In this document: positions 1-64,000 of the stretch, in pieces
How the letters are laid out: each line of letters starts with the position of its first letter
How positions within the stretch are numbered: position 1 is the stretch's first letter
Source: a virus
IMG/VR virus record: IMGVR_UViG_3300030104_003662
Location: 32,800-96,799 of that record
Length of the DNA stretch: 64,000 nucleotides
Reading direction: 5' to 3' (one strand)
Notes under the pieces: model-generated
What the model was told of the DNA's origin: nothing
What the model saw: only the letters and a program-made list of their open reading frames with translations
Database searches by the model: none
Translations under genes and position numbers: made by a program

Positions 1-453
1 AGTCTTGACCACTTGGATACCATCTTCCAAAAGGTTTGGATTCGTGGTGGTAACCCGAAGGTTATGCTAACAGGATATGACACTCTAATGCGTATTCAGC
101 AACTTCTACAATCTCAACAGAGATTCATGGAGGAAAAGCGTGTTGTACCAACTTACAACGGTGTAAAAGGTGTACCGGGTGTTGAGGCTGGATTTATAGT
201 CGCAACTTACAACGGTGTCCCAATCATTCCATCTAAGGATGTACAAGCAGACGGCATTAGCAGAATCTACATGCTTGACACTGACTACCTATACTACAGT
301 ACTGCGAAACCAACTCAATACTTTGAGTCCGGTATCGAAACTGGAGACCCATTCGCTGTTAACAGACTAGGGCAAGAAGGACTTTACCGCACAATGGGTG
401 AAGTTTGGACTACTTTCTTTGGAGGTCAAGGTTCAATTCGTGACCTACAGTGA
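1..453 (+). CDS. HK97-fold major capsid protein, C-terminal part
   Basis: The gene is cut by the window edge; the frame is open from base 1 and ends with TGA at 453, giving about 150 residues. The segment with GVPIIPSKDV followed by ISRIYMLDTDYLYY and a short C-terminal tail is typical of the end of HK97-fold capsid subunits (A-domain strands and P-domain return). It would build the icosahedral head. The next gene follows after 35 bases with its own Shine-Dalgarno. Family call is by pattern; protease and portal genes expected upstream lie outside the window. Confidence 0.72.
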   Translation, partial: SLDHLDTIFQKVWIRGGNPKVMLTGYDTLMRIQQLLQSQQRFMEEKRVVPTYNGVKGVPGVEAGFIVATYNGVPIIPSKDVQADGISRIYMLDTDYLYYSTAKPTQYFESGIETGDPFAVNRLGQEGLYRTMGEVWTTFFGGQGSIRDLQ

Positions 454-488
454 GGATTAATGGTGGAAAATAAAGGAGATGAATAAAT

Positions 489-938
489 ATGGCACATAGT
501 AATTTAACAGTAACGACAACATACCTAGACATACCGATGGGTGGAAACACCCCCGGAGCACAGCAAAATGTTCCTGATGCAGACGGAACAGTAGGGGCTA
601 ACACAGCATGGTTATCCGGTACAGCAGCAGCAGGGACATACCCCGGCGCATTAACTGGATTCCAAGCGGCTAACACAAGTAGTAACAAACCAGTGACTGG
701 ACTAAGAATGATTTCAGTTATGGTAACAGGTGATACAGGAACAACACAGGTATTTGATGTCAATGCATATGATAGCGGATTAAGTAAGATTTATGCGCTT
801 ATCAACTTGACAAACAACACTGACACTGACGAGTCTTTAGCAGCAGCAGCAACAACTGTCGCTCACGAAACCGGACTTCTAACCTTCACTGTTGGCGGAG
901 CAACTGACACAACTTTGATTACATTAATCGCAGGTTGA
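489..938 (+). CDS. Small virion protein, possible capsid decoration protein
   Basis: 149 residues, ATG start after AAAGGAGATGAA (Shine-Dalgarno, 9 bases upstream). The protein is rich in Thr, Ala, Gly and Asn with alternating hydrophobic residues and no charged clusters, as expected of an all-beta surface protein. It sits directly behind the capsid gene, where tailed viruses often encode a head decoration or cementing protein. I recognise no family; decoration role is inference from position only. Confidence 0.5.
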   Translation: MAHSNLTVTTTYLDIPMGGNTPGAQQNVPDADGTVGANTAWLSGTAAAGTYPGALTGFQAANTSSNKPVTGLRMISVMVTGDTGTTQVFDVNAYDSGLSKIYALINLTNNTDTDESLAAAATTVAHETGLLTFTVGGATDTTLITLIAG

Positions 939-949
939 GGTGATTCGAC

Positions 950-1348
950 TTGCCTACAGTAACCTTTCTAGGACCAATGATGTATCGTCGTAAGAGCGAT
1001 GTATCAGGTCAATGGGTAAGGGGAGAGCCTGTTGAAGTTAGTCAGGAATGGCTAAATAAACACAGAGTCAGAATGTCACCTGAAACCTTCAAGATAGAAG
1101 GAGACGAAGGTGTAACAGTAGACGCTGGTAACGACGGACTCCCTGATAGTGGCTGGACTAAAAAAGACATAGGCGCATGGCTTAAAGGAAAAGGTGAAGT
1201 TGTAAGTGGATATACTACCAAGAGCAAGTTGCTCGACATGGTAAAGACCACTCTCAACCCACCTGCTCCTGAGCCGGAACCAGTAGTCGAAGAAGTCCCA
1301 GTCGAAGAGGCAGTTGAAGAACAAGATATAATAGGAGATGAAGAATAA
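950..1348 (+). CDS. Capsid-proximal protein with C-terminal SAP/HeH-like domain
   Basis: 132 residues from a TTG start with GAGGTGAT six bases upstream. Residues about 65-100 (WTKKDIGAWLKGKG, then TKSKLLDMV) have the helix-extension-helix spacing of SAP/LEM-like or Rho-N-like motifs that bind nucleic acid. The tail after residue 105 is Pro/Glu/Val-rich and acidic. Small proteins with such a motif directly after the capsid gene are common in head-tail viruses. Function in head completion or DNA contact is inferred. The stop TAA overlaps the next ATG by one base. Confidence 0.55.
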   Translation: MPTVTFLGPMMYRRKSDVSGQWVRGEPVEVSQEWLNKHRVRMSPETFKIEGDEGVTVDAGNDGLPDSGWTKKDIGAWLKGKGEVVSGYTTKSKLLDMVKTTLNPPAPEPEPVVEEVPVEEAVEEQDIIGDEE

Positions 1349-1671
1349 TGGCAGTAACAATAGACGCAAGACCAAGTTATTTTGGTGACAGAATGATAGT
1401 AACAGGCTCATATGAAGCAACGGACACATCAATAGATTTGGGTAGTTTGCTTGCAAGTATTGACGCAGTAATAGTTAATCCGATAGCAGCAGGTAACCTT
1501 GCAAAAGTTCAGCATATAGACATCGCTGGTGGCACATCATATGCAGCAGTAGATTTGACTTTGCCCGGAGATATGGCTACTTTCGCTGGCACTACAATTA
1601 CTATAAGTGTCGGTGCAGTAGGGCACAATACCACTGGTGGAACATTCTTAGCAATAGGTCGCCGCTCTTGA
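1348..1671 (+). CDS. Small beta-rich virion protein, unknown
   Basis: 107 residues; ATG overlaps the previous stop (TAATG) and GGAGATGA lies nine bases upstream, so the two genes are translationally coupled. Sequence is Gly/Ala/Thr/Ile-rich with a run of predicted beta strands (IDLGSLLASIDAVIV, AVDLTLPGDMATF). No family recognised. Its place between capsid and connector genes suggests a minor head protein. Confidence 0.5.
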   Translation: MAVTIDARPSYFGDRMIVTGSYEATDTSIDLGSLLASIDAVIVNPIAAGNLAKVQHIDIAGGTSYAAVDLTLPGDMATFAGTTITISVGAVGHNTTGGTFLAIGRRS

Positions 1672-1682
1672 GGTGACGACTG

Positions 1683-1889
1683 ATGGGTAGTGCAAACTTA
1701 GCAGCATTAAAGTCTAAAGTGGTAGGACCTCTATCACCGGCTGACTTTTCAGGCGCTACAGCAATCCAAACTGCACTTGATGCAGGTTTTGACGCAGTGA
1801 CAGATGCTGATACAGCAGATACGATAGTTGGTATTGAAATGCTCAATGTCTTGGGAAATGCTTATTTGGTAATCATTTACAAGGCTTGA
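1683..1889 (+). CDS. Small Ala-rich protein in head operon
   Basis: 68 residues with a good Shine-Dalgarno (GAGGTGAC) before the ATG. The sequence is Ala/Asp/Thr-rich and ends in a hydrophobic strand (AYLVIIYKA). No recognisable domain. Kept because of its ribosome site, its tight packing between coupled genes and codon use like its neighbours. Confidence 0.45.
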   Translation: MGSANLAALKSKVVGPLSPADFSGATAIQTALDAGFDAVTDADTADTIVGIEMLNVLGNAYLVIIYKA

Positions 1890-1899
1890 GTGGGATAAT

Positions 1900-2184
1900 A
1901 TGGAGTCTAACGACAACCTTGACTTGAATGACATTGAGCGCTTGCAGAAGCGTGGTATTAGGCTTAACGAGTCTTATGGAGCATCGGTAAGAACTGATGA
2001 AGATAATCCACTTGCAGGTTTGACATTAAAGCAACGCAACCGTAATAAGAACGCTGGTGATGTGTTAAACATTGGTAGTGGGACTAGATGCAAGCACTGT
2101 GGTATGCTTTATTTCTGCTGGGTAGATACCTGTAGAACATGTGGTAAGCAAGTAGATTTTAATTTAGGGAGTAGAGAACAATGA
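1900..2184 (+). CDS. Small zinc-ribbon protein
   Basis: 94 residues. The C-terminal third carries CKHCGMLYFCWVDTCRTCG, a pair of CxxC knuckles typical of a zinc ribbon; the first 60 residues are polar and probably helical. The stop overlaps the next ATG (ATGA). A zinc-ribbon mini-protein inside a structural operon is unusual; it may be an assembly factor or minor head protein. Function unknown. Confidence 0.55.
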   Translation: MESNDNLDLNDIERLQKRGIRLNESYGASVRTDEDNPLAGLTLKQRNRNKNAGDVLNIGSGTRCKHCGMLYFCWVDTCRTCGKQVDFNLGSREQ

Positions 2185-2624
2185 CAGTTTATATTTTGAA
2201 ACAACCCAATCCACACCGTCAAAAGATATTAGTCGACGGTAAGCCAACTAGATTAGGAAGGTGGGCTAATAGAAAAGCAGCAAAGGCTGTTGGAGAACTT
2301 GGAGGAGACCGTGCAGGTCCTGACTGGCAAATGGCTCGTGATAATTTAATCCAAGAAGCGATGGCTAATCCACAAGCACACGGTATTGAGTTCTTAGATG
2401 GAGTGCCCGAAGGTGCCCAAGAACCACAAATGAATCAACCTAATGTCACAAGTGAAGAACAAACCGCAATAGAGCAAGGCTATCCACCCGAAGCAGCGGC
2501 ACCTGCTCCAAGCGAGCCTCCTCACGGAGGTCACCCTGACTTTATGTATCGCAAGTCGTTTGATGACGCTTGGTCTATTTTGAAACAACAGGGTTATTCA
2601 AGTGGTAACGCTTGGCTAAGGTGA
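2181..2624 (+). CDS. Basic/Pro-rich protein with C-terminal DDAWSILK motif
   Basis: 147 residues, coupled to the preceding gene by ATGA. The N-terminal 45 residues are basic (PHRQKILVDGKP, WANRKAAKAV), the middle is Pro/Glu-rich and likely disordered, and the C-terminus holds an amphipathic helix with FDDAWSILK followed by GYSSGNAWLR. A similar short helix opens the protein at 54,557. Such a layout (disordered body plus short docking helix) fits a scaffold or adaptor, which is inference only. Confidence 0.5.
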   Translation: MTVYILKQPNPHRQKILVDGKPTRLGRWANRKAAKAVGELGGDRAGPDWQMARDNLIQEAMANPQAHGIEFLDGVPEGAQEPQMNQPNVTSEEQTAIEQGYPPEAAAPAPSEPPHGGHPDFMYRKSFDDAWSILKQQGYSSGNAWLR

Positions 2625-2636
2625 GGGGAATGAGAT

Positions 2637-4316
2637 ATGCCAGCAGTATTTTCACCCGGCGAGCCTGAGACTCGGCCTCTTGACCCTGCTGGAATTGTAT
2701 ATACTAGTGCTCAGAAAGTAGCAGACTTACTTGGTATTGGACCGAGTGAAGCAGTGTTGGCTAGTGCTGACACTGTCGCTAACGCTGTGTTTGTGACTGG
2801 TGCGGATTACCGAGCACATGGCTTTTCAGTAGGAGACACTATCCTAGTTTACAGTGACGCATACCCTATTGGTTTTACGGGGGAAATCACTACTATTGTT
2901 AGTGGAGGTAACAATGGCGTAAAACTTAATCTAATTGACATAAATGGTACCGGTAGTCCTACGATTGCTTCGCATGTTGACTTGATAGATGTAGCGGTAG
3001 CAGACAATACCTATGTTCAAAACCAAGCATCATTTACCAACGGCAAGACTCGTGGAATGAAGAAGTCTATAGTCGAACAGCGTATTCTTGAAGTACAAGA
3101 CCGCATTGATAATATCACTCACAATGCTTGGAGACCTTATCTCGTAAGCGCAGAGTATGTCAACTTTGATACTTACAAGCCTTATAGAAGACGATACTAT
3201 ACTGATTATGTAGGTACTACCCCCCTATTGTTTAGGAATGTTCAGCAAATCTTGAGGCTTGAAGTATGGCAAGGTGATGATTATAGAGAACTGGCTGGTG
3301 CAGAGGCAAGGCTGGAGATTGTAGACTATACTGCACTAGCCAGTGATGCAATTTACTTATCTCCCGGCGGTGGAGGGTTTGCTAAATTAGCAGTTGGAAC
3401 TGGCACTCAGCAATGGGAATCTAATTACAATAGCGTAACAACTGCTCAAAACCTTGCAGACTTAATCAATAAAGAGGACAGAACTAACAGAGGCGCTGTG
3501 AGTTTTACTACCGCTACTGCTGCTTCGGGCAATGCTAGTCCGGGTGGAACAACTTACACGCAGCCCGGAGCATCGGGAAATGTAAATATAAATGTCAATG
3601 ATGAGTTTTTGGCTACGGCCAATGCAGATTACGGTAATGGTACATTGAAAATAACTAGTCTTCAACAAACAAAAGGAGGGGAAACATCAACTATCGCCCT
3701 TAGCGATGAAACTAATTTAACTATTTCTCAGACTAACATTGCTACTGCAAGTGGCGTGATAAATGCTACGCCCGGTGATGGTAGTTACACTATTACATTT
3801 TCAGATTCTTCTTCTTTCAAAGAGTTTGGGATTGTTAGGGCTGTAGATACAGAGGGTGGAGTAACTATCATAGGTTATACTGCTAACAGCGGCACTGTGC
3901 TGAGCGGAGGGTACCTGCTCCACGGTACTTTCACTGATGACGAAACACTTACTTGGACTCAACATTGCTTCAAGACTGACATAGGGCAGTACTCTGACGC
4001 TGGTGGTGACCAAGCCCGTCTTAGGGACTGGTGGTTAGATTCAGAGATGGGTATCATTTACTTCAACAACTCATACCCGTTCTTTGAGTGGAATGCAGTT
4101 AAGGTCTCTTATATCTATGGCGAACGCTATCTTGAGAAAGCAATTGAAGAGGCCGCTACTAAGTTAGTGGCTGCTGACTTACTTATGTCCGATGACCGTT
4201 CTGTACTTATTCCCGAAGGCTCTCAGAATGTAGACCTCGGCTCTAAGATTCAACTTTACCGCAAGGAGGCAGAGACTATTTTGCAAAGATATAAGGAAAT
4301 AGTGGTGTTTGCATGA
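2637..4316 (+). CDS. Head-tail connector (gp6-like adaptor) with a large beta insertion
   Basis: 559 residues, ATG after GTGAGGGGAATGAG. The C-terminal 80 residues (VKVSYIYGERYLEKAIEEAATKLVAADLL and the following helices) match the signature of phage gp6/gp8-type head-tail connectors, where a tyrosine-rich strand is followed by alpha helices forming the ring. Residues about 125-220 look like the rest of that helical core. About 230 residues of Gly/Thr/Ser-rich beta sequence are inserted between, making the protein several times the usual 100-200 residues. It would seat under the portal. Good for the C-terminus, weaker for the whole. Confidence 0.55.
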   Translation: MPAVFSPGEPETRPLDPAGIVYTSAQKVADLLGIGPSEAVLASADTVANAVFVTGADYRAHGFSVGDTILVYSDAYPIGFTGEITTIVSGGNNGVKLNLIDINGTGSPTIASHVDLIDVAVADNTYVQNQASFTNGKTRGMKKSIVEQRILEVQDRIDNITHNAWRPYLVSAEYVNFDTYKPYRRRYYTDYVGTTPLLFRNVQQILRLEVWQGDDYRELAGAEARLEIVDYTALASDAIYLSPGGGGFAKLAVGTGTQQWESNYNSVTTAQNLADLINKEDRTNRGAVSFTTATAASGNASPGGTTYTQPGASGNVNINVNDEFLATANADYGNGTLKITSLQQTKGGETSTIALSDETNLTISQTNIATASGVINATPGDGSYTITFSDSSSFKEFGIVRAVDTEGGVTIIGYTANSGTVLSGGYLLHGTFTDDETLTWTQHCFKTDIGQYSDAGGDQARLRDWWLDSEMGIIYFNNSYPFFEWNAVKVSYIYGERYLEKAIEEAATKLVAADLLMSDDRSVLIPEGSQNVDLGSKIQLYRKEAETILQRYKEIVVFA

Positions 4317-4786
4317 CGGCGACATGGAAAGAAGCACTCGATGTCGTTATTGATGTACTCAAAGATAACTACTCTTCTAGCAACACTGGTTCTTGGAACA
4401 GAGCAAATACTGATAACATTCGACCAGTAGTAATTGATGTAGCAGACGAAGGGCCTGAGCGTGGTAAGCGTTTAGACTTGCAGCGTAGCGATTACATAGT
4501 ATGTTATGAAACAGCCCTTAATGAAGAAGTACCTGACTTATTCTATAACTTCACAACAACTCGTACTAATATCACAGTAGATATTCGTACATCCAAAGGC
4601 CGTTCTCGTTTGCGTAAAATGGAAAATGAAATGAGAAGAGTAATCCATAACAGTCGAAAAGGAGATGGTGTTAATTTTGACCGCATGGTTATGAAAACAC
4701 GCACTGATTTAAGCGACAGGACTAAAAAATTATTCCGTCACACATTCCAAGTAGAAGTCGTAGTACTTGCGGAGTTGATACCATGA
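4313..4786 (+). CDS. Tail-completion / tail-terminator-like protein
   Basis: 157 residues, ATGA-coupled to the connector and to the next gene. The order connector, this gene, tail tube is where siphoviruses encode head-closure and tail-terminator proteins. The sequence has an N-terminal helix, a YIVCYE strand, a TNITVDIRT strand and a long basic helix (RLRKMENEMRRVI), then a C-terminal strand FQVEVVVLAE, compatible with the alpha/beta terminator fold. Assignment rests on order and secondary-structure pattern, not on a strong motif. Confidence 0.45.
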   Translation: MTATWKEALDVVIDVLKDNYSSSNTGSWNRANTDNIRPVVIDVADEGPERGKRLDLQRSDYIVCYETALNEEVPDLFYNFTTTRTNITVDIRTSKGRSRLRKMENEMRRVIHNSRKGDGVNFDRMVMKTRTDLSDRTKKLFRHTFQVEVVVLAELIP

Positions 4787-6852
4787 GTGGGTTTGGAGCG
4801 CATTACAAAGGAGATGTCTCAGAAGTTACTATGGGACATGAGACAGGCTTGCACTTAGAGCATGGTCAACCTTTGACATTCAATGCCACTAACTACACAG
4901 ACTATACAGAAATTGTATTCGCAACTGCAATCGGTAGTGTAAATGGTACGGTGGGTCGCCACAGTACTACAGGTATTTTGTCTGTACCAGTCGGTATGTT
5001 GATTGGAGCAAAGTTAACTTTCCATGGTAGTAATACATCAGGAGGCTTTTCTCCTTATTACTACGAAGCACTTAATGGTAGAATACACAGTATAGTAGAC
5101 CATACGCTTGACACTGTTACTAAAATAAAAATTGTACCTGCACTTGGTGCGGCTGTTACTGGTGCAACTAATGACATAATTTCCATTCACTCTTTGGGCA
5201 TGCCTACTATCACAGCAAGTACTGATTTTTCTATAAATGCTCAGGCTAAATTATCCAAAGAGTTTAGTCTAATAGACCAATTCGTAGGATTGGCTTCGTT
5301 TATGACACTACCTGATACCACAGTTGATATTCACAAATACCATGTCGTAGGGCTTGGTAGACAGGCAGCAGTACAGCAAACAGGCAAGGTGCATCATATG
5401 GGCGGTGCGCTTGAAATGCCATTACATAGCCCTCGTTGGTTATATTACAGTCTCGGTAGAGAAGTCGTAGACGCTTACAACTGCGGTAGGCTTCAAGGTA
5501 CAGACCAAACAGATTTCACTTACACAGTGTCTCCGGGTCAAACCTACATTGACATTCCTGACTTAGGGTTTGGTAGCCTCCCTTCCGGCGCAAGCGCTTT
5601 CAATCTTACAGCAGGTGACCCGGATTACATAATCGGTAAATACATTCTAATCAAAGACACTACGAGAAGCCCTACTACGACATACAAGGCTCCTGAATTA
5701 GATACTAACAAGTATTGGCCCCCTGCCAGTGGTGGTAGTTTAGCCTCCGATGCTCATCACTTTGAGTGGGCAGAAACAAGCGAGTGCAGACGCATAGTTG
5801 CAGTTGAGGCTTTAGCCAGTGGCTTTAGAGTATTCGTAGATGACCCTTGGCAATTTGCTCACTCAAACGACCCTGTTGGAATTAGAGTATACGACGCAAC
5901 GGGAGACCAAGGCCCTCACATATTATCTTCTAAATTAATCAAATGGCCTGTGAGAAAATTGTTCTTTTCAGCAGACACCATTCCTTCTTTCTGCGTAGAG
6001 CATAGTATTAGAAACAGAGATGTAGGTTCTTATTCTGCTGAAACAGGCGCTGGCGTAAATGCACCGGGCGGCTCGACAGATAGTAAACAATTGACTCGTA
6101 TCTTTAGAGGCTGCAAAGTAGTAGAATGGGAATTATCATCTACCGTTGATGCTGAATTAAAGTATAGGTGTATCTTTGATGCGCTTTCCTGTTATACAGA
6201 TACAGGTCGTTTAGAATCTGCAAATCAAGGTGACCGTTATAATTCTCACCGCATGTTCCAAAACACGGCTACTGATGAAACTTCAAGGAAAGCATCAGGT
6301 ATTGCTACTGGAACTGAAAAACCATTTATGTTTTACAATGGTAGTGTAGAAGCATTTGGCTCTAGTTTAGGATTTATCAGTGCTTTTGAATTAAGAGGCA
6401 AAACTGGTGTAGAAGTATTTCATACAATCCAAAGCAACCCAGTTGCAGAGAGCACAGATACCGGTACAGGACTAAGTCTCAAGCAAGTACCTTATGGTGG
6501 TACTAGAAACGCTTCTATTATTCGTGAAGGTCGTGAAGAGTTTGAGATGGAAATAGATGTAGTCTTAACTGATGCTACACTATTCCACCAATTAAGAACT
6601 CACATTGAACAGAGCGGCACAGTAGGTTCCACTGGAAACTTAATCCACCTTTACTTCACTAAACCGGCGACAGCAACTGCTGACATTTCTGCTAACACCG
6701 CCGCTCAGTCTATGAGGATATTATTAGATGATTATATTATTACCGCAGCACCTATACCTGTCCCTGATGACAAGGGATTGTTGCATTCTAAAATTAGGCT
6801 AGAGCCTAGGAACCTAAAAGTCATAAGCGAAGATACGCTTTACCACTGTTGA
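4783..6852 (+). CDS. Tail tube (major tail) protein, enlarged
   Basis: 689 residues, ATGA-coupled. The position after the tail-completion gene and before tail chaperones is that of the major tail protein. The C-terminal 150 residues (EEFEMEIDVVLTDATLFHQLRTHIEQ, then SMRILLDDYIITAAP and a final strand IRLEPRNLKVI) resemble the end of tube subunits, where a ring-forming beta barrel closes. The N-terminal part also looks like barrel strands. The 400-residue middle is extra beta material, probably exposed decoration. Typical tube proteins have 150-400 residues. Confidence 0.5.
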   Translation: MSGFGAHYKGDVSEVTMGHETGLHLEHGQPLTFNATNYTDYTEIVFATAIGSVNGTVGRHSTTGILSVPVGMLIGAKLTFHGSNTSGGFSPYYYEALNGRIHSIVDHTLDTVTKIKIVPALGAAVTGATNDIISIHSLGMPTITASTDFSINAQAKLSKEFSLIDQFVGLASFMTLPDTTVDIHKYHVVGLGRQAAVQQTGKVHHMGGALEMPLHSPRWLYYSLGREVVDAYNCGRLQGTDQTDFTYTVSPGQTYIDIPDLGFGSLPSGASAFNLTAGDPDYIIGKYILIKDTTRSPTTTYKAPELDTNKYWPPASGGSLASDAHHFEWAETSECRRIVAVEALASGFRVFVDDPWQFAHSNDPVGIRVYDATGDQGPHILSSKLIKWPVRKLFFSADTIPSFCVEHSIRNRDVGSYSAETGAGVNAPGGSTDSKQLTRIFRGCKVVEWELSSTVDAELKYRCIFDALSCYTDTGRLESANQGDRYNSHRMFQNTATDETSRKASGIATGTEKPFMFYNGSVEAFGSSLGFISAFELRGKTGVEVFHTIQSNPVAESTDTGTGLSLKQVPYGGTRNASIIREGREEFEMEIDVVLTDATLFHQLRTHIEQSGTVGSTGNLIHLYFTKPATATADISANTAAQSMRILLDDYIITAAPIPVPDDKGLLHSKIRLEPRNLKVISEDTLYHC

Positions 6853-6861
6853 GATGATACT

Positions 6862-7065
6862 ATGCCGTTGAAGATTTGGAAAAACCTTCACTCGCCTGTA
6901 GTAGATTTGGCAGAAGAAGAAGAAGAAGGAGGAGAATACCTCTTTGACCCCGAAGCAGGGAAAGCCAGCGACGACCCGTTCGCCCACCTTGCTAATGATG
7001 CCCCCTCAGAAGAGGCTGCATCAAATGATAAAGAAGTGAGTAAGTATGTCACCGAAGAAGAATAA
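6862..7065 (+). CDS. Small acidic protein before tail chaperones
   Basis: 67 residues, strongly acidic (EEEEEGGEY, TEEE at the end), no recognisable fold. It overlaps the next gene by 20 bases. It lies between the tail tube and chaperone-like frames and may be a small assembly cofactor. Function unknown. Confidence 0.4.
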   Translation: MPLKIWKNLHSPVVDLAEEEEEGGEYLFDPEAGKASDDPFAHLANDAPSEEAASNDKEVSKYVTEEE

Positions 7066-7360
7066 AATAAAAATAAATGGCCGACCTTTAGAAATTACAG
7101 CAAAACGCTTGACATTCTTTGATGTACAAGCAGTTGCGCCGTTACTTATGGATGGTACAATGGATTTCTCACAATACTGGAGACATGCTTTTGAAAAGTG
7201 GTTAGTCTGCGACGACTACATAGACATTGAAGGATTAACGCCTAGTGAAGGCCAAAGCCTTACTGCGCTGCTACCTGAACCTAGCGAAGTTATGGGTTGG
7301 CTAGTTTTTCGGGAAGCGAAGTTGGCAACATCAAACGGTTCGTCTACGGGAGAACAGTAA
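7046..7360 (+). CDS. Tail assembly chaperone, first frame (gpG-like)
   Basis: 104 residues, ATG with GAAGTGAG just upstream. It lies immediately before a -1 frame that overlaps it by about 75 bases, and then a tape-measure-like gene. This arrangement is that of lambda G/GT-type tail chaperones. Sequence begins with a strand (IKINGRPLEITAKRL) followed by helices, which fits the known fold. No strong motif; the call depends on context. Confidence 0.45.
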   Translation: MSPKKNKIKINGRPLEITAKRLTFFDVQAVAPLLMDGTMDFSQYWRHAFEKWLVCDDYIDIEGLTPSEGQSLTALLPEPSEVMGWLVFREAKLATSNGSSTGEQ

Positions 7361-7572
7361 CTGACCGGCTTCGCTTTCAAAAAGAAGGAATGGAATATCT
7401 ACTAATGACACACTACGGAATGGGAATAAAGGAGGTTAGAGATTTGGAGATAGATGATGCTAAGCAACTTTTGTATTGGGCACAGGCTATGCAGGGAGAA
7501 GAACAAGTCTCAGAAAACAAAGTCTACTTGGGGTATGACACTGTCCCACCACTGGAGGGGAGCCAATGGTAG
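7297..7572 (+). CDS. Tail chaperone, second frame (gpT-like, likely frameshift product)
   Basis: This frame is open from 7285 and lies at -1 to the preceding gene; the listed start is a TTG with no good Shine-Dalgarno, which argues for expression by frameshifting from the upstream frame rather than independent initiation. The C-terminal part (MEYLLMTHYGMGIKEVRDL, then YWAQAM) is helical, as in T-type extensions. A T-rich stretch at 7304-7309 is the only slip-prone run seen, but it is not a textbook heptamer in the right phase. An internal ATG at 7390 is an alternative start. Confidence 0.45.
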   Translation: MASFSGSEVGNIKRFVYGRTVTDRLRFQKEGMEYLLMTHYGMGIKEVRDLEIDDAKQLLYWAQAMQGEEQVSENKVYLGYDTVPPLEGSQW

Positions 7573-8048
7573 ATGGAGAAATTGACCCAAGGTCCGTCGA
7601 TGCGATGGAGAACTTTAAGAGATATAGTGAAGAAGCGCAGAAAAATATGAAAGCACTTCAAACCCAAATGGATAAGTTCACTAACAGTATGTCTATGACA
7701 AAGTCACACAGCACTGACCTTAGAGAATCACTTAGACAGATGGGCGGTATAGAGCCTTTCAAGCAAATGGAGGAATCTATTAAAGGAGTCCAAGAAGGTC
7801 TTGAAAAAACTATGACTGCTCGACAAGCGCCACAAGCACCTAGTGCAGAAAGACGATTACCAACTAAGGCGGGCGCACAAGAAGAGCAAAATAATGTTAC
7901 AGTTAATCTAAAGATAGATGTCAGCGGAATAACTGACAGAACAGATAAGCGAGCATTAGCCAAGGAAATTAGCGCTATGGTAACTAAAGAACTTCGTTCT
8001 AAAATCGGTGGACCGCTTAGCAGTAGCGGATTTAGTAGGAGTGGTTAA
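7566..8048 (+). CDS. Short tape-measure-like protein
   Basis: 160 residues, ATG behind CTGGAGGGG and overlapping the previous stop. Residues 10-85 are a near-continuous amphipathic helix with heptad spacing; residues 85-105 are Pro/Ala/Gln-rich; the end (VNLKIDVSGITDR, then helix ALAKEISAMVTKEL) resembles the C-terminus of phage tape-measure proteins. It follows the chaperone-like frames, the usual place of the tape measure. If it is the ruler, at about 0.15 nm per residue the tail would be only about 24 nm long. Could instead be a small baseplate protein. Confidence 0.4.
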   Translation: MVDGEIDPRSVDAMENFKRYSEEAQKNMKALQTQMDKFTNSMSMTKSHSTDLRESLRQMGGIEPFKQMEESIKGVQEGLEKTMTARQAPQAPSAERRLPTKAGAQEEQNNVTVNLKIDVSGITDRTDKRALAKEISAMVTKELRSKIGGPLSSSGFSRSG

Positions 8049-8050
8049 GT

Positions 8051-10525
8051 TTGGCAGAAGCAGGGGAAAGAGTACCAATCCGTCTCGTACAAGAGAACGG
8101 AGATACACTTTCCTTAGATGCGACTAGCATAGACATGGTTGTTGAGCGTATACAATCTAACTTTGCTATCCCTTTACTACAGGCTAAAAAGATGGGGATT
8201 GACCTAAACCAAGCCGCAGTTGCTTTTGAAATACAAGGGGTATTTACTGACGATGAAGGTCAAGAGACTTCTTCACAAGCACAGGCCGTAATAGACTTTT
8301 ATCAACCACAAGACCTTACTTTGCCCGATGACGAAGGTGGACCTACTGATGGTGACGGGTTGACTCAACCCGGTTTTGGTTTGTTCAACACAGTTGGCTT
8401 TGGCACTAATACAGGTACTAACTTTGGAGGCATGGTTTCTGTCGCCCCTTCTATATTGAATTATGGAAATTGGAAAGACAAGTACATTGACTTACCAGTA
8501 GGATATTGGACTGAAAAAACTGCTACAACTGATAATAACCCAGTTACTTCGGGAATTAGTGCTTGGTTCAAGGCAGATGCTATCACTGCTACTAATGTCG
8601 ATACTAGTACTCTTTCATTCAATTCAGTTGTAAATACTTGGGTCGACTCTAGTGGAAATGGGATAACAGGCACGAAGTCCGGCTCTCCTCGATATAGAAC
8701 AGGGGGTGCTAACGGGCAGCCCTTTGTCTACTTCGACGGCTCTGCTAAGTTCGATGTACCTTATCATGCAGGTATCAATCCAGCAGAATTGACTGTATTT
8801 ATTGTAGCAAACAGTACTAATTTTTCTGCCGATACTGACCAGCATGTTATTAGTACAAGAGAAGGTAGTGACAAAGGATGGACTGTTCGTTATAGACTTG
8901 GTAGTATTAATAAAATTAGATTTTCTGTCTTTAATGACGGTGCTGATGATGTATCAGATACTGATGCTACATTGATACAATACGAGCCTCAGTTACATTG
9001 TCATACCGCCGATGAAGTGGGCGGTAGTCATACCACTCACAGTTACAATAAAGGATTTGAAGAAGATACTGACACTGGTGACGATTATGATGTAGTCGAT
9101 GACGATGCTACGGTTATAGGAGCAGGTTCAAGTGGAGACTACATTACTGGTAATATATACGAGATTTTGATTTACAGCCGAGTATTAACTAAAGTAGAAA
9201 GGCAACAAGTAGAAGGCTATCTTTCTAAAAAATATAACATCCCCATAACAGGTGAAACTGGAGGAGCGCATCCTTACGCTCACTTTAGTTATACAGACGA
9301 CAGTAATAGAATTAGATTAGGGTTTGATACTACGAAGTTAGGGTCTATTAAGGAACCTTATGGCTATGTGAATAGAAACAGAGAAACAGACATGACGATT
9401 ACAAATCGCAGCGGCGATGTGTTAACAGTTTCAGGTGCAAATCCACAACATTACTTTGAACTTAGTAGTTCTTCTACATATAAAATTATATTTAGAAATA
9501 GCAACGGCTTTGTTGGCAGTAACGGCACTAATACAATAGCAACAGTAATCGCAGTTAATAGCAGTACAATAACTTGCACATTTAGTGGGGCTTATCCCGC
9601 CACTGATGATAAGGTTTGGATAGCAGCCAGTGATAATTTATCAGGTGACCTTCAAAGTTCTAGTTACGCAGGTCCATGTCTAATGGCTACGATAAAGAAC
9701 ATAGGTGCTGGTACAGACGCTGGTGCTAGTTATGGTGGTCCTGAGTTCACTACTCACCAAGACGGCTCTACTGCAAGAGCGGGGTCAACTGTATACGAAA
9801 GAAGCGACGAGTACATTGCTTTTTTAGTAAAGAACTTGTTAACATCTACGCTCAAATTAGGAGACAGACCTGTAGATGCGTTGGGTAGTTTTACTTTAGA
9901 TAAAGTTTTCAGCATAGACATTGGAGAATCTAGCCACGGTCACCAAACAAGATTAACTATAACTCAACTATATGCTACTTCTCTTGGTCGTGTTAACGAG
10001 ACAATAAATTATACTTTGAGTCCCGGTAACATGCCCTTAGTACAAGGCTTTACTGGCGGCAAGTCCGGTAAAAAGGTAAAATCTGCTGGTGACAAGGTAC
10101 AAGATATATTAGGTATACTTGCCAATAGTAATAACTTTAGAACAGCAAACACAAGTGGATTGGGTAGTTTTGTTGGAAACTTTGTAGACTATATACAAGA
10201 GAGCCTTTACAGTGAAGTAGAATCAGGTGATTATATCCGTGGCATACAAATACCTTACAATAGCAAAGTTACCAAAGGTGAAAGTGGTCTTGATTCTCAA
10301 GTAGCGCAGCGTAACCACTTTTTGACAACAGGTACCACTTTAACTGCTAGTAAATTAGCAATGTCTAACAATACCCATGCGTCTAATTTATTCGCACCTT
10401 GGGCTACAGGTAGCCGTATGAATGGAATAAGCGGTATAGTGACTGACTTCAATGTGCATAGAGATGCGGAGATGAAAGCGTATGAGTTTTCTCTAAAGTT
10501 TGTAGCGGCTGATATAACAATATGA
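8051..10525 (+). CDS. Large tail protein with inserted LamG-like domain
   Basis: 824 residues from a TTG start. Residues 1-90 and about 670-824 are related to the next gene's product (shared SAGDKVQDILG and YIRGIQIPY motifs), so the two are tandem duplicates. Between them, residues about 165-400 form a concanavalin/LamG-like domain (ISAWFKAD, TWVDSSGNG, FDGSAKFDV, IYEILIYSRVLTKVERQQVE), a carbohydrate- or surface-binding fold common in tail proteins. A distal-tail or baseplate location is inferred from its place after the tape-measure-like gene. Confidence 0.5.
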   Translation: MAEAGERVPIRLVQENGDTLSLDATSIDMVVERIQSNFAIPLLQAKKMGIDLNQAAVAFEIQGVFTDDEGQETSSQAQAVIDFYQPQDLTLPDDEGGPTDGDGLTQPGFGLFNTVGFGTNTGTNFGGMVSVAPSILNYGNWKDKYIDLPVGYWTEKTATTDNNPVTSGISAWFKADAITATNVDTSTLSFNSVVNTWVDSSGNGITGTKSGSPRYRTGGANGQPFVYFDGSAKFDVPYHAGINPAELTVFIVANSTNFSADTDQHVISTREGSDKGWTVRYRLGSINKIRFSVFNDGADDVSDTDATLIQYEPQLHCHTADEVGGSHTTHSYNKGFEEDTDTGDDYDVVDDDATVIGAGSSGDYITGNIYEILIYSRVLTKVERQQVEGYLSKKYNIPITGETGGAHPYAHFSYTDDSNRIRLGFDTTKLGSIKEPYGYVNRNRETDMTITNRSGDVLTVSGANPQHYFELSSSSTYKIIFRNSNGFVGSNGTNTIATVIAVNSSTITCTFSGAYPATDDKVWIAASDNLSGDLQSSSYAGPCLMATIKNIGAGTDAGASYGGPEFTTHQDGSTARAGSTVYERSDEYIAFLVKNLLTSTLKLGDRPVDALGSFTLDKVFSIDIGESSHGHQTRLTITQLYATSLGRVNETINYTLSPGNMPLVQGFTGGKSGKKVKSAGDKVQDILGILANSNNFRTANTSGLGSFVGNFVDYIQESLYSEVESGDYIRGIQIPYNSKVTKGESGLDSQVAQRNHFLTTGTTLTASKLAMSNNTHASNLFAPWATGSRMNGISGIVTDFNVHRDAEMKAYEFSLKFVAADITI

Positions 10526-10534
10526 GGTGAAAAA

Positions 10535-12550
10535 GTGGCGTTACCAATTAGATTACTAGCAGGTCCCAAAGGGGAGATAGAAATACCATTGGAGGCGCAA
10601 TCTATTGACATCGCGGTTGATAGAAAGGCAAGTACTATTCCTACTCCTAATATGGAAAGATTCGCAATTGATACAAATACACCTTCGATTGAGATTGAAA
10701 TTGCAGGTATTTTACAAGACGACGAGCCTTCTTTTGAATCGGAATCTACTACTTCTTCTAATTTAAGCGGCTCAGTTATGATTAACTTTGCTTCTAATTT
10801 TCCAACAACTGTTTCTAAGTTTGGTGACAACCTTAGTCGTACATCTACCGACATTCACGGGAATAATACTATTGTTGGTTTTTTTGATAACATCAAGTTA
10901 AGAAGTTCAGTAAATGCACAATTTGGAACAACTAGTTCTAGCACAGTGGTGGATATAATAGACATTGATGATGTAAGTATCTTTACCTTAGAACAGGCGA
11001 TTAAAAATAATATATCTAGCATAAGTAACAAACAAGAACATGGCCCTTTTACTGGTGCAGAAGTTAACAACGGTTCAGGTATCTCGGTAGGAGCGACGGC
11101 GATTGCATATGATGGTTTATCTTCTCATTCTATATCTAATGGTAATTTACTAAACAGCAACGGTGATACAGTAATTAGAATAGGTGATAGAATACACAAA
11201 AGTTCAGGTGCGTTGATTGGGACAGTAACTAACTTAACTACAACTGTCATTACAGTAGATAGTGCTAGAGTTACACTTGCAGATGATGAAGATATATTGT
11301 GTTTCAAAGCAGCACTTTTTACTAGACAAGGTCAGTTAGTAGGTCACTTAACTGACATCACTCTGAATAGCGATGCAAGTAAAGTTACGACTATTACTTT
11401 AGATACAATGAATGTGCCTATAAATGACTCAGAAAAATACTTCATTGATGTACTCGGTATGAGTATCTTTGAAGCAACATTGCACGATAAAGAATTGCAC
11501 TTTTTCCCTAACTTTTGCCGTGCGTATACAGGCGGTTATCTTAGTACCATAACTCGCACTCCTCTTAATGTAATACTTCGATTTAATGCTAACGAAGTAG
11601 CACACAATACCTATACTACAGCAAGTACCGATGGAGAAGAGCCAAGGATTATACAAAGCGGTATCTTTAACCTAGGTATGGCGGTTAATAAACAAGATAT
11701 AATTGTAGAATTACCCATCAAGGACCTTAGTACCAAAGCGGCTGGTGGTAACCCTGCTGCACAATTAGCACTTATGGTACAGGATGCTTTGGAAATCTCC
11801 GATAATGCAATGGTAAATAGTAACGATTACATAACTTCTACAAACGGTAATAGTATTTTATCTGCATTTGATACAACCGTAAGTGGACCTTTGATTTCAG
11901 TCACTCAAAAAGACAAAGCGCTAGATGGTTATACTCAGACTAAGCGACCTTGTAATCCTTTTAATTCTAATTTAAGTTCAAACAAGGCTAGGTTTGAATA
12001 CTTTGGAGCAGATGCTGAAAACCTGTCAATTAGTAACAAAAGTAAATCTGCTGGTGACAAAGTACAAGACTTACTAGGGCTTGTTTCTAATGCCAAAAAG
12101 AATGAAGATTTGATAAGAGGTATACAGATACCTTACGACAGCCTCATTCAGAGTTCAGGTGTGACCGGAGTTGCGAGAAACTTTTTCCTTACATTTGGAG
12201 CGCAGTCAATTGACGACAAAGGTTCGTTGGCTAATACTATCAGCGCATCTAAAAAGATGGTTCCTTCTTTGCTACCCCATGACCTTGGTGGTGACCCTGT
12301 TGACGAAACAGACGAAGATTGGTCAGAAAAGTTCTTTTTAGGAGAATTAGCAAGCGCTGTTGGCACTTTGACTAACTTTGTAGGCAATCTTATCGGTGAT
12401 ACATTAGTAACTTTACAAACAGTAGGTCATGGTAATGACGGTGGTATTAGGATTATACCTGAAAAACTACATGTACGGTATGATGCTGGCAACAACTACT
12501 ACGCCTTTAATCTTAAATTAATGGCTTCTGACTTTGTGATTGGGGTATAG
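10535..12550 (+). CDS. Large tail protein, paralogue of the preceding gene
   Basis: 671 residues, GTG start behind GAGGTGAAAA. N-terminus (LPIRLLAGPKG, SIDIAVDRKAS) and C-terminus (KSAGDKVQDLLGL, LIRGIQIPYDS, AFNLKLMASDFVI) mirror the preceding protein, with no LamG domain. Residues about 175-260 carry an NNGSG...DEDIL beta module also found in the giant protein and in the hub-like protein. Probably another subunit of the tail tip. Function beyond that is unknown. Confidence 0.45.
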   Translation: MALPIRLLAGPKGEIEIPLEAQSIDIAVDRKASTIPTPNMERFAIDTNTPSIEIEIAGILQDDEPSFESESTTSSNLSGSVMINFASNFPTTVSKFGDNLSRTSTDIHGNNTIVGFFDNIKLRSSVNAQFGTTSSSTVVDIIDIDDVSIFTLEQAIKNNISSISNKQEHGPFTGAEVNNGSGISVGATAIAYDGLSSHSISNGNLLNSNGDTVIRIGDRIHKSSGALIGTVTNLTTTVITVDSARVTLADDEDILCFKAALFTRQGQLVGHLTDITLNSDASKVTTITLDTMNVPINDSEKYFIDVLGMSIFEATLHDKELHFFPNFCRAYTGGYLSTITRTPLNVILRFNANEVAHNTYTTASTDGEEPRIIQSGIFNLGMAVNKQDIIVELPIKDLSTKAAGGNPAAQLALMVQDALEISDNAMVNSNDYITSTNGNSILSAFDTTVSGPLISVTQKDKALDGYTQTKRPCNPFNSNLSSNKARFEYFGADAENLSISNKSKSAGDKVQDLLGLVSNAKKNEDLIRGIQIPYDSLIQSSGVTGVARNFFLTFGAQSIDDKGSLANTISASKKMVPSLLPHDLGGDPVDETDEDWSEKFFLGELASAVGTLTNFVGNLIGDTLVTLQTVGHGNDGGIRIIPEKLHVRYDAGNNYYAFNLKLMASDFVIGV

Positions 12551-12552
12551 AT

Positions 12553-15500
12553 ATGAGTATAGTAATTGACCCCGGATACGCCCTTTCCTTCAATGGGGTA
12601 ACTGACGGTGTCTTGGTACCTAGTAATCAAAATGTGATACATGGTAAAAGTGACGAAGGTAGAAAGTCTTTACCTGCCGCCTTACATTCATTTACACTTG
12701 AAACATGGATTATGCCTGACTGTGGTGGTATTGTCTATGAGTATGAAAATATGATGCGACTAACGGTAGGTAGTCCTTCTAGTCCCGCCCCTGCTACTTT
12801 TGAGATTAATTTAGAAAATGTAGCGGCTGGAACAAAAAGCGTACATACAATCAGTAGTGCAAAGCCTGTTAACAAGATTAACGGAGATTTTGCTTACTGG
12901 GATGGTATACTATTCCCACAACCTGCGCTCAATATGCACAATTCTTACATTGCGACAGACGCCGCTGTAAATGACTCTACTGCACTAAACGACGGGCATA
13001 GAGAGTTACTCAATGTAACTGTTACATTTAATCGCCGCTATCTATCAATGCACATCAATGGTGACTTGGTCGTTGCTAAGGAGTTTGAAGAGAATCAGCA
13101 GATAGTTTTGTCTCCTTCAAATATGTACTTAGGAGGTAAAGGTGGAGAGTACAGAGGTACTATTGAGGCTATCCATCTGTCAAGAGGTGAAAAGAAGTCA
13201 GGTAGGAGTGAGTTCGCTCCTGTCAAAAGCGATGACACAATCGGACTTTGGAGATTTGAAGAGCCTATTGAGCCTATTTCTCTGATAACTACTACGCCTT
13301 CTATATCTGCTTCTACTAGTGCTAGTTCAAGTATTAACATAGGCGTAGCAGCCGCTACTGCTTTGGTTAATCAGTTTAAGAACGGAGTCTCAGTTGTAGT
13401 CGGTAATGCTATTAATTTTACAACTCAAAGTCCTTGGAGTTCTCAAGGCTCTTACAAAATAAAAGTGCACGGTGCTACATCTTCTAGTGATGCGACTATA
13501 CCAAAAGTTCCTTACAATATAATCGTTAACCCGCTAGGCTATGTCTCTACTACTGGTAAGCCTACCAACAAAGCCCCTGAGCGACTAAGACTCATGGCAG
13601 TTGATGGTGATGCTGGCACTATCACAGTTGAGTCAATTCACCTTGACTTTGCATCGAATGCTTCTACTGGTCGTAGAGGTGCATTACAGGCACATGATGC
13701 TGGTCGCTTCGTAGTAGTAACGGGCGATTGCCTAGTTGACGGGGGTAACGGTAATGTGTATCAGCCACAAGGTAGCGGTACTCAATTTTCACACAGACAG
13801 GGCCAAGTGTGTATAGATGAAAGTAATTTTGAAAATCATGGGATTATGTTTTCAATGAGTATGGCCGTTGACAACACGGTTCACAACAAGTTCGCTGCAT
13901 TTACTACTAACCCCGGTGCTGGTTTTTACTTAGGACATAGCGGTAGACACATTCTCAATCATGTAAAGAGCCATCCTTTCATGGGCTATTTGCCTCCCGC
14001 ATCTGACTTAGTAGTTGATAAGAAGTTAGATGCTTCGGCTGATGTAATATCCGCATCTTTTTCATCGCAGTATTCTGATATAAGAGGAACTGTGCCTCTA
14101 AACTCTAAAATATCTGCATTTGATTCTCACGAACCTGTCAAGTTAGAAAATACTTTTTATTCAACCAAAGTTAACACGGTCGTAGAAAATGGAATGAGTG
14201 ACATTTCTGATACTCAGAGAGGTCTACTTGCGATAGGTGGGACTTCATTTGACCCTAGTGCATTTGCATTGAAAGCATTGGGTGCCGATACTGTTGCTGA
14301 AAACTCAAAGGCACAACTGGTACCTTCTGACGAGTCTAGGATTGCTATACTGAGCGTACCTTCTTTGGCTAGTTACGACTATGCTCCCTTTGTACAGATT
14401 CACTACAATGCAATTTGTCACAACTCTGTAGATTTCCCTACTGCGGCTGTATCTAGGATAGACTCTTCATTTACCAGTACCGCTACTATTATTAAATTAC
14501 AAAGTATCAAGTCTTTTGGCAAAACCGGAGCAGTTTTGCCAGCAACCTCTATCTCAATAGGAGGAGTAGTTGCGACCACTAACCCTGACATTACTGCTAC
14601 TCTAAACCATAGTGACAATAAGATTACATTCAGTGCGAATACAGACTCCGGTTTTCAAGCAGTCGATACTACAGGAGCGATTGTTAAACTAGCGATGGAT
14701 GGACCTTGTCTAATGGTTAGTAAGACATTACCTGATGTCAGTACAATAGTGACTGGTAGTACATCTATACTCGATTTGATACACACTGATATGGCTAGTG
14801 CAGACTTGGATATACTTTCTCCCGGTGGTATAGTAGAGTTCAAAGCACCCGGTATGTTTCCTTTCAAAAGCGGAGACTTAGAAGGAGATACAGAAGAAGG
14901 CACTGTTGCAGAGACAACTTTAGACACAACGCTGTGCCCTGATAATTACTTACCTTTGGCATCTACTGACCCGCCGCAAACTACACCCCAAGGTATAGCG
15001 GTATCTGATTCTAACTTATCTACTAAGAGTTCACAGTTTAGTAAAATAATAATTAAAACCGCTACTTATGAAGACACTTTAGAAGAGACAGCAGATATAA
15101 TTAGACAAAGTTCTCAGTATGACCGGCAAAAAACTGGTGTGTTGGTAAATAATGGCAGTGGTTATTCAGCAACTGCTACCAGTATCACCGTTGATGCAGT
15201 AGACGCTCGTACTAAGTTCTCAACAGGTCAGAGTTTGTATAAGATTGATGGGACCGTATTAGGTACAATTACTTCTGTTGCAGAAACAGCCATCGGAGTG
15301 TCTGCTGGAATTACTGCGTCTTTGGTAGACAATGAAGAACTCTACAACCAGTCTATTAACATAGGTACAGGTACTACTAACCAATCTACTTCTGTTCATG
15401 AGATATTTGACATCATTGAGCATCAGATGAGTGGAGATATAGTAACTTTAACTGTTCAACCAAGCGACCGTAGAAGATTTACACAACTGGCTAGACTAAA

Positions 15501-18500
15501 GATAGATGAAGATTCATCTAACCATTTGTCAGTAGAATACTTGATGTCAAGGGGCCGTGTACTTTCATTCAATGAAGATGATAACGGTAACTCAAACCTA
15601 CTCGCTTATGGTATTATATCCGATATAGCGGGTGCTAGTGTCAGTGCAAAAGGTGACGGTGCTCCTGATTCTCACATTGTTAAGGAAATAATGCCCGGTG
15701 CACCTGTCGTAACAATGATGCTAGGTGGTCCGGGTCAAGGTGCAATCAACACGAAAGAGACTTGGGAGCCTAGCCCTACCGCTCGCCTTGCTTGGAATAC
15801 AAGGCGTGATTGTGTTACCGAAGTAAGCGCAGTCGACACAAGTGGTCGCACTGTAACGACTTTACCTCTTAACAACCGCTCTACTGATTTACAATCTTGG
15901 GGTACATACTGTTTCCCTAAAGTCGGTAGAATATATCTTGAATTGCCAAGAACTGATGTAAACGAGCCGATTAGATTTGCTTCGGCAGAGTATTCTTCAA
16001 AGACAGGGGTTTTGTTTAACTTTGCATCAGGCACTACTCACTTAGGTTCAGGTAAGTTTGTATTGGCCGACGGTAGTGAAGCAGTAGGCTTTGCTGCTTG
16101 GGTCAGTGCTACTGGAATAAGCACAGGTCATAAATTACATGTTGATGATAAGTTCCTTGAGGAATCCATGTGTAACGACGGTACTACTGTCAATGATAGA
16201 CTATTCCAAACATTAGACAGCGTACAGCACGATTACCAATTGGGTACACAGTACGCCAGTACTCGTGCTTTAGTAGAGATACCTTTGTTTGAAGAGTTCT
16301 TCTTTGACAACCCTGACAAGGGTATATTCCCCGGCCCTGATAACAGTATGAAAATACATGTCGACGCTACACATACTGCAAGTAACTGGGCACCAAACCC
16401 AGTAGGTAGAAGACATGACGAAATTGCAACGCAAGACCCTGAAATCTTTGGTGCATTTTCCTACAGCATATCTAGTGACAGTCACAGGTCAGGGACTAAG
16501 ATTACTGCTCCGTTTACTGATACAAGCGCTCCGATTTTAATTCATGTAGAAGATGCAAGCATATTCCCTATACCTGATGCTGCCCCTGTCACCGTTGCTG
16601 GTGTTGACGGTAGTGCAAGGTATCGTAGGGCATTCTTGCCGAGCGGAGAATGGGTGCTCTACACTGCTAGAGACACAAGTGCTAACACAATTACAGCGGC
16701 CTCTGCGTCTACTGCTGGTGGCAACTGGGCAATGAGTAAGAACTTCGTCAAGGAGTTTGCAGTTGGTGCACAACTTACTCCGGCTCCGGGCTACCAAGAT
16801 ATGAATTACACTCCTATTGCTGACAACCCTCTGCTTAAGAGTGCTGGATATGAAGGTAGGCGCTCTTTCTACTATGACCGCTCCAATGTAATGACACAAG
16901 GTGGTAATGTAGACTATGGTATGAGGCAATATGTCAGTGCAGTAGAGTTTAGAGCAGGGCCTCGTGTTAACCCTCATCTCGATAGAATACAGAGCGGTAG
17001 AGCCAAAGGGGTAGTACAGGCTTGGGCTAGTGGTGCTCCGACCCTTTTGTATATGAAAGATGCCAGTTTATTTCCTGATAACATAGCCGGAGTAGATGAC
17101 TATAGCGGTTATCGCTACCGCCTTGCTTGGGCACCAAGTGACTTTAGTTTGACTGGTTGTTCCTATAACAATGCTAAACTCATAACACATTCGTCGTCTA
17201 CCTTGGTCGCAGTCGGTATGGCTGTGAGTGGAGATGGTATACCTGTTGGAGCAACAGTTGAAGCAGTTATCAGTAATACTACTTTTGATTTATCGGTCGC
17301 TACAACCGGCGGCTCTTTGAGTAGTAAGACTTTGACAATTACTTCAAACGGAGTTATAACTCATGCTCATTATAATATAAAATCTGACAATTTGCTAACT
17401 TTGACTCAGCGAGATGACGCTTTTCAACCAGCATCCGGTGACGAAGTTACACTAGTAGATATGCATGCAAGTCCTACTACGATATATCCCGAAGTCAAAG
17501 AAGGTGTATTCTTAAACAAATCTTGGGCTTATCCGTATGCTCCGGGTGGATTGCGTGACGGTGACACCGTTTGGATGAACATGCATTACACCAACCCTCA
17601 TGCGATTGAGGGACTGTTTGCTAAGAGCAGAGGCACACTCAACGAAGGCGAAGTATGGACTGGGTTCAACGGAGGGGGCGGAGCGTTTGCTGCTAATCCA
17701 AGGAACAGTATACCTATGGAGAACTTCTTGATAGGTAATAGTTGTACAGAAACGGCTCAGAACTTTGTTCAACATGTTAACAAAACGATTGAGTTAAATT
17801 ACGAAGCACTTGGATTATACGCCGAGTTCACAGTAGGTGGCGCTTCGTATAATAACGACCCGACAATTACTCACACTTCTTCTACTGCAATTGTGGTAGG
17901 TATGGGAGTAAGTGGTAGTGGTATACCTGACGGCGCTACTGTGGCTACAGTAACCGACGCTACTCACTTTGAGTTATCTGAGGCTACCACTGGCGGCTCT
18001 AAGTCTAGTCAAACTTTGACATTTACATCTAATACACCTGCACCGACTGTCGCTTACCTAGACCCTTATCAATCTACAGAAGAGCATGCCCGTGTATTGC
18101 TGTATGATGTAGCGCATGACCGTGAGTTCATTGCCTTCCAAGACCTATGGATGCAGGTACAGAGTAGCGCTGATGCCACCAAGATAGGGGCTGCACCAGC
18201 CCACACTGCCGGTGCAATTGTGCACGATGATGGCAATTCAGGTTCTTGGATAGATGTAGCCGCCGGTTTCCCAAGCGAAAGTAAATACCTTGCTCCGACT
18301 AATGGCTCCGATTTTATGGAGGCTGCTTATTCTCATAAGAGTACATGGAATGCTAGTACAGGTACTATACTTTCACCACATGCACCCGATGTAGGTACAA
18401 AGTATGCAACAAATGGCGCTATGCCAAGGACTAATGATGCTGTTATCAATTCTGACGACGCTATTCTAAAGCATAAGCAGATTGACAAAGACTCAAGAGA

Positions 18501-21500
18501 AGCCTCGACATTCTTTGATACTCCCGATGGTACAAGAGCGATACCAGCATTCCTTGCACTGAAAGGGATTAGAAGCAGTACCTCTGACCTAAGCGGGCAT
18601 GAAGAGGCAAGATTGAATGAACTAGACCATTGGACTCAGATGGACTTCGTGCGCCGGTTAACAGTAGACTTTGGAGAGGTAGCACTTAGAGACGGTGTAA
18701 CAGACATAGAAGCAGCAGCAAGAGAAGTTGTTCGCTTAGTTAACCAAGCGGGTGCAAAGAATGGTCGTACTCACGCTAGAAGACCTGCTGACCAGTATTT
18801 AGGCGAAAGTGAAAAGTTTGATTTATCTTCACCCGGCGTAAAGGCTGGCGGATTCAGTATGGGCTTTGACCCAAGTGCTGCTCATATCAATGCTGACTTT
18901 GCAGCAACTGGTTCTACACACGACCCGGCTCCGTTTTGGGATATTAAAAGAGGATTCTCAAGTCACGACAGAGGTACGCATATGGGGTATGTTCGTGCCC
19001 ATCTTGGTAGAGTAGTTCTCGATTCTGACGGTAACAAAGGTTACTCTATCGTTATACATTCTACGATACCGGGCGCAGAAGGTAGAAACTTCTGTACTTG
19101 GTTAGATAACAGCCGTGCTCAAACACCTTATCGCCCTCAGTACCTCATTGGGCACGGTGGTAGATTCCGTAATTATTGGTGCCAACCTGATGAAATGACT
19201 GGTGAAAACATGCACCCTGCACCTATGCCTATCAATAGATTCGGTAGACCGTTCGCACCAATTACAACTTTGAAAGAATACTTACCTCCCGAAGAAACTC
19301 TTGCTTCTTTTAGCAATAATCTGAGTATAGGTCCTGAAATAGTGATTGGTTCAACACAGTCTGCTGATACCTTTAGAGAAAACGCTTCGGGTAGGAATAG
19401 TAATACAGTTATAGATGAATCGTTTGAAACCAAAAGCCCTTCATCTACACTTGTCGATGGATTGAGAACAGGTACTTCTGCTAAGTCTCGTATTAACTTC
19501 GGCGGTATGACTCAAGCAGGTATACCCGGCTGGTCTCCTGATGCTGGTAAATGGGGGATGGGCAGAGACGGAGAAGACTCTCGTTACCAATCAGTATACG
19601 GTAACGCTTCTAACGCCGCTACTGCTATGCTAAATAGTACAATATACGATACCGATAACAAAGTTGGTTATATTCCTAAAGATGATATGAAGCCCCGTAA
19701 CATAGGTGACGGTAACATTTACGGTATTCGTTTAGTAGACCACCGAGGCGATAATCATACTGTTAGGATGATATACAAGCAGTATGGTAAGTCTTTTGCA
19801 AATGATTTGACAATAGTACCTCCTACGATTGACGAAGAGATTGTTATTCACTTTGACGATAGAGATGTAGCACAAGGTGGATTCACAATTGGTAAGCACA
19901 TGGTAGGTACAGGAGAAGTCTGCGGTGAAAAAAGTGGAGGCACTGCTAAGCCATACAAAGGTAATCTTTGGAACAATTACCCTTCACCTGCTGTAGGAAT
20001 ACATGTGACTGGTAACAAGGCTACTGATACCGGAGTAACTATGGATGTAACTTTCACTGCACCTTACAGTACAGGAGACACGCTAACTCACCCCGATGTA
20101 TTAGGTTATCTCGGATTCCCTGAGTCGGGAGTATTACAATTGACAGATGACGCAGGTACTAGTGGTGACCAAGGGATTACTATTCATTATACCAGTCGTT
20201 CTCATTACGACCACGACGGTGACACTGGTGCATCTAACAAGCATTACTTCTATGGCTGCACAGGTGGTCGTGCACTAACTACTAACGAAGGTATGCTAAT
20301 TAGCCCAAGAATCAACTTCACAAGCGTACTCACTGACGAAGTGATTGCAGCAGCAGTTGAGTTTGCGATGGCTATGCCTGACCCGACAGACGATAGTATA
20401 GCAGCGACTAGTTTTGATTGCACAGGTATGTTTGCACCTGATGGTAAAACATTGGGAGAATGGGGAGTTAGCCCTACTGCGATACGAGTTAAAGCCAGTA
20501 GTAAGAGCAAAACGCCTCTAAGTAAATTATTCCAAGTATCAAGGAACAAAGATTGGGGGTTGGTCGAGGGTGCGAGTAGTGACGCCGTTGTATCTTCTAA
20601 ACACACTGGTGGGTTAAGCGATGTTGAAAGAGATGCAGGTACAAGGTTAGATGTAGGTTATATTCCTGAAACAGTGTTGCACATTACTACCCGTTACAAG
20701 GGTACTAATGCTAACACCGCTACTCCTATTCTAGTTGATAATCAGAATAACCCTGTTGACATATCCACATGGCAGAGGAACCTTCGTGGTGACAATTACA
20801 CAAGTGTAGCGGGCGACCACATTATACCAAAGGTAGACAGCCCTATGATTTTGAAAACCACCGATGATGGTACTCTAATAACAACCGCAAGTAGCACTTA
20901 CTTGTATTCAATATGCGTACCGGGTTCAGACCACGCACAGGCTTGGGGTGAGCGATTTACAATTTGGTGGGGTTCAGAAGAATACGCAGAGGTTGCTAGT
21001 ACGCCCGGAGCAGCAGTTGAAACTAAACTTACTTACGGGGCAGGTACAGGTGTTAGTGCCAACTTTGCTTCTTTCTGTCATGACAGCGACGATGAAGTTC
21101 TTATGCGAAACGGTGATGTCAAGAATGGCATGAAAACAGATGGTATTCGTAGGGCTGGGAGCAAAATGTCTAGTCCGTTCCTCTACTTTAGAGGAGGTAG
21201 AGATAGTCCCGACCATTGGGTACCACTTTACTTCGGTGGTGGTTTCAGTGGCGTTGTTATGGATATTAACGACGGTACTCAAAACGACTATGGTGATTTT
21301 TACACGCACCCATACGCAGGTGGCCCTACAGGTTCTGCTGGTCTTCAAAATGTAGGAGAAATCGCCGGTTCCTACGCGTTACTCGATACTAACGCTATGC
21401 TGGCTATGTTTCCCGGTACACCTTACTTAGACGACCATAAAGGTAAAAATAATCCTCCTTTGTTTAATCAAGATAGCCTATTACCATTTGACATGGCGAA

Positions 21501-24500
21501 GGGTGCTAATACTAAGTTCACTGGACTTACTTATACAGATGGTAGCAACGCAGTCCACGCTAATTTACCTAGTCCAATTGTACTTAGATTTGCTCACCCT
21601 CACGCTAGATATAGTGCTACGGGTAATACTGCTGACCAAACTATCTACATGGTATTTGGTCCCGGCCAAGCATTCCCGCACAATTCTGCTGCTTTTGAGC
21701 CACAGGGTGCCAATATAGTTACGAGCGGTAATGGTTACAGTGCAGTGCCAATTTATACTGATGGTAGCACTGTCAGTCTTGAAACATTTTTACCTAACTC
21801 GTTGACTAATGGAGATAGCACCGTTGCCGGTTTGATAAACCATGCTAGTGGTGCCGTTATCGGACATTTACCTAGAACTACATTTTTCCAAATCAATAAA
21901 CTTTCAGCCTTTAATTACGATATGAACTGGGAGCCTACTAAAGGATTTCCAAGCGTTGCTGTAAGTGGTAGTACTACATTTGCACAAACTTACGATAGGG
22001 CATTTTATTACGAAGGCTCTCCCTTTACATTTGGAGTAGCGTTACCACCAAGCGCTCATCCATTTAGCCATATATTTACTGACTCAAATGGTAACGCTCT
22101 TGAAACAAGTTATCACCCTGCTACAAAGAAGTCTTCTGTAATTTGGCACATGGATGGAGGCTATCATCCCGGCGGACATTTCCTTGATAACCATGTTAAC
22201 ATAAATCCTAAACACGCTGTAGAAGGTGGTAGACTTGCTACAGGTAGTACTAATAAGCATAATGTATCTGCTTTCAGACCTTGTGGACTTTTGGCTAAAG
22301 CATATTTAACTCAGTATGGAGGTTCACCTGATAATCAAGCGAATGATGACAATGTAGTATTGATAGACGCTACTCGTGTACAAAACGCAGAAGAATTAGG
22401 AGCAGTCATCAGTGCGTCTATCAACACATTCCCCGGTAAAGACCCACTCAAGGCAATAGGTGGTACCTTTTTGCCTTCAATGCAGAATGCTCACAAACAA
22501 GATAGGTACGGCTGGGTACAGTTGGATATTGCTTCTTTTGAGCCAGCGAATAAACTGGTTGTCACTAACAATGCATCCCTTGAAACTTTACCTAAATACG
22601 GTTGGGTTCGCATTAGTGACGGTAATACCGCTGGATATGCACCTTATACTGACATAACTACTACTGCTACACTTACGGTTGCGGCTCAAGGTGACCCACA
22701 CGGTATGACTGAGAAACAAAAAGTGACTATTACCGCAGCAGATGGTACGGTAAGAATATATGTTTTGACAGATACTAACGCTGGAGGAGTTGCTACTGGG
22801 ACAGTATTGGTTTCTAATTCAGACACAGGTGCAGGTACAGCCGGAGATAGTCTAACAGGAGGCATAGCGGTTGGTATTAACTTTACAAGTGCTATCCAGC
22901 ATGATTATTTAGAACAAATCAAGACTGCAATAGAGCATGCTAACGGGCATGCTGGTAAAATTACAGTAACTGAAACAAGTACGAGTATTTTTACTTTAAC
23001 CAACGCAGTTGCTGGTATTTCAGGCAATACTACGATTACAGAAGATGTCGCAAACCTTACGATTGCCGGGTTTAATGGAAATACTGGTTCAATCTTTTTA
23101 GGAAGAAGTGTTAACTCAACCGTACCGTCAGTGATTAATATCGTAGTGCCCGGTGCTGGTTATAGTGCAGCAACTGTTTCTACAAGCGGCGGTAGTGGTA
23201 CTGGGCTAACGCTGGCCCTCACAGTCGGAGGCTCCGGTGAAATTACTGGAGTTAGTATTGCTACTGCTGGTTCAGGTTATCAAGCAGGGGATTTAATAAC
23301 GGCGGTAGGAGGCGACGGTGCTGGGAGAATTGATGTAGCAGGTTGTGCAAAAAGTACTTCTTTCATCAATCCTACCAATGATAGAGAAGTTACCGCTACT
23401 AGTGGGTTCAAGGCGTATGTTTGGGCGAAATCCGGTACACACCGATTGAATAATGATAACACGGTTACAACAAGAGACCATATTACCCAAGTTCACTACA
23501 ATGGGCTAATTGATGCAATAGACCGTACCAAGCCTGTAGGAGCAGTAGGCTGGGCTGGAGAAGCCTACTCTTACATGAACTCCTATACAGGTACACAAGT
23601 CGGCTCAGGTGTTTACCCTGCTGGATTAGGTGCTTGGCACCCATCCCTTGGTTTCAATCCATACGGTGCTGCTGAAACTTGTTTAGCGGCATCATCTCCA
23701 GTCGGAACAGGTGATACTGCTACTGCTACATTTTCAGATTATTGCGTCAACGGCTTGTCTTCTCGACACTTGATTGCGATTACTCACGAAAGTGAATTGC
23801 CTCTTATCGCTAAGGCTGACAGAGACGGAGTAACTTGTGCAGGTGACTGGTTGATGACGAAGGAGACTAGTAACATTATCAACGCAGGTACAATACAATG
23901 GGACACTTCTAAAGTTCACAACAAATCTCGTTACTTAGGCCCTGCGACTGGTGGTCCTCGTGTAGAAGCACAAGTGCATTCGGACTTTGTGAGGCCAACT
24001 GTTGCAGGGGATTATCCCGCCACTAGTGCAGCCGTAGCAGCCAATAAGTGGCACGATACAATAGCGTCGGGCAAAATGGTACAAGCCAACGCCTGTCTAA
24101 ATCCTACTGGTGATTTATTTTGGGATGAGAGCGTTGTTAAAGGCTCTAATTTCCATGAAGACTTTGGTACTTATGGCAAGGAATGTATAGGGGTAAGTGG
24201 TAGTGACGATTACTTGAACCCCGGTGCGTCGAGCACTGCTATGCCGCATAATGGATTATTCGGCTATTACAATACTCGCTCTGCTGCTCGTAATTTCTCA
24301 GCAGAACATGTGGTTTGGAAACGAATGGATGGCGGTAGTCTAACTATGCCAGCCGCTAATGCAAGAGGACTCGGTGCTATACCTTGGGTTAGGAGAAAAG
24401 CCTCTACTGGGCAATACTTACTTGAAGGTGAAAAAGTACTTGGTAATGTTAGGTTTAGTTTTGAATCAACTAATGCAGCAATGTTTCCAATCATACAGGC

Positions 24501-27500
24501 CCAAGAACTATCCCACCCTCAATTAGCAGAGCAGCACCCTATGGAAATCCGCAACGCACTAATGTTACCAAATGAGGAAAAGCAATTCCAAAGCATGATG
24601 GTGATAGACGATACTGGTCAAGAGCACCGACTTGAAGGTGGCTCTCCTCTAGGTACCGTTATCATGGATTTCAGACATGTAAGTGACAGAGAAATAGAGG
24701 GGTTGGCACCTGCACTTGCTGGTACAGGTGTTTCACCTAATATGAAAATCAGATTACCTAACCCTGATGAAATACCGGGTAACATTATCGTTAGGCCCGG
24801 ATTCGACCGTATACAAGCGTATCAAAGTGAAACTATAGGCTCAGGAGGTCTACAGCACCCGTCACAGCCTGTGCAGCATATTACTGACATGTTCGATAAC
24901 AAGTATTCAGGTCCTAGGCTATGGCCTACTTGGGAAAATAACGGCTGGGAGCATTTAAGTCAAGACGGAGTAGATGTATCTTTGACCAAGAGCGATAATC
25001 GCTTGAAGTTCCCGGCTTCAACTGTAGAAGGGTGGCAAGACCATACTAGCAATTCTCCTCTCAAGACAGCATATGAGCCTCATGATAGAAACTTGTATTT
25101 CCATGTCACTCGTATGGGTGTATCTATGACTAACCGCGAGACATCTCAGTTGTTAACTTTCCAAAGTTATAGTGGTACAGAGATAAATGTAAACGCTACT
25201 CCCGAAGCAAGTGTATGGACCGACAGTAGTGAATTAAGCGGTGGTAGATATTTCCTAAGAGTGTACAATGAGACCACTAACGAAGGAGTATTGGCTTCTT
25301 ATACAGGCGTAGGTAGTGGTAAGTTCACAGGCGTAGTGTATAGCCCTGACTTTGCAAACTTCATAGCAGATACAGAGGCAGAAGGTCATATTCTAAAAGT
25401 TGTACCTTCTTACTATATGCCAGCGGGTAGCACTAGGTTCTTTGGCGCAAGACGACTAAGGGACCATAGTGAGTACAGCGGTGCTAGTCCTGATATGAAG
25501 ATAATTGATTGGTACACGCTATATGCTGCTTTACCTGCGAATACAGGTGCGACTACTAATCCTTCTATACCTTATAATCACATAATGACTCCTAAGATGA
25601 CACCTATGCCTATACCTCGTATGGGTCACCATTACATTAGCCCGACAATGGCACTCATGCCCGGACATTATGCTCACCCGGCCTACCAACGCTTGTACGA
25701 GTTAAACCAAAGTTGTAGGACTTCTAATAATGCACCTTTGATTGACAGTCTCATTGGTACCAACGAAGGTACTAGAACCAGTACAACTGCTACATCCACC
25801 ACTCATGAATCGGGCCGTGACCCTTACATTTACTTCTCCGGTCCAACCGCTGCATTCTCACCATCTGATATACACGGCGGGGCATTCACTCTATTGACTG
25901 AGACTAAAATCAAATACGAAGGTTACGGAGTTGCTGCATCTCTAGGTGCTGCTGGTACTACTAACGCAGCAGGTGGGCACGAACTTGTATTAGAAGCAGG
26001 TGGGACTTATACTCTCAACAACCATTTCCCTGACCCTATGGAGGTCGGAGCCTATCAGATTGTGATACAGCCGAATGTATTTGCTCAACAAATCAAAGGT
26101 TTCCACTTAAACCATAGTACTGAGAACAAAGCGCCTTCTGAAAGCGGCACTAAAGTTGTAGAATTAACAGGGCAGCAAGTGAATACTGTAATTGCCATTG
26201 AGCAAGATGTTGACACAAACGGCGCATACAGTCTGATTTTAGCAGATGCAATAATGGCAGATGTCAGAGGTTGTGAAGTAATAATAAACGAAGTTATACT
26301 TGACATTGAACCTGATTCGGGTAGCCATTTCACTAATTTACCTACTTTGGCACTTTACAACCCACTTGGAGTTCAAGAGACTAGTTCACCTTCGCTTACT
26401 CGTAGAAGCCTACCTTACAGACCGGGTATGTTTAGCAGTGCTACGCCCGGATATACACTTACCGTACCTTGGTGGGGTATATTGCACAAAGATGGAGCAG
26501 GTGCAAGTGGTGCTGACAAGTTTAGACACCTAGAATGGCATAAGCCTGATAATTACTACGAACTTTGCAGAGCATCATACGGTTGCGTAGGCGCACAGTT
26601 AACCCTAGGTGGTTATCCAACTTCTTTCCTAGACATTTACGAAGTCCATAAGCGCAACAGAAGTCTAAATCCTACTTGTGTAGTAATATCTAACAACGGC
26701 TCCTCTACAATAACAGTCGATGATAACTCTTTATTCCCAGTAGTACCTTATTATGGTGAAAAGTTAGAATACACCAAAGATGGTGTACGGTACACTGCTA
26801 CTTATGGAAACAGAACGGGTACTCTTGCTTATGCAACATTAGGTGCATCTGTTACATTCTCAACTGTCAGCGGTAGTGGTGAGTTTTGGGCTAACATTGC
26901 AACAGGCACTATCATAAAACTGACTAGACCTTATGACAACCATTCCTCTGACAAAGTATTCACTGATTCGTTATCTAGTATAATTACAAGGGCTTTGCCT
27001 CAAATATCTAACGGCAGTAGAGATACAAACAGCCTACATGTACCTGATGCATATTTATGCATGTGGCATCCGAATCTCGGCAGACCATTCACTTGGTATA
27101 GTGACACTGCTGACGGTGGTACTCGTAATTTCTATACCAAGGCTGGAGCAGCAGATACACCTTTGGATAAGAAGCCTTACAATATGCTACCTGAGCACTT
27201 TGAGACAATTCATTATCAAGATTTCAATTATGTAGCGAGCAAAGGTCCATTTGGATTCGCTATGAGTTGGATAGCGCCACCCGGAGGGGGCACCAGTCCT
27301 ACAAACGCTGCTGACGGCATAGTTCATACAGCCGCAGTCATTGACCTCGATACTAATCTGAAACACCAAGGTGGAGTAGAAAGTAGTACAGAAAGTAGTG
27401 GTGTTTTGATTAATCACCCGTCAGGTGCCAGTAATACCTACAGCGTTAACACTACTAGTGCTATTCCTGTAGACGCAGTTGACCCTACTACTAAGTTCCA

Positions 27501-29736
27501 AGTAGGTGATAGCGTATACAATTCCGCTGGAATCTTAGTCGGTGTACTTACGGCTGTTGACGGCAGTGCTCCATACGGAGTCACATTTGGTGGCGGAACA
27601 TTAGTGGTTTTGACAAACAACGAAGCACTCTATCTTAGTGAAAAATATAACTTCGCTGGCTTTTGGCCGGGCGGCTCTCATGGAGGAGGAGCAGTCAGTC
27701 GATTAGAGGCATATGGAGATTCTTTGATTGGTTGGGGCGGGGAGACATACGGTATGGACTGTGGTACATTTGATGACAATACAGGTATCAGAACCCGCAC
27801 ATACAATGAGGCTACTGTGGCTTCGCCTTATGCTCGTAACCATTGCTTTGGTTATAGATTCGGAGTTAGACAGGCGTATAATAGACCACGATGGGGGCAA
27901 TATGTCCGAGGCTGGCTAGAAGTCGCTAATTCTAACGCTCTACTAGGCTATTATCACGGCCCGCTTATACAGCAAGATAACAAGACTAACGGCTGGGACT
28001 ATGTAGGTAGCGATACTGCTTTGGGCGATGTCAGTTTTACCGCTTCTTATGTCGGCATCTTGGAAAGGTTAACACAAGTTAGTGCATTACTCAACCAAGA
28101 CCAAATTGGTCGCCAAGTAAGGTACAGCGATGGTCGCAGAATGACTCAACCGTTTGGCTGTGCTGTTAGAACTATCAGAAATGCATCTACTGTCAGAAGA
28201 GAATATCCGGGTGACAATGCCGGTAAAGATATATCCGAATTGGCTAATGCTCATCGCTACTATATGGTCGACTGGTGGGGCAATACTCGTGGAGAAGATG
28301 TCAGGCGCTTCCCTGTAAGAGGGTTTGGTATACGCCCTGCTTGGGACCCCGAAGACGCTTATACAGATACTAATATCGCTCACCGACCTGCTGCTAATGC
28401 GTTGTTTGGAGGGGATGGTAACGACCGTCAAAGTGGAAATGCTAACACCGCTAATAATGACGCTAGTAACATGGGAGTAGCGGATTGGTTCAACCCAGCC
28501 AGCGCCCTCAGAGTAGGTGACAGAGGAGATGGCAGAGGAGTCCGTTGGCCTACAGTATTCAACGAAAGCATGCTAATGGATGTCAGCGAAACACATGAGG
28601 CTACCGGACTAGTGTTGTCTCATAGCACAGCAGAGCCAGCCTTCGGCCAAGGTTTGGTGAGGCCAAGTAACTTGGCTTTGCAGTCAGGTGAGATTGAAAG
28701 AGGAATCAGTGCTAGATTAGATGTCGCTAGTGAAGATGGGTTGCTCAAGCCAAGCGCTTCTGTTGCAGAAGGTACTGAAACTATCACTGCTGATACTCGT
28801 TTGGCCGAGCCTGTTGGCAGAGACGATGTTAGAATAGGACTTGATGTAGATACAATAGGAGAACTGAACGAAGGCGTTAGTAGAGAGTATGTAATTATGT
28901 CAACTGAGGCTGTGAGTTTACACACTGACAGGGAAATAGGTCAGAGAACTACCGTAAGAGGGGCTATGGATGGTGCAAGTAGAACTTTGACTGACTTTGA
29001 CTTAACTGCCCTTAACTTTTCATCTAATCCAAAGGCAGGTATAACTAGGATTTCCAACGCGCATGCCTATTGGCCTTTGGGCGGTACATATGCTATGGAA
29101 TGGAGCAGATATGCAGGTGTACTTGATGTCAAGGGCTGGGGGCAAGCAGGGGCCTCTTCATCATCTAATCCTTATCAAAACGCCGCCCACGACTCTACTC
29201 TCCAAAATACAAATGCTACTGATTCTACAATTGATTTCCTTTATCGCCCTGCTCAAGTGCTGGATAACAAGCATGTACAACTATTCAGACCAGCGCCTGT
29301 GATAAGTGCTGACGATACTGACGGGGATGACACTATACAGGGCGGCTCTAACTTTTACAGAGCGACAGCCGGAGGTAAATACGGGCTATTCACAAGTGAT
29401 GCTCCGGGCGCTTTGACTGGCACTCCAAGTAGCCCACCGTATGCACCTGTTTACTCAATTACCCCTACTTCTAGTACAACTGTGCCTACAAGCCAAGGTC
29501 CTAAGATTCAGGGTGTAGATGTGACAGGATATAACAAGGCTGACATACGCTCACCTGTGGCGAGAGTAGTTATGACTGAAAATACACTTGAACACTTTAG
29601 AGCAGATGCAAGTCGTAAATCACCTGATGATGAAGAAGGCGATTTTAATGTACAGCCAAGATATAGCCAAACATTGCATCCAAAGGGTAGTGACGGTGAT
29701 GCATCTTATAATACAGGAGACCATAGCGGGGAGTGA
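12553..29736 (+). CDS. Giant 5,727-residue tail/adhesin protein
   Basis: A single uninterrupted frame of 17.2 kb, starting with ATG three bases after the previous stop. Residues 1-225 form a LamG-like domain (YALSFNGVTDGVLVPS, FTLETWIMPD, RRYLSMHINGDLVV, GTIEAIHLSRG). The rest is a long series of Gly/Thr/Ser/Asn-rich beta segments, including a duplicated ~70-residue unit (nt 17,145-17,345 and 17,824-18,035), two copies of the NNGSG module (nt 15,136-15,351 and 27,399-27,650) and GSGYS/GSGYQ repeats near nt 23,150-23,330 known from tail fibres. No catalytic motif or membrane segment stands out. It probably forms the main host-contact structure of the tail. Confidence 0.6.
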   Translation: MSIVIDPGYALSFNGVTDGVLVPSNQNVIHGKSDEGRKSLPAALHSFTLETWIMPDCGGIVYEYENMMRLTVGSPSSPAPATFEINLENVAAGTKSVHTISSAKPVNKINGDFAYWDGILFPQPALNMHNSYIATDAAVNDSTALNDGHRELLNVTVTFNRRYLSMHINGDLVVAKEFEENQQIVLSPSNMYLGGKGGEYRGTIEAIHLSRGEKKSGRSEFAPVKSDDTIGLWRFEEPIEPISLITTTPSISASTSASSSINIGVAAATALVNQFKNGVSVVVGNAINFTTQSPWSSQGSYKIKVHGATSSSDATIPKVPYNIIVNPLGYVSTTGKPTNKAPERLRLMAVDGDAGTITVESIHLDFASNASTGRRGALQAHDAGRFVVVTGDCLVDGGNGNVYQPQGSGTQFSHRQGQVCIDESNFENHGIMFSMSMAVDNTVHNKFAAFTTNPGAGFYLGHSGRHILNHVKSHPFMGYLPPASDLVVDKKLDASADVISASFSSQYSDIRGTVPLNSKISAFDSHEPVKLENTFYSTKVNTVVENGMSDISDTQRGLLAIGGTSFDPSAFALKALGADTVAENSKAQLVPSDESRIAILSVPSLASYDYAPFVQIHYNAICHNSVDFPTAAVSRIDSSFTSTATIIKLQSIKSFGKTGAVLPATSISIGGVVATTNPDITATLNHSDNKITFSANTDSGFQAVDTTGAIVKLAMDGPCLMVSKTLPDVSTIVTGSTSILDLIHTDMASADLDILSPGGIVEFKAPGMFPFKSGDLEGDTEEGTVAETTLDTTLCPDNYLPLASTDPPQTTPQGIAVSDSNLSTKSSQFSKIIIKTATYEDTLEETADIIRQSSQYDRQKTGVLVNNGSGYSATATSITVDAVDARTKFSTGQSLYKIDGTVLGTITSVAETAIGVSAGITASLVDNEELYNQSINIGTGTTNQSTSVHEIFDIIEHQMSGDIVTLTVQPSDRRRFTQLARLKIDEDSSNHLSVEYLMSRGRVLSFNEDDNGNSNLLAYGIISDIAGASVSAKGDGAPDSHIVKEIMPGAPVVTMMLGGPGQGAINTKETWEPSPTARLAWNTRRDCVTEVSAVDTSGRTVTTLPLNNRSTDLQSWGTYCFPKVGRIYLELPRTDVNEPIRFASAEYSSKTGVLFNFASGTTHLGSGKFVLADGSEAVGFAAWVSATGISTGHKLHVDDKFLEESMCNDGTTVNDRLFQTLDSVQHDYQLGTQYASTRALVEIPLFEEFFFDNPDKGIFPGPDNSMKIHVDATHTASNWAPNPVGRRHDEIATQDPEIFGAFSYSISSDSHRSGTKITAPFTDTSAPILIHVEDASIFPIPDAAPVTVAGVDGSARYRRAFLPSGEWVLYTARDTSANTITAASASTAGGNWAMSKNFVKEFAVGAQLTPAPGYQDMNYTPIADNPLLKSAGYEGRRSFYYDRSNVMTQGGNVDYGMRQYVSAVEFRAGPRVNPHLDRIQSGRAKGVVQAWASGAPTLLYMKDASLFPDNIAGVDDYSGYRYRLAWAPSDFSLTGCSYNNAKLITHSSSTLVAVGMAVSGDGIPVGATVEAVISNTTFDLSVATTGGSLSSKTLTITSNGVITHAHYNIKSDNLLTLTQRDDAFQPASGDEVTLVDMHASPTTIYPEVKEGVFLNKSWAYPYAPGGLRDGDTVWMNMHYTNPHAIEGLFAKSRGTLNEGEVWTGFNGGGGAFAANPRNSIPMENFLIGNSCTETAQNFVQHVNKTIELNYEALGLYAEFTVGGASYNNDPTITHTSSTAIVVGMGVSGSGIPDGATVATVTDATHFELSEATTGGSKSSQTLTFTSNTPAPTVAYLDPYQSTEEHARVLLYDVAHDREFIAFQDLWMQVQSSADATKIGAAPAHTAGAIVHDDGNSGSWIDVAAGFPSESKYLAPTNGSDFMEAAYSHKSTWNASTGTILSPHAPDVGTKYATNGAMPRTNDAVINSDDAILKHKQIDKDSREASTFFDTPDGTRAIPAFLALKGIRSSTSDLSGHEEARLNELDHWTQMDFVRRLTVDFGEVALRDGVTDIEAAAREVVRLVNQAGAKNGRTHARRPADQYLGESEKFDLSSPGVKAGGFSMGFDPSAAHINADFAATGSTHDPAPFWDIKRGFSSHDRGTHMGYVRAHLGRVVLDSDGNKGYSIVIHSTIPGAEGRNFCTWLDNSRAQTPYRPQYLIGHGGRFRNYWCQPDEMTGENMHPAPMPINRFGRPFAPITTLKEYLPPEETLASFSNNLSIGPEIVIGSTQSADTFRENASGRNSNTVIDESFETKSPSSTLVDGLRTGTSAKSRINFGGMTQAGIPGWSPDAGKWGMGRDGEDSRYQSVYGNASNAATAMLNSTIYDTDNKVGYIPKDDMKPRNIGDGNIYGIRLVDHRGDNHTVRMIYKQYGKSFANDLTIVPPTIDEEIVIHFDDRDVAQGGFTIGKHMVGTGEVCGEKSGGTAKPYKGNLWNNYPSPAVGIHVTGNKATDTGVTMDVTFTAPYSTGDTLTHPDVLGYLGFPESGVLQLTDDAGTSGDQGITIHYTSRSHYDHDGDTGASNKHYFYGCTGGRALTTNEGMLISPRINFTSVLTDEVIAAAVEFAMAMPDPTDDSIAATSFDCTGMFAPDGKTLGEWGVSPTAIRVKASSKSKTPLSKLFQVSRNKDWGLVEGASSDAVVSSKHTGGLSDVERDAGTRLDVGYIPETVLHITTRYKGTNANTATPILVDNQNNPVDISTWQRNLRGDNYTSVAGDHIIPKVDSPMILKTTDDGTLITTASSTYLYSICVPGSDHAQAWGERFTIWWGSEEYAEVASTPGAAVETKLTYGAGTGVSANFASFCHDSDDEVLMRNGDVKNGMKTDGIRRAGSKMSSPFLYFRGGRDSPDHWVPLYFGGGFSGVVMDINDGTQNDYGDFYTHPYAGGPTGSAGLQNVGEIAGSYALLDTNAMLAMFPGTPYLDDHKGKNNPPLFNQDSLLPFDMAKGANTKFTGLTYTDGSNAVHANLPSPIVLRFAHPHARYSATGNTADQTIYMVFGPGQAFPHNSAAFEPQGANIVTSGNGYSAVPIYTDGSTVSLETFLPNSLTNGDSTVAGLINHASGAVIGHLPRTTFFQINKLSAFNYDMNWEPTKGFPSVAVSGSTTFAQTYDRAFYYEGSPFTFGVALPPSAHPFSHIFTDSNGNALETSYHPATKKSSVIWHMDGGYHPGGHFLDNHVNINPKHAVEGGRLATGSTNKHNVSAFRPCGLLAKAYLTQYGGSPDNQANDDNVVLIDATRVQNAEELGAVISASINTFPGKDPLKAIGGTFLPSMQNAHKQDRYGWVQLDIASFEPANKLVVTNNASLETLPKYGWVRISDGNTAGYAPYTDITTTATLTVAAQGDPHGMTEKQKVTITAADGTVRIYVLTDTNAGGVATGTVLVSNSDTGAGTAGDSLTGGIAVGINFTSAIQHDYLEQIKTAIEHANGHAGKITVTETSTSIFTLTNAVAGISGNTTITEDVANLTIAGFNGNTGSIFLGRSVNSTVPSVINIVVPGAGYSAATVSTSGGSGTGLTLALTVGGSGEITGVSIATAGSGYQAGDLITAVGGDGAGRIDVAGCAKSTSFINPTNDREVTATSGFKAYVWAKSGTHRLNNDNTVTTRDHITQVHYNGLIDAIDRTKPVGAVGWAGEAYSYMNSYTGTQVGSGVYPAGLGAWHPSLGFNPYGAAETCLAASSPVGTGDTATATFSDYCVNGLSSRHLIAITHESELPLIAKADRDGVTCAGDWLMTKETSNIINAGTIQWDTSKVHNKSRYLGPATGGPRVEAQVHSDFVRPTVAGDYPATSAAVAANKWHDTIASGKMVQANACLNPTGDLFWDESVVKGSNFHEDFGTYGKECIGVSGSDDYLNPGASSTAMPHNGLFGYYNTRSAARNFSAEHVVWKRMDGGSLTMPAANARGLGAIPWVRRKASTGQYLLEGEKVLGNVRFSFESTNAAMFPIIQAQELSHPQLAEQHPMEIRNALMLPNEEKQFQSMMVIDDTGQEHRLEGGSPLGTVIMDFRHVSDREIEGLAPALAGTGVSPNMKIRLPNPDEIPGNIIVRPGFDRIQAYQSETIGSGGLQHPSQPVQHITDMFDNKYSGPRLWPTWENNGWEHLSQDGVDVSLTKSDNRLKFPASTVEGWQDHTSNSPLKTAYEPHDRNLYFHVTRMGVSMTNRETSQLLTFQSYSGTEINVNATPEASVWTDSSELSGGRYFLRVYNETTNEGVLASYTGVGSGKFTGVVYSPDFANFIADTEAEGHILKVVPSYYMPAGSTRFFGARRLRDHSEYSGASPDMKIIDWYTLYAALPANTGATTNPSIPYNHIMTPKMTPMPIPRMGHHYISPTMALMPGHYAHPAYQRLYELNQSCRTSNNAPLIDSLIGTNEGTRTSTTATSTTHESGRDPYIYFSGPTAAFSPSDIHGGAFTLLTETKIKYEGYGVAASLGAAGTTNAAGGHELVLEAGGTYTLNNHFPDPMEVGAYQIVIQPNVFAQQIKGFHLNHSTENKAPSESGTKVVELTGQQVNTVIAIEQDVDTNGAYSLILADAIMADVRGCEVIINEVILDIEPDSGSHFTNLPTLALYNPLGVQETSSPSLTRRSLPYRPGMFSSATPGYTLTVPWWGILHKDGAGASGADKFRHLEWHKPDNYYELCRASYGCVGAQLTLGGYPTSFLDIYEVHKRNRSLNPTCVVISNNGSSTITVDDNSLFPVVPYYGEKLEYTKDGVRYTATYGNRTGTLAYATLGASVTFSTVSGSGEFWANIATGTIIKLTRPYDNHSSDKVFTDSLSSIITRALPQISNGSRDTNSLHVPDAYLCMWHPNLGRPFTWYSDTADGGTRNFYTKAGAADTPLDKKPYNMLPEHFETIHYQDFNYVASKGPFGFAMSWIAPPGGGTSPTNAADGIVHTAAVIDLDTNLKHQGGVESSTESSGVLINHPSGASNTYSVNTTSAIPVDAVDPTTKFQVGDSVYNSAGILVGVLTAVDGSAPYGVTFGGGTLVVLTNNEALYLSEKYNFAGFWPGGSHGGGAVSRLEAYGDSLIGWGGETYGMDCGTFDDNTGIRTRTYNEATVASPYARNHCFGYRFGVRQAYNRPRWGQYVRGWLEVANSNALLGYYHGPLIQQDNKTNGWDYVGSDTALGDVSFTASYVGILERLTQVSALLNQDQIGRQVRYSDGRRMTQPFGCAVRTIRNASTVRREYPGDNAGKDISELANAHRYYMVDWWGNTRGEDVRRFPVRGFGIRPAWDPEDAYTDTNIAHRPAANALFGGDGNDRQSGNANTANNDASNMGVADWFNPASALRVGDRGDGRGVRWPTVFNESMLMDVSETHEATGLVLSHSTAEPAFGQGLVRPSNLALQSGEIERGISARLDVASEDGLLKPSASVAEGTETITADTRLAEPVGRDDVRIGLDVDTIGELNEGVSREYVIMSTEAVSLHTDREIGQRTTVRGAMDGASRTLTDFDLTALNFSSNPKAGITRISNAHAYWPLGGTYAMEWSRYAGVLDVKGWGQAGASSSSNPYQNAAHDSTLQNTNATDSTIDFLYRPAQVLDNKHVQLFRPAPVISADDTDGDDTIQGGSNFYRATAGGKYGLFTSDAPGALTGTPSSPPYAPVYSITPTSSTTVPTSQGPKIQGVDVTGYNKADIRSPVARVVMTENTLEHFRADASRKSPDDEEGDFNVQPRYSQTLHPKGSDGDASYNTGDHSGE
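17145..18035 (+). repeat. Duplicated ~70-residue unit inside the giant tail gene
   Basis: Two units, nt 17,145-17,345 and 17,824-18,035, encode the same pattern: SYNN, ITHSSST or ITHTSST, VGMAVSGDGIP or VGMGVSGSGIP, ATTGGS, and a final LTITSN or LTFTSN strand. They are an internal beta-domain duplication about 680 bases apart. Confidence 0.6.
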
Positions 29737-29738
29737 GT

Positions 29739-31442
29739 ATGGCACTAGGTAAGAACACAATCACTGGTCGTTCCAATGCGAGTCAAAATACTATCATGAA
29801 GCGTATCCGCAAGCCTAAGTTTGTGGATAACGGTATGCGCCATGCTGAGTATAACAAGGTACAAAGTGGGTTTTCTGCAAAAGCACCCACTGCAACGGAC
29901 TTTGTACCGACGCATGACCGTAAGTACACACTTGTAGAAGAAGAAGATACTATCCGTTTGACTCATAAGATGAGCGACGGTCATAAGTATACGGGTAGTA
30001 TATTCTTTGATAGTGACGAAGTTTCACTCAATCGTTACACCTTGCCTCCTTTGTTAATCGGCGGAGATGACCCTTCACAGTCACTTGTTGTCTCGGCATT
30101 AGTTTCACCTCAAACCGAGTTAGACGATGTGTTGAGTGCCACCGACGGTACTCGTTATCGAATTGGTAATATGAAAGGTAAAGAATTGAAACAGGTTGGA
30201 TTTACTAGCAAAACGGTTCACATAGGTCAGAAAGTCAATGTCGGATTGCGTACAACTGACCTCGTTGCTAGGCTTGCCAAGGGTACTACCAACTCGCTCA
30301 ACGGATTGAGCATAAATAACCCAAGTGGCACATTCGTAGCACAGGATTTCTACGGCGTAGATGGCATAACTGCCATGAGGTTCTTATCTAAGCACGATGG
30401 ATATAACACTACTACCGACCAGTTTGGAAACTTGCATTATTCTCACCAAAAGAAGCACAACAGGGAGCACTATGTTACCCAATCTATGGTGACAGAAGGC
30501 TCTGTTGAAAATGCCAGTAAAAGCACACCTAATCGTGTCATAGTAAGGGGCAAATCAAGGGCTAATAACGATGACAATACGGTACAAATAGATGATTTAG
30601 GCCCTCAAGTAGATGGTGTCAATGAAATACCGGGCGGTATATACGCACCTACTGCTGTTACCAAAGCAAGTGCTAGAAATATCGGTCGTAGGATGCTTTC
30701 TATGTCTAAAAGAGCGACTGGTGGTGAAAAATTGATGGGAGTAGTTCACGCTTCTAATGTTCAGCCCGGAGATGTGATTTCATACGACACATTGACCGAT
30801 TCACAAAGACAAGTAGTACTTTCTACTAAACACGACCTGATAAACGCTAAGTCTGAAATCAATATCAACTCAGTAGATGGCTCTTTAGAGGATATTTTAC
30901 AAAGATTCCAAGAAGTAGACATTAGTTCTAGTACAAAGGATAACGAAGAGCGTAACCGACAATTTGGCAAAGAAGACTTCTTTACATCGTTTGGTTTCAA
31001 TATCAAGGTGTCTTGGCAAGTAGAAGAACGCAGTATCAGGAATCCGACAAAAGGTATGGCAATAGGTATACCTAGTAAATCTACCATACACGGCGGTAGG
31101 CATTTGAAAAGTACAGGTATTTTGATTAACAACGGAGGAGGTTATGCAGTTAATACTACTACATTTACCACTGATGGTACAAATGCTAATTCTGTATTCA
31201 CATCAAGTATAATTAGCGCAGGTAAGGCAGATGCCTTTGTCTACAGGTCCAATGGTAACTTGTTAGGTAAACTCAGTTCTGCTGGTACTAACCAAGTCGT
31301 AATTACTAAAAAATCACCTGATTTAGTCAAGGATAATGAAGAATTATTCCAAATATCCATAGATAGTTTGCCCGAATCTTACAATAACCACTTAACTATA
31401 GGGCTGAACAAAGGAACATACTCAAGTAGAAGGAGAGGCTGA
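29739..31442 (+). CDS. Baseplate hub / tail-associated protein candidate
   Basis: About 567 residues; ATG at 29,739 sits five bases after GGGGAG (a GTG at 29,733 overlapping the upstream stop is an alternative). The middle (TPNRVIVRGKSRAN, ARNIGRRMLSMSKR, EKLMGVVHASNVQPGDVISY) has the order of strands and helices seen in gpD/gp27-type hub proteins: a named-variable strand, a helix, then a 'pGD' turn. Residues about 460-545 are a copy of the NNGSG...DNEEL module. Hub role is inference. Confidence 0.4.
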   Translation: MALGKNTITGRSNASQNTIMKRIRKPKFVDNGMRHAEYNKVQSGFSAKAPTATDFVPTHDRKYTLVEEEDTIRLTHKMSDGHKYTGSIFFDSDEVSLNRYTLPPLLIGGDDPSQSLVVSALVSPQTELDDVLSATDGTRYRIGNMKGKELKQVGFTSKTVHIGQKVNVGLRTTDLVARLAKGTTNSLNGLSINNPSGTFVAQDFYGVDGITAMRFLSKHDGYNTTTDQFGNLHYSHQKKHNREHYVTQSMVTEGSVENASKSTPNRVIVRGKSRANNDDNTVQIDDLGPQVDGVNEIPGGIYAPTAVTKASARNIGRRMLSMSKRATGGEKLMGVVHASNVQPGDVISYDTLTDSQRQVVLSTKHDLINAKSEININSVDGSLEDILQRFQEVDISSSTKDNEERNRQFGKEDFFTSFGFNIKVSWQVEERSIRNPTKGMAIGIPSKSTIHGGRHLKSTGILINNGGGYAVNTTTFTTDGTNANSVFTSSIISAGKADAFVYRSNGNLLGKLSSAGTNQVVITKKSPDLVKDNEELFQISIDSLPESYNNHLTIGLNKGTYSSRRRG

Positions 31443-31443
31443 T

Positions 31444-31800
31444 ATGCCATTATTAAACCAAGGAACTAGATACATGATAGACACGCTAAAAGGTAGAATT
31501 AACGAAGTTATATTCGGATTCGGTGGCAATCTTGCCAGCCAAGACGATACGGGCGCATCGCAGCCAGCAATCGTTGTTACGCCCACAGTTAAGGTAATTG
31601 ACGACCATAGTTTGGCAATTGAAGCCAAATTGTCATTAGATAGTTCTTTTACGAGTCCTTTGAGGGAAGTAGTTGTGCAGTATAAGAATCCAAGCGATGC
31701 CACCGATACTACCGCTTTACTTAGGTATACATACGACTCAATTACTAAGACTAACGACAATGAAGTTATTTTCTCAGCAATTATTGAGGTGAACGCATGA
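31444..31800 (+). CDS. Small tail/fibre-adaptor-like protein
   Basis: 118 residues; ATG one base after the previous stop, with AGAAGGAGAGG as Shine-Dalgarno. The opening (NQGTRYMIDTLKGRINEVIFGFGG) resembles the N-terminus of phage tail-collar or fibre-base proteins, followed by beta strands (SLAIEAKLSLDSSF, EVVVQYKNP). It is ATGA-coupled to the receptor-binding-like gene, which supports a joint baseplate role. Weak assignment. Confidence 0.4.
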   Translation: MPLLNQGTRYMIDTLKGRINEVIFGFGGNLASQDDTGASQPAIVVTPTVKVIDDHSLAIEAKLSLDSSFTSPLREVVVQYKNPSDATDTTALLRYTYDSITKTNDNEVIFSAIIEVNA

Positions 31801-32996
31801 CGAATCCTATAGCAGGGCATACAAACGCAACCGGAATGGGCACTAGTGCCGAAGGACTAAGAGACGGAGATGGCTTGTCTTCTCCAAGTTTGACTAACTT
31901 ATACGAAGGTCTACATGGTAATGGTATAATCCGTATGTCTGACACCGCTATTGGGACTAGTCTTAGAAATAGCCTAGTCGCAAGTACTCCGGGTTACATC
32001 GAAGTAGGTGCTTCGGGTGCGCTGACAATACACGGTGGATGGTGCGTATTAGATGGAGTTCTGTACAAGTTCGCAGGTGGTCCGGGTTCAAGCCAAGCGA
32101 TAGTTGTAGGTACCACTGGTACTGCTAATTTCAATGGCGAATTACCGGCGGTACCCACCGCAGCAAGCGATGTCTATGTCGTAGTTTACATATGCTCCGA
32201 CGATACCCTAACTGGTAGGATTAGATACGAAGTTGGTACACCTGTAGCGCCCGCTGTAGGTACTCCTCTAATCCCGTCTAGTTTCCTCGCTGACCCTTCG
32301 ATAGACAATACTCGTAGCAATCACCAATCTATTGTATTGGGTATACTTAGATACAGTTTAGACCAAACCGCTGGTAACCTAATAGACGCACTCAATGACA
32401 CTCCTGTTTTGCATGACAGGCGTGTGTTTATCAGAAATAGCCCCATGTATATACAGCACATGACAAAGGGTGGAATAACCACCGGTACTAGTTTTCATAC
32501 GGCTGCTAATGCAGTGAGGTTACACACTGATTTGAATGCACTTTATGCTAGTAATGAAGGTGGAGATTTGACTAATAGTGAGTTTGGCGCAGTTTGGCAG
32601 AGCCATACGCCTGATTCTCATTCTATGCTCTATTACGCCGCCTCTCGTACTCTAGGGGGCACCAAGGCCATGCATACCCATAGACTAGGGCCTGATGAAG
32701 TAAAGGTACTAACAATGTCAGGAGCAGATGTTACATTCAAGTTCGATGAGCCTAACATTTGGATTATTACTACTGACGCTGCTCGCAAACTCAATCCAAC
32801 TGGTACATTCCCAGCAGGTCATACTGTCGAGATTTACCATAAGGCTGGGGCGCATACTCTCCACTTCGATTCTACGAGTGGAGGGCATAGTACTAACACT
32901 AAGATTAACCAAGATGTCGCTAATGGAGAATGCGGCAAGTTCGTGTACGATGGTGCAGATTGGCATAAAGTGAACTTAAACACGGTGAGTAGTTGA
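31797..32996 (+). CDS. Receptor-binding / tail-tip fibre-like protein
   Basis: 399 residues, ATGA-coupled. N-terminal repeats of Gly/Thr/Ser-rich strands, a central segment with LPAVPTAASDVYVVVYICSD, and a C-terminal beta domain (WIITTDAARKL, GHTVEIYHKAGAHTLHF, CGKFVYDGADWHKVNL) of the type that ends many phage tail fibres. It is the last large gene of the structural operon, a common site for receptor-binding genes. No enzymatic motif seen. Confidence 0.45.
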   Translation: MTNPIAGHTNATGMGTSAEGLRDGDGLSSPSLTNLYEGLHGNGIIRMSDTAIGTSLRNSLVASTPGYIEVGASGALTIHGGWCVLDGVLYKFAGGPGSSQAIVVGTTGTANFNGELPAVPTAASDVYVVVYICSDDTLTGRIRYEVGTPVAPAVGTPLIPSSFLADPSIDNTRSNHQSIVLGILRYSLDQTAGNLIDALNDTPVLHDRRVFIRNSPMYIQHMTKGGITTGTSFHTAANAVRLHTDLNALYASNEGGDLTNSEFGAVWQSHTPDSHSMLYYAASRTLGGTKAMHTHRLGPDEVKVLTMSGADVTFKFDEPNIWIITTDAARKLNPTGTFPAGHTVEIYHKAGAHTLHFDSTSGGHSTNTKINQDVANGECGKFVYDGADWHKVNLNTVSS

Positions 32997-33247
32997 TGGG
33001 TAGACTCATTGACATGCTCAAGCAAAAGTGTGAAAGTTGTACTAAAGTTACACTGCCTCGCTCAATTTCAGGGAGATATATTTCAGGAGAAACCGCTGTA
33101 CTGCACGAGTGCTCTTATTGCGGTTACCTACGATTTCACGGCCAATTAGGTTTACTGGGTTTACGCAAGCGTAAGAGCAAAAGGGTTGCTAAACGGGCTA
33201 ACGGTAGACTATCCCAATATCTCAGGGAAATGGCTAAGAAGTTATAA
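32996..33247 (+). CDS. Basic zinc-knuckle mini-protein
   Basis: 83 residues; ATG overlaps the preceding TGA by one base (TTG at 32,993 is an alternative). CxxC near residue 13 and a second CSYCG near residue 40 make a split zinc knuckle, followed by a very basic tail (RKRKSKRVAKRANGR). This suggests nucleic-acid binding. It is the last + strand gene of the left arm; its stop directly abuts the stop of the thermosome gene on the other strand. Confidence 0.5.
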   Translation: MGRLIDMLKQKCESCTKVTLPRSISGRYISGETAVLHECSYCGYLRFHGQLGLLGLRKRKSKRVAKRANGRLSQYLREMAKKL

Positions 33248-34744
33248 TCATTCACTCTTCTTGCCGATTATGTCATCTATTCGTAGGATACTGATTGTAA
33301 CTTCACTAGCAGATTGTATAGCCTGACGAACAAGAGCCAGCGGCTCCCATACATTCGCCTTAGACATAGAGCAAGCGCCGCCATTCTCAATATCAGGACC
33401 TGCATCAGAATTACCTTGCTGATGTTCATTCCTTAGCATCAATACAGTGTCTAATGCATCGTGACCGGCATTCTCTGCGATAGTAGCAGGTATAGACTCT
33501 AGTGAGTCGGCAAATGCATCAATTGCCATCTGTTCACGACCACCTGCTTCTGCTGCACGAGAGCGCAAATGAAGTGCAATGTTCTGATACGAAGAGCCTC
33601 CGCCGGGTACCACTCCCTTGGTTTGATAAGCGAGACAAACTACTCCCAATGCGTCTTCAAATCCACGCTCGGTTTCATCCAGTGTCTGCTTAGTAGCACC
33701 TCTTAGAATAAGTGTGGTTACCTCTCCAGCGCCCTTTACTACAATATACTTCATGTCACCAATAGTGGTACATTCGATGTCTGCATCTACTGCTTCAATC
33801 AAGTCATCAGGGGTATGCGCGATAGTAGCGCCCAGTAGTTTACATAGAGCGGTCATATCACTTTGAGGGATGCGCTGTACTACAGAAATACCTTGTTTAG
33901 CAAGAGTAGCGGCGACTACCTCATTTACACTGTCTCTAACGAGTACAGTTCCACCTTTGGGTAAAAGTGAGGCGATTTGCTGTCCCTTGTCGACCCAATT
34001 ATCCCTTGAAGATTGTCGCTTATATTGCTGATATTCGGCAGCAGAGCCTAAGTTTAACTGTACATTATCATCGGACTTAATGTCGCTCATACCGGTGTTG
34101 ATTAGGATAGTATCGCCGTTAGGCTTGAGCGGCATTGCGGGTAACATGAACTCCTTGTGTAGCACTACACCTGAAAAGCAAGAAGAGTCATCCAGCGCTC
34201 CTCCCGGCTGACATAGTACACGGATTCGCTCGTAGTCACCCTTGGCATTCTCGACAGCGTCGACGCACAGTTCACCTACATGATGCATGCTAGATTCCAG
34301 CGCTTTGCCTGTAATTGAAGTGGTCGCCACATGTAGTAGGTTATCCTTGGACTTCACTTTTAGTGATTCAAGGTGCTCAATAGCCCATCTACTGGCCTTT
34401 CTATAACCTCTGCATATCACATTAGCGTGTAGACCTTTGTTGAACAGAAGTTCGCTGTTTCCTAGCAATTCCCCTGCCAATACGACTGTACTTGTCGTAC
34501 CGTCATAACACATATTCTCTTGAGTGTTAGCGGCCTCTACCACCATCTTGGCCGCTGGGTGGCCGATGTCTAATTGCTGTAGGATAGTAGCCCCGTCATT
34601 TGTTACAATGACATTGCCACCTCCGTCAACCATCATCTTATCCATTCCCATAGGACCAAGGGTTGTTTTCACGGTGTCAACTGTTCGTTTCGCTGCTCTT
34701 ATATTGTGCACTACTGCACTTGCGCTCGTATCATTATCTTGCAT
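33248..34744 (-). CDS. Group II chaperonin (thermosome) subunit
   Basis: 498 residues. Group II chaperonin motifs are clear: [13 protein letters not shown] (residues 28-40), NDGATIL (49-55), [14 protein letters not shown] (80-93, replacing the usual GDGTTT but keeping the ATPase Asp) and RIDDIIGKK at the C-terminus. Cellular thermosomes have about 540-550 residues and a Gly/Met tail; this one is shorter and lacks the tail. It would form an ATP-driven folding chamber, perhaps for the very large tail proteins. GAGAGGGAAATAT precedes the ATG. Viral thermosomes are known from magroviruses. Confidence 0.9.
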
Positions 34745-34772
34745 ATATTTCCCTCTCTTTTTGTTATTTGAA

Positions 34773-35381
34773 TCACCAATCTACTTCGTATTCTTTGACT
34801 TCGCCCGATGACCTGCACCGGGCTTTTATGAGTCCCTCATCTACGCCGTGACGCCATAGTTCATAAACTAATTCCGCATCTTTGAGGCAATACTCAGCGA
34901 CTTTGCTGTGATTACCCTTTCTCCACTCTATTGGGGCGTCGTGACTAGTCATGAGTTTACCTTTACCAAGAGTATGGTAACAGGCATCTGACAATGGGAC
35001 AGCGTGACCGACTATACCTTTGAGCAAAGCAGATGTGTCAAAAACTTGCTCGGCTGATTTGTTCATAATGTCCCTTGCAGTCCAGCAATCCAAAGCGTCT
35101 CGGAGTATAGGTAGGTCAAACATTTTCAAGTTATGACCGAGTACCATTCCTCCATCAGATACATGCTTGGCAAGGTCCTCTCCGAGTGTTTTAGGATGGA
35201 GTGACTTGATGATAGTACCTTCGGGTAGATATTTTTCTACATTTTCATTCGCGTAAACTACACCCTCGTTACCATCCCATGTAGCGACTACGCTAGGTTC
35301 AAACAAGTGAGTTTGACCCCAGCCTCCTATTTCATGAGAGTAATTTGCAGTCTCTATATCAAGTGCCAGCATCTTATTCAT
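34773..35381 (-). CDS. DEDDy-type 3'-5' exonuclease (DnaQ/RNase H-like fold)
   Basis: 202 residues with all exonuclease motifs: ExoI LDIET (Asp8, Glu10), Exo[10 protein letters not shown] (Asn84, Asp89) and ExoIII YCLKD (Tyr164, Asp168). These four carboxylates bind two metals. It may proofread, degrade host DNA or process recombination ends. It is stand-alone, while PolB in this genome also carries exonuclease motifs. It lies between the thermosome and AAA+ genes in the same direction. Confidence 0.75.
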
Positions 35382-35419
35382 ATCATCCCTCTATTGTATT
35401 CCCAGTAAGTAGACACCTA

Positions 35420-36844
35420 TCACGCTTTCTTATTGTCTCTGTAATCAGCCCTTAGTCTAGCGTATTTTCTGACGCCTTCGTTTGTCTCTTCAAACACCTT
35501 GGCACCGAATGAATTGTACTTGTTGTTGATAGCGCTATCTGAACTCAAGTTAGCAATGACTCCGAATTGCTTCATCATCGAACTCTTTCTAACCCAGCCT
35601 ACTCCTCTGTTATCGTCAAAGTCAAACTTTTCACATCGCTTGAATGCCTCTTTCCAAGCACCTTCTAATTTCTGCTTTTCCTTACCAACCATACCGACTT
35701 TCACTTCTGATTCTAGCCAGTGTATCAAGTTCTGATATAGGTCGTAAAGGATTTCCTTAGCCATGTCTACATGTTCACCAGTGACTACCCAAACACCTTC
35801 TATCATAGCCATGTGATGCGCCAATACATTTGTGTAATTCTGTAGACCCATGATGAAAGAAGCACATACGCCTTGCTTTTGCGGGTCCATGTCTTCTATT
35901 GAATCATAGTAGTCGTCTATTGCCAAGTGTAGCGCTGGGTGGAAAGAGGGGTGCACTGTGAACAAATCATCCATTATTGCCAAAACCGTAGAGTCTTGGT
36001 CTTCTTCATTCATGTCATTCCACTCCATATCGTTCAATCCAGTCAACTTGAATACCCTCTGCTTGAGGTTCTTCTGAATGTTGATGAAATGTTCTATGAC
36101 CTTTTCAAATGACATAGTGAAGTCGGGCTTACTGTGCACAGCGTCTGCTAATTCGTGGGCGATTTCTCTTTTCATTTCAAGAGTCCAATGTCGCCAGTAG
36201 GTCAGTACTCTTTGGAAAATACCTTTGTCAAGTACATGCTCTTTGATACCGTTAGGCGGGTATGTGGTAATCCAAAGAGATACTTCGGATTTGATTTCAA
36301 ATGTGTCTCTAGCCATGTGTTTGACCAGTATGTTACGACCTGTACCTGATGAGTTCAGCGCCGTTTGAAGGAACAGTGTTGTATTCTCATTGTGCTGGCC
36401 GGTTTTCAGCAAAATGGACCCTTCGTCAAAGTTAAGTCCCTTTCTACCTGCCAGTAGACCTGCTCTTACTATTTGGTCAGGGTTTCTCCTATCTTCTGAT
36501 TCGGGGTCGTCTACAAGCGTACCGACAAGTGCAGCATCGTTACCCGACGCATAGTCAGTGGACTGTAAGCCAGCGCCTTTCAGTACCTGCTCTATCACTT
36601 GGTATGCTGCTGATTTACCGGTACGAGTACCTTGAATCCAAAACATACTCACACGAGGGTCAAGGTTACTACCACCCACAGGGATGCGGACATAAGGTAT
36701 GGCCGCCTGACCTTGTATGAAAAAGAAGGACAGTAGCCCCGGTATTTCATTATTTTTTGACACTTGGTTAAAGTGCTCTAAGTAACCCTTTAGAATTGGG
36801 TATCTATGCACGCATTCGTAGTTATCTGCTCTATGTTCCATCAT
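35420..36844 (-). CDS. AAA+ ATPase, candidate MCM-like replicative helicase
   Basis: 474 residues. Walker A is QGTRTGKSAA (71-80), Walker B is GLNFDEGS (Asp140-Glu141), and a sensor-1-like strand SLWITTYPPNG (189-199) is followed by GIFQRV, resembling the MCM order sensor 1 then arginine finger. The C-terminal 100 residues look like a winged helix (VRKSSMMKQFGVIANLSS). It is half the length of cellular MCM and lacks an obvious N-terminal OB domain. In a virus with its own polymerase, primase and clamp loader, a helicase is expected and this is the best candidate. A DUF3987-like ATPase is an alternative. Confidence 0.55.
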   Translation of the reverse strand: MMEHRADNYECVHRYPILKGYLEHFNQVSKNNEIPGLLSFFFIQGQAAIPYVRIPVGGSNLDPRVSMFWIQGTRTGKSAAYQVIEQVLKGAGLQSTDYASGNDAALVGTLVDDPESEDRRNPDQIVRAGLLAGRKGLNFDEGSILLKTGQHNENTTLFLQTALNSSGTGRNILVKHMARDTFEIKSEVSLWITTYPPNGIKEHVLDKGIFQRVLTYWRHWTLEMKREIAHELADAVHSKPDFTMSFEKVIEHFINIQKNLKQRVFKLTGLNDMEWNDMNEEDQDSTVLAIMDDLFTVHPSFHPALHLAIDDYYDSIEDMDPQKQGVCASFIMGLQNYTNVLAHHMAMIEGVWVVTGEHVDMAKEILYDLYQNLIHWLESEVKVGMVGKEKQKLEGAWKEAFKRCEKFDFDDNRGVGWVRKSSMMKQFGVIANLSSDSAINNKYNSFGAKVFEETNEGVRKYARLRADYRDNKKA

Positions 36845-37556
36845 TGTAATTCCCTCTCTTATTGTATTTCCTCTGAATCTTAACCGGCTCTTCTGATGTC
36901 AGTACATCTAGTAATCTTTTCCTCAATGTAGCCCCCATACCCTTTACTTGCTTTAGTGATTCTTGGAATAACATCTCTTCTATCGACCCGCATTTCTCAA
37001 GTGTCCGCTCGACTAACTCAGGTCCGAATCCGGGCACCGTTAAAAGCATGTCTGCTCGGACATCGTTTGTACTTACACGAGTAACTGCCCTTGCACCGTG
37101 CCTACTTGCGGGCTTGTGTAGTTTGGAATGTAACTTAGTGATGAACATACCCGCTTCTGAGTGGTCCTTCGCTCTATAGATATGACAATCGAAGTCTGCC
37201 ATGATTCTTGCGAATGTACCTAGTAGTTCATTCATTACTTTGGAATAGGAAATGTTGCGACCTTGTTTTTTACTCATGGCTACATACTTAGCGAGGTCGC
37301 CGTGTACCACTAGGAAAACTCGCTCGCAATTAGAGTCAAGGTTTTCCATTTGTCTCATAAGATGACCACTGTGACTTGACTGGAAAAAGTCACTTAGGCT
37401 CTTGCACTCAACATGACCCGCGCCTACCTTGTAATCGCCTAGTCCTTGTAAATGCTCTTGACTAACTGCAAAGCCTTGTTTTTCAGACAAACGGATGACA
37501 GAGTCTCGTAGAGGCCCCCGCTCGTTAGAGTCTATGATTAGGTTAGGTATCTTCAT
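36831..37556 (-). CDS. ERCC4-family (XPF/Mus81/Hef-like) structure-specific nuclease
   Basis: 241 residues from the ATG at 37,556, chosen because GAGAAGGTG lies five bases upstream and the codon overlaps the preceding stop. The nuclease core keeps LIIDSNERG (Asp9, Glu12), GDYKVG (Asp41) and VECKSLSDF (Glu50, Lys52), a variant of the ERKxxxD motif. A tandem helix-hairpin-helix follows (VPGFGPELVERTL and VKGMGATLRKRLL). Domain order ERCC4-HhH2 is that of archaeal XPF. It likely cuts branched replication or recombination intermediates. Confidence 0.85.
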   Translation of the reverse strand: MKIPNLIIDSNERGPLRDSVIRLSEKQGFAVSQEHLQGLGDYKVGAGHVECKSLSDFFQSSHSGHLMRQMENLDSNCERVFLVVHGDLAKYVAMSKKQGRNISYSKVMNELLGTFARIMADFDCHIYRAKDHSEAGMFITKLHSKLHKPASRHGARAVTRVSTNDVRADMLLTVPGFGPELVERTLEKCGSIEEMLFQESLKQVKGMGATLRKRLLDVLTSEEPVKIQRKYNKRGNYNDGT

Positions 37557-37669
37557 CCAAACACCTTCTCCTTTATCCAGTAAATAGGGTATAGTACCAC
37601 TACGATAGGTAGTAGAATGGCTATTATTAGTATAGCCTCTGCGGTCTGTACCCATACATTGTCTTTCAT
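37553..37669 (-). CDS. 38-residue single-span membrane protein
   Basis: A very short gene between two others, coupled on both sides (ATGA at 37,666 and at 37,553) with GGAGGG upstream. The protein is MKDNVWVQTAEA, then about 18 hydrophobic residues (LIIAILLPIVVVLY), then WIKEKVFG, a clear single transmembrane segment. Its stop encodes part of the next gene's start. Being in the replication operon it might tether a complex to the membrane, or act at lysis; both are guesses. Confidence 0.6.
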   Translation of the reverse strand: MKDNVWVQTAEAILIIAILLPIVVVLYPIYWIKEKVFG

Positions 37670-37890
37670 TTATTACCCTCCTTTGGAGTATGAAAATGGC
37701 AAAAGTCACCATCTACTTTGGCCCACTGCCCGCATCTTTTTTGCTGCTTAGTGATACCTTGGCACCTGTATTCGTCAGGTGGGGTTTTGTTGTTACAGTG
37801 AAAGCATATGCTGCGCTTGGACCTATTGTTCACTTTGATGCCCTTTTTGCATATGGCGCACTCAGCGCCATGAAATGAGTGTTGCTTCAA
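37666..37890 (-). CDS. Zinc-finger mini-protein
   Basis: About 74 residues from a TTG at 37,890 that overlaps the primase stop (TTGA) behind GGGGGCGAT; a GTG at 37,923 is an alternative. It has CAIC, CFHC, then CQGITKQQKRCG and CHFH, enough Cys/His for two zinc sites. The last Cys/His group resembles the short zinc motif KxCxxxxxxxxxCGxxxxxxxxxCxxH found in many viral mini-proteins. Function unknown; neighbours are primase and ERCC4 nuclease. Confidence 0.55.
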   Translation of the reverse strand: MKQHSFHGAECAICKKGIKVNNRSKRSICFHCNNKTPPDEYRCQGITKQQKRCGQWAKVDGDFCHFHTPKEGNK

Positions 37891-38981
37891 ATTATCGCCC
37901 CCGTCTTGTCCCAGTAACGGCACTTTCCAAGGCAGAGACCTTTACTCCATAACATTTTACATGTCTGAGGGTAGTCTGTACCTACAATTGTACCAACTTG
38001 ATAACGAGTAGTACCTTCGTCAAAGTCAGCCCATTGTAAAGAGCGTATGTAATCTACAATCATATCACTGTGTTTTTCTATATCTTCGGCAGATATTTGA
38101 TTCGTTTTGTTGAAGTTTCTAAGGCGCTGTGATAAGTACTTGACTAACTGTACACGAGCGTCATGGCTAGGGTTACTACCGACCTGACAAGCGGCAGAGT
38201 TCAAGCAGGGTAATATGATTATACCATCCATCGAGACAGTATCTAGGTCAAGAGGCTTGGCGGCTGGGTCAAAAATCTGAGCGCGCTCGCTAGGCTTTTT
38301 CACATCCAGTACTATACCTGATTCTCCATATGACATAAGCCCCGCCTTCGGTTGCTCTGCTATTTCCATAATGTGTTCTATTCCCCTCTCCATGTCATTT
38401 GTGTTGAGGGGTATACTCCAATAGCCGCGCTTGGCATTATAGGAGTTAGGAATACGAATCATGCCACTGGTATTGAAAGGCACTGCGGGGTCTGAGCAAA
38501 ACAAATCTAAATCTTTAATCCAGTCATTCACTAACTGCATACCTGCTTCTTGGATAGAAGACAAGTGACCTCCGCTACCGGGAGTATATGCTTTGTCTAA
38601 CTGTACCCATACATGGAATCCGCCCCCGCTGTACCAAACTGCATGTGATACCTTTCTATCCAGTAGGTAGTGATGTAATTTGAGAGTCTGAGATAGCGCT
38701 ACTTCTATCTCCACATCGGGCCTCCTCCTGTCTCTAAAGTTCTTAGCATCAAAGTCCAATACGAAGTGTCGTATAATCGGTGTAGTCAAATCTACTCTTT
38801 TGTTGTAAGGCTGCTGTGTCGCTCTATACCCGTACACTGTCATATACGCATTGGATACGCCGTTTTTACCAGCCCAGTATGTCTCTAAATCTTCACTGTT
38901 ACGGACTATTTTTCTAAAGCCTTTGCCTTTCTCAGTACTGAGTTCCATTACCTCCCTTGGGAAATCAAATACTATTTTCAT
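37887..38981 (-). CDS. Archaeo-eukaryotic primase: PriS catalytic domain fused to PriL-like Fe-S domain
   Basis: 364 residues from ATG 38,981, four bases after the upstream stop with GGTGA as ribosome site. The catalytic AEP motifs are present: FVLDFDAKN (Asp76, Asp78), WYSGGGFHVWV (117-125) and CSDPAV...MIRIPNS (Asp164, Arg176). The C-terminal 110 residues carry ILPCLNSAAC (Cys259, Cys265), DARVQLVKYL, TTRYQVGTI and TCKMLWSKGLCLGKC (Cys341, 350, 354), the order seen in the iron-sulfur domain of the large primase subunit. So one chain seems to combine both subunits. It would start DNA strands for PolB. Confidence 0.75.
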   Translation of the reverse strand: MKIVFDFPREVMELSTEKGKGFRKIVRNSEDLETYWAGKNGVSNAYMTVYGYRATQQPYNKRVDLTTPIIRHFVLDFDAKNFRDRRRPDVEIEVALSQTLKLHHYLLDRKVSHAVWYSGGGFHVWVQLDKAYTPGSGGHLSSIQEAGMQLVNDWIKDLDLFCSDPAVPFNTSGMIRIPNSYNAKRGYWSIPLNTNDMERGIEHIMEIAEQPKAGLMSYGESGIVLDVKKPSERAQIFDPAAKPLDLDTVSMDGIIILPCLNSAACQVGSNPSHDARVQLVKYLSQRLRNFNKTNQISAEDIEKHSDMIVDYIRSLQWADFDEGTTRYQVGTIVGTDYPQTCKMLWSKGLCLGKCRYWDKTGAII

Positions 38982-38985
38982 GGAA

Positions 38986-39246
38986 TCACTCACCATGAGA
39001 ATGGTCAGGGCAGAACGAAGCAAGTACCTTTGTCAGTTTACCCGTATCTTGTAACAGGTTATTGTTTAGACTAAGGTACATAGGTCCTTTAGGCCCACCT
39101 TCGGGGTCAAACTCATACAGGCTCTTCTGTATAGCAACCGTGTAGGGTCTGTCTTGGCCCAAATGCCCAAAGTCTACTACAACTGGTCTTTTCACAATTT
39201 CAGTCATCAGTGTTTCTATAGTTCTCTTCATCATATTTTTATTCAT
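38986..39246 (-). CDS. Small protein of unknown function
   Basis: 86 residues; ATG follows the previous stop directly (TAAATG) with GGAGGAG six bases upstream. Central strand KRPVVVDFGHLG and a Gly/Pro-rich loop; no cysteine cluster or known motif. Sits between Cas4-like nuclease and primase, so a replication accessory role is possible. Unrecognised. Confidence 0.5.
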   Translation of the reverse strand: MNKNMMKRTIETLMTEIVKRPVVVDFGHLGQDRPYTVAIQKSLYEFDPEGGPKGPMYLSLNNNLLQDTGKLTKVLASFCPDHSHGE

Positions 39247-40245
39247 TTATTTCTCCTCCTCATAATTTTCTAAGTATTCTTGTGGATTATCACTACCACC
39301 CCATTCGGGGCATATGCTCTTGAAACTACACCAAGCACATTTACCTACACTCGCCTTCGGTGGAAAGTTACTGGTTAGATACGCGGTTAACAGTGCATCC
39401 CTCATTCTAATTATCTTCTTCTTGTAGGTGTTGCCGTTTCTACCTAGGCAAGATTCGTATGTAATGTTGTCAATCGACCTTTGTTCATAACCATATTTGT
39501 CTAGTTTATCCAGCACCTTGGTAGAACCCGCTGGATACACCCAGCCCCAGTGCGTAACATCCTGTAAATTGTGGTTCGCTTTCTCAAGCAAATACTTGTA
39601 AAATGCCATCTCAGTTCTCATAGATTGTACCTTGTAGCGGTCGGTTTCCCACTTATCCTTCTTGAGTTTCTGTACAAACTTACCGGTCTTCAATTCCATA
39701 ATCGCAATTGTATCTTCATCTGTCCTAAAACCTCGGTCAATCGAACCAGCGTAATGGATTGGAATTGTAATTTCCTCACCATTGAACTCGATAGTCTCCT
39801 CTGCGTAGGCGTGTACTTCTAACTCATTGATAATAGGCAAGAAGTTCTTCACCCCATCTGATTGTAGACGAGCAAGGTCCCAGTCAAGTCTTTTCTGAAT
39901 AATAGGCTCTTCACCTAGTGTGTATGGCTCATCAGGTACCGGTAACGCCTCTTGTAAAATTGCCATCGCTTTTGCTGGTTTTTCAGGGAGGGCTGCTGCT
40001 GCTTTTTGTATAAGAGGTGCTAAGTTGATGTAATACTGTTCGATTGCATCGTGAACATTCGTACCTCTTGTCATGTCATCTGTGCTTGGCTCAGGTAATC
40101 TATGAATACGCTTGTACTCATACGACTTAGGGCAGTAGTCAAAGTCACTGGTTAGGCTAGACTTTGTCATACGCAGGTGTAACTTATGTCCCGGCTCCCA
40201 CTGATATGTGGACTTGGCGTATGCGCTCCAATCTCTATCACTCAT
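39247..40245 (-). CDS. Cas4/RecB-family PD-(D/E)XK nuclease with Fe-S cysteines
   Basis: 332 residues. Motifs: a first cysteine in FDYCPKSYEYKR (Cys38), RGTNVHDAIE with the family histidine (His65), GSIDRGF (Asp170), MELKTGK (Glu184, Lys186) and CAWCSFKSICPEWGG (Cys303, 306, 312). One N-terminal and three C-terminal cysteines around a RecB-like core are the hallmark of Cas4/AddB-type 4Fe-4S nucleases. No cas genes are near; with primase and polymerase it fits viral recombination or end-processing. ATG overlaps the previous stop. Confidence 0.8.
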   Translation of the reverse strand: MSDRDWSAYAKSTYQWEPGHKLHLRMTKSSLTSDFDYCPKSYEYKRIHRLPEPSTDDMTRGTNVHDAIEQYYINLAPLIQKAAAALPEKPAKAMAILQEALPVPDEPYTLGEEPIIQKRLDWDLARLQSDGVKNFLPIINELEVHAYAEETIEFNGEEITIPIHYAGSIDRGFRTDEDTIAIMELKTGKFVQKLKKDKWETDRYKVQSMRTEMAFYKYLLEKANHNLQDVTHWGWVYPAGSTKVLDKLDKYGYEQRSIDNITYESCLGRNGNTYKKKIIRMRDALLTAYLTSNFPPKASVGKCAWCSFKSICPEWGGSDNPQEYLENYEEEK

Positions 40246-40379
40246 TCGCTTTCCTCCTTTAATTTTACAGGCTTGGGTATATTCTTTGCAAATCGCTCAT
40301 TACAACAAGCGCAGGTGATTGATGGATGGTATCTAAGGCTCGCCCAATCAAGAGGAGTCCAATGAGAACGGTCACTCAT
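40242..40379 (-). CDS. 45-residue Cys-rich mini-protein
   Basis: Short gene coupled by ATGA at both ends. The protein has a TCACC cluster near residue 23-26, a basic segment and ends KLKEESE. Its last codons form the GGAGG ribosome site of the Cas4-like gene. The same ending and start context recur at the next junction (40,376), so the junction is a direct repeat. Function unknown. Confidence 0.5.
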   Translation of the reverse strand: MSDRSHWTPLDWASLRYHPSITCACCNERFAKNIPKPVKLKEESE

Positions 40380-40579
40380 TCGCTCTCCTCCTTCGATATG
40401 TTTTTTCTATACCATTCCTCTATGCCTATATTACGCATTTCAGTTTTACAATCATAACAAAGGTCCCAATTCCATTGCCCGTAAATAGTAAACAATGGTC
40501 GGTGTAATCCACACCCAAAGCAACACTTGGGATAATCCATATCTGCTTGAATAAACGGCTTTTGACCAAACAAACTCAT
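40376..40579 (-). CDS. Zinc-ribbon mini-protein
   Basis: 67 residues, ATGA-coupled on both sides. CCFGCG near residue 19 and CYDCK near residue 41 make a zinc ribbon; the C-terminus SKEESE overlaps the next ribosome site. Aromatic residues (WNWD, WYRK) lie between and after the knuckles. Likely a nucleic-acid or protein adaptor; no specific function can be given. Confidence 0.55.
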   Translation of the reverse strand: MSLFGQKPFIQADMDYPKCCFGCGLHRPLFTIYGQWNWDLCYDCKTEMRNIGIEEWYRKNISKEESE

Positions 40580-40728
40580 CTCTTATCCCTCCATTCATCA
40601 AAAGCATGAGATGTCCCACAGGTGCTGCAAAAGCCCCACGCTTGGCGACCACTTGCCATCCTGTACCAATTATCAGCCTTGACTATGCGCCCGCAAGTAC
40701 ATTCTCTTTCAGATGTCGGTTTATTCAT
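40576..40728 (-). CDS. 50-residue zinc-ribbon mini-protein
   Basis: ATGA-coupled at both ends, 50 residues. It has ECTCG near the N-terminus and FCSTCGTSH near residue 34, a compact zinc ribbon with WYRMASGRQAWG between. Too small for any enzyme. Belongs to the set of small zinc proteins that fill this arm. Confidence 0.5.
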   Translation of the reverse strand: MNKPTSERECTCGRIVKADNWYRMASGRQAWGFCSTCGTSHAFDEWRDKR

Positions 40729-40907
40729 TCTACCATCCCCAATAACTTCTCAACATACACTGCTGCATCCATCAACTCTTCTTGTAGGTGTACAAGCCAC
40801 TCGCGTATAGATAGAACCTCTTGTTCCATAGTCACGCCATACTTCTCTTTGCCTACTTCTGAGCGGGCCTTAATCTTCTTACAAACATCATCTTCTATTC
40901 TACTCAT
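40725..40907 (-). CDS. MazG-like small protein
   Basis: 60 residues from ATG 40,907, chosen because GGTGAT lies just upstream and the preceding stop is five bases away. The segment KYGVTM, then IREWLVHLQEELMDAAVYVEKLL, matches phage MazG-like proteins, with the EELMD metal-binding signature (EExxD) on a helix. Such proteins hydrolyse nucleoside triphosphates or act on nucleotide pools. It is half the size of a full MazG domain, so activity is uncertain. Directly follows PolB. Confidence 0.55.
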   Translation of the reverse strand: MSRIEDDVCKKIKARSEVGKEKYGVTMEQEVLSIREWLVHLQEELMDAAVYVEKLLGMVE

Positions 40908-40911
40908 ATTA

Positions 40912-41955
40912 TCACCAATACCTCTTAGGTCTCGCAGCGCCTGATGCGAACTCAAGGTTCCAATTCATCGCTTTGAATATATTTTTCATTTTAGATTTAA
41001 CCAATTTGTCGACCATCTTTTCATAATCTAATTCAAACCCTTCTAAATCAGTCTCGTTTCTATAGGCAACTATGTCAGCGGGCGGTAAGCCTTGGGGCAC
41101 ACTAGTGACATATACCCAGTTTACACTATCTCCCTCTCCGAAGTAATCAGTCCTACTCTTAGCAATATGTGCGTTGTAATACCTTGCACCCTTTACTCCG
41201 GGCACACCTGCGTTTTTGGCATACGCATTGAGTGCTTTTTGAATACGAGTGGTGCCAGCGACTTCTTCTATTTCGACTGTACCCTTGTCTATTCTTTTGG
41301 CTAATGGTCTAACTATATCAGTCACAGTATCTTCGTCTGCACCTGTACAAATAGCCAACAGTACATCATTCTCTAAGTTTTTAGAAATGGGAGCCAGCGT
41401 GCTGATTTTACCCCATCGTGCGCTCTTGACTTTACCCTCGTCTTCGGGAGGCCATGAGCATATACCATAGTACAGGTTCTTACCGCCTACAATCCAGTAG
41501 GGCATGTATGCTTCAAACTCTACAGCCAAATGACTGGCGTTCAGAGTGCTTTGGGCTTTTTCAGTCAAGTGCTTGGCTAGTGCCGGTGCCTCATCAAATG
41601 GTACGCTTACGAATGCTGAATCAGTGTGACCGTACAAGGCTTCGTAACCCTGTGCTTGGGACTCCTCCATTAGAAACTTGATAGCCTCTCTGCCACAAGA
41701 AGTAATAGCGTTCGCTATGTCAAAGTCACACCATCCCCAATAAGGACTCGCAACGCAGCCATATAGACTCGCCATGACGCGCTTGGTAGCAAGTTGCATT
41801 GTATTCCAACCGGCCTTTTCTATAGGGTCTGTTGCTTCTTTCATCTTCTGCTTGTACTCATCACGAAGTTCAAACATTTCCTCTACAATCTGAGGCAAAA
41901 GTCCCTTCTTGGATTGGTCCCAGCGAGAGCCGTCAGGTAGTGTGTGTATAGTCAT
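40912..41955 (-). CDS. polB: DNA polymerase B, C-terminal half (fingers, motif C, thumb)
   Basis: 347 residues. Motif B is present as QLATKRVMASLYG (Lys58) and motif C as LYGHTDSAFV, where the usual YGDTDS has His110 in place of the first Asp while the second (Asp112) is kept. The C-terminus looks like a thumb. It begins with ATGA overlapping the N-terminal-half gene and has GGTGAT a few bases before, so it is made as a separate, coupled polypeptide. The two halves must assemble to give an active polymerase. Confidence 0.85.
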   Translation of the reverse strand: MTIHTLPDGSRWDQSKKGLLPQIVEEMFELRDEYKQKMKEATDPIEKAGWNTMQLATKRVMASLYGCVASPYWGWCDFDIANAITSCGREAIKFLMEESQAQGYEALYGHTDSAFVSVPFDEAPALAKHLTEKAQSTLNASHLAVEFEAYMPYWIVGGKNLYYGICSWPPEDEGKVKSARWGKISTLAPISKNLENDVLLAICTGADEDTVTDIVRPLAKRIDKGTVEIEEVAGTTRIQKALNAYAKNAGVPGVKGARYYNAHIAKSRTDYFGEGDSVNWVYVTSVPQGLPPADIVAYRNETDLEGFELDYEKMVDKLVKSKMKNIFKAMNWNLEFASGAARPKRYW

Positions 41956-43271
41956 CGGACATCACCTTTTACTTGTGTAGTCCAGCAGAGGTTATGCGAG
42001 AGGATTAGCGAGGGGTACAGTCCCTTGTAATCTACACAGGCTACACTCTCGTATCGACCCGGTGAGGGCGGAGGTATGAATGCACCTTCGTACTCCCTTT
42101 TCTCCTGATTAGACTTAGTCGGGGCTTTCAAGTGAGTGCGTCTACTAAGTAGGCCACGAGCGAACCTCGTTACATTGTGACATGAAGAGAAGCGTACACC
42201 GCATAATCTTTGTAAGGATAAGAAGAAGTTTAGAACATGGTTGTCTTCATCTATTCGTTTGAGTAGAATAGTATCTTGCATACAGTAGTCGACATAGTCA
42301 TCAAACCGCTCGGCCCATCCAGTGAATACATCCATGTCGAACTTACCTCCCATGTTACAGGCTTTGGCTATGGTGTCTAGTTTTCTATTCTTCAACTGAG
42401 GCTGACCGCTATCTTTCCATACACGCTCAAACCCACTACCGCTTCTGATAGGAGCGGCTGTGTCAAAGCATAGCCTACCTATAATCGGCTGGGCCACATA
42501 GTCATAGCCCTTTGAGTCAGATTTGTTAGGTGGTCGCAGTACACGGTTTAGAGGACTTAGTTGCCTAAACTCAGGCAAACGCCTGATAAGATGCGGGAGG
42601 TCCGCCCACATTATTGCATGTGCCACGAATATGTCAGGATTACATTCATCCATATAGTTCATAAAAGCCTGATGCATTTCCCTCTCTGAGCCATATTCGT
42701 ACCGCTCATAAGTGAACTTAACAGGAACTTCGTTGACTTCATATTCAACCTCACGCTCTGTTGTCTCCCACTTATTCGCTAGTCCCTTTGGGTCATTATC
42801 TTGCCAGCAAAATGCTATGTTACGGTTGTTGTAATTGTCGATTACTGCCATAACTGTAGTCTCGTCAGTCTTGGGGTCCCATTCTAAATCGAAGTGCCAT
42901 ACCCTTGGTTTCCATTGAGGCATCTCCTCTATCTCATCTATAAGGTACCTATCTGCTAGGCTAAAGTCGCCCTCCCAAGTCACTCTGAACTCATGGCACA
43001 TCTGCCTAATGTCGCTAGTTCTAAACGCATACACTTTGACTAACTTTTCATCAGTACGCAGTGCTACTGCTGTATCATTCCAGTCTATTTCTGAACCGGG
43101 GTAGCGACCTAGTATGCGATTAACAACACGAGGTGGAGTAGATTCTTTAATCCAAAAATAGGGCTTGAAGTCAGAGATGTGCTCTTCTATGAGAGCGCCC
43201 TCTGAGTCTCGCCATCTCTTGTAGATATGGTCAGGACCTTCGGGGTCAGGTCTGTATGTGTCGATTATCAC
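41952..43271 (-). CDS. polB: DNA polymerase B, N-terminal half (exonuclease and motif A)
   Basis: 439 residues from a GTG overlapping the previous stop (GTGA) behind GGAGATGA. The exonuclease domain has HFDLEWDP (Asp128, Glu130), a second motif near DIFVAHAIMWADLPHL and YCMQDTILL. Near the end is polymerase motif A, VDYKGLYPSLI (Asp414). The chain then stops 25 residues later, between motifs A and B. The break is not a frameshift: the second half has its own start and ribosome site. Split PolB genes are known in Methanothermobacter, so this is a second case of a natural split, in a virus. Confidence 0.87.
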   Translation of the reverse strand: MIIDTYRPDPEGPDHIYKRWRDSEGALIEEHISDFKPYFWIKESTPPRVVNRILGRYPGSEIDWNDTAVALRTDEKLVKVYAFRTSDIRQMCHEFRVTWEGDFSLADRYLIDEIEEMPQWKPRVWHFDLEWDPKTDETTVMAVIDNYNNRNIAFCWQDNDPKGLANKWETTEREVEYEVNEVPVKFTYERYEYGSEREMHQAFMNYMDECNPDIFVAHAIMWADLPHLIRRLPEFRQLSPLNRVLRPPNKSDSKGYDYVAQPIIGRLCFDTAAPIRSGSGFERVWKDSGQPQLKNRKLDTIAKACNMGGKFDMDVFTGWAERFDDYVDYCMQDTILLKRIDEDNHVLNFFLSLQRLCGVRFSSCHNVTRFARGLLSRRTHLKAPTKSNQEKREYEGAFIPPPSPGRYESVACVDYKGLYPSLILSHNLCWTTQVKGDVR

Positions 43272-43639
43272 TCTTTCATCTCCATGTACGCACCTTCGTG
43301 AGATATTAGACCGGTTAAGTTTGAGTTGATTGTGAGGACTTTGTCTGTATGAGTCGACATGTACATCCTAGTAATGTGGCTCACTATGAAGAGACAATCT
43401 CCATGTAATTTTTCTTCAAACTTAACAAAATTATCCCAATCTTCTTCACTGAGTCCAGTTCTTACTATGATTTTAGAGCCGGTGAGTTGAACTACTGGTA
43501 TTGAATGACCATCGTACTTAATGTGCTTAACGCTCGATTTTGCATTAGTCACTCTTGCTACTGATATTCCTTTTGGTATCGTTACATTCTCGCCGTGAGA
43601 AACTAAGTTTATTTCATGAGGTGTTAAATTGATTATCAT
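43268..43639 (-). CDS. Conserved phage-type small protein (NLTPHEI family)
   Basis: 123 residues, ATGA-coupled upstream and GTGA downstream. The opening MIINLTPHEINLV, followed by IPKGISVARV, is a pattern met in many phage and bacterial small proteins of unknown function. The second half has a strand-helix pattern (CLFIVSHITRMYM). Its place just before PolB suggests a role in replication or nucleotide metabolism, not demonstrable here. Confidence 0.55.
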   Translation of the reverse strand: MIINLTPHEINLVSHGENVTIPKGISVARVTNAKSSVKHIKYDGHSIPVVQLTGSKIIVRTGLSEEDWDNFVKFEEKLHGDCLFIVSHITRMYMSTHTDKVLTINSNLTGLISHEGAYMEMKE

Positions 43640-44145
43640 TCCTCCTCACCGAGCCTTCTTTCCCTGAGCCATTTGCTCAAGTCCCTAGGGACCTTCTTTT
43701 TCATTTCTGCCATAATAGCCATTGTCATGTAAATAACTTCGTGCGTATCTGCGCTTTCAATCTGAAAATATGTTCTGCAATTACGCCTGTCTTTGGCACG
43801 AACATTCCATAGGTTACAGATACGCTCATATCCCCTAAACCAAGGGTCAATGATTATCTCATTGCCTTTGGTATCAGTGTAAGTAAGCCATGCGTGAGCA
43901 TCTATACCTCCTAAGTTGTCCCAACCATCATTACCAGTACGCGATGGGTCACCATATTCCCAATGTATCAAACCGTCATCCGATTTGAACCCCATTGAGC
44001 CTACGCATATTTTCACATTCTCAGGGTCTTTATCCTTTACTTTATGCAAATGCTCTTCTAAAATTACCATTCGATTATACATAGCATTGACAATGCAGTT
44101 ACCCATTGAAACAACGCCTGTCCGTTTAGTACCTTGTCTTATCAT
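43636..44145 (-). CDS. Transglutaminase-like cysteine-fold protein
   Basis: 169 residues. A nucleophile-like MGNCIVNAM (Cys17), then IDAHAWLTYTD (His84), then NEIIIDPWF (Asp100) give Cys-His-Asp in the order and spacing of transglutaminase/papain-like folds; the 'DAHAWL...DPW' pair is characteristic. The C-terminus is basic and ends LGEEE, which overlaps the next ribosome site. It could be a protease, amidase or protein cross-linking enzyme. It sits oddly between the clamp and polymerase genes. Confidence 0.5.
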   Translation of the reverse strand: MIRQGTKRTGVVSMGNCIVNAMYNRMVILEEHLHKVKDKDPENVKICVGSMGFKSDDGLIHWEYGDPSRTGNDGWDNLGGIDAHAWLTYTDTKGNEIIIDPWFRGYERICNLWNVRAKDRRNCRTYFQIESADTHEVIYMTMAIMAEMKKKVPRDLSKWLRERRLGEEE

Positions 44146-44147
44146 AT

Positions 44148-44909
44148 TCAGTCCTCCTCGTATTCTTGGTCGATAACCACCATTAGGAAATTAGTCTCAG
44201 GTTGCTCCAATACCAATACTGTTTCATCACCTGTGTATATGTATAAGTCGCCTCGTGGTAGGTTGTTTAGTAACTCAGGTAACCAAGAATCAAAAGCAGA
44301 CTTAGCAGATATTGAAGGAGAGGCGATGTCGAACAGAGGAGCCTTTACGAACATAGTACCCTTGCTCTTAGTACCGCCTCTAATCACCAATTCCTTACCT
44401 TGTGGGTCGAACTCAGTCTTGCACGCAAACTTACCCCCTAGTACCTTGCTAAAGTTAGTAGCAGGTTTGAGGGAATCGCTTGAGACCTTTGCATGGTAGT
44501 TTAGTTTCTGACTGTGCCATGTTTGCCACATGTTTTCCTGAGACTGCTTTATCAACTTCGATATTAAGCCGACCTTATCTTGCGACTGTATGTAAGAAGA
44601 GGTCGGGAGTTGTAAAGAAGTCCCATCTGTTCTAATGTGCAAAGTACCTGTGCGACTGTTCTGAGTCACTGACACTTCTACCTTTTTACATGTGTTCAGA
44701 AATGACTTACACTTAGGTAGGTCGCTGATATTGATGCTGCCGGTTTTGGTAACACCGCAGTCCATACTCCGCTTTATGTAATGAGTGTCCTTGCCAACCT
44801 CCGCAGATATGCCATTGTCATTCACATTGATAACAACATCTGCCAAGTCTTTACCAAGGCTGTTTAGAAAGTTCTGTAAATTATCGGTTTTTATAGTAAA
44901 ATTAGTCAT
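44148..44909 (-). CDS. Sliding clamp (PCNA-like)
   Basis: 253 residues from ATG 44,909, preceded by AGGAGATGAT. Length and strand pattern fit a two-domain processivity clamp: N-terminal helix NLQNFLNSLGKDL, then VINVNDNGISAEV; an interdomain segment; and the closing hairpin DLYIYTGDETVLVLEQ, NFLMVVIDQ, as in PCNA/gp45 subunits. Gene neighbours RFC-S and PolB strongly support it. The motif match is modest, so confidence is moderate. It would encircle DNA and hold PolB. Confidence 0.55.
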   Translation of the reverse strand: MTNFTIKTDNLQNFLNSLGKDLADVVINVNDNGISAEVGKDTHYIKRSMDCGVTKTGSINISDLPKCKSFLNTCKKVEVSVTQNSRTGTLHIRTDGTSLQLPTSSYIQSQDKVGLISKLIKQSQENMWQTWHSQKLNYHAKVSSDSLKPATNFSKVLGGKFACKTEFDPQGKELVIRGGTKSKGTMFVKAPLFDIASPSISAKSAFDSWLPELLNNLPRGDLYIYTGDETVLVLEQPETNFLMVVIDQEYEED

Positions 44910-45031
44910 AATATCATCTCCTATACACAGGGCGGGGGAGGGGTGCAACTCAGGTGAGCATGGATAGAACCTGAGAGTTACCTAGGAGGGCTGCACTCCA
45001 ATTACCTTATCAAGAACCCCATATGTGTATC
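44910..45031. other. Intergenic region with a bipartite stem-loop
   Basis: The 122-base gap between the RecA-like gene and the clamp gene is the longest non-coding gap in the replication operon. Bases 44,940-44,999 can fold: an outer seven-pair stem (44,940-44,946 with 44,993-44,999, one G-U) and an inner nine-pair stem with a two-base bulge (AACTCAGGT at 44,947-44,955 with 44,969-44,979). It may be a transcription terminator, a processing site or a small structured RNA. No obvious TATA box like that of the four shared promoters is present. Confidence 0.35.
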
Positions 45032-46039
45032 TCAAAGTACCCCATCACGCAGTTCAGATAGCCCGAACCATTCAGCATCCTCGCCCTTTTTCGTTACGAA
45101 GTAAGTGCGTTCTTGCCCTTTGAGATTAGAATTGGTCTTCTGTTTGAAGAAGTCAGCATAGTGCCGCACCTCTCCAGTTTCAGAGCCGTCATTGTTACGA
45201 ATTACCTTTGACTTGCACCAAATTATCTGAAACAAATCGTTGTTAGCACTCTTTTCCCATGCGAACTTCCAACCATCGAAGCCGACTTTGCCTTCTTTGT
45301 CTTCTTTGAGGTGGGTTTCCCAGTACACATCTACACCAAGTGCGTTTAGTTTCTGACAGATAGCAGTCAGTTGCTTGAATCTAGTAGAGCGTATGTTCCA
45401 GTTCCAACCGATTTCTGAGTTAAGTTTAGCAGCAGATGCCTCGATAGCATCCGTTGCATTCATCTCTAAGTCGTATATCTTCATGTTGTTGATACAGACA
45501 CTATCGAATTGGTCTACGCCAGTGACTAAGAATGACTTGAGTATAGGTTCATCGAAGCCTTCTTCTTGTTGTTTCTCAGCGTATTCTACAGCGTATTTGG
45601 CTAAGTCCATGACACGCTGATATGTAGCGAGGTAATTGTAAGCAGTGCGGTCTTCTACCTGCATGACCCAAGGTCTGAATATACGGATACGAGGGTCACC
45701 GTTGTAATGGGCCTGATGACAAGCCATCGCTCCGTTGTCGAAGTCGATAACATACATGAGTTCGCCATCGGTGTATCTATGCATGTGCCCATCCATCGCT
45801 ATACCTGTCTTACCGCCACCTTCGTGACCTACTATACCACACATTATGTTAGACGGTGGAAACTTAGGTGGATTTGCCAAACTAAGCATCTCTTCGTCTA
45901 TGCTAGGAAACTTGCTGACAAAGGCAGTTGAAGTGATTGGTGCCTTTGGTTCTTCTTTCACCTTCTCTTCTTTCACCTCTTTAACTACCGGAGCCTCCTC
46001 TTCAACAGGTGCTGCTGCTAATGCATCCCAGCCTCCCAT
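45032..46039 (-). CDS. RecA/Sak4-like P-loop ATPase
   Basis: 335 residues; ATG at 46,039 is five bases after GGAGGTGAT (GTG 46,042 is an alternative). Residues 10-40 are Glu/Lys/Val-rich and disordered. Walker A is VGHEGGGKTG (71-80), a strand YVIDFDNGA follows, and SFLVTGVDQFDS is the Walker B. Short single-domain RecA-like ATPases beside an SSB/RPA gene are typical of Sak4-type phage recombinases, which anneal or exchange strands. ATPase is secure; the Sak4 label is inference. Confidence 0.65.
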   Translation of the reverse strand: MGGWDALAAAPVEEEAPVVKEVKEEKVKEEPKAPITSTAFVSKFPSIDEEMLSLANPPKFPPSNIMCGIVGHEGGGKTGIAMDGHMHRYTDGELMYVIDFDNGAMACHQAHYNGDPRIRIFRPWVMQVEDRTAYNYLATYQRVMDLAKYAVEYAEKQQEEGFDEPILKSFLVTGVDQFDSVCINNMKIYDLEMNATDAIEASAAKLNSEIGWNWNIRSTRFKQLTAICQKLNALGVDVYWETHLKEDKEGKVGFDGWKFAWEKSANNDLFQIIWCKSKVIRNNDGSETGEVRHYADFFKQKTNSNLKGQERTYFVTKKGEDAEWFGLSELRDGVL

Positions 46040-47331
46040 CACTCATCACCTCCGAATTGGTTGAGGTCTGTACTGCCGCTACCACCTGCTGGGCGAGCGG
46101 TGCGTGGCGGTACATAGATACCCAGTGCAGTGATACTTGGTAACATATCATCTTGGTATGGGCGCATCTTAAGTCGACCGAATACAATCACCGGTGTTTT
46201 CTCTGCATAAGCAGTCCAGTTATCCTTTATCCCATCTAGTTCGTATTCAAATGGGTGGTGTTCGTCATGTAGTCGACCCGGAATCCATACGGTCACTTCT
46301 GATTGAGCGCTGTCTCTACCGTTACGAGATTGTAGAGATAGGCTGGTGATATTCATACGGTAAGAGCGACCTGTTGCATCATACTCGCTATCCATCGCTT
46401 GTTTATTCAAACGACTGACATTCCCTTTCACAATGATAGTAGGGTTTAGTGTAACCCCGCTAGGTAACTTAATCTTACGGTCAGCGTGTGCTTCTGCTAG
46501 TTCGCTCAAGTCAACCGATGCGTCGTGCATGTTCTCGTTGAGTAAGAATCTCTGTGCCTGTAATTCTTGACGAAGGTTGTCAGGTACGAATGAATCCGTG
46601 TATTCAATGGTTGTATGGAAATCCCTGTTAGTGTACAGCGTGTCCCTAGTGATGTCTTTAGGTGGTATAACTTGTACCTTACATGGTTCGTGGTAATTGT
46701 ATTCAGCATCCATTGACTTACCATTGAGTGTAACTCTCCAAAGGCCAATCTTGTTGCTCTTTTCCTCGGAGCCTAGTAAGTACAAAGTGCGTGTGAAACT
46801 AGTAGGTGCCATAGGTTTACCTACACTTGCACTCGCAGCATTAGTGTTGAGTAGACATAAAATCGTATCCCCTTCTTCAAGAGCGAACCAAGGTAAGTTG
46901 CTACCATCGACTCGCTCTGTAGTTGCCTCTCCATTGATGTGCCATACACCTTCTTTGGCAGTGACTATACCGATTAATTTCTCACTAATCGCTCTGTCGC
47001 TATTAGCACGGAACATATTAAGTGCATTTTCTCTAGCACTCTTTCTCATGTCACGAGAGGTGTCTTCTATACCTACAAGGTGACCCACATAAGTAGAAGT
47101 CGCTCGGCTACTGCCGCCGCTACCACCTAAGTTTCGTGTTTCAATTACGAACATTTCAGTCCATTCTACCAATAGGTATTCGTCTTCATCCAACGGATTG
47201 TCTACAGAAAACTCCGCCTTGAGCCACTTCTTGAACTCATTGACGGCCTCTCCTACCTTTACTCCTGTTCTATCTGCATATGCCTGTAAGCGCTCTATCG
47301 AAGCGTCAGGCCATTTGTTATCTTCTGTCAT
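46039..47331 (-). CDS. RPA-like single-strand DNA-binding protein
   Basis: 430 residues, GGAGGAGAAAT before the ATG. A helical N-terminus (residues 1-45) is followed by OB-fold-like strands: YVGHLVGIED, EGVWHINGEATTERVD, and in the C-terminal half NPTIIVKGNVSRLN, YRMNITSLSLQS, VTVWIPGRL, TPVIVFGRLKM. It ends with a flexible acidic tail STDLNQFGGDE, like SSB/RPA tails that recruit partners. No zinc site is seen. Next to RecA-like and RFC genes, it would coat single strands at forks. Confidence 0.6.
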   Translation of the reverse strand: MTEDNKWPDASIERLQAYADRTGVKVGEAVNEFKKWLKAEFSVDNPLDEDEYLLVEWTEMFVIETRNLGGSGGSSRATSTYVGHLVGIEDTSRDMRKSARENALNMFRANSDRAISEKLIGIVTAKEGVWHINGEATTERVDGSNLPWFALEEGDTILCLLNTNAASASVGKPMAPTSFTRTLYLLGSEEKSNKIGLWRVTLNGKSMDAEYNYHEPCKVQVIPPKDITRDTLYTNRDFHTTIEYTDSFVPDNLRQELQAQRFLLNENMHDASVDLSELAEAHADRKIKLPSGVTLNPTIIVKGNVSRLNKQAMDSEYDATGRSYRMNITSLSLQSRNGRDSAQSEVTVWIPGRLHDEHHPFEYELDGIKDNWTAYAEKTPVIVFGRLKMRPYQDDMLPSITALGIYVPPRTARPAGGSGSTDLNQFGGDE

Positions 47332-47333
47332 AT

Positions 47334-48266
47334 CTATTTCTCCTCCATATTTCTCTTTAGTTTTGCTACAAAATACTCAACAAATGCCAAGTCATCATCC
47401 GGCCACTGTGTAGCCAGCATGACGAACTCGCCATATGTGAGCATGAATGTGTGCCAGTCACTCTCACTCTCCATGAGAGGCTTGGCACGCTGTCTAAGGC
47501 CCTTGAGCACACCTAGACGGCTGTAACCGCTTTCCATCGAATTGACGAGCAGGGCGGTAACCTGCGGGAAATCAGAACCCATTAGATTTAGGGCTGCTTT
47601 GTTAAGTGAGTTAGTGTCTCGCTTGAGGTAATTCACAAGTGCATCCGGTTCATTGCGTATACTCTCGATTACATCAATTGCTTTTCTAAGACTACCGTTA
47701 CAGTTCTGTAAAAGCATAGATAGATGATTGTTCCATTCTGCGGGTCTGCCCTCCGCATTGATGATAGTACCCAGTCTACCTGTGTCTGTATGGTGTATAG
47801 GCTTGAACTCGTATGTCAAGCACCTATCCCTAATCGCAGCGTGTATAGGGCTGATGTCATTTGCTGTAAGTATGAATATAGCAGACTTGTGACTCTCCTC
47901 CATGATTTGACGGAGGGCTTTCTGCGCTGCCGAAGTTAGATTGTCGGCCTCATCCAGTACGAATACACGGCGCTTCACGCCTATGCCCTTTTGCTTGCTA
48001 AGGCGCTTAAGTTCACGAACATAATCTATACCTCTGTCATCACTTGCATTGGTTACTACAAAGTTCATAGGGTCAAAGAACTCGCCCATCATATCTTTAG
48101 CAAGAGCAAATGCTGCACTGGTCTTACCCACACCGGGTGGACCTACGAATAGAAGATTAGAGGGGCATGCCTCTAGGGTCCATTCACTGGCACCAGCAGT
48201 GAACGACTCACAGCCTACTAACTCACTCAGGGTAGTAGGTCGGTACTTCTCTCTCCAATTCATCAC
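47334..48266 (-). CDS. rfcS: Replication factor C small subunit (clamp loader)
   Basis: 310 residues, with all family motifs: WREKYRP (4-10), VGPPGVGKTS (Walker A, 41-50), TNASDDRGID, VFVLDEADNL (DEAD box, 101-110), then AAQKALRQIME and AIRDRC in place of the SRC arginine-finger box. The C-terminal helical collar is shorter than in cellular RFC. It lies directly behind one of the four shared promoters; the TATA box is so close to the ATG that the transcript may be leaderless. No RFC large subunit is seen, so it may load the clamp as a homopentamer. Confidence 0.92.
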   Translation of the reverse strand: MMNWREKYRPTTLSELVGCESFTAGASEWTLEACPSNLLFVGPPGVGKTSAAFALAKDMMGEFFDPMNFVVTNASDDRGIDYVRELKRLSKQKGIGVKRRVFVLDEADNLTSAAQKALRQIMEESHKSAIFILTANDISPIHAAIRDRCLTYEFKPIHHTDTGRLGTIINAEGRPAEWNNHLSMLLQNCNGSLRKAIDVIESIRNEPDALVNYLKRDTNSLNKAALNLMGSDFPQVTALLVNSMESGYSRLGVLKGLRQRAKPLMESESDWHTFMLTYGEFVMLATQWPDDDLAFVEYFVAKLKRNMEEK

Positions 48267-48270
48267 TTCA

Positions 48271-48309
48271 CTATCCTTTCTTGTTTATTTATAACCGGAA
48301 CTTCTCAGT
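48271..48309 (-). promoter_or_regulatory. Shared promoter copy 1, upstream of rfcS
   Basis: 39-base block present four times in the window. On the - strand it reads ACTGA-RRAG then TTCCGGTTATAAATAAACAA. TTATAAATA is a good archaeal TATA box and the preceding TTCCGG may be the BRE. TATA centre is about 21 bases before the rfcS ATG, which predicts start at or near the ATG. The first TGA serves as the stop of the upstream gene. Confidence 0.65.
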
Positions 48310-49768
48310 CTATCGTTTCTATCAAATCAGTCAATTGGGAAACATCACTGTAGCCCATGCTCTCATCTAGGTATTCTAACTTACCTTGCTTGAGCGTAAG
48401 TGAATCTAAGTCAAAGGCGCTTATTTCTAACAGCACCACCATAGCGTATTCGTCTACAGGTAGCCAGCCAGTACCTGCCAGTACTCCGTCTCTAGCGAGC
48501 CGCTGCCTCATCTGCTGCGCTGGCCTTACAGGTATCTCCATCTCGCCTACTTCATACATCTCGTAGCCATCCATAGCAGCGAGCCGTACATGCGTGTTGA
48601 ACTCCTCATCCTTTCTAATAGCACTTACTAGTAAATGGATATGGAATGCGTCTTTGAGTATCAGCCAGCCGCCTTCTCCTCCTATCTTAAACGCACCCTT
48701 GTTGGTTAATCTCAATCGCTCTTGCTCTCCGAGGGACTCAAGCAAATGGCTCAAATCTGTAGAGGCTGATAAGGGCTTACCAGTTTTAACAGGGCACTTT
48801 AATTCTAATCTATTTAGGTAGGAAATACGGTCGACATAATCTAACTTATGTATATTCCAATCATCACCTATTGACAAGACATCGGTTATACATTTGACAT
48901 TAGTTATGTCTGCCTCTACTTCAAAGATAGCCTCTTGCTTGTAAGGTAATACTGACTCTGACAACTTTCCCACAACCTGACGGTCTCTATTGTACAAGAC
49001 ACCCTTAAACACTCCGATTGGAAACTCAGTTATGTGCAGGTATCTCCTTGGCTTTGATACAACCTCGGCGTATACTTCTGTAGGCGTCACCAGTTTATTC
49101 CACGCTCTATAGATAGGACCCTTGAAAGCGATTCCGGGTTGCATGGTCCTTATATCGAGGTCTACCTTTTCCTCTGCGAATAGTTTGTTTAGCACTTCTG
49201 CTGGACTCATAGTCTCAAGCATCCTTCTGACGGCCGTTAGACTCTGAGAGTGTCCGTCTCCTAGGTAAGATACCATTTGGAGGAATCTATCAACAGGCAT
49301 CATCGGACTTTCATCAAGTGCCCTTGACCAAAATAACAACGCCTCTTTCTCATTCATTTTGTTAGCAACCGCTAGGAACCCTAGGTCTTGTATGCGAGGC
49401 ATGAGAGTAAGGGCTTGTTTGACTGTCATCCCTTCGCCCCCATACTCAGGTGATTCTAACGATAGTAGAGGAATGATAGGCTTACCTGCCAGTGACTCAT
49501 CCCACACCAATGGGGATATTGATAATTTTTTACATAGGTCTCCTCTGACCCAATGTATAGTAGTGAACTGCCTTTGGTATCGGGAATACTTAGGATAGAA
49601 AATATCTATCAGCGACTCCATCTCATCTCCTACATCCCTTGTAGCCTGTTGAATAACAGTGAGTGCCTGTGAAAAATACATCGAACGATTCTCACGGTCG
49701 GTCAGCATCTTGCGATACAGCCGCCTGAGATTTTCAGAGATGTCAGCCGCTTCTGCTAGTAGCATCAT
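48305..49768 (-). CDS. ATP-dependent DNA ligase-like protein, catalytic motif degenerate
   Basis: 487 residues from ATG 49,768 (GGAGGAGG just before; ATG 49,765 equally possible). The layout matches a ligase: helical DNA-binding N-half (EKEALLFWSRALDESP, VRRMLETMSPAEVLN), then a nucleotidyltransferase-like part with IFEVEAD and ITDVLSIGDDW...YVDRISYLNRLE (motif III region), GGWLILKD (motif V position) and a final OB-like domain (YEVGEMEIPVRP). At the place of motif I (EyKxDGxR) it reads EVVSKPRR: catalytic Lys and the DG are missing while Glu and Arg remain. It may be a ligase-derived structural protein. Confidence 0.4.
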   Translation of the reverse strand: MMLLAEAADISENLRRLYRKMLTDRENRSMYFSQALTVIQQATRDVGDEMESLIDIFYPKYSRYQRQFTTIHWVRGDLCKKLSISPLVWDESLAGKPIIPLLSLESPEYGGEGMTVKQALTLMPRIQDLGFLAVANKMNEKEALLFWSRALDESPMMPVDRFLQMVSYLGDGHSQSLTAVRRMLETMSPAEVLNKLFAEEKVDLDIRTMQPGIAFKGPIYRAWNKLVTPTEVYAEVVSKPRRYLHITEFPIGVFKGVLYNRDRQVVGKLSESVLPYKQEAIFEVEADITNVKCITDVLSIGDDWNIHKLDYVDRISYLNRLELKCPVKTGKPLSASTDLSHLLESLGEQERLRLTNKGAFKIGGEGGWLILKDAFHIHLLVSAIRKDEEFNTHVRLAAMDGYEMYEVGEMEIPVRPAQQMRQRLARDGVLAGTGWLPVDEYAMVVLLEISAFDLDSLTLKQGKLEYLDESMGYSDVSQLTDLIETID

Positions 49769-49778
49769 TCCTCCTCCA

Positions 49779-50267
49779 TTAGTCAAGCCACTCAATAGCG
49801 TTGTGCTTTTGGAAAAAGTCTTTATGGCGATTTGCTTCTACTTTATCTGCATACAATCTAGTATTCTTGGGATGTAACCTTTGTCTGTACCCGCAATTAG
49901 GGCAAGGACTCTGTATTTCATCTGTGAATATGAAGACTTCATCAGGGGATAGACTGATGAGTTTCGATGTCCTGACATTGAAAGTACCGCATTCTTTACA
50001 TTTCCAAAGAGCGTGATACTTTTTATCTTGAGGAGTGGGATAATTATGTCTAATCTTAGGGACTTTGGTAGATGTCTGCGGTAGAAGTCTATCCTTATCT
50101 AATCTGTAATGGCACTCGTCTATTACAGTCACCAAGTCTTTAACTAACTTATCGTAACTTGCTGCCTTTTGTCTTAGTTCTCTCATCTCAATAACTAACT
50201 TATCGTAACTTACTGCCTTCTGCTTCAAGGCTTGCATTTCACTAATTATTTCATCTATCGTTGTCAT
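49779..50267 (-). CDS. Coiled-coil plus zinc-ribbon protein
   Basis: 162 residues. The N-terminus holds two copies of a 17-residue unit (LKQKAVSYDKLV and LRQKAASYDKLV) that form a coiled coil, then a basic linker, then a zinc ribbon with KCKECGTFN and SPCPNCGYRQR. Start ATG is preceded by GAGGGAAACAG, part of a repeated junction. The domain mix suggests an oligomeric nucleic-acid-binding adaptor. Function unknown. Confidence 0.6.
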   Translation of the reverse strand: MTTIDEIISEMQALKQKAVSYDKLVIEMRELRQKAASYDKLVKDLVTVIDECHYRLDKDRLLPQTSTKVPKIRHNYPTPQDKKYHALWKCKECGTFNVRTSKLISLSPDEVFIFTDEIQSPCPNCGYRQRLHPKNTRLYADKVEANRHKDFFQKHNAIEWLD

Positions 50268-50523
50268 CTGTTTCCCTCAGTTCTGCGAGGGCGTGTTGAA
50301 TTGCTTTGCATAGCGACGAAGCATCCTCTTGACTTAGTCTCACACCCTCTCTTGTGAAACCTGCTCCGCTAGGATGCTCTTCTGTTCTTCTGATTCTGAT
50401 GTCTATAGTTGCAGGGTAGTCTCCCTTCGGGTCGGCTACGCTCATGACGACTTCTGCTTTACCTCGCCACTTGGCAGAGGTAGCAGGGACACGCCACTTG
50501 ATAGTCTGTTCAAAGCCTCTCAC
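50251..50523 (-). CDS. Small protein of unknown function (TREGVRLS motif)
   Basis: 90 residues from GTG overlapping the previous stop (GTGA). The C-terminal half (FTREGVRLSQEDASSLCKAIQHALAEL) has a strand then helix arrangement that recalls small transcription-coactivator PC4-like or similar DNA-binding proteins, but the match is weak. Its last codons make the CTGAGGGAAACAGATG junction that recurs at 51,289. Confidence 0.5.
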   Translation of the reverse strand: MRGFEQTIKWRVPATSAKWRGKAEVVMSVADPKGDYPATIDIRIRRTEEHPSGAGFTREGVRLSQEDASSLCKAIQHALAELRETDDNDR

Positions 50524-50645
50524 TCTTCTTCACCACGCTTGTCAGGAGTCATGCCTCCCATGCACTGGGGGCATTTCCTAAACCCTGCCAATGTGTAATT
50601 ATCACACTTGCGTACTATACAATATCTCACTGTGAATCTAGCCAT
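50520..50645 (-). CDS. 41-residue zinc-knuckle mini-protein
   Basis: ATG at 50,645 with GAGGGGATTAG upstream; the stop overlaps the next GTG. The protein has YCIVRKC and KCPQCMGGM, one small zinc site, and ends in EEE. One of about twenty such mini-proteins in the window. Confidence 0.5.
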   Translation of the reverse strand: MARFTVRYCIVRKCDNYTLAGFRKCPQCMGGMTPDKRGEEE

Positions 50646-50663
50646 AACTAATCCCCTCTGTAC

Positions 50664-50861
50664 TTAATCGTACCTTTTTTTCCAAGCCCTTTCAGTCAAC
50701 TGCTTAATTAGATAAGAAGAGCAATCCTTGCATATTTCATCTGCTGGGTATTGTACCCCGTCAAAGAATATACTGCCTATATTTTTTCGTACCGTATCCT
50801 CTATAGAAAGTTCGATAGCGCCGCATCTCTTGCACTCTTTGGCCTTGACCTCTTCACTCAT
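50664..50861 (-). CDS. Zinc-ribbon mini-protein
   Basis: 65 residues with ECKRCGA at residue 9 and ICKDCSSY at residue 44, a two-knuckle zinc ribbon with 30 residues between. Coupled to the preceding gene by ATGA. No specific function known. Confidence 0.55.
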   Translation of the reverse strand: MSEEVKAKECKRCGAIELSIEDTVRKNIGSIFFDGVQYPADEICKDCSSYLIKQLTERAWKKRYD

Positions 50862-51055
50862 GTCCTAGCCTCCAAGCACTCAGGGCATGTCGGTAATGTG
50901 TCAGCAAACTCGTTGCTCATCTTAGTGTTATGCCAACTGATACCTTCGTTGTCGTATCCGCACAGTATCTTATTCCCTCTCCTGATGTGAATTACCTTGG
51001 GAGTAATTTTTTTCTCACCATAAGCCCACTCTACATTTGACAACTTAATCCCCAT
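50858..51055 (-). CDS. Zinc-site mini-protein
   Basis: About 65 residues from ATG 51,055, which overlaps the previous gene by 11 bases; an upstream in-frame extension lies inside that gene and is unlikely. It has ILCGYDNEGISWH and TCPECLEA, which could form a Cys2-His-Cys2 zinc site. Basic strand KVIHIRRGNK. Weak ribosome site, so start is uncertain. Confidence 0.45.
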   Translation of the reverse strand: MGIKLSNVEWAYGEKKITPKVIHIRRGNKILCGYDNEGISWHNTKMSNEFADTLPTCPECLEART

Positions 51056-51290
51056 CCCTGTATCTTTGGTACGCTTCTTCTTCTGCATCTGCTTTGGCTC
51101 TTTCGTGGTCGAACCACTCGTACTTGTCAGTGGCAATCTCTTCTACATCATCTTCAATTTCTGTTGGATAATTATGTATGTAACTCTCTAACAAGTCGAG
51201 CAAATCATCGGGTGTCATGTTGTCACGCAATAGTGCAAACGCACTACCGTAACCACAGTGTTCTACTATCTCGTTTAATTTTTCAGACAT
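51045..51290 (-). CDS. Small acidic helical protein
   Basis: 81 residues, acidic (EIEDDVEEIATD, ERAKADAEEEAYQRY), mostly helical, no cysteine site. ATG behind CTGAGGGAAACAG, the repeated junction. Unknown function. Confidence 0.5.
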   Translation of the reverse strand: MSEKLNEIVEHCGYGSAFALLRDNMTPDDLLDLLESYIHNYPTEIEDDVEEIATDKYEWFDHERAKADAEEEAYQRYRDGD

Positions 51291-51624
51291 CTGTTTCCCT
51301 CAGTTGTTTTCGCTTCTCCATCAGTCGGTCAGTTATTCTGAAAAGCCTTGTCTGTCGGTTTCCATTTCTTTCACGGACTAGGTTTTCTACGGGTGCGTAT
51401 AGTTCTTCATAAAACTCTTCATCTGTTATACTAGCATCTTTGAAATCCCAAACCCAAAGAGTCCCATATTTTAACACATGCTCAGGCTGTTCGTCACCTT
51501 CAAGGCTAGTTTCAACTATGATGTCAAATAAAGACCTAGTGCCTTCACCTTCTGTTTGTTCTATTCGTTCCATTTCATATTCAAGCACTAATCTTAATAT
51601 CTCTTGTTCTGTTCTTTTTCTCAT
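51283..51624 (-). CDS. Small charged helical protein
   Basis: 113 residues, with N-terminal helix EQEILRLVLEYEMERIEQ and a C-terminal basic helix; ends KQLRETDV, whose codons create the repeated ribosome-site junction at 51,289. No motif recognised. ATG two bases after the preceding stop with GAGGAGGAATAA. Confidence 0.5.
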   Translation of the reverse strand: MRKRTEQEILRLVLEYEMERIEQTEGEGTRSLFDIIVETSLEGDEQPEHVLKYGTLWVWDFKDASITDEEFYEELYAPVENLVRERNGNRQTRLFRITDRLMEKRKQLRETDV

Positions 51625-51626
51625 AT

Positions 51627-51911
51627 TTATTCCTCCTCTTCACTATAGTCCTCTTTGCACTGTGTGCCACAGAAAGACTGTCCCTCTTTGGGTATGAAAA
51701 TCTTGACTTGAGGTACTCCGTTATGCTCAGCACCTTCGGTGCATCCGTCGTATTCGCACTCTATATACCGCTTGTCAATAGAAGAAATCCATCCTCCATC
51801 TTGTAACTTGGTATACTTGATACCGTCTCTAGTGTACGATTCATCAACTTCATAATCTCTTGGTACTCGTACCTTGGCGTGGAATGTTATTGTAAATCCC
51901 TCCATATTCAT
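51627..51911 (-). CDS. Small protein with C-terminal zinc site
   Basis: 94 residues from ATG 51,911 overlapping the stop of the preceding gene (ATGA); ATG 51,905 has better spacing to GAGGAGGA and may be used instead. Strand-rich start (FTITFHAKVRV) and four cysteines (IECEYDGC, SFCGTQCKEDY), probably one zinc. Ends SEEEE, overlapping the next ribosome site. Confidence 0.5.
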   Translation of the reverse strand: MNMEGFTITFHAKVRVPRDYEVDESYTRDGIKYTKLQDGGWISSIDKRYIECEYDGCTEGAEHNGVPQVKIFIPKEGQSFCGTQCKEDYSEEEE

Positions 51912-52609
51912 TCCTCCTCTCCTACAGGTGCGTAGATAACTACTGACCCTCTTACATGCGGTGGTAACAAAAGACCAGTCGTAGGGCAAAATGTACCTAG
52001 TACTAACACATTGCCGAGTCCAGCATCCACCATTTCTATAATCTGCAAACGGCTCAGTGCCGTGTAATTGACATTACCGCTTCTGTAGGACATGAGTAAG
52101 TCATCACCTGCTAGTAGGGTATAGTCGTAAGGTTCCATCGGTACTTGTGTATCACATACCGGGCACTGTATAATAACGCTCCACTGCTCTACATCTTTTT
52201 CAACTTCACCATCAGGTAGCATCATATCTTGGTGCCCGTCAAAGTTCCATAGTCCCTTTTCCAAGGGAAATGCAGACAGAGGTGTTTCGCACTCAGGGCA
52301 AGGCCACTTCTGAGCAGCCTCGACTCGTAGTTGCATCTCCTTCATATGCTGCTGCTGTGGTGTTAGGTTCTGTACATCAATCATACTCACTTCGCTGTCG
52401 TCTATATCCCAGCCTATGCTGTCTAGTAAGTGCTGCATCCTTACCTTTGCTTGTGCAGCAATAGGTGTGTTGTGTTGCTCTATTAGTTTGAGTTGACTTT
52501 CTCCTACTTTCATGTAGGATAAGCCTAAGCCCGCTGGCTCCCATAAGGCATTCATCCTCAGTTTGTTCAGTATATCTTGTGCTACATTTTCAGGCGTATT
52601 CGTTTCCAT
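51908..52609 (-). CDS. Protein with zinc ribbon, unknown function
   Basis: 233 residues from ATG 52,609, with GAGGGAG five bases before. Helical first 100 residues, then WPCPECETPL and QCPVCDTQV, a zinc ribbon spaced about 45 residues apart, then a beta-rich end (IYAPVGEEE). Appears soluble. It lies downstream of the DUF932-like gene and may share its promoter. Confidence 0.5.
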   Translation of the reverse strand: METNTPENVAQDILNKLRMNALWEPAGLGLSYMKVGESQLKLIEQHNTPIAAQAKVRMQHLLDSIGWDIDDSEVSMIDVQNLTPQQQHMKEMQLRVEAAQKWPCPECETPLSAFPLEKGLWNFDGHQDMMLPDGEVEKDVEQWSVIIQCPVCDTQVPMEPYDYTLLAGDDLLMSYRSGNVNYTALSRLQIIEMVDAGLGNVLVLGTFCPTTGLLLPPHVRGSVVIYAPVGEEE

Positions 52610-52925
52610 AGTTCTCCCTCTCATTTTTCATCCAAAGCATCCAATCGCAACATTTTGTAGCCATCAACATGGCATAGTTAGTCACGAGTACGACAGTGCT
52701 CTCCGGTAATGTCTCGTGACATTGGGGGCACTTATCAAAGTGATTGTTAGCAGGGGTTATCATGATTACCTCTTGGTACTCATCTCCCCCGCTCTCTTTC
52801 CTCACATGCTCAGGTACAGGTATAGTGGAGCCGAGCAAAGGTATGCGCTCTCCTTTACGCAACCAATTACCTTCGCTGTCAATGTCCTCCGGCTTCATCC
52901 ACTCTCCTGTAAAATCTCTGCTCAA
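52590..52925 (-). CDS. Small zinc-knuckle protein
   Basis: 111 residues, ATGA-coupled to the DUF932-like gene. It carries KCPQCHETL and TKCCDWML, a possible zinc knuckle, and aromatic residues near the end. Overlaps the next gene by 20 bases. Function unknown. Confidence 0.5.
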   Translation of the reverse strand: MSRDFTGEWMKPEDIDSEGNWLRKGERIPLLGSTIPVPEHVRKESGGDEYQEVIMITPANNHFDKCPQCHETLPESTVVLVTNYAMLMATKCCDWMLWMKNERENYGNEYA

Positions 52926-54418
52926 TGAAGCACCTCTGAAAACAGAGGTACTTTCTCTAGTTGGTCTTCGATAGATACGCCGTTGACCGACTTGGTTGTA
53001 ATGTCTCCGAGTATCTTATGCACCTTTTGCAAGCGGTCAGTGAAAGTGTTGAAGTTCAAGGTGGAGCCAGTCAGCACTGCCTTTCCATCAGTCCAAGTAG
53101 GCTTGTGAGTAATAGCACCGGTCAAGACATTGTAGACATGGTAAAGAGAGCCTCTGTCCTCATTGTTGACTGCTACCCAAGGTTCGCTAGGCTGAGTCCA
53201 GCCCTGTCCCATGAGTCTCCACATGTGACCACGAGTAATTGAAGTGACTTCGCCAGCGTCGTTGCGCTTAAGTGTAGGCTTAGCAATCAACCCTGCACGC
53301 TCGCAAATCGTCATTATTTTCTCAAATGTATTTCTGTTAACTCCGACATCTTTCATGGTTTCTGCCACAATGATTTCCTTTGCAGCCATTTCCATAACTT
53401 CATTTATCTTATCAGCCAGTCCTTCAAAGTCATATTGACCGAGTACGCCATTAGTGTGTTTGAGGTTAACCAAGGTAGCACGGTCGCCCATGACTTGCCC
53501 GTTCGTACACACTAGTCGCTCACCTACGGCCTGTACCTTAAATGCAGACGAGCCGTCTAAACTATTCATGATGGTGATACCTACTCGGTATTCACCGTTG
53601 TTTCTGAAACCTCGCCTTTGCCATTTCTCCCCAAGGCTTCTACCTGCCTTTTCCCAATCTACACTACTACTGACATCGCAGAAACAAGCGGCTGCTTTGC
53701 CCTCGTTCCATGCTAATACTTGAGCGGGCCATCCATTCTTTGCGGCCAAGTCAAGTACAGGTCCGAATCCCTTACGATAAGGCATCGGATAATAAGAAGC
53801 ACTAAAGGTACCGAGGTGTGCGCCCGCAGGTCTTTTCTCACTTTTGTAAAGTGGGTTGAATATATGATAAGCAGTAGGCTCACCCTTTTCATTGTTAACT
53901 CTCGCTATAGTCGCTTGCCTACCGTCATCTGAGTCAGAGTGCATCACGAAGGCTGGCTTACGCACTGGGTCAAAGTCCCAGTCTATACTTGCCTTTTCCT
54001 CACGACCACCTGCATACAACATACCGTCGAATGGGCCTGTGGCTTCATTGACGGTCACGCCATCTACTGTAATCGAAGGTGCATCTGCACTAACCCACAT
54101 GGGTACTTCATCATCTAATTCATCTTGCTCGTCTATTGGTAATTTTTCATTGTTTTCCATTGCATTCACTATTCCTATTTGTTCTTCTGTTATGTGCAGA
54201 GGTGCGTTGTGCATAAGTGTATTACTAAGTTTTTCACCAAGTTCACTTTCGTCTGCCCGTACCAGTACTGCTATTCGCCCGTTGCTTATCTTGTCAAGGC
54301 GTGCTACGCAAGTTCTTGGTACTATTACGCTAGTTACACCGTGTGTAGATGGGTACTCCATCTCCACAGCACTAGCACTACTGCTCGTTACTTTTCCTAT
54401 TACTACTATGTCATCCAT
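52922..54418 (-). CDS. DUF932-like phage/plasmid protein
   Basis: 498 residues from ATG 54,418 with AAGGAG eight bases upstream; an ATG at 54,439 would add seven residues without a ribosome site. The core (FGPVLDLAAKNGWPAQVLAWNEG, YRVGITIMNSLDGSSAFKV, ERLVCTNGQVMGDRA) matches DUF932-family proteins, including the CTN motif. This family is frequent in phages and plasmids; its function is unknown but it is often highly expressed. The N-terminal 110 residues are an extra beta domain. Driven by shared promoter copy 2. Confidence 0.65.
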   Translation of the reverse strand: MDDIVVIGKVTSSSASAVEMEYPSTHGVTSVIVPRTCVARLDKISNGRIAVLVRADESELGEKLSNTLMHNAPLHITEEQIGIVNAMENNEKLPIDEQDELDDEVPMWVSADAPSITVDGVTVNEATGPFDGMLYAGGREEKASIDWDFDPVRKPAFVMHSDSDDGRQATIARVNNEKGEPTAYHIFNPLYKSEKRPAGAHLGTFSASYYPMPYRKGFGPVLDLAAKNGWPAQVLAWNEGKAAACFCDVSSSVDWEKAGRSLGEKWQRRGFRNNGEYRVGITIMNSLDGSSAFKVQAVGERLVCTNGQVMGDRATLVNLKHTNGVLGQYDFEGLADKINEVMEMAAKEIIVAETMKDVGVNRNTFEKIMTICERAGLIAKPTLKRNDAGEVTSITRGHMWRLMGQGWTQPSEPWVAVNNEDRGSLYHVYNVLTGAITHKPTWTDGKAVLTGSTLNFNTFTDRLQKVHKILGDITTKSVNGVSIEDQLEKVPLFSEVLH

Positions 54419-54470
54419 GTATATGTCTCCTTGTCTCATCCGTTTTGCTGGTTTCCTAAAAAGGTATTTA

Positions 54471-54509
54471 CTATCTTTTCTTGTTTATTTATAACCGGAA
54501 CTCCTCAGT
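54471..54509 (-). promoter_or_regulatory. Shared promoter copy 2, upstream of DUF932-like gene
   Basis: Same 39-base block as at 48,271, including TTCCGGTTATAAATAAACAA and ACTGAGGAG. Here no gene ends at the ACTGA part, so that part is conserved for its own sake. TATA centre lies about 69 bases before the ATG used, leaving a leader of about 40 bases. The opposite strand reads TTTATTTATAA, so it might also serve the divergent gene at 54,557. Confidence 0.65.
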
Positions 54510-54556
54510 GGCCTTTTTCAAGCAATCACTAAATGACAGAAAGGGATGGGGTTAAC

Positions 54557-55345
54557 ATGGGCGGAGCATTTGAACAAGCATGGTTGCTTCTCAAGGCTGC
54601 ATTTCAACCCAGTGAAGGGCGCTTCATTGGTTCAGGTATGAATCAGTCTGTATATGGTCAAGCGGGTAACCCTGATGTAGTCAAGGTAGGTGACCTATCG
54701 CAGAATCCTAGGCAATTAGACGACATGTATTACCATCATTTGCTTAGTCAATTACCTAGTCTACCTATGTTCCCCGGCCAAAGTCCGATAGAACAAACCG
54801 CTGAATTACCAAGTGAAGTTAACACCGCTAGCCTACCTATGTTATCCACCCAACCTAGAGTCGATGGGTTGGAAAGAAGCGGTGCTGGCCTGTACGCCGA
54901 TACAGTAAGAGGTAGGAAACTAGCCGATGCACTCTATGACATAGGCGACCAAGGTAAGTTAATAGAAGCGATGGGCCTTTCTGATTTGAAGAGGGAGAAT
55001 TGGGGTGCTACTAAGCAGGGTATACCTGAACAAATAGTCACAGGGGAGCCTAGTCAGAGATTAGTACAAGTACACGACCCCTCTTTCTACTCTCACCTAG
55101 ATGCATCGCAAGAGGCTGCCGAAGGTAGAGGCCCTGCTCCTCGTAAGTTGGGTAGAGATTACAACATACCCGCAGGTACATTAGAAGAGTTCGCTCGTAC
55201 AGTAGACCGTAACCCATTTGATAAATATACCGAGCCAATCGAAGAATCATTCTACGATTTCAGTAAAAATCCCGAAGAGGGCCTTGAGCGACTCAACCAA
55301 AGGCAAACGGCCATTGATGATATGATGGCTTCACTCGGACTCTGA
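54557..55345 (+). CDS. Small protein-kinase-like protein (only + strand gene of the right arm)
   Basis: 262 residues from ATG 54,557 (ATG 54,533 would add eight). Kinase landmarks occur in order: glycine-rich loop FIGSGMNQSVYG (23-34), strand with Lys43 in VVKVGD, catalytic-loop-like LSDLKRENWG (Asp143, Lys145, Asn148) and VQVHDPSF (Asp174) at the DFG place. Residues 1-13 (GAFEQAWLLLK) form the short helix also seen at the end of the protein at 2,181. The N-C lobe spacing is compact. It may phosphorylate host proteins or small molecules, or be a pseudo-kinase; activity is not provable here. Confidence 0.5.
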   Translation: MGGAFEQAWLLLKAAFQPSEGRFIGSGMNQSVYGQAGNPDVVKVGDLSQNPRQLDDMYYHHLLSQLPSLPMFPGQSPIEQTAELPSEVNTASLPMLSTQPRVDGLERSGAGLYADTVRGRKLADALYDIGDQGKLIEAMGLSDLKRENWGATKQGIPEQIVTGEPSQRLVQVHDPSFYSHLDASQEAAEGRGPAPRKLGRDYNIPAGTLEEFARTVDRNPFDKYTEPIEESFYDFSKNPEEGLERLNQRQTAIDDMMASLGL

Positions 55346-55639
55346 TAAGTCAGTTGGCTTGCCATAATCACGGACTTTGTATTCAGCGACTAGGTGACTT
55401 ATGCCGGGTTCATTTGCAAACTTTACCATCGTACCTACATCGGACCAATCCTCCTTAGTAGTATAGGGTAGATTCTTTTGTACAACTTTCCAAATGAACT
55501 CTGCAACAAAGTGCTTAAGTGCTTTCTCGTCATCACCATAAATCCGTATTATCTCATCAAGCATTTTCAACATACCGTGTAAGTTATCATACCACATGTC
55601 GTTATCGGTATCTCCTACTAAATTGTAATCTATTCCCAT
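55331..55639 (-). CDS. Small protein of unknown function
   Basis: 102 residues, acidic N-terminus, helices with aromatic residues (FVAEFIWKVV), ends TDLSESE. Its 3' end overlaps the convergent kinase-like gene by 15 bases. No recognisable domain. Confidence 0.45.
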   Translation of the reverse strand: MGIDYNLVGDTDNDMWYDNLHGMLKMLDEIIRIYGDDEKALKHFVAEFIWKVVQKNLPYTTKEDWSDVGTMVKFANEPGISHLVAEYKVRDYGKPTDLSESE

Positions 55640-55891
55640 CTATTCCTCTCCTTTCAATATCCAGTTGTCAGGTTTCTGACTGACTCTTAAAAATCTCTTC
55701 TGCGAATCTGTTCTTAACAAAGTGCTGATTGCTCTTGACGGTATGTTATCCATGCTGTAGATACTCTTACCCTCCCTCTCCAGTAAATTAAGCACCCTGT
55801 CCTTTATCGCATGGTGCGGTAGTGGCGATTCAGCCACCAATAGTATTTGCTCTGCATAGTTTCTAAACCTGTCTTTGTTAGTTAATCCCAT
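55640..55891 (-). CDS. Winged-helix-like small protein
   Basis: 83 residues from ATG 55,891 overlapping the SNF2 stop (TGATG) behind GAGGTG. Sequence AEQILLVAESPLPHHAIKDRVLNLLE, then RAISTLLRTDSQKRFLRV, fits the HARE-HTH/winged-helix pattern (helix, 'h.I...V', helix, then strand with F-V). Probably DNA-binding or an adaptor for the SNF2 helicase. Inferred from pattern. Confidence 0.5.
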   Translation of the reverse strand: MGLTNKDRFRNYAEQILLVAESPLPHHAIKDRVLNLLEREGKSIYSMDNIPSRAISTLLRTDSQKRFLRVSQKPDNWILKGEE

Positions 55892-57894
55892 CATACCACC
55901 TCGTATTTCCAAGCACGCTCTTGCTTAAGTTTTCTAACCAGTTCCTTGACAAGACCCTTGCGTTCCTCAACATCTCCACCGTCTAGTACAGATTTAACCA
56001 CTTGCCTTTTCTGTTCAACTACACGGTCAAAGTGTTCGTCTATCGTACCGGCGCATGATATGTACACAGCGTGTACATGTTGGCTCTCCTGTCCTATTCT
56101 ATAGACTCGGTCCTCTGCCTGTTCTTCGTCAGTCGGAACCCATTCGCGCTCGATGAATAGAACTGTGTCTGCCGCTGTAAGTGTGATGCCCTCCTTGGCT
56201 GCAATTGTATTGCAGATGAGTACATCTATGTGACCCGCTTGGAAATCATCAACCAACTCTTGCCTCCTCTTAGAAGAAGTGTCACCATTGATGTAATTTA
56301 TTCGCTTGGTATTTCCATACTGCTCTAGTGCTTTCAGTTGCTCGCCTATCATTACCATGACATCACGATGATGAGTGAATACAACCAGCGGCATTTTCGT
56401 TTGGTCACGATACTGCCCTATCCAGTCGATGGCATACTTGACTTTGATTCTCCCGCATATATGTCTCAGGTCATTGAGCATGTTCAGCATCATGCCCTTT
56501 GGTAGCGACTCTCCGTTTAGGTAGTGGTCGTCTATTCTTCTGTCCCACTCCTCTTGCGCTATGTCATAAGGCTCCCTTTCAGACTTAGACAAATGTATAG
56601 GTAAGAAGGTACGAGTCTTAGGTGGTAGGTCAGGTAGTACTTCGCTCTTGAGTCTACGAATACATAAGTCACGAATCCTTTCATTGAGTTCCTTAGTGTG
56701 ACTTGCACCTGTGAAATCCCAGCCGAAGCCATTGTTCCAAGGGTCGCAGTAACGCTGTGCGAAGTTCCAAAAGTTAGGGAATTGCTCAGGGCGCATCAAG
56801 TTCAGAGTGTTGAAGAACTCAGAGGGGCGGCTGCTAATAGCAGTGCCACTAAGTGCAATCACCTTGGGTGAATCCTGTGCTACTAACAGAGTCGCCTGTG
56901 TCCGTTTTGCTCTACTGTTCTTTAGGTAATGTACTTCATCAAGTACAACCAACTTAGGACCTAGTGCAATTAGTTCGTCTTGCTTCTTCACCATCAAGTC
57001 ATAATTGATTATGATAATGTCAGCCGTTTCTATCGTTTCCTTACCCTTGGTAATGACCGTCACACTCTCAGTAGGTAACCACTTACTTACTTCTTTTTTC
57101 CAGTTGAACTTGACATTTGCAGGGCTGACTACAAGCATCGGCCTGTCCTTTGGGTTAATCGCAGCGTAACCTATGGTGGATATTGTCTTGCCAATTCCCA
57201 TCTCATCACCAATCAAACACATACCATTACTTGCTTCTGCAAACGCAACCGCTACCTTTTGGAAAGGGTACAGTTCCATGTCTTCGGGCAAGCAGTCATC
57301 CAGTCTATAGGATATTGACTCTACTCGCTCATCGGTTAATTCGGCAGCGGAACTCATCTCCACTCGCTCTATACTATCTGCGACATCAGCATTGATGTCC
57401 TCGTTACTAAGGATAGCCTGTGCCAAAGGTGGGTAGGAGTCCTCAATAAGTGAATGTAATGTGCGTGCTTGTGCGACAGGTATCGACCAGCACTTCTTGT
57501 CAGCATGAAACTTACGACCGCCTATGCTACGCACAGCAAGGCGTACAGTTTCACGCAGTTCGCTGTCTACAATGTAGGGCCAGTGCAAGTGTAACCTAGT
57601 ACGCTTAACCTCAGTCCAACACTCTGATTTGTTTTGCTGGTTTTCGGGGAGGGTTCCGTTGTGTTTGTGAATATACTCTGTATCATAGTTCAACTCTTCA
57701 AGTACCTGACATGCCTCGTCAATGACATACTTCTTGTTCTCTATGCTCCACAATTTTCTATCCGCATCCCACTTGAACTTAGGGAAACCCAGTGTCGACT
57801 TGAGCAGTTCATTGGTGTCAGGGTCATAACTGTACTTGAGGCCGAGCCTTTCGCCGTAGTCATCATTGTACAACTCTATGCTAATTCGCTTCAT
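55891..57894 (-). CDS. SNF2-family DNA translocase (SMARCAL1-like)
   Basis: 667 residues. The N-terminal 150 residues contain two HARP-like units (FKWDADRKLWSI at 40-51, KFHADKKCWSIP at 128-139). The helicase core has ELYPFQKVAVAF, GDEMGIGKTIST (Walker A, 229-240), VVLDEVHYLKN (DEVH, 317-326), ALSGTAISSRP and the motif VI-like DRVYRIGQES. HARP plus SNF2 is the architecture of annealing helicases that rewind RPA-coated DNA at stalled forks. GAGGTGACAG precedes the ATG. It likely protects viral forks. Confidence 0.85.
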   Translation of the reverse strand: MKRISIELYNDDYGERLGLKYSYDPDTNELLKSTLGFPKFKWDADRKLWSIENKKYVIDEACQVLEELNYDTEYIHKHNGTLPENQQNKSECWTEVKRTRLHLHWPYIVDSELRETVRLAVRSIGGRKFHADKKCWSIPVAQARTLHSLIEDSYPPLAQAILSNEDINADVADSIERVEMSSAAELTDERVESISYRLDDCLPEDMELYPFQKVAVAFAEASNGMCLIGDEMGIGKTISTIGYAAINPKDRPMLVVSPANVKFNWKKEVSKWLPTESVTVITKGKETIETADIIIINYDLMVKKQDELIALGPKLVVLDEVHYLKNSRAKRTQATLLVAQDSPKVIALSGTAISSRPSEFFNTLNLMRPEQFPNFWNFAQRYCDPWNNGFGWDFTGASHTKELNERIRDLCIRRLKSEVLPDLPPKTRTFLPIHLSKSEREPYDIAQEEWDRRIDDHYLNGESLPKGMMLNMLNDLRHICGRIKVKYAIDWIGQYRDQTKMPLVVFTHHRDVMVMIGEQLKALEQYGNTKRINYINGDTSSKRRQELVDDFQAGHIDVLICNTIAAKEGITLTAADTVLFIEREWVPTDEEQAEDRVYRIGQESQHVHAVYISCAGTIDEHFDRVVEQKRQVVKSVLDGGDVEERKGLVKELVRKLKQERAWKYEVV

Positions 57895-57898
57895 ACTG

Positions 57899-58168
57899 TC
57901 ACCTCTTCATTTTTTCCCAACAATAATAGCATTCATATTCACCATCAGCATTAGGGTTTTCAAGGGTTCTACCAAATTGTAAATGCTGTTCGTTTACTGA
58001 TACGGAATCACATTCATTACACCAACCTGCATTATCCCTATAATACAGGAACTTATCATATGAGAAATCCTCATCCTCCATGTACATTAACACCTCATGC
58101 TCCCAATTTTTCTGCCTTTTCAAGTATTCAATTTCCTCTTTCAACTTCTTAACCTGTTCTTCATTCAT
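57899..58168 (-). CDS. Coiled-coil protein with zinc site
   Basis: 89 residues from ATG 58,168, four bases after GGAGGTGA. Helix QVKKLKEEIEYLKRQ, then WCNECDSV and YECYYCWEK, a zinc ribbon. Its last codons (AAG AGG TGA) make the SNF2 ribosome site. Unknown function. Confidence 0.5.
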   Translation of the reverse strand: MNEEQVKKLKEEIEYLKRQKNWEHEVLMYMEDEDFSYDKFLYYRDNAGWCNECDSVSVNEQHLQFGRTLENPNADGEYECYYCWEKMKR

Positions 58169-58434
58169 GCTGTCACCTCCCACCACCAATGGGGTAATCC
58201 ATCTGTATGAGGTTGATGTGAAGCAAGGGCTTGGAAACTACAACACCCGCACATATACATTATCACATAGGGGTTCGTATCGCTCATACCAAACTTCATC
58301 ATCTCGTATTCTTCGTCTTCATCGGAGCAATTTGGGCACATCGAACTATTCACAAAGGGTAATTTTAGAGCATTTTTTCTGTCTAATTCATCTTCATGTT
58401 TGTCCTTATCTTCTTCATGTTCCCAACCTTTCAC
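58165..58434 (-). CDS. Zinc-site mini-protein ending in EVTA
   Basis: 89 residues from GTG 58,434 after GGAGGTGAC. Acidic/His-rich start, CPNC at residue 33 and MCGCCSF near residue 62, then a Trp run and EVTA. The EVTA ending is simply the translated GGAGGTGACAGCATGA junction repeat. Unknown function. Confidence 0.5.
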   Translation of the reverse strand: MKGWEHEEDKDKHEDELDRKNALKLPFVNSSMCPNCSDEDEEYEMMKFGMSDTNPYVIMYMCGCCSFQALASHQPHTDGLPHWWWEVTA

Positions 58435-58446
58435 GCCGTCACCTCC
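58165..58446. repeat. Second pair of the GGAGGTGAC junction repeat
   Basis: Two further copies of the junction (58,165 and 58,431) bracket one mini-gene of 89 residues; related, shorter forms are at 57,892 (GAGGTGACAGTATGA) and 58,604 (GGAGGGAAACAGCGTGA). They link this operon with the array 3.5 kb away. Confidence 0.5.
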
Positions 58447-58607
58447 ACGCTATAACCTCGCTCTTGTCTAATGCGCTCTGCGCTCAAGATATATGGCCCT
58501 TCAAGGCACTGGGTTGAAGATAGATTCGCATAGCAATCCATCTCCTGTTTGCTGTCACAAAGAATAGTCGTGCCATTATTGTTTAGTACAATCCACACTC
58601 GCTTCAC
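58431..58607 (-). CDS. Mini-protein ending in VEVTA
   Basis: 58 residues from GTG 58,607 behind GGAGGGAAACAGC. Starts with a strand VWIVLNNNG and ends YSVEVTA, where the last codons are the GGAGGTGACGGCGTGA repeat. No motif of known function. Confidence 0.5.
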   Translation of the reverse strand: MKRVWIVLNNNGTTILCDSKQEMDCYANLSSTQCLEGPYILSAERIRQERGYSVEVTA

Positions 58608-58765
58608 GCTGTTTCCCTCCATTGTTTCATAAAATGATAGGCGCTATCAATCGCAGTGCGCCTGTCTATAGAACGGTTCCACCTTTGTAGTTGTTCTGCC
58701 ACAGCAGTAACACTGGCTCCTTCACTAAGCATCGTATGTAGTTGGCCCATCTTACCCATACTCAT
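58604..58765 (-). CDS. 53-residue helix-turn-helix-like mini-protein
   Basis: ATG at 58,765 overlaps the previous stop (ATGA) behind GAGGAGGA; stop overlaps the next GTG. Helices LHTMLSEGASVTAVAEQLQ and RTAIDSAYHFMKQW suggest a compact HTH-like fold, so a small DNA-binding protein is possible. Weak evidence. Confidence 0.45.
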   Translation of the reverse strand: MSMGKMGQLHTMLSEGASVTAVAEQLQRWNRSIDRRTAIDSAYHFMKQWRETA

Positions 58766-58944
58766 TCCTCCTCATCGGGTACAATCTCAGGCATTTGTAC
58801 ATCAAACCTAGTACCGTAGTCGTTCATGTAGATATGATGCTTAGTGAAATCTATATCGTTAAAGATACATAGGTCTATCCAAGCCTCTCTGACTTTATTT
58901 TTCAGGGCTGCCTTTAGTAAATAATTATCCATTGTCATATTCAT
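58762..58944 (-). CDS. Small protein, unknown
   Basis: 60 residues, ATGA-coupled with AAGGAGGA. Helical start (YLLKAALKNKVREAWI), ends PDEEE, which encodes the next ribosome site. No motif recognised. Confidence 0.45.
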   Translation of the reverse strand: MNMTMDNYLLKAALKNKVREAWIDLCIFNDIDFTKHHIYMNDYGTRFDVQMPEIVPDEEE

Positions 58945-59363
58945 TCCTCCTTTGGGTTTAGTGAGTAGCCGTTCTCAAGCACTTTTTCGCACTTAGGGCA
59001 TACTCCTCCCTCGTGACCTTCTAGGTAGTTGTTACAATAATGTCGCTGCATGAAACCAATTTCGTTCCTAGGCTTACTGAATACCCTACCTTTGAATGTA
59101 CACGCTGAATACTTCTTGACACCTGCTGGTTTAGGTTTGTACGCTTGGTGATGTTTCCACCACCCATCCAACTCTTCACAACAGACACCGTCTTTATCGC
59201 AAGAGTCGTAGCCGTTCTCTTCGACCCAAGCAATTGCTTCGGCCATTGAGTTGACTCCACGCACTGCGTATGTACGACTGTTCTTCTCAGCAACCTCGAC
59301 ATAGTATTCGGTGTGCTGGTTTCCTTCTTTGTCTGTCTTTAATGCTATCATATTATAATTCAT
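58941..59363 (-). CDS. Protein with C-terminal zinc ribbon
   Basis: 140 residues. A small alpha/beta N-terminal part (YYVEVAEKNSRTYAVRG, AEAIAWVEENG) is followed by cysteines in GVCCEEL, SACTFKG, HYCNNYLEG and VCPKCEKV, probably two zinc sites. GAGGGATTTG precedes the ATG, which overlaps the upstream gene by 11 bases. Unknown. Confidence 0.5.
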   Translation of the reverse strand: MNYNMIALKTDKEGNQHTEYYVEVAEKNSRTYAVRGVNSMAEAIAWVEENGYDSCDKDGVCCEELDGWWKHHQAYKPKPAGVKKYSACTFKGRVFSKPRNEIGFMQRHYCNNYLEGHEGGVCPKCEKVLENGYSLNPKEE

Positions 59364-59529
59364 TCAAATCCCTCGCTCTCATTTCTAAACTACCAATTGT
59401 GTTATTGAATAGTTGATATTGTTCTTCTGTAATATCACCTGCTCTTTTCATATCGTGTGCTGCGTGAACAACCTCTTCAAGATTGGTCATCAGTTGGCTC
59501 CATCTTAGTTCTGCTTTTGTTATTGTCAT
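59353..59529 (-). CDS. 58-residue helical mini-protein
   Basis: ATG 59,529 behind GGAGGGGATGAG, coupled to neighbours. Two helices (SQLMTNLEEVVHAAHDMKRA and YQLFNNTIGSLEMRARDL) make a likely coiled-coil hairpin. No function known. Confidence 0.45.
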   Translation of the reverse strand: MTITKAELRWSQLMTNLEEVVHAAHDMKRAGDITEEQYQLFNNTIGSLEMRARDLNEL

Positions 59530-59663
59530 CTCATCCCCTCCAAATCATCTAGGCATTTCTGAATAAACTCCTTTACCTTCTCTTCATCTCCGTCTTCTGC
59601 TGCTTCTAGTGCTATGTCTAAGCATACACTTGCATGCATTAATCTATCTATATTCATATTCAT
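59526..59663 (-). CDS. 45-residue acidic helical mini-protein
   Basis: ATG 59,663 behind GAGGAGGA, ATGA-coupled on both ends. Acidic helical sequence (CLDIALEAAEDGDEEKVKEF). Unknown function. Confidence 0.45.
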   Translation of the reverse strand: MNMNIDRLMHASVCLDIALEAAEDGDEEKVKEFIQKCLDDLEGMR

Positions 59664-59947
59664 TCCTCCTCTTTGTCTATTCCATAGAACTCATTCATGG
59701 CTTTATCTCTTGTCTCCATGTATTCATCCCAAGTTATGTTCGTACAAAAGTACTCGACACATTCCTTACCAGTGATACTCATGTCCTCAACGGATGGGCG
59801 ATACCACCCTACCTTACCCGCTGTGCCGAACTCAAACCCTGCGAAACTACCGCAAGGTAAGATGCGGAAGTGGGTATGACCTGACGCTTTGGCCATTAAT
59901 AGTATATGCTCAAGCCATTCGATGTTACAAAACTGTGTGCTTCTCAT
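59660..59947 (-). CDS. Small protein, unknown
   Basis: 95 residues. A beta segment with THFRILPCGSFAGFEFG and a helical end (DEYMETRDKAMNEFY). Ends DKEEE, the ribosome site of the next gene. No motif recognised. Confidence 0.45.
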   Translation of the reverse strand: MRSTQFCNIEWLEHILLMAKASGHTHFRILPCGSFAGFEFGTAGKVGWYRPSVEDMSITGKECVEYFCTNITWDEYMETRDKAMNEFYGIDKEEE

Positions 59948-60357
59948 TCAGTCGCCTCCTTCTTTCCAATAATACCGGACACATCTACTCGATATGCCCC
60001 GCTGGAATCTACTTCATTTTCCAATGGAACTTTAGGTTTCTCATCCGTTTCCTTGGTTTTTGGAGAAAGGGTGGCGATTTCTATTTCAATGTCCTCCAAG
60101 TTCTTACCTGCAAGGTCACCGAAGCCCTCCTCATTATCCTCATCAAACCACATGGTGTAGTTCTCTGCCTTGAACGATATACCGCTCTTTTGACATGTAC
60201 CATGTATAGTCTCAGTTTCCTCATCAAGCCAGTAATCAAAGTCGAATCCATTCTTCACGCAGTCTTGTAGTACCCTAAATGTCAGCATGGTCGCTTCTAA
60301 TCTCTGTGCTTGTTTTGTCAATTCTTCTGCTTGCTTTTCATAATCTTTCATATTCAT
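59944..60357 (-). CDS. Coiled-coil protein, unknown
   Basis: 137 residues. Helix YEKQAEELTKQAQRLEATML then an acidic beta part (DYWLDEETETIHG, YTMWFDEDNEEGF). No zinc site. Sits in the mini-gene operon below shared promoter copy 3. Confidence 0.45.
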   Translation of the reverse strand: MNMKDYEKQAEELTKQAQRLEATMLTFRVLQDCVKNGFDFDYWLDEETETIHGTCQKSGISFKAENYTMWFDEDNEEGFGDLAGKNLEDIEIEIATLSPKTKETDEKPKVPLENEVDSSGAYRVDVSGIIGKKEATE

Positions 60358-60518
60358 TGTTCCATCTCCAATTTAATTATTCTGTCCTCAATTCCTTTAA
60401 GTTGTAATTTAGCCATGTGTAACTGGCTATTCACAAGGTTAAACATTTGTTGTAAATCGTTTACATGGCGTTGCTTCGCATCCCTATATGCTAGATAGTA
60501 TTCCAAATCGTATTTCAT
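60354..60518 (-). CDS. 54-residue coiled-coil mini-protein
   Basis: ATG 60,518 overlaps the preceding stop. A near-continuous amphipathic helix (VNDLQQMFNLVNSQL, AKLQLKGIEDRIIKLEM). Probably an oligomerisation partner. Unknown. Confidence 0.45.
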   Translation of the reverse strand: MKYDLEYYLAYRDAKQRHVNDLQQMFNLVNSQLHMAKLQLKGIEDRIIKLEMEQ

Positions 60519-60682
60519 ATTACCAACCCTTCATCAGGCTCACATACCCAACAGGTATAGAACCAATCTATCCTTTTTCCAGTCCAATTGTCATAACGGA
60601 CTTGTAATTCAAAGGTACCGCCTTTGTTGATTCCTTCGGTTCTTTTCGTACCACACTTAGGACAACTCTTCAAGTAACTCAT
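60515..60682 (-). CDS. 55-residue zinc-ribbon mini-protein
   Basis: ATG 60,682 overlaps the previous stop behind GAAGGAGATG. CPKCGTKR at residue 7 and TCWVCEPDE near residue 44, with Arg/Trp-rich strands between: a clear zinc ribbon. Unknown function. Confidence 0.55.
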   Translation of the reverse strand: MSYLKSCPKCGTKRTEGINKGGTFELQVRYDNWTGKRIDWFYTCWVCEPDEGLVI

Positions 60683-61119
60683 ATTTTCATCTCCTTCACT
60701 TCTTTCATATCATTTATGTACAGTGTCGATAACTCTACTGCATCATCTATTGGTACATACTCCAAGGCATGCACCTCTCCGTTACTGAACTCCACCGCAC
60801 GATATTCGTATGGTAAATCCAAAGGAACGGCTGAGAACATACCGCTAGGTATGCTCGCTGGAATTATACTGTAATAGATAGTCTCGATACTATCCTTTAG
60901 TGGATGATGTGACCCGTTGACATTGTACCATGTGTCTAGTAGTGACTGTGCATGTATAGCCATCCAAGCATAGTTACCTCTACTTTCATGCACCCAGTCA
61001 TAGAGACAGTCGCCCTCATCGAATGATGATAGTACCGACTGTATGGCTGAGTCAAGCATGTGCGTAGGGTACTTCTTTGCCGCTTGGTCGGGCATCTTAT
61101 CTAAGTATAGTATGCTCAT
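60679..61119 (-). CDS. Divergent paralogue of the 62,400 gene
   Basis: 146 residues from ATG 61,119 overlapping the preceding stop. The order MSILYLDK, 'PDQAAKK...HMLDSAIQSV', then RGNYAWMAIHAQSLLD and 'PYEYR' follows the same template as the 188-residue protein (MNIFVLDK, MCVEAAQMM, EANFAWLCTHAIAL, PDEYR). The paralogue family is frequent in phages, function unknown to me. One of two copies here. Confidence 0.5.
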   Translation of the reverse strand: MSILYLDKMPDQAAKKYPTHMLDSAIQSVLSSFDEGDCLYDWVHESRGNYAWMAIHAQSLLDTWYNVNGSHHPLKDSIETIYYSIIPASIPSGMFSAVPLDLPYEYRAVEFSNGEVHALEYVPIDDAVELSTLYINDMKEVKEMKI

Positions 61120-61301
61120 AGATAGCACAACCCCAATTTCCTTTCTACCCATGCCTGAACATCGAGATAATCTTCTTCTGTATATTCATACCCTGATGCT
61201 TTGTACCCCATATTATTCCTGTCTCCGTGCTCTATCACCTTATGAATACCTTCGTAAATCATAAACTCGGCCAATGCTCTCAACTTTGCTCCATGAATCA
61301 T
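61116..61301 (-). CDS. Small protein, unknown
   Basis: 61 residues, ATGA-coupled. Helix ALAEFMIYEGIHKVIEHG, then DYLDVQAWVERKLG. No cysteine cluster or motif. Confidence 0.45.
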   Translation of the reverse strand: MIHGAKLRALAEFMIYEGIHKVIEHGDRNNMGYKASGYEYTEEDYLDVQAWVERKLGLCYL

Positions 61302-61480
61302 TTGTCGCTCGCCTCTTCTTTTGTCAAGTAGTAGTTAGCATACTCAGGGTATTGCCTAAGTATATCGACCACTACCTTGTGGTTCTCGTCATAGTCTTCG
61401 CCGTCGGTTGTTCTAGCAGTAAAGTATGCTCTGATTATATCGTCTATCTCGTCTAGTCTCATTGGATGCTTCATTTTCAA
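61298..61480 (-). CDS. Small protein, first gene behind shared promoter copy 3
   Basis: 60 residues. TATA box of the shared promoter lies about 23 bases upstream of the ATG at 61,480, so transcription may begin at or inside the start codon. Helical, acidic/basic mixture, ends EASDK. Unknown function. Confidence 0.5.
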   Translation of the reverse strand: MKMKHPMRLDEIDDIIRAYFTARTTDGEDYDENHKVVVDILRQYPEYANYYLTKEEASDK

Positions 61481-61487
61481 TCACTCT

Positions 61488-61526
61488 CTATCTTCTCTTG
61501 TTTATTTATAAACGGAACCTTTCAGT
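61488..61526 (-). promoter_or_regulatory. Shared promoter copy 3, upstream of a mini-gene operon
   Basis: Same 39-base block; here GTTCCGTTTATAAATAAACA, with T replacing one G before the TATA box. ACTGA starts the block. TATA centre about 23 bases before the ATG at 61,480. It probably drives the mini-gene string down to about 58 kb. Confidence 0.6.
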
Positions 61527-61533
61527 CCACTCT

Positions 61534-61749
61534 TTATTCCAAAGGGTGTTCAATTCCTTTTTCGCCCAGCGCCCATTTCAGTGTCTTGACTACACCTTCA
61601 AGTGCCTTGTAATTTCTGATATGAAAGACGCGCTCGGCCTTCTTGCCCCTCTGCATTTTGGTGTAGTGCATGTTCTGCTTGCGCTCTGCTCGGTCAAGCA
61701 TGTCCTCTATCTCGACCCATGTTCTATCGTATGTTCTCTGTTCACTCAT
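61534..61749 (-). CDS. Small basic protein, unknown
   Basis: 71 residues from ATG 61,749, four bases after GGAGGTGA and overlapping the previous stop. Basic helical sequence (AERKQNMHYTKMQRGKKAERV, ALEGVVKTLKWALG). Last gene before promoter copy 3. Possibly nucleic-acid binding. Confidence 0.5.
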   Translation of the reverse strand: MSEQRTYDRTWVEIEDMLDRAERKQNMHYTKMQRGKKAERVFHIRNYKALEGVVKTLKWALGEKGIEHPLE

Positions 61750-61865
61750 GCTGTCACCTCCACGCATCTTTCGCATTCTTTATTGACGCATACGGGCATC
61801 ATAGTCCACAGGTACAGCATGTGTTCTCCACAAGCGTAGCATGGGTTCAGTGCACTGTTACTCAT
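61746..61865 (-). CDS. 39-residue zinc-knuckle mini-protein
   Basis: ATG 61,865 overlaps the previous stop, four bases after GGAGGTGA. Carries PCYACGEH and CERC near the end, a complete small zinc site, and ends VEVTA from the repeat junction. Member of the cassette-like array. Confidence 0.5.
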   Translation of the reverse strand: MSNSALNPCYACGEHMLYLWTMMPVCVNKECERCVEVTA

Positions 61866-62023
61866 GCCGTCACCTCCACGCCTTCTTCATCAACCAAGTT
61901 AGCATATCTGCATTGAGAACAATACCAACCGAACCTCGGTGTATCAAATCGTTGTCCTTCATACTCAAGCGCAACCCATACCTCTTCTGTTTCATTATAA
62001 TGCCCGCACCTTGTACACTTCAC
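61862..62023 (-). CDS. 53-residue zinc-ribbon mini-protein
   Basis: GTG 62,023 behind GAGGTGAC. CTRCGHYN at residue 3 and YCSQCRY near residue 35 form a zinc ribbon with a strand VWVALEYEG between; ends GVEVTA. Cassette of the repeat array. Confidence 0.55.
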   Translation of the reverse strand: MKCTRCGHYNETEEVWVALEYEGQRFDTPRFGWYCSQCRYANLVDEEGVEVTA

Positions 62024-62181
62024 GCCGTCACCTCTTCATATTCTATCGCTTCTTCAACATTTTCTAAATGCTCTTGAATTATATCGTATCTAAGTTGTAA
62101 TTCGTCAAGTGCTTTCTTCATTTCCTTCAATGATTGTTCATAGCCACTTTTCATTCCCTTTAATGCTCTTAACTTACTCAC
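62020..62181 (-). CDS. 53-residue coiled-coil mini-protein
   Basis: GTG 62,181 behind GGAGGTGAC. Almost wholly helical with heptads (SLKEMKKALDELQLRYDII, EHLENVEEAIEYEE); ends EVTA. Cassette of the repeat array. Confidence 0.5.
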   Translation of the reverse strand: MSKLRALKGMKSGYEQSLKEMKKALDELQLRYDIIQEHLENVEEAIEYEEVTA

Positions 62182-62267
62182 GCCGTCACCTCCACACCAT
62201 TAACAAACATCTTGTATCGTATGCCATTGATAGTCCATATCGCTTTGTATGTTATTTCTTCACTCAC
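62178..62267 (-). CDS. 29-residue mini-protein
   Basis: GTG 62,267 behind GGAGGTGAC, coupled to the next gene. Sequence is a beta hairpin-like stretch (ITYKAIWTINGIRYKMFVNG) ending VEVTA. Among the smallest convincing genes here; kept because both ends have the array junction and the same start spacing. Confidence 0.4.
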   Translation of the reverse strand: MSEEITYKAIWTINGIRYKMFVNGVEVTA

Positions 62268-62271
62268 GCCG

Positions 62272-62403
62272 TCACCTCCACGCTCTCATACTTTCCACGC
62301 CAATTGATTTGCACATCTCATTCAAGACATCTTCACCATATCTATGTAGAATCCACTGCATCATTCTGTTCATCATATATTCATTTGTATCTATTTTTTT
62401 CAT
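62272..62403 (-). CDS. 43-residue helical mini-protein
   Basis: ATG 62,403 overlaps the previous stop behind GGAGGTGA. Helical Met-rich sequence. It ends AWR with the TGA inside the GGAGGTGA of the next junction, so here the same repeat is read in another frame than in its neighbours. Confidence 0.5.
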   Translation of the reverse strand: MKKIDTNEYMMNRMMQWILHRYGEDVLNEMCKSIGVESMRAWR

Positions 62404-62966
62404 GCTGTCACCTCCACGCCTCGCCACCAGTCGGGAGCAGGTGTTCCCTTCTCCCACTTGGCGAATGTCTTGGAATGGTAGTAGGCTCGGTATGCTTTGA
62501 CCGCATCATCACCTTCTGCTTCCATGTAAAGCACATCATCACTACTTCCTCGTGGTCTATACTCGTCAGGCATAGCCAGTGCGAATGGTGTAAGTGCTGC
62601 TTTAGGACTTGGGTATTTGTCAGGAAACAAAAATACCAAACCTAACATTGAATGTATAGGTCGTTCACAAGCATGATTTTTACCAAAGCGCTTTGCGTAT
62701 TCATTACACAAGGCTATTGCATGAGTGCATAGCCAAGCGAAGTTGGCCTCACTATCACCAGCCCATACTGTGCATGGGTGGTGAGCGTAGCCTCCCTTGT
62801 AAGGAGTCCCTGACTTAGTAAGTGGCATCTGCTCATCAGTAGCACCATGTCGGCGCAGGGCTGATGCCATCATCTGTGCTGCTTCAACACACATCTTAGG
62901 CACATGCTTGTCGCAGTGCATTCGTGCTGCTATCACTGGGTCTTTATCTAATACAAATATATTCAT
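62400..62966 (-). CDS. Conserved phage-type protein of unknown function
   Basis: 188 residues from ATG 62,966. Opening MNIFVLDKDPVIAARMHCDK, then MCVEAAQMMASAL, HHPCTVWAGDSEANFAWL and MPDEYRP, a template I recognise from many phage proteins with conserved His, Cys, Trp and Asp positions but without known function. First gene behind promoter copy 4; ends GVEVTA from the array repeat. A shorter paralogue is at 60,679. Confidence 0.6.
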   Translation of the reverse strand: MNIFVLDKDPVIAARMHCDKHVPKMCVEAAQMMASALRRHGATDEQMPLTKSGTPYKGGYAHHPCTVWAGDSEANFAWLCTHAIALCNEYAKRFGKNHACERPIHSMLGLVFLFPDKYPSPKAALTPFALAMPDEYRPRGSSDDVLYMEAEGDDAVKAYRAYYHSKTFAKWEKGTPAPDWWRGVEVTA

Positions 62967-62987
62967 CTTATCAACTCTAACTGTTTT

Positions 62988-63026
62988 CTACATTCTCTTG
63001 TTTATTTATAACCGGAACTCTTCGGT
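62988..63026 (-). promoter_or_regulatory. Shared promoter copy 4, upstream of the 188-residue gene
   Basis: Same 39-base block with TTCCGGTTATAAATAAACAA and ACCGAAGAG at its start. TATA centre is about 37 bases before the ATG at 62,966, leaving a leader of about ten bases. Probably drives the mini-gene cassette array to 61.5 kb. Confidence 0.65.
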
Positions 63027-63506
63027 TCACTTTTTACTCAAACTCCTATTCATCGGTATAACTGATTTGTTTATGTGGTTTCTAAATCGAGTGACCTGTG
63101 ATTTAAGATTCTTAATAACCGTGCTCAGTTCTTCTACTGAATTAACAGCCGACCTAGACCTTGAGTAAGCACCTGCTGACTGTTCAGAAATCGTATGCGC
63201 CAGTGTCTCAAATGTCTCCTTGGCAACCTTCTCCATCTGTTCTTCTACAATCGGTATTACAGTTGCGCCTATTGCTTCGTGTAATACTTTTAACAAGTCT
63301 TCTATCGAATCCATACGCTCTTCTATAGAATCCATACGATTGATTACACTTTCCTTATCTTTTTCTAGCGCCCTCTCCATCTGATTGTAAATGTTACTCC
63401 TAGAGCCTTTGCCTCTATTTCTACAATCGTAACAAATGCTATCGGTCGCTTTAGTTGAAAACTTTCTAAACTGTACTCCACAGTCATGGCACACAGCGTA
63501 CATCAT
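63027..63506 (-). CDS. Zinc-knuckle and coiled-coil protein
   Basis: 159 residues. CHDCGVQF at residue 6 and CYDCRNRG at residue 25 form an N-terminal zinc ribbon; residues 40-90 are heptad-like (MDSIEERMDSIEDLLKVL) and the end is basic. An oligomeric nucleic-acid-binding protein is likely. Its stop lies inside promoter copy 4's first bases. Confidence 0.55.
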   Translation of the reverse strand: MMYAVCHDCGVQFRKFSTKATDSICYDCRNRGKGSRSNIYNQMERALEKDKESVINRMDSIEERMDSIEDLLKVLHEAIGATVIPIVEEQMEKVAKETFETLAHTISEQSAGAYSRSRSAVNSVEELSTVIKNLKSQVTRFRNHINKSVIPMNRSLSKK

Positions 63507-63784
63507 CTTTCAATCACCTTCACCAATGCCTGTTTCATTTCATATACACTCTCATGTTCATCAAATGTAACTTCAATAATCGCCTTACGCAACCGCTTGA
63601 CTTCTGCAAGGAAAAGTGGTGCGTCTGCTATGAGTGCTGCATCTGCTGGCTTTGGATGCTCGTTGTTTCCATCCTCTGCAAACATCAGTAACCTCATACT
63701 ACCAGTGAGTGATTTATGTCTCGCCCCTTCGTACCATTTCCATTCTCCTTCTGTATGTCCTTCGTATTTGTCTGTGTCAATCAT
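63503..63784 (-). CDS. Small protein of the MIDTDKYEG family
   Basis: 93 residues. Begins MIDTDKYEGHTEGEW and contains DAALIADAPLFLAEVKRLRK, a template found in many phage mini-proteins (Ea22-like), function unknown. ATGA-coupled to its paralogue upstream, with which it shares the first nine residues and 28 identical bases. Confidence 0.6.
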   Translation of the reverse strand: MIDTDKYEGHTEGEWKWYEGARHKSLTGSMRLLMFAEDGNNEHPKPADAALIADAPLFLAEVKRLRKAIIEVTFDEHESVYEMKQALVKVIER

Positions 63785-63976
63785 TCTTCTTCATCTCCCA
63801 TGTGTTCGTTCCAAACATCAGTCGCCTCTGTGCTTAGATGACTTGGTATCAAATTAAACAAGGCATCTGCCAATGCACTCAACCGCTTGACTTCTGCGAG
63901 TAAGTGGTCTAATCCATCGTAGTCAATGTAGCCTTCTGCATCAATCAATCCTTCGTATTTGTCTGTGTCAATCATT
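63758..63976. repeat. 28-base direct repeat at two paralogous gene starts
   Basis: Bases 63,758-63,785 and 63,949-63,976 are identical; each holds the start codon and first codons of a MIDTDKYEG gene. A second weaker match (around 63,593 and 63,882) encodes the shared EVKRL helix. This marks a tandem duplication in the mini-gene region. Confidence 0.6.
63781..63975 (-). CDS. Small protein, second MIDTDKYEG-family copy
   Basis: 64 residues, begins MIDTDKYEGLIDAEGY and carries HLLAEVKRLSALADAL. Ends GDEEE, ribosome site of the next gene. AAAGGAGACGATTGA lies before its ATG. Apparent result of a recent duplication of the gene start. Confidence 0.55.
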   Translation of the reverse strand: MIDTDKYEGLIDAEGYIDYDGLDHLLAEVKRLSALADALFNLIPSHLSTEATDVWNEHMGDEEE

Positions 63977-64000
63977 CAATCGTCTCCTTTTAGTATAGTT

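Follow-up and report, generated by a model that had tools for sequence, protein, structure and literature searches.

The internal proteins of phage T4 carry a common N-terminal propeptide of 10–19 residues by which they reach the core of the prohead and which the prohead protease then cuts away, with the mature parts diverging, and host-directed proteins such as the ADP-ribosyltransferase (ART) Alt enter the cell together with them (PMC9026906). Packaging in the form of polyvalent proteins has also been proposed for a range of domains that includes kinases, ARTs and GNATs, and the kinases in question belong to the serine/threonine/tyrosine kinase superfamily, combining a reduced C-lobe and an intact active site with a conserved Gln in the last N-lobe strand and a Glu N-terminal to strand 2; stand-alone forms are known, and packaging and injection have been predicted for them (PMC5512222). 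As for viruses of archaea, the thermosome-bearing Marine Group II virus clade combines a family B polymerase (PolB), an archaeal-type chaperonin, RFC and a tailed-virus head module (PMC5332604).

In the window (i.e., the whole stretch of 64,000 nucleotides analysed here, taken from a virus record of 96.8 kb), a small kinase-like protein was found to begin with a short peptide tag that recurs, in these viruses, on many proteins with no relation to one another. This tag, with the kinase as one of its clients, is the broader and newer of the two findings. Judged by its genes, the source virus looks like a magrovirus, i.e., a virus of Marine Group II archaea: it carries a group II chaperonin, a family B polymerase, an RFC-like clamp loader subunit and a primase-like protein, as well as a head module of S78 protease, HK97/SU10-type capsid protein, portal and terminase, so that PolB, group II chaperonin, RFC and HK97-type head module are all shared with the described magroviruses. 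In contrast, kinase, effector and packaging terms are absent from the published magrovirus description (PMC5332604), and a literature search for the tag residues did not find the peptide in print. The PolB of the window (40912–43271) is divided between two neighbouring ORFs of 439 and 347 aa, which match consecutive stretches of the PF00136 profile, and a single 5727-aa ORF on the structural strand (12553–29736) takes up more than a quarter of the window. The features under discussion are collected in Table 1.

Table 1. Window coordinates of the kinase-like gene, its motifs, its surroundings and a C-terminally tagged ORF.
Feature	Position	Strand	Basis or remark
262-aa kinase-like protein with N-terminal tag	54557..55345	+	translation, homologue alignment, AlphaFold2, Foldseek
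Tag MGGAFEQAWLLLK, predicted short helix (residues 3–13)	54557..54595	+	common to many unrelated proteins of these viruses
Gly-rich loop GSGMNQSVY, residues 25–33	54629..54655	+	G27 in 16/16, G25 in 15/16
β3 Lys43	54683..54685	+	invariant in alignment; within model strand 40–46
Gln99 in β5 (94–100)	54851..54853	+	invariant; alignment and model
Catalytic-loop equivalent D143-L-K-R-E-N148	54983..55000	+	Asp and Asn invariant; no HR preceding Asp
Asp174, DFG-Asp equivalent	55076..55078	+	invariant; D-P in 14/16
Divergent neighbour, DUF932-domain protein (505 aa)	52922..54439	-	domain match and synteny
27-bp repeated promoter-like element, copy beside kinase	54484..54510	-	4 copies in window, 0 expected
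Convergent neighbour, small ORF closing leftward operon	55331..55639	-	ORF map
147-aa ORF in structural region with C-terminal tag copy SFDDAWSILK (2556–2585)	2181..2624	+	tag scan

The kinase-like protein and its gene

A sequence-only reading of this DNA had proposed a small, separately expressed virus kinase, with the kinase motifs in order within 262 residues of a lone plus-strand gene, and conservation, structure and synteny all supported this part of it. GSGMNQSVYG, VVK43V, D143LKREN148 and HD174P could be read in the translation. The start at 54557 was preferred over an alternative in-frame ATG at 54533 (giving 270 aa), since the homologue alignments all begin at the Met at 54557. The ORF map fits a lone gene, with minus-strand genes on both sides in the window as well as in two related loci (L001 and L002), and the leftward operon convergent to the kinase includes an SNF2-type helicase (55891–57894). 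The kinase gene has the strand of the terminase-portal-protease-capsid module and lies ca. 56 kb from the prohead protease in the window's virus. Within a set of 11 records (G000–G010), a full-length kinase occurs in five (G000, G001, G008, G009 and G010), always as a single gene apart from the cluster of tagged genes described below.

Binding of ATP/Mg and transfer depend on four residues, namely the β3 Lys, the catalytic Asp and Asn, and the Asp of DFG. The family of the window protein was assembled as 17 tagged sequences from viral contigs (the window protein included), and an alignment of 16 divergent sequences, with 23–80% identity to the window protein, showed G27, K43, Q99, D143, N148 and D174 to be invariant (16/16). 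Such invariance across divergent homologues indicates that the kinase motifs are not there by chance. The αC Glu, on the other hand, is not conserved (position 56 being D in 10, E in two, S in two, H in one and N in one of the 16 sequences), and the His-Arg of HRD and the Phe-Gly of DFG are replaced in the family. When the window protein and its family were compared by sequence with Pfam, PHROGs and the PDB, no match to a kinase rose above noise, tblastn of isolated phages gave no match, and a kinase profile search of genome_contigs gave no relative; the assignment therefore rests on the invariant residues together with the structure.

Modelling with AlphaFold2 on the 16-sequence alignment (pLDDT 89.3, pTM 0.88) yielded the strands and helices in kinase order. 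The kinase N-lobe, whose absence would have refuted the sequence-only reading, was present in the model (β1 22–26, β2 31–34, β3 40–46, αC 52–64, β4 76–78 and β5 94–100), and D174 was followed by ca. 85 mostly helical residues, i.e., by a C-lobe that is much reduced yet present. Foldseek matches were nearly all kinases, both in the PDB (best E 1.1e-4, to RSK2, with AceK and PRPK among the top) and in a viral library (best E 6.3e-6, to a phage protein kinase). The TM-scores were low (0.3–0.5, and only about 0.3 to solved kinases), pointing to a reduced and diverged kinase. From its residues and its model, the gene product is thus a kinase-like protein, and most likely a minimal protein kinase.

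Its catalytic activity is nevertheless uncertain because of the unconserved αC Glu, the replaced His-Arg and Phe-Gly, and TM-scores of only about 0.3. A pseudokinase, binding a nucleotide or a partner without phosphate transfer, would agree with these replacements (D-P taking the place of DFG) and with the reduced C-lobe, but the invariance of Lys43, Asp143, Asn148 and Asp174 in 16 divergent sequences speaks against it, and we regard it as a possibility somewhat on the unlikely side. This question is separate from that of packaging.

Compared with the kinases of polyvalent proteins, the window kinase shares the active-site residues, the reduced C-lobe and the Gln in β5 (Q99), but it lacks the Glu N-terminal to strand 2 (with N/W/Y/F and Q/R found there), retains C-terminal helices, and is a separate short tagged gene of an archaeal virus rather than a domain of a giant bacterial (pro)phage polypeptide. 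With the T7-type gene 0.7 kinases it has in common that it is a virus-encoded kinase fold, phage protein kinases being the top matches in the viral structure library; no sequence similarity to them was detected, however, and the window kinase differs in being tagged and on the late strand.

A tag shared by otherwise dissimilar proteins

The tag has a consensus of ca. 12 residues (M-x-[AP]-F-[DE]-x-A-W-x-L-[LV]-K) and is also found at the N-termini of other, otherwise dissimilar proteins of the window's virus (MRSFEQAWQLLK, MGAFDNAWSVLK, MQPIDAAWNLLK, MKPIDAAWNLLK, MKPLEQAWDLLK and MNPMDLAWIVLK). Degenerate DNA searches of viral contigs for the tag yielded 41 stretches, and at least 120 with a looser pattern. 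Together, at least 415 distinct N-terminally tagged ORFs were found in at least 146 loci, with up to 13 per locus. After removal of the first 20 residues, the tagged bodies among the matches listed fell into 175 clusters, 63 of which had two or more members; 175 is an upper figure, since part of the clusters may be fragmentary or remotely related to others. Conservation among the tagged proteins ends at the Lys of the tag, and the kinase profile picked up other proteins by their tag only (E 1e-4 to 1e-3).

The residue preferences within the tag (A in 169/175, W in 170/175 and F in 156/175) were sharper than the pattern demanded, although these motif positions were themselves searched for. As a control, the reversed peptide was found zero times against 379 for the tag overall, and zero times against 17 on DNA that had been fetched without the tag, while the reversed DNA pattern gave no match in any of the 11 records. 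An ATG-plus-tag DNA pattern had no exact match in genome_contigs (one genome per species for 84,980 prokaryote species).

The majority of the tagged proteins belong to no known family. Those that could be placed include further kinase-like proteins, and one such family, located inside the tag cluster (L061, L149 and L156), could be aligned with the window family along the entire kinase core even without the tag (E 7e-4). Another, with invariant K70, Q123, D159, N164 and D178, matched the window family at E 2.5e-6 with the tag and weakly (E 0.016) without it, and is linked to that family mainly via the tag and the N-lobe. Several tagged YHGT families are ADP-ribosyltransferase-like; one set matched KptA/Tpt1 best (E 9e-4) and DarT weakly by sequence, and was matched to KptA by fold as well (E 5e-4, on a moderate model with a pLDDT of 73.5). 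A tagged match to Acetyltransf_1 (GNAT) was of borderline significance (E 0.0096), and other tagged proteins were a D12-type DNA methyltransferase, GP88, DUF6321 and basic small proteins.

The tagged genes have a set position relative to the head genes. An S78 protease was found in 11/11 records, and the tags of any one record share one strand, which is that of the prohead protease. In eight of the nine records with a tag group (G000, G002–G007 and G009), this group precedes the protease by ca. 24–32 kb on the same strand, the distances for G003 and G004 allowing for wrap-around. In G001, which is close to G000, there is just one such tag, at the contig end and 22.6 kb upstream of the protease, and G008 and G010 have one or two tags only, with no tag group upstream of the protease. 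In the window's virus, the order runs from the tag cluster over DUF5872/DUF6321 basic proteins, terminase, portal and a 1817-aa protein to the protease and the capsid protein. The capsid-protein N-termini were checked for a cleavage motif, and SELLKAD was nearly invariant; as most of this N-terminal region is equally conserved, it is uninformative in this respect.

Two further ORFs were noted in head regions. The one between terminase and portal at L007:4534-5841 resembles by eye a LAGLIDADG-type homing endonuclease (AGFLDADGYITI), with no such Pfam match, and the one at L006:11192-11914, near the head module, is small GTPase-like (GPPMTGKTT, VANKAD), again with no Pfam match.

Expression of the kinase gene and fate of the tagged proteins

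The kinase had been proposed to be an early gene next to a promoter copy. The element exists, and its sequence (TTTATTTATAANCGGAACTNNTCAGTG) starts at 48284, 54484, 61501 and 63001 in the window. These copies sit 18–45 bp upstream of the minus-strand ORF starts at 48266, 54439, 61480 and 62966, and TTATAAATAAAC of the element reads on the minus strand. Since 4/4 copies just precede leftward ORF starts, the element would primarily be a leftward promoter, most likely a virus-specific promoter of leftward genes, and the copy beside the kinase is best taken to drive the leftward DUF932-protein operon rather than the kinase. A plus-oriented TTTATAA lies ca. 60–70 bp before the kinase ATG, overlaps this copy and is kept in 11/15 homologues, which makes a promoter of its own within the same spacer plausible; the kinase may thus have its own TATA box there. 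Early transcription, in contrast, is not supported and fits poorly with the late/structural strand of the gene and with a tag that is common to the cluster upstream of the head module, both of which point to a protein made late and delivered within the particle. The proposed role in host takeover or anti-defence stays plausible via injection, but not via early transcription.

Like the capsid targeting sequence of T4 IPI–IPIII, the tag is a short shared N-terminal peptide on proteins whose bodies diverge, the virus has a prohead protease, and the tagged genes are associated with head genes. It differs in being unrelated in sequence, in having many more clients and in occurring as internal and C-terminal copies. 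By analogy, this suggests that the tagged enzymes are loaded into the particle and delivered to the host much as the T4 internal proteins are. Since the tag follows the logic of the T4 targeting sequence with the cargo types of polyvalent proteins, virion loading and injection would be the best explanation, and we consider it probable, by a modest preference, that the kinase is made late, that its tag brings it into the prohead, and that it enters the next Marine Group II cell along with the DNA. The tag helix would present F, A, W, L and L on one face, followed by Lys, and dock to a core or scaffold component of the prohead; the S78-type protease may then remove the tag, and the kinase, once in the next archaeal cell, would phosphorylate host proteins. 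The same tag would recruit the ADP-ribosyltransferases, the other kinase-like proteins, the acetyltransferase, the DNA methyltransferase and the basic small proteins.

Several observations count against packaging, i.e., the kinase gene stands alone in the replication arm outside the tag cluster, some tags are internal or C-terminal, and a scan of HVTV-1 (a related tailed virus of haloarchaea that shares a capsid-protein clade with the magroviruses) found no tag. The position of the kinase gene and the internal and C-terminal copies, which are often seen with interaction motifs, would suit a short amphipathic helical peptide with an invariant Lys that serves localisation or partner binding inside the cell (at a virus factory, host RNA polymerase, clamp or chaperonin), the tagged proteins acting where they are made. 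We hold this main rival to packaging to be rather unlikely, since the tag cluster has a fixed position on the late strand, 5′ of the head genes, and the cargo types (ART, kinase, GNAT and methyltransferase) are those for which packaging has been predicted in phages.

A kinase that is expressed early and, in the manner of T7 gene 0.7, turns off the host or its defences or reprograms them, with no link to the virion, would agree with the kinase-like fold, with a phage protein kinase as the top viral structural match and with the TATA-like box in the divergent spacer. The late strand, the shared tag and the leftward direction of all four 27-bp elements make it improbable. Some tagged genes also share upstream coding-frame strings (e.g., FLSCSLMGLDM and FIFNSHRAHM), as would be expected if the tag were a by-product of gene-cassette exchange, i.e., of a swapped conserved 5′ module (promoter, start and first codons) with no function in the protein. 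However, the codons at the conserved tag residues vary widely (TTT/TTC 204/164 and AAA/AAG 241/174) while the residues are kept, indicating selection on the tag peptide, and, besides a C-terminal copy, there are five in-frame tags within a single 829-aa ORF, so that a mere exchange by-product appears very improbable indeed.

Beyond the kinase, packaging by the tag would lend itself to a broader reading, which we see as evenly poised: a single dozen-residue tag could be the general address label by which magroviruses load a large, fast-changing arsenal of host-modifying enzymes (kinases, ADP-ribosyltransferases, acetyltransferases and others) into their particles. This would be an archaeal route of effector delivery that arose independently of the T4 sequence and takes the place of giant polyvalent proteins. 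Should the tag indeed signal packaging, protein N-termini alone would suffice to list the effectors carried in the virions of these uncultured archaeal viruses, giving a catalogue of candidate host-takeover or counter-defence enzymes that are mostly without a known family. It would also provide a ready capsid-loading peptide and make the injection cargo of archaeal tailed viruses directly testable.

Finally, two ORFs of the L006 locus stand out. In the 829-aa ORF (G000:C1:4998-7487), the internal tags are of the GEPMDLAWRLLK type, start at residues 44, 238, 438, 577 and 766, and separate a GNAT-like segment, a ParB-like segment and a basic C-terminus; the ORF is possibly a cleavable polyprotein of tagged cargo. 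An HMG-CoA lyase-like gene (G000:C1:3266-4120, PF00682 E 7e-24) lies in the tag cluster and is itself untagged, and is possibly a metabolic gene.
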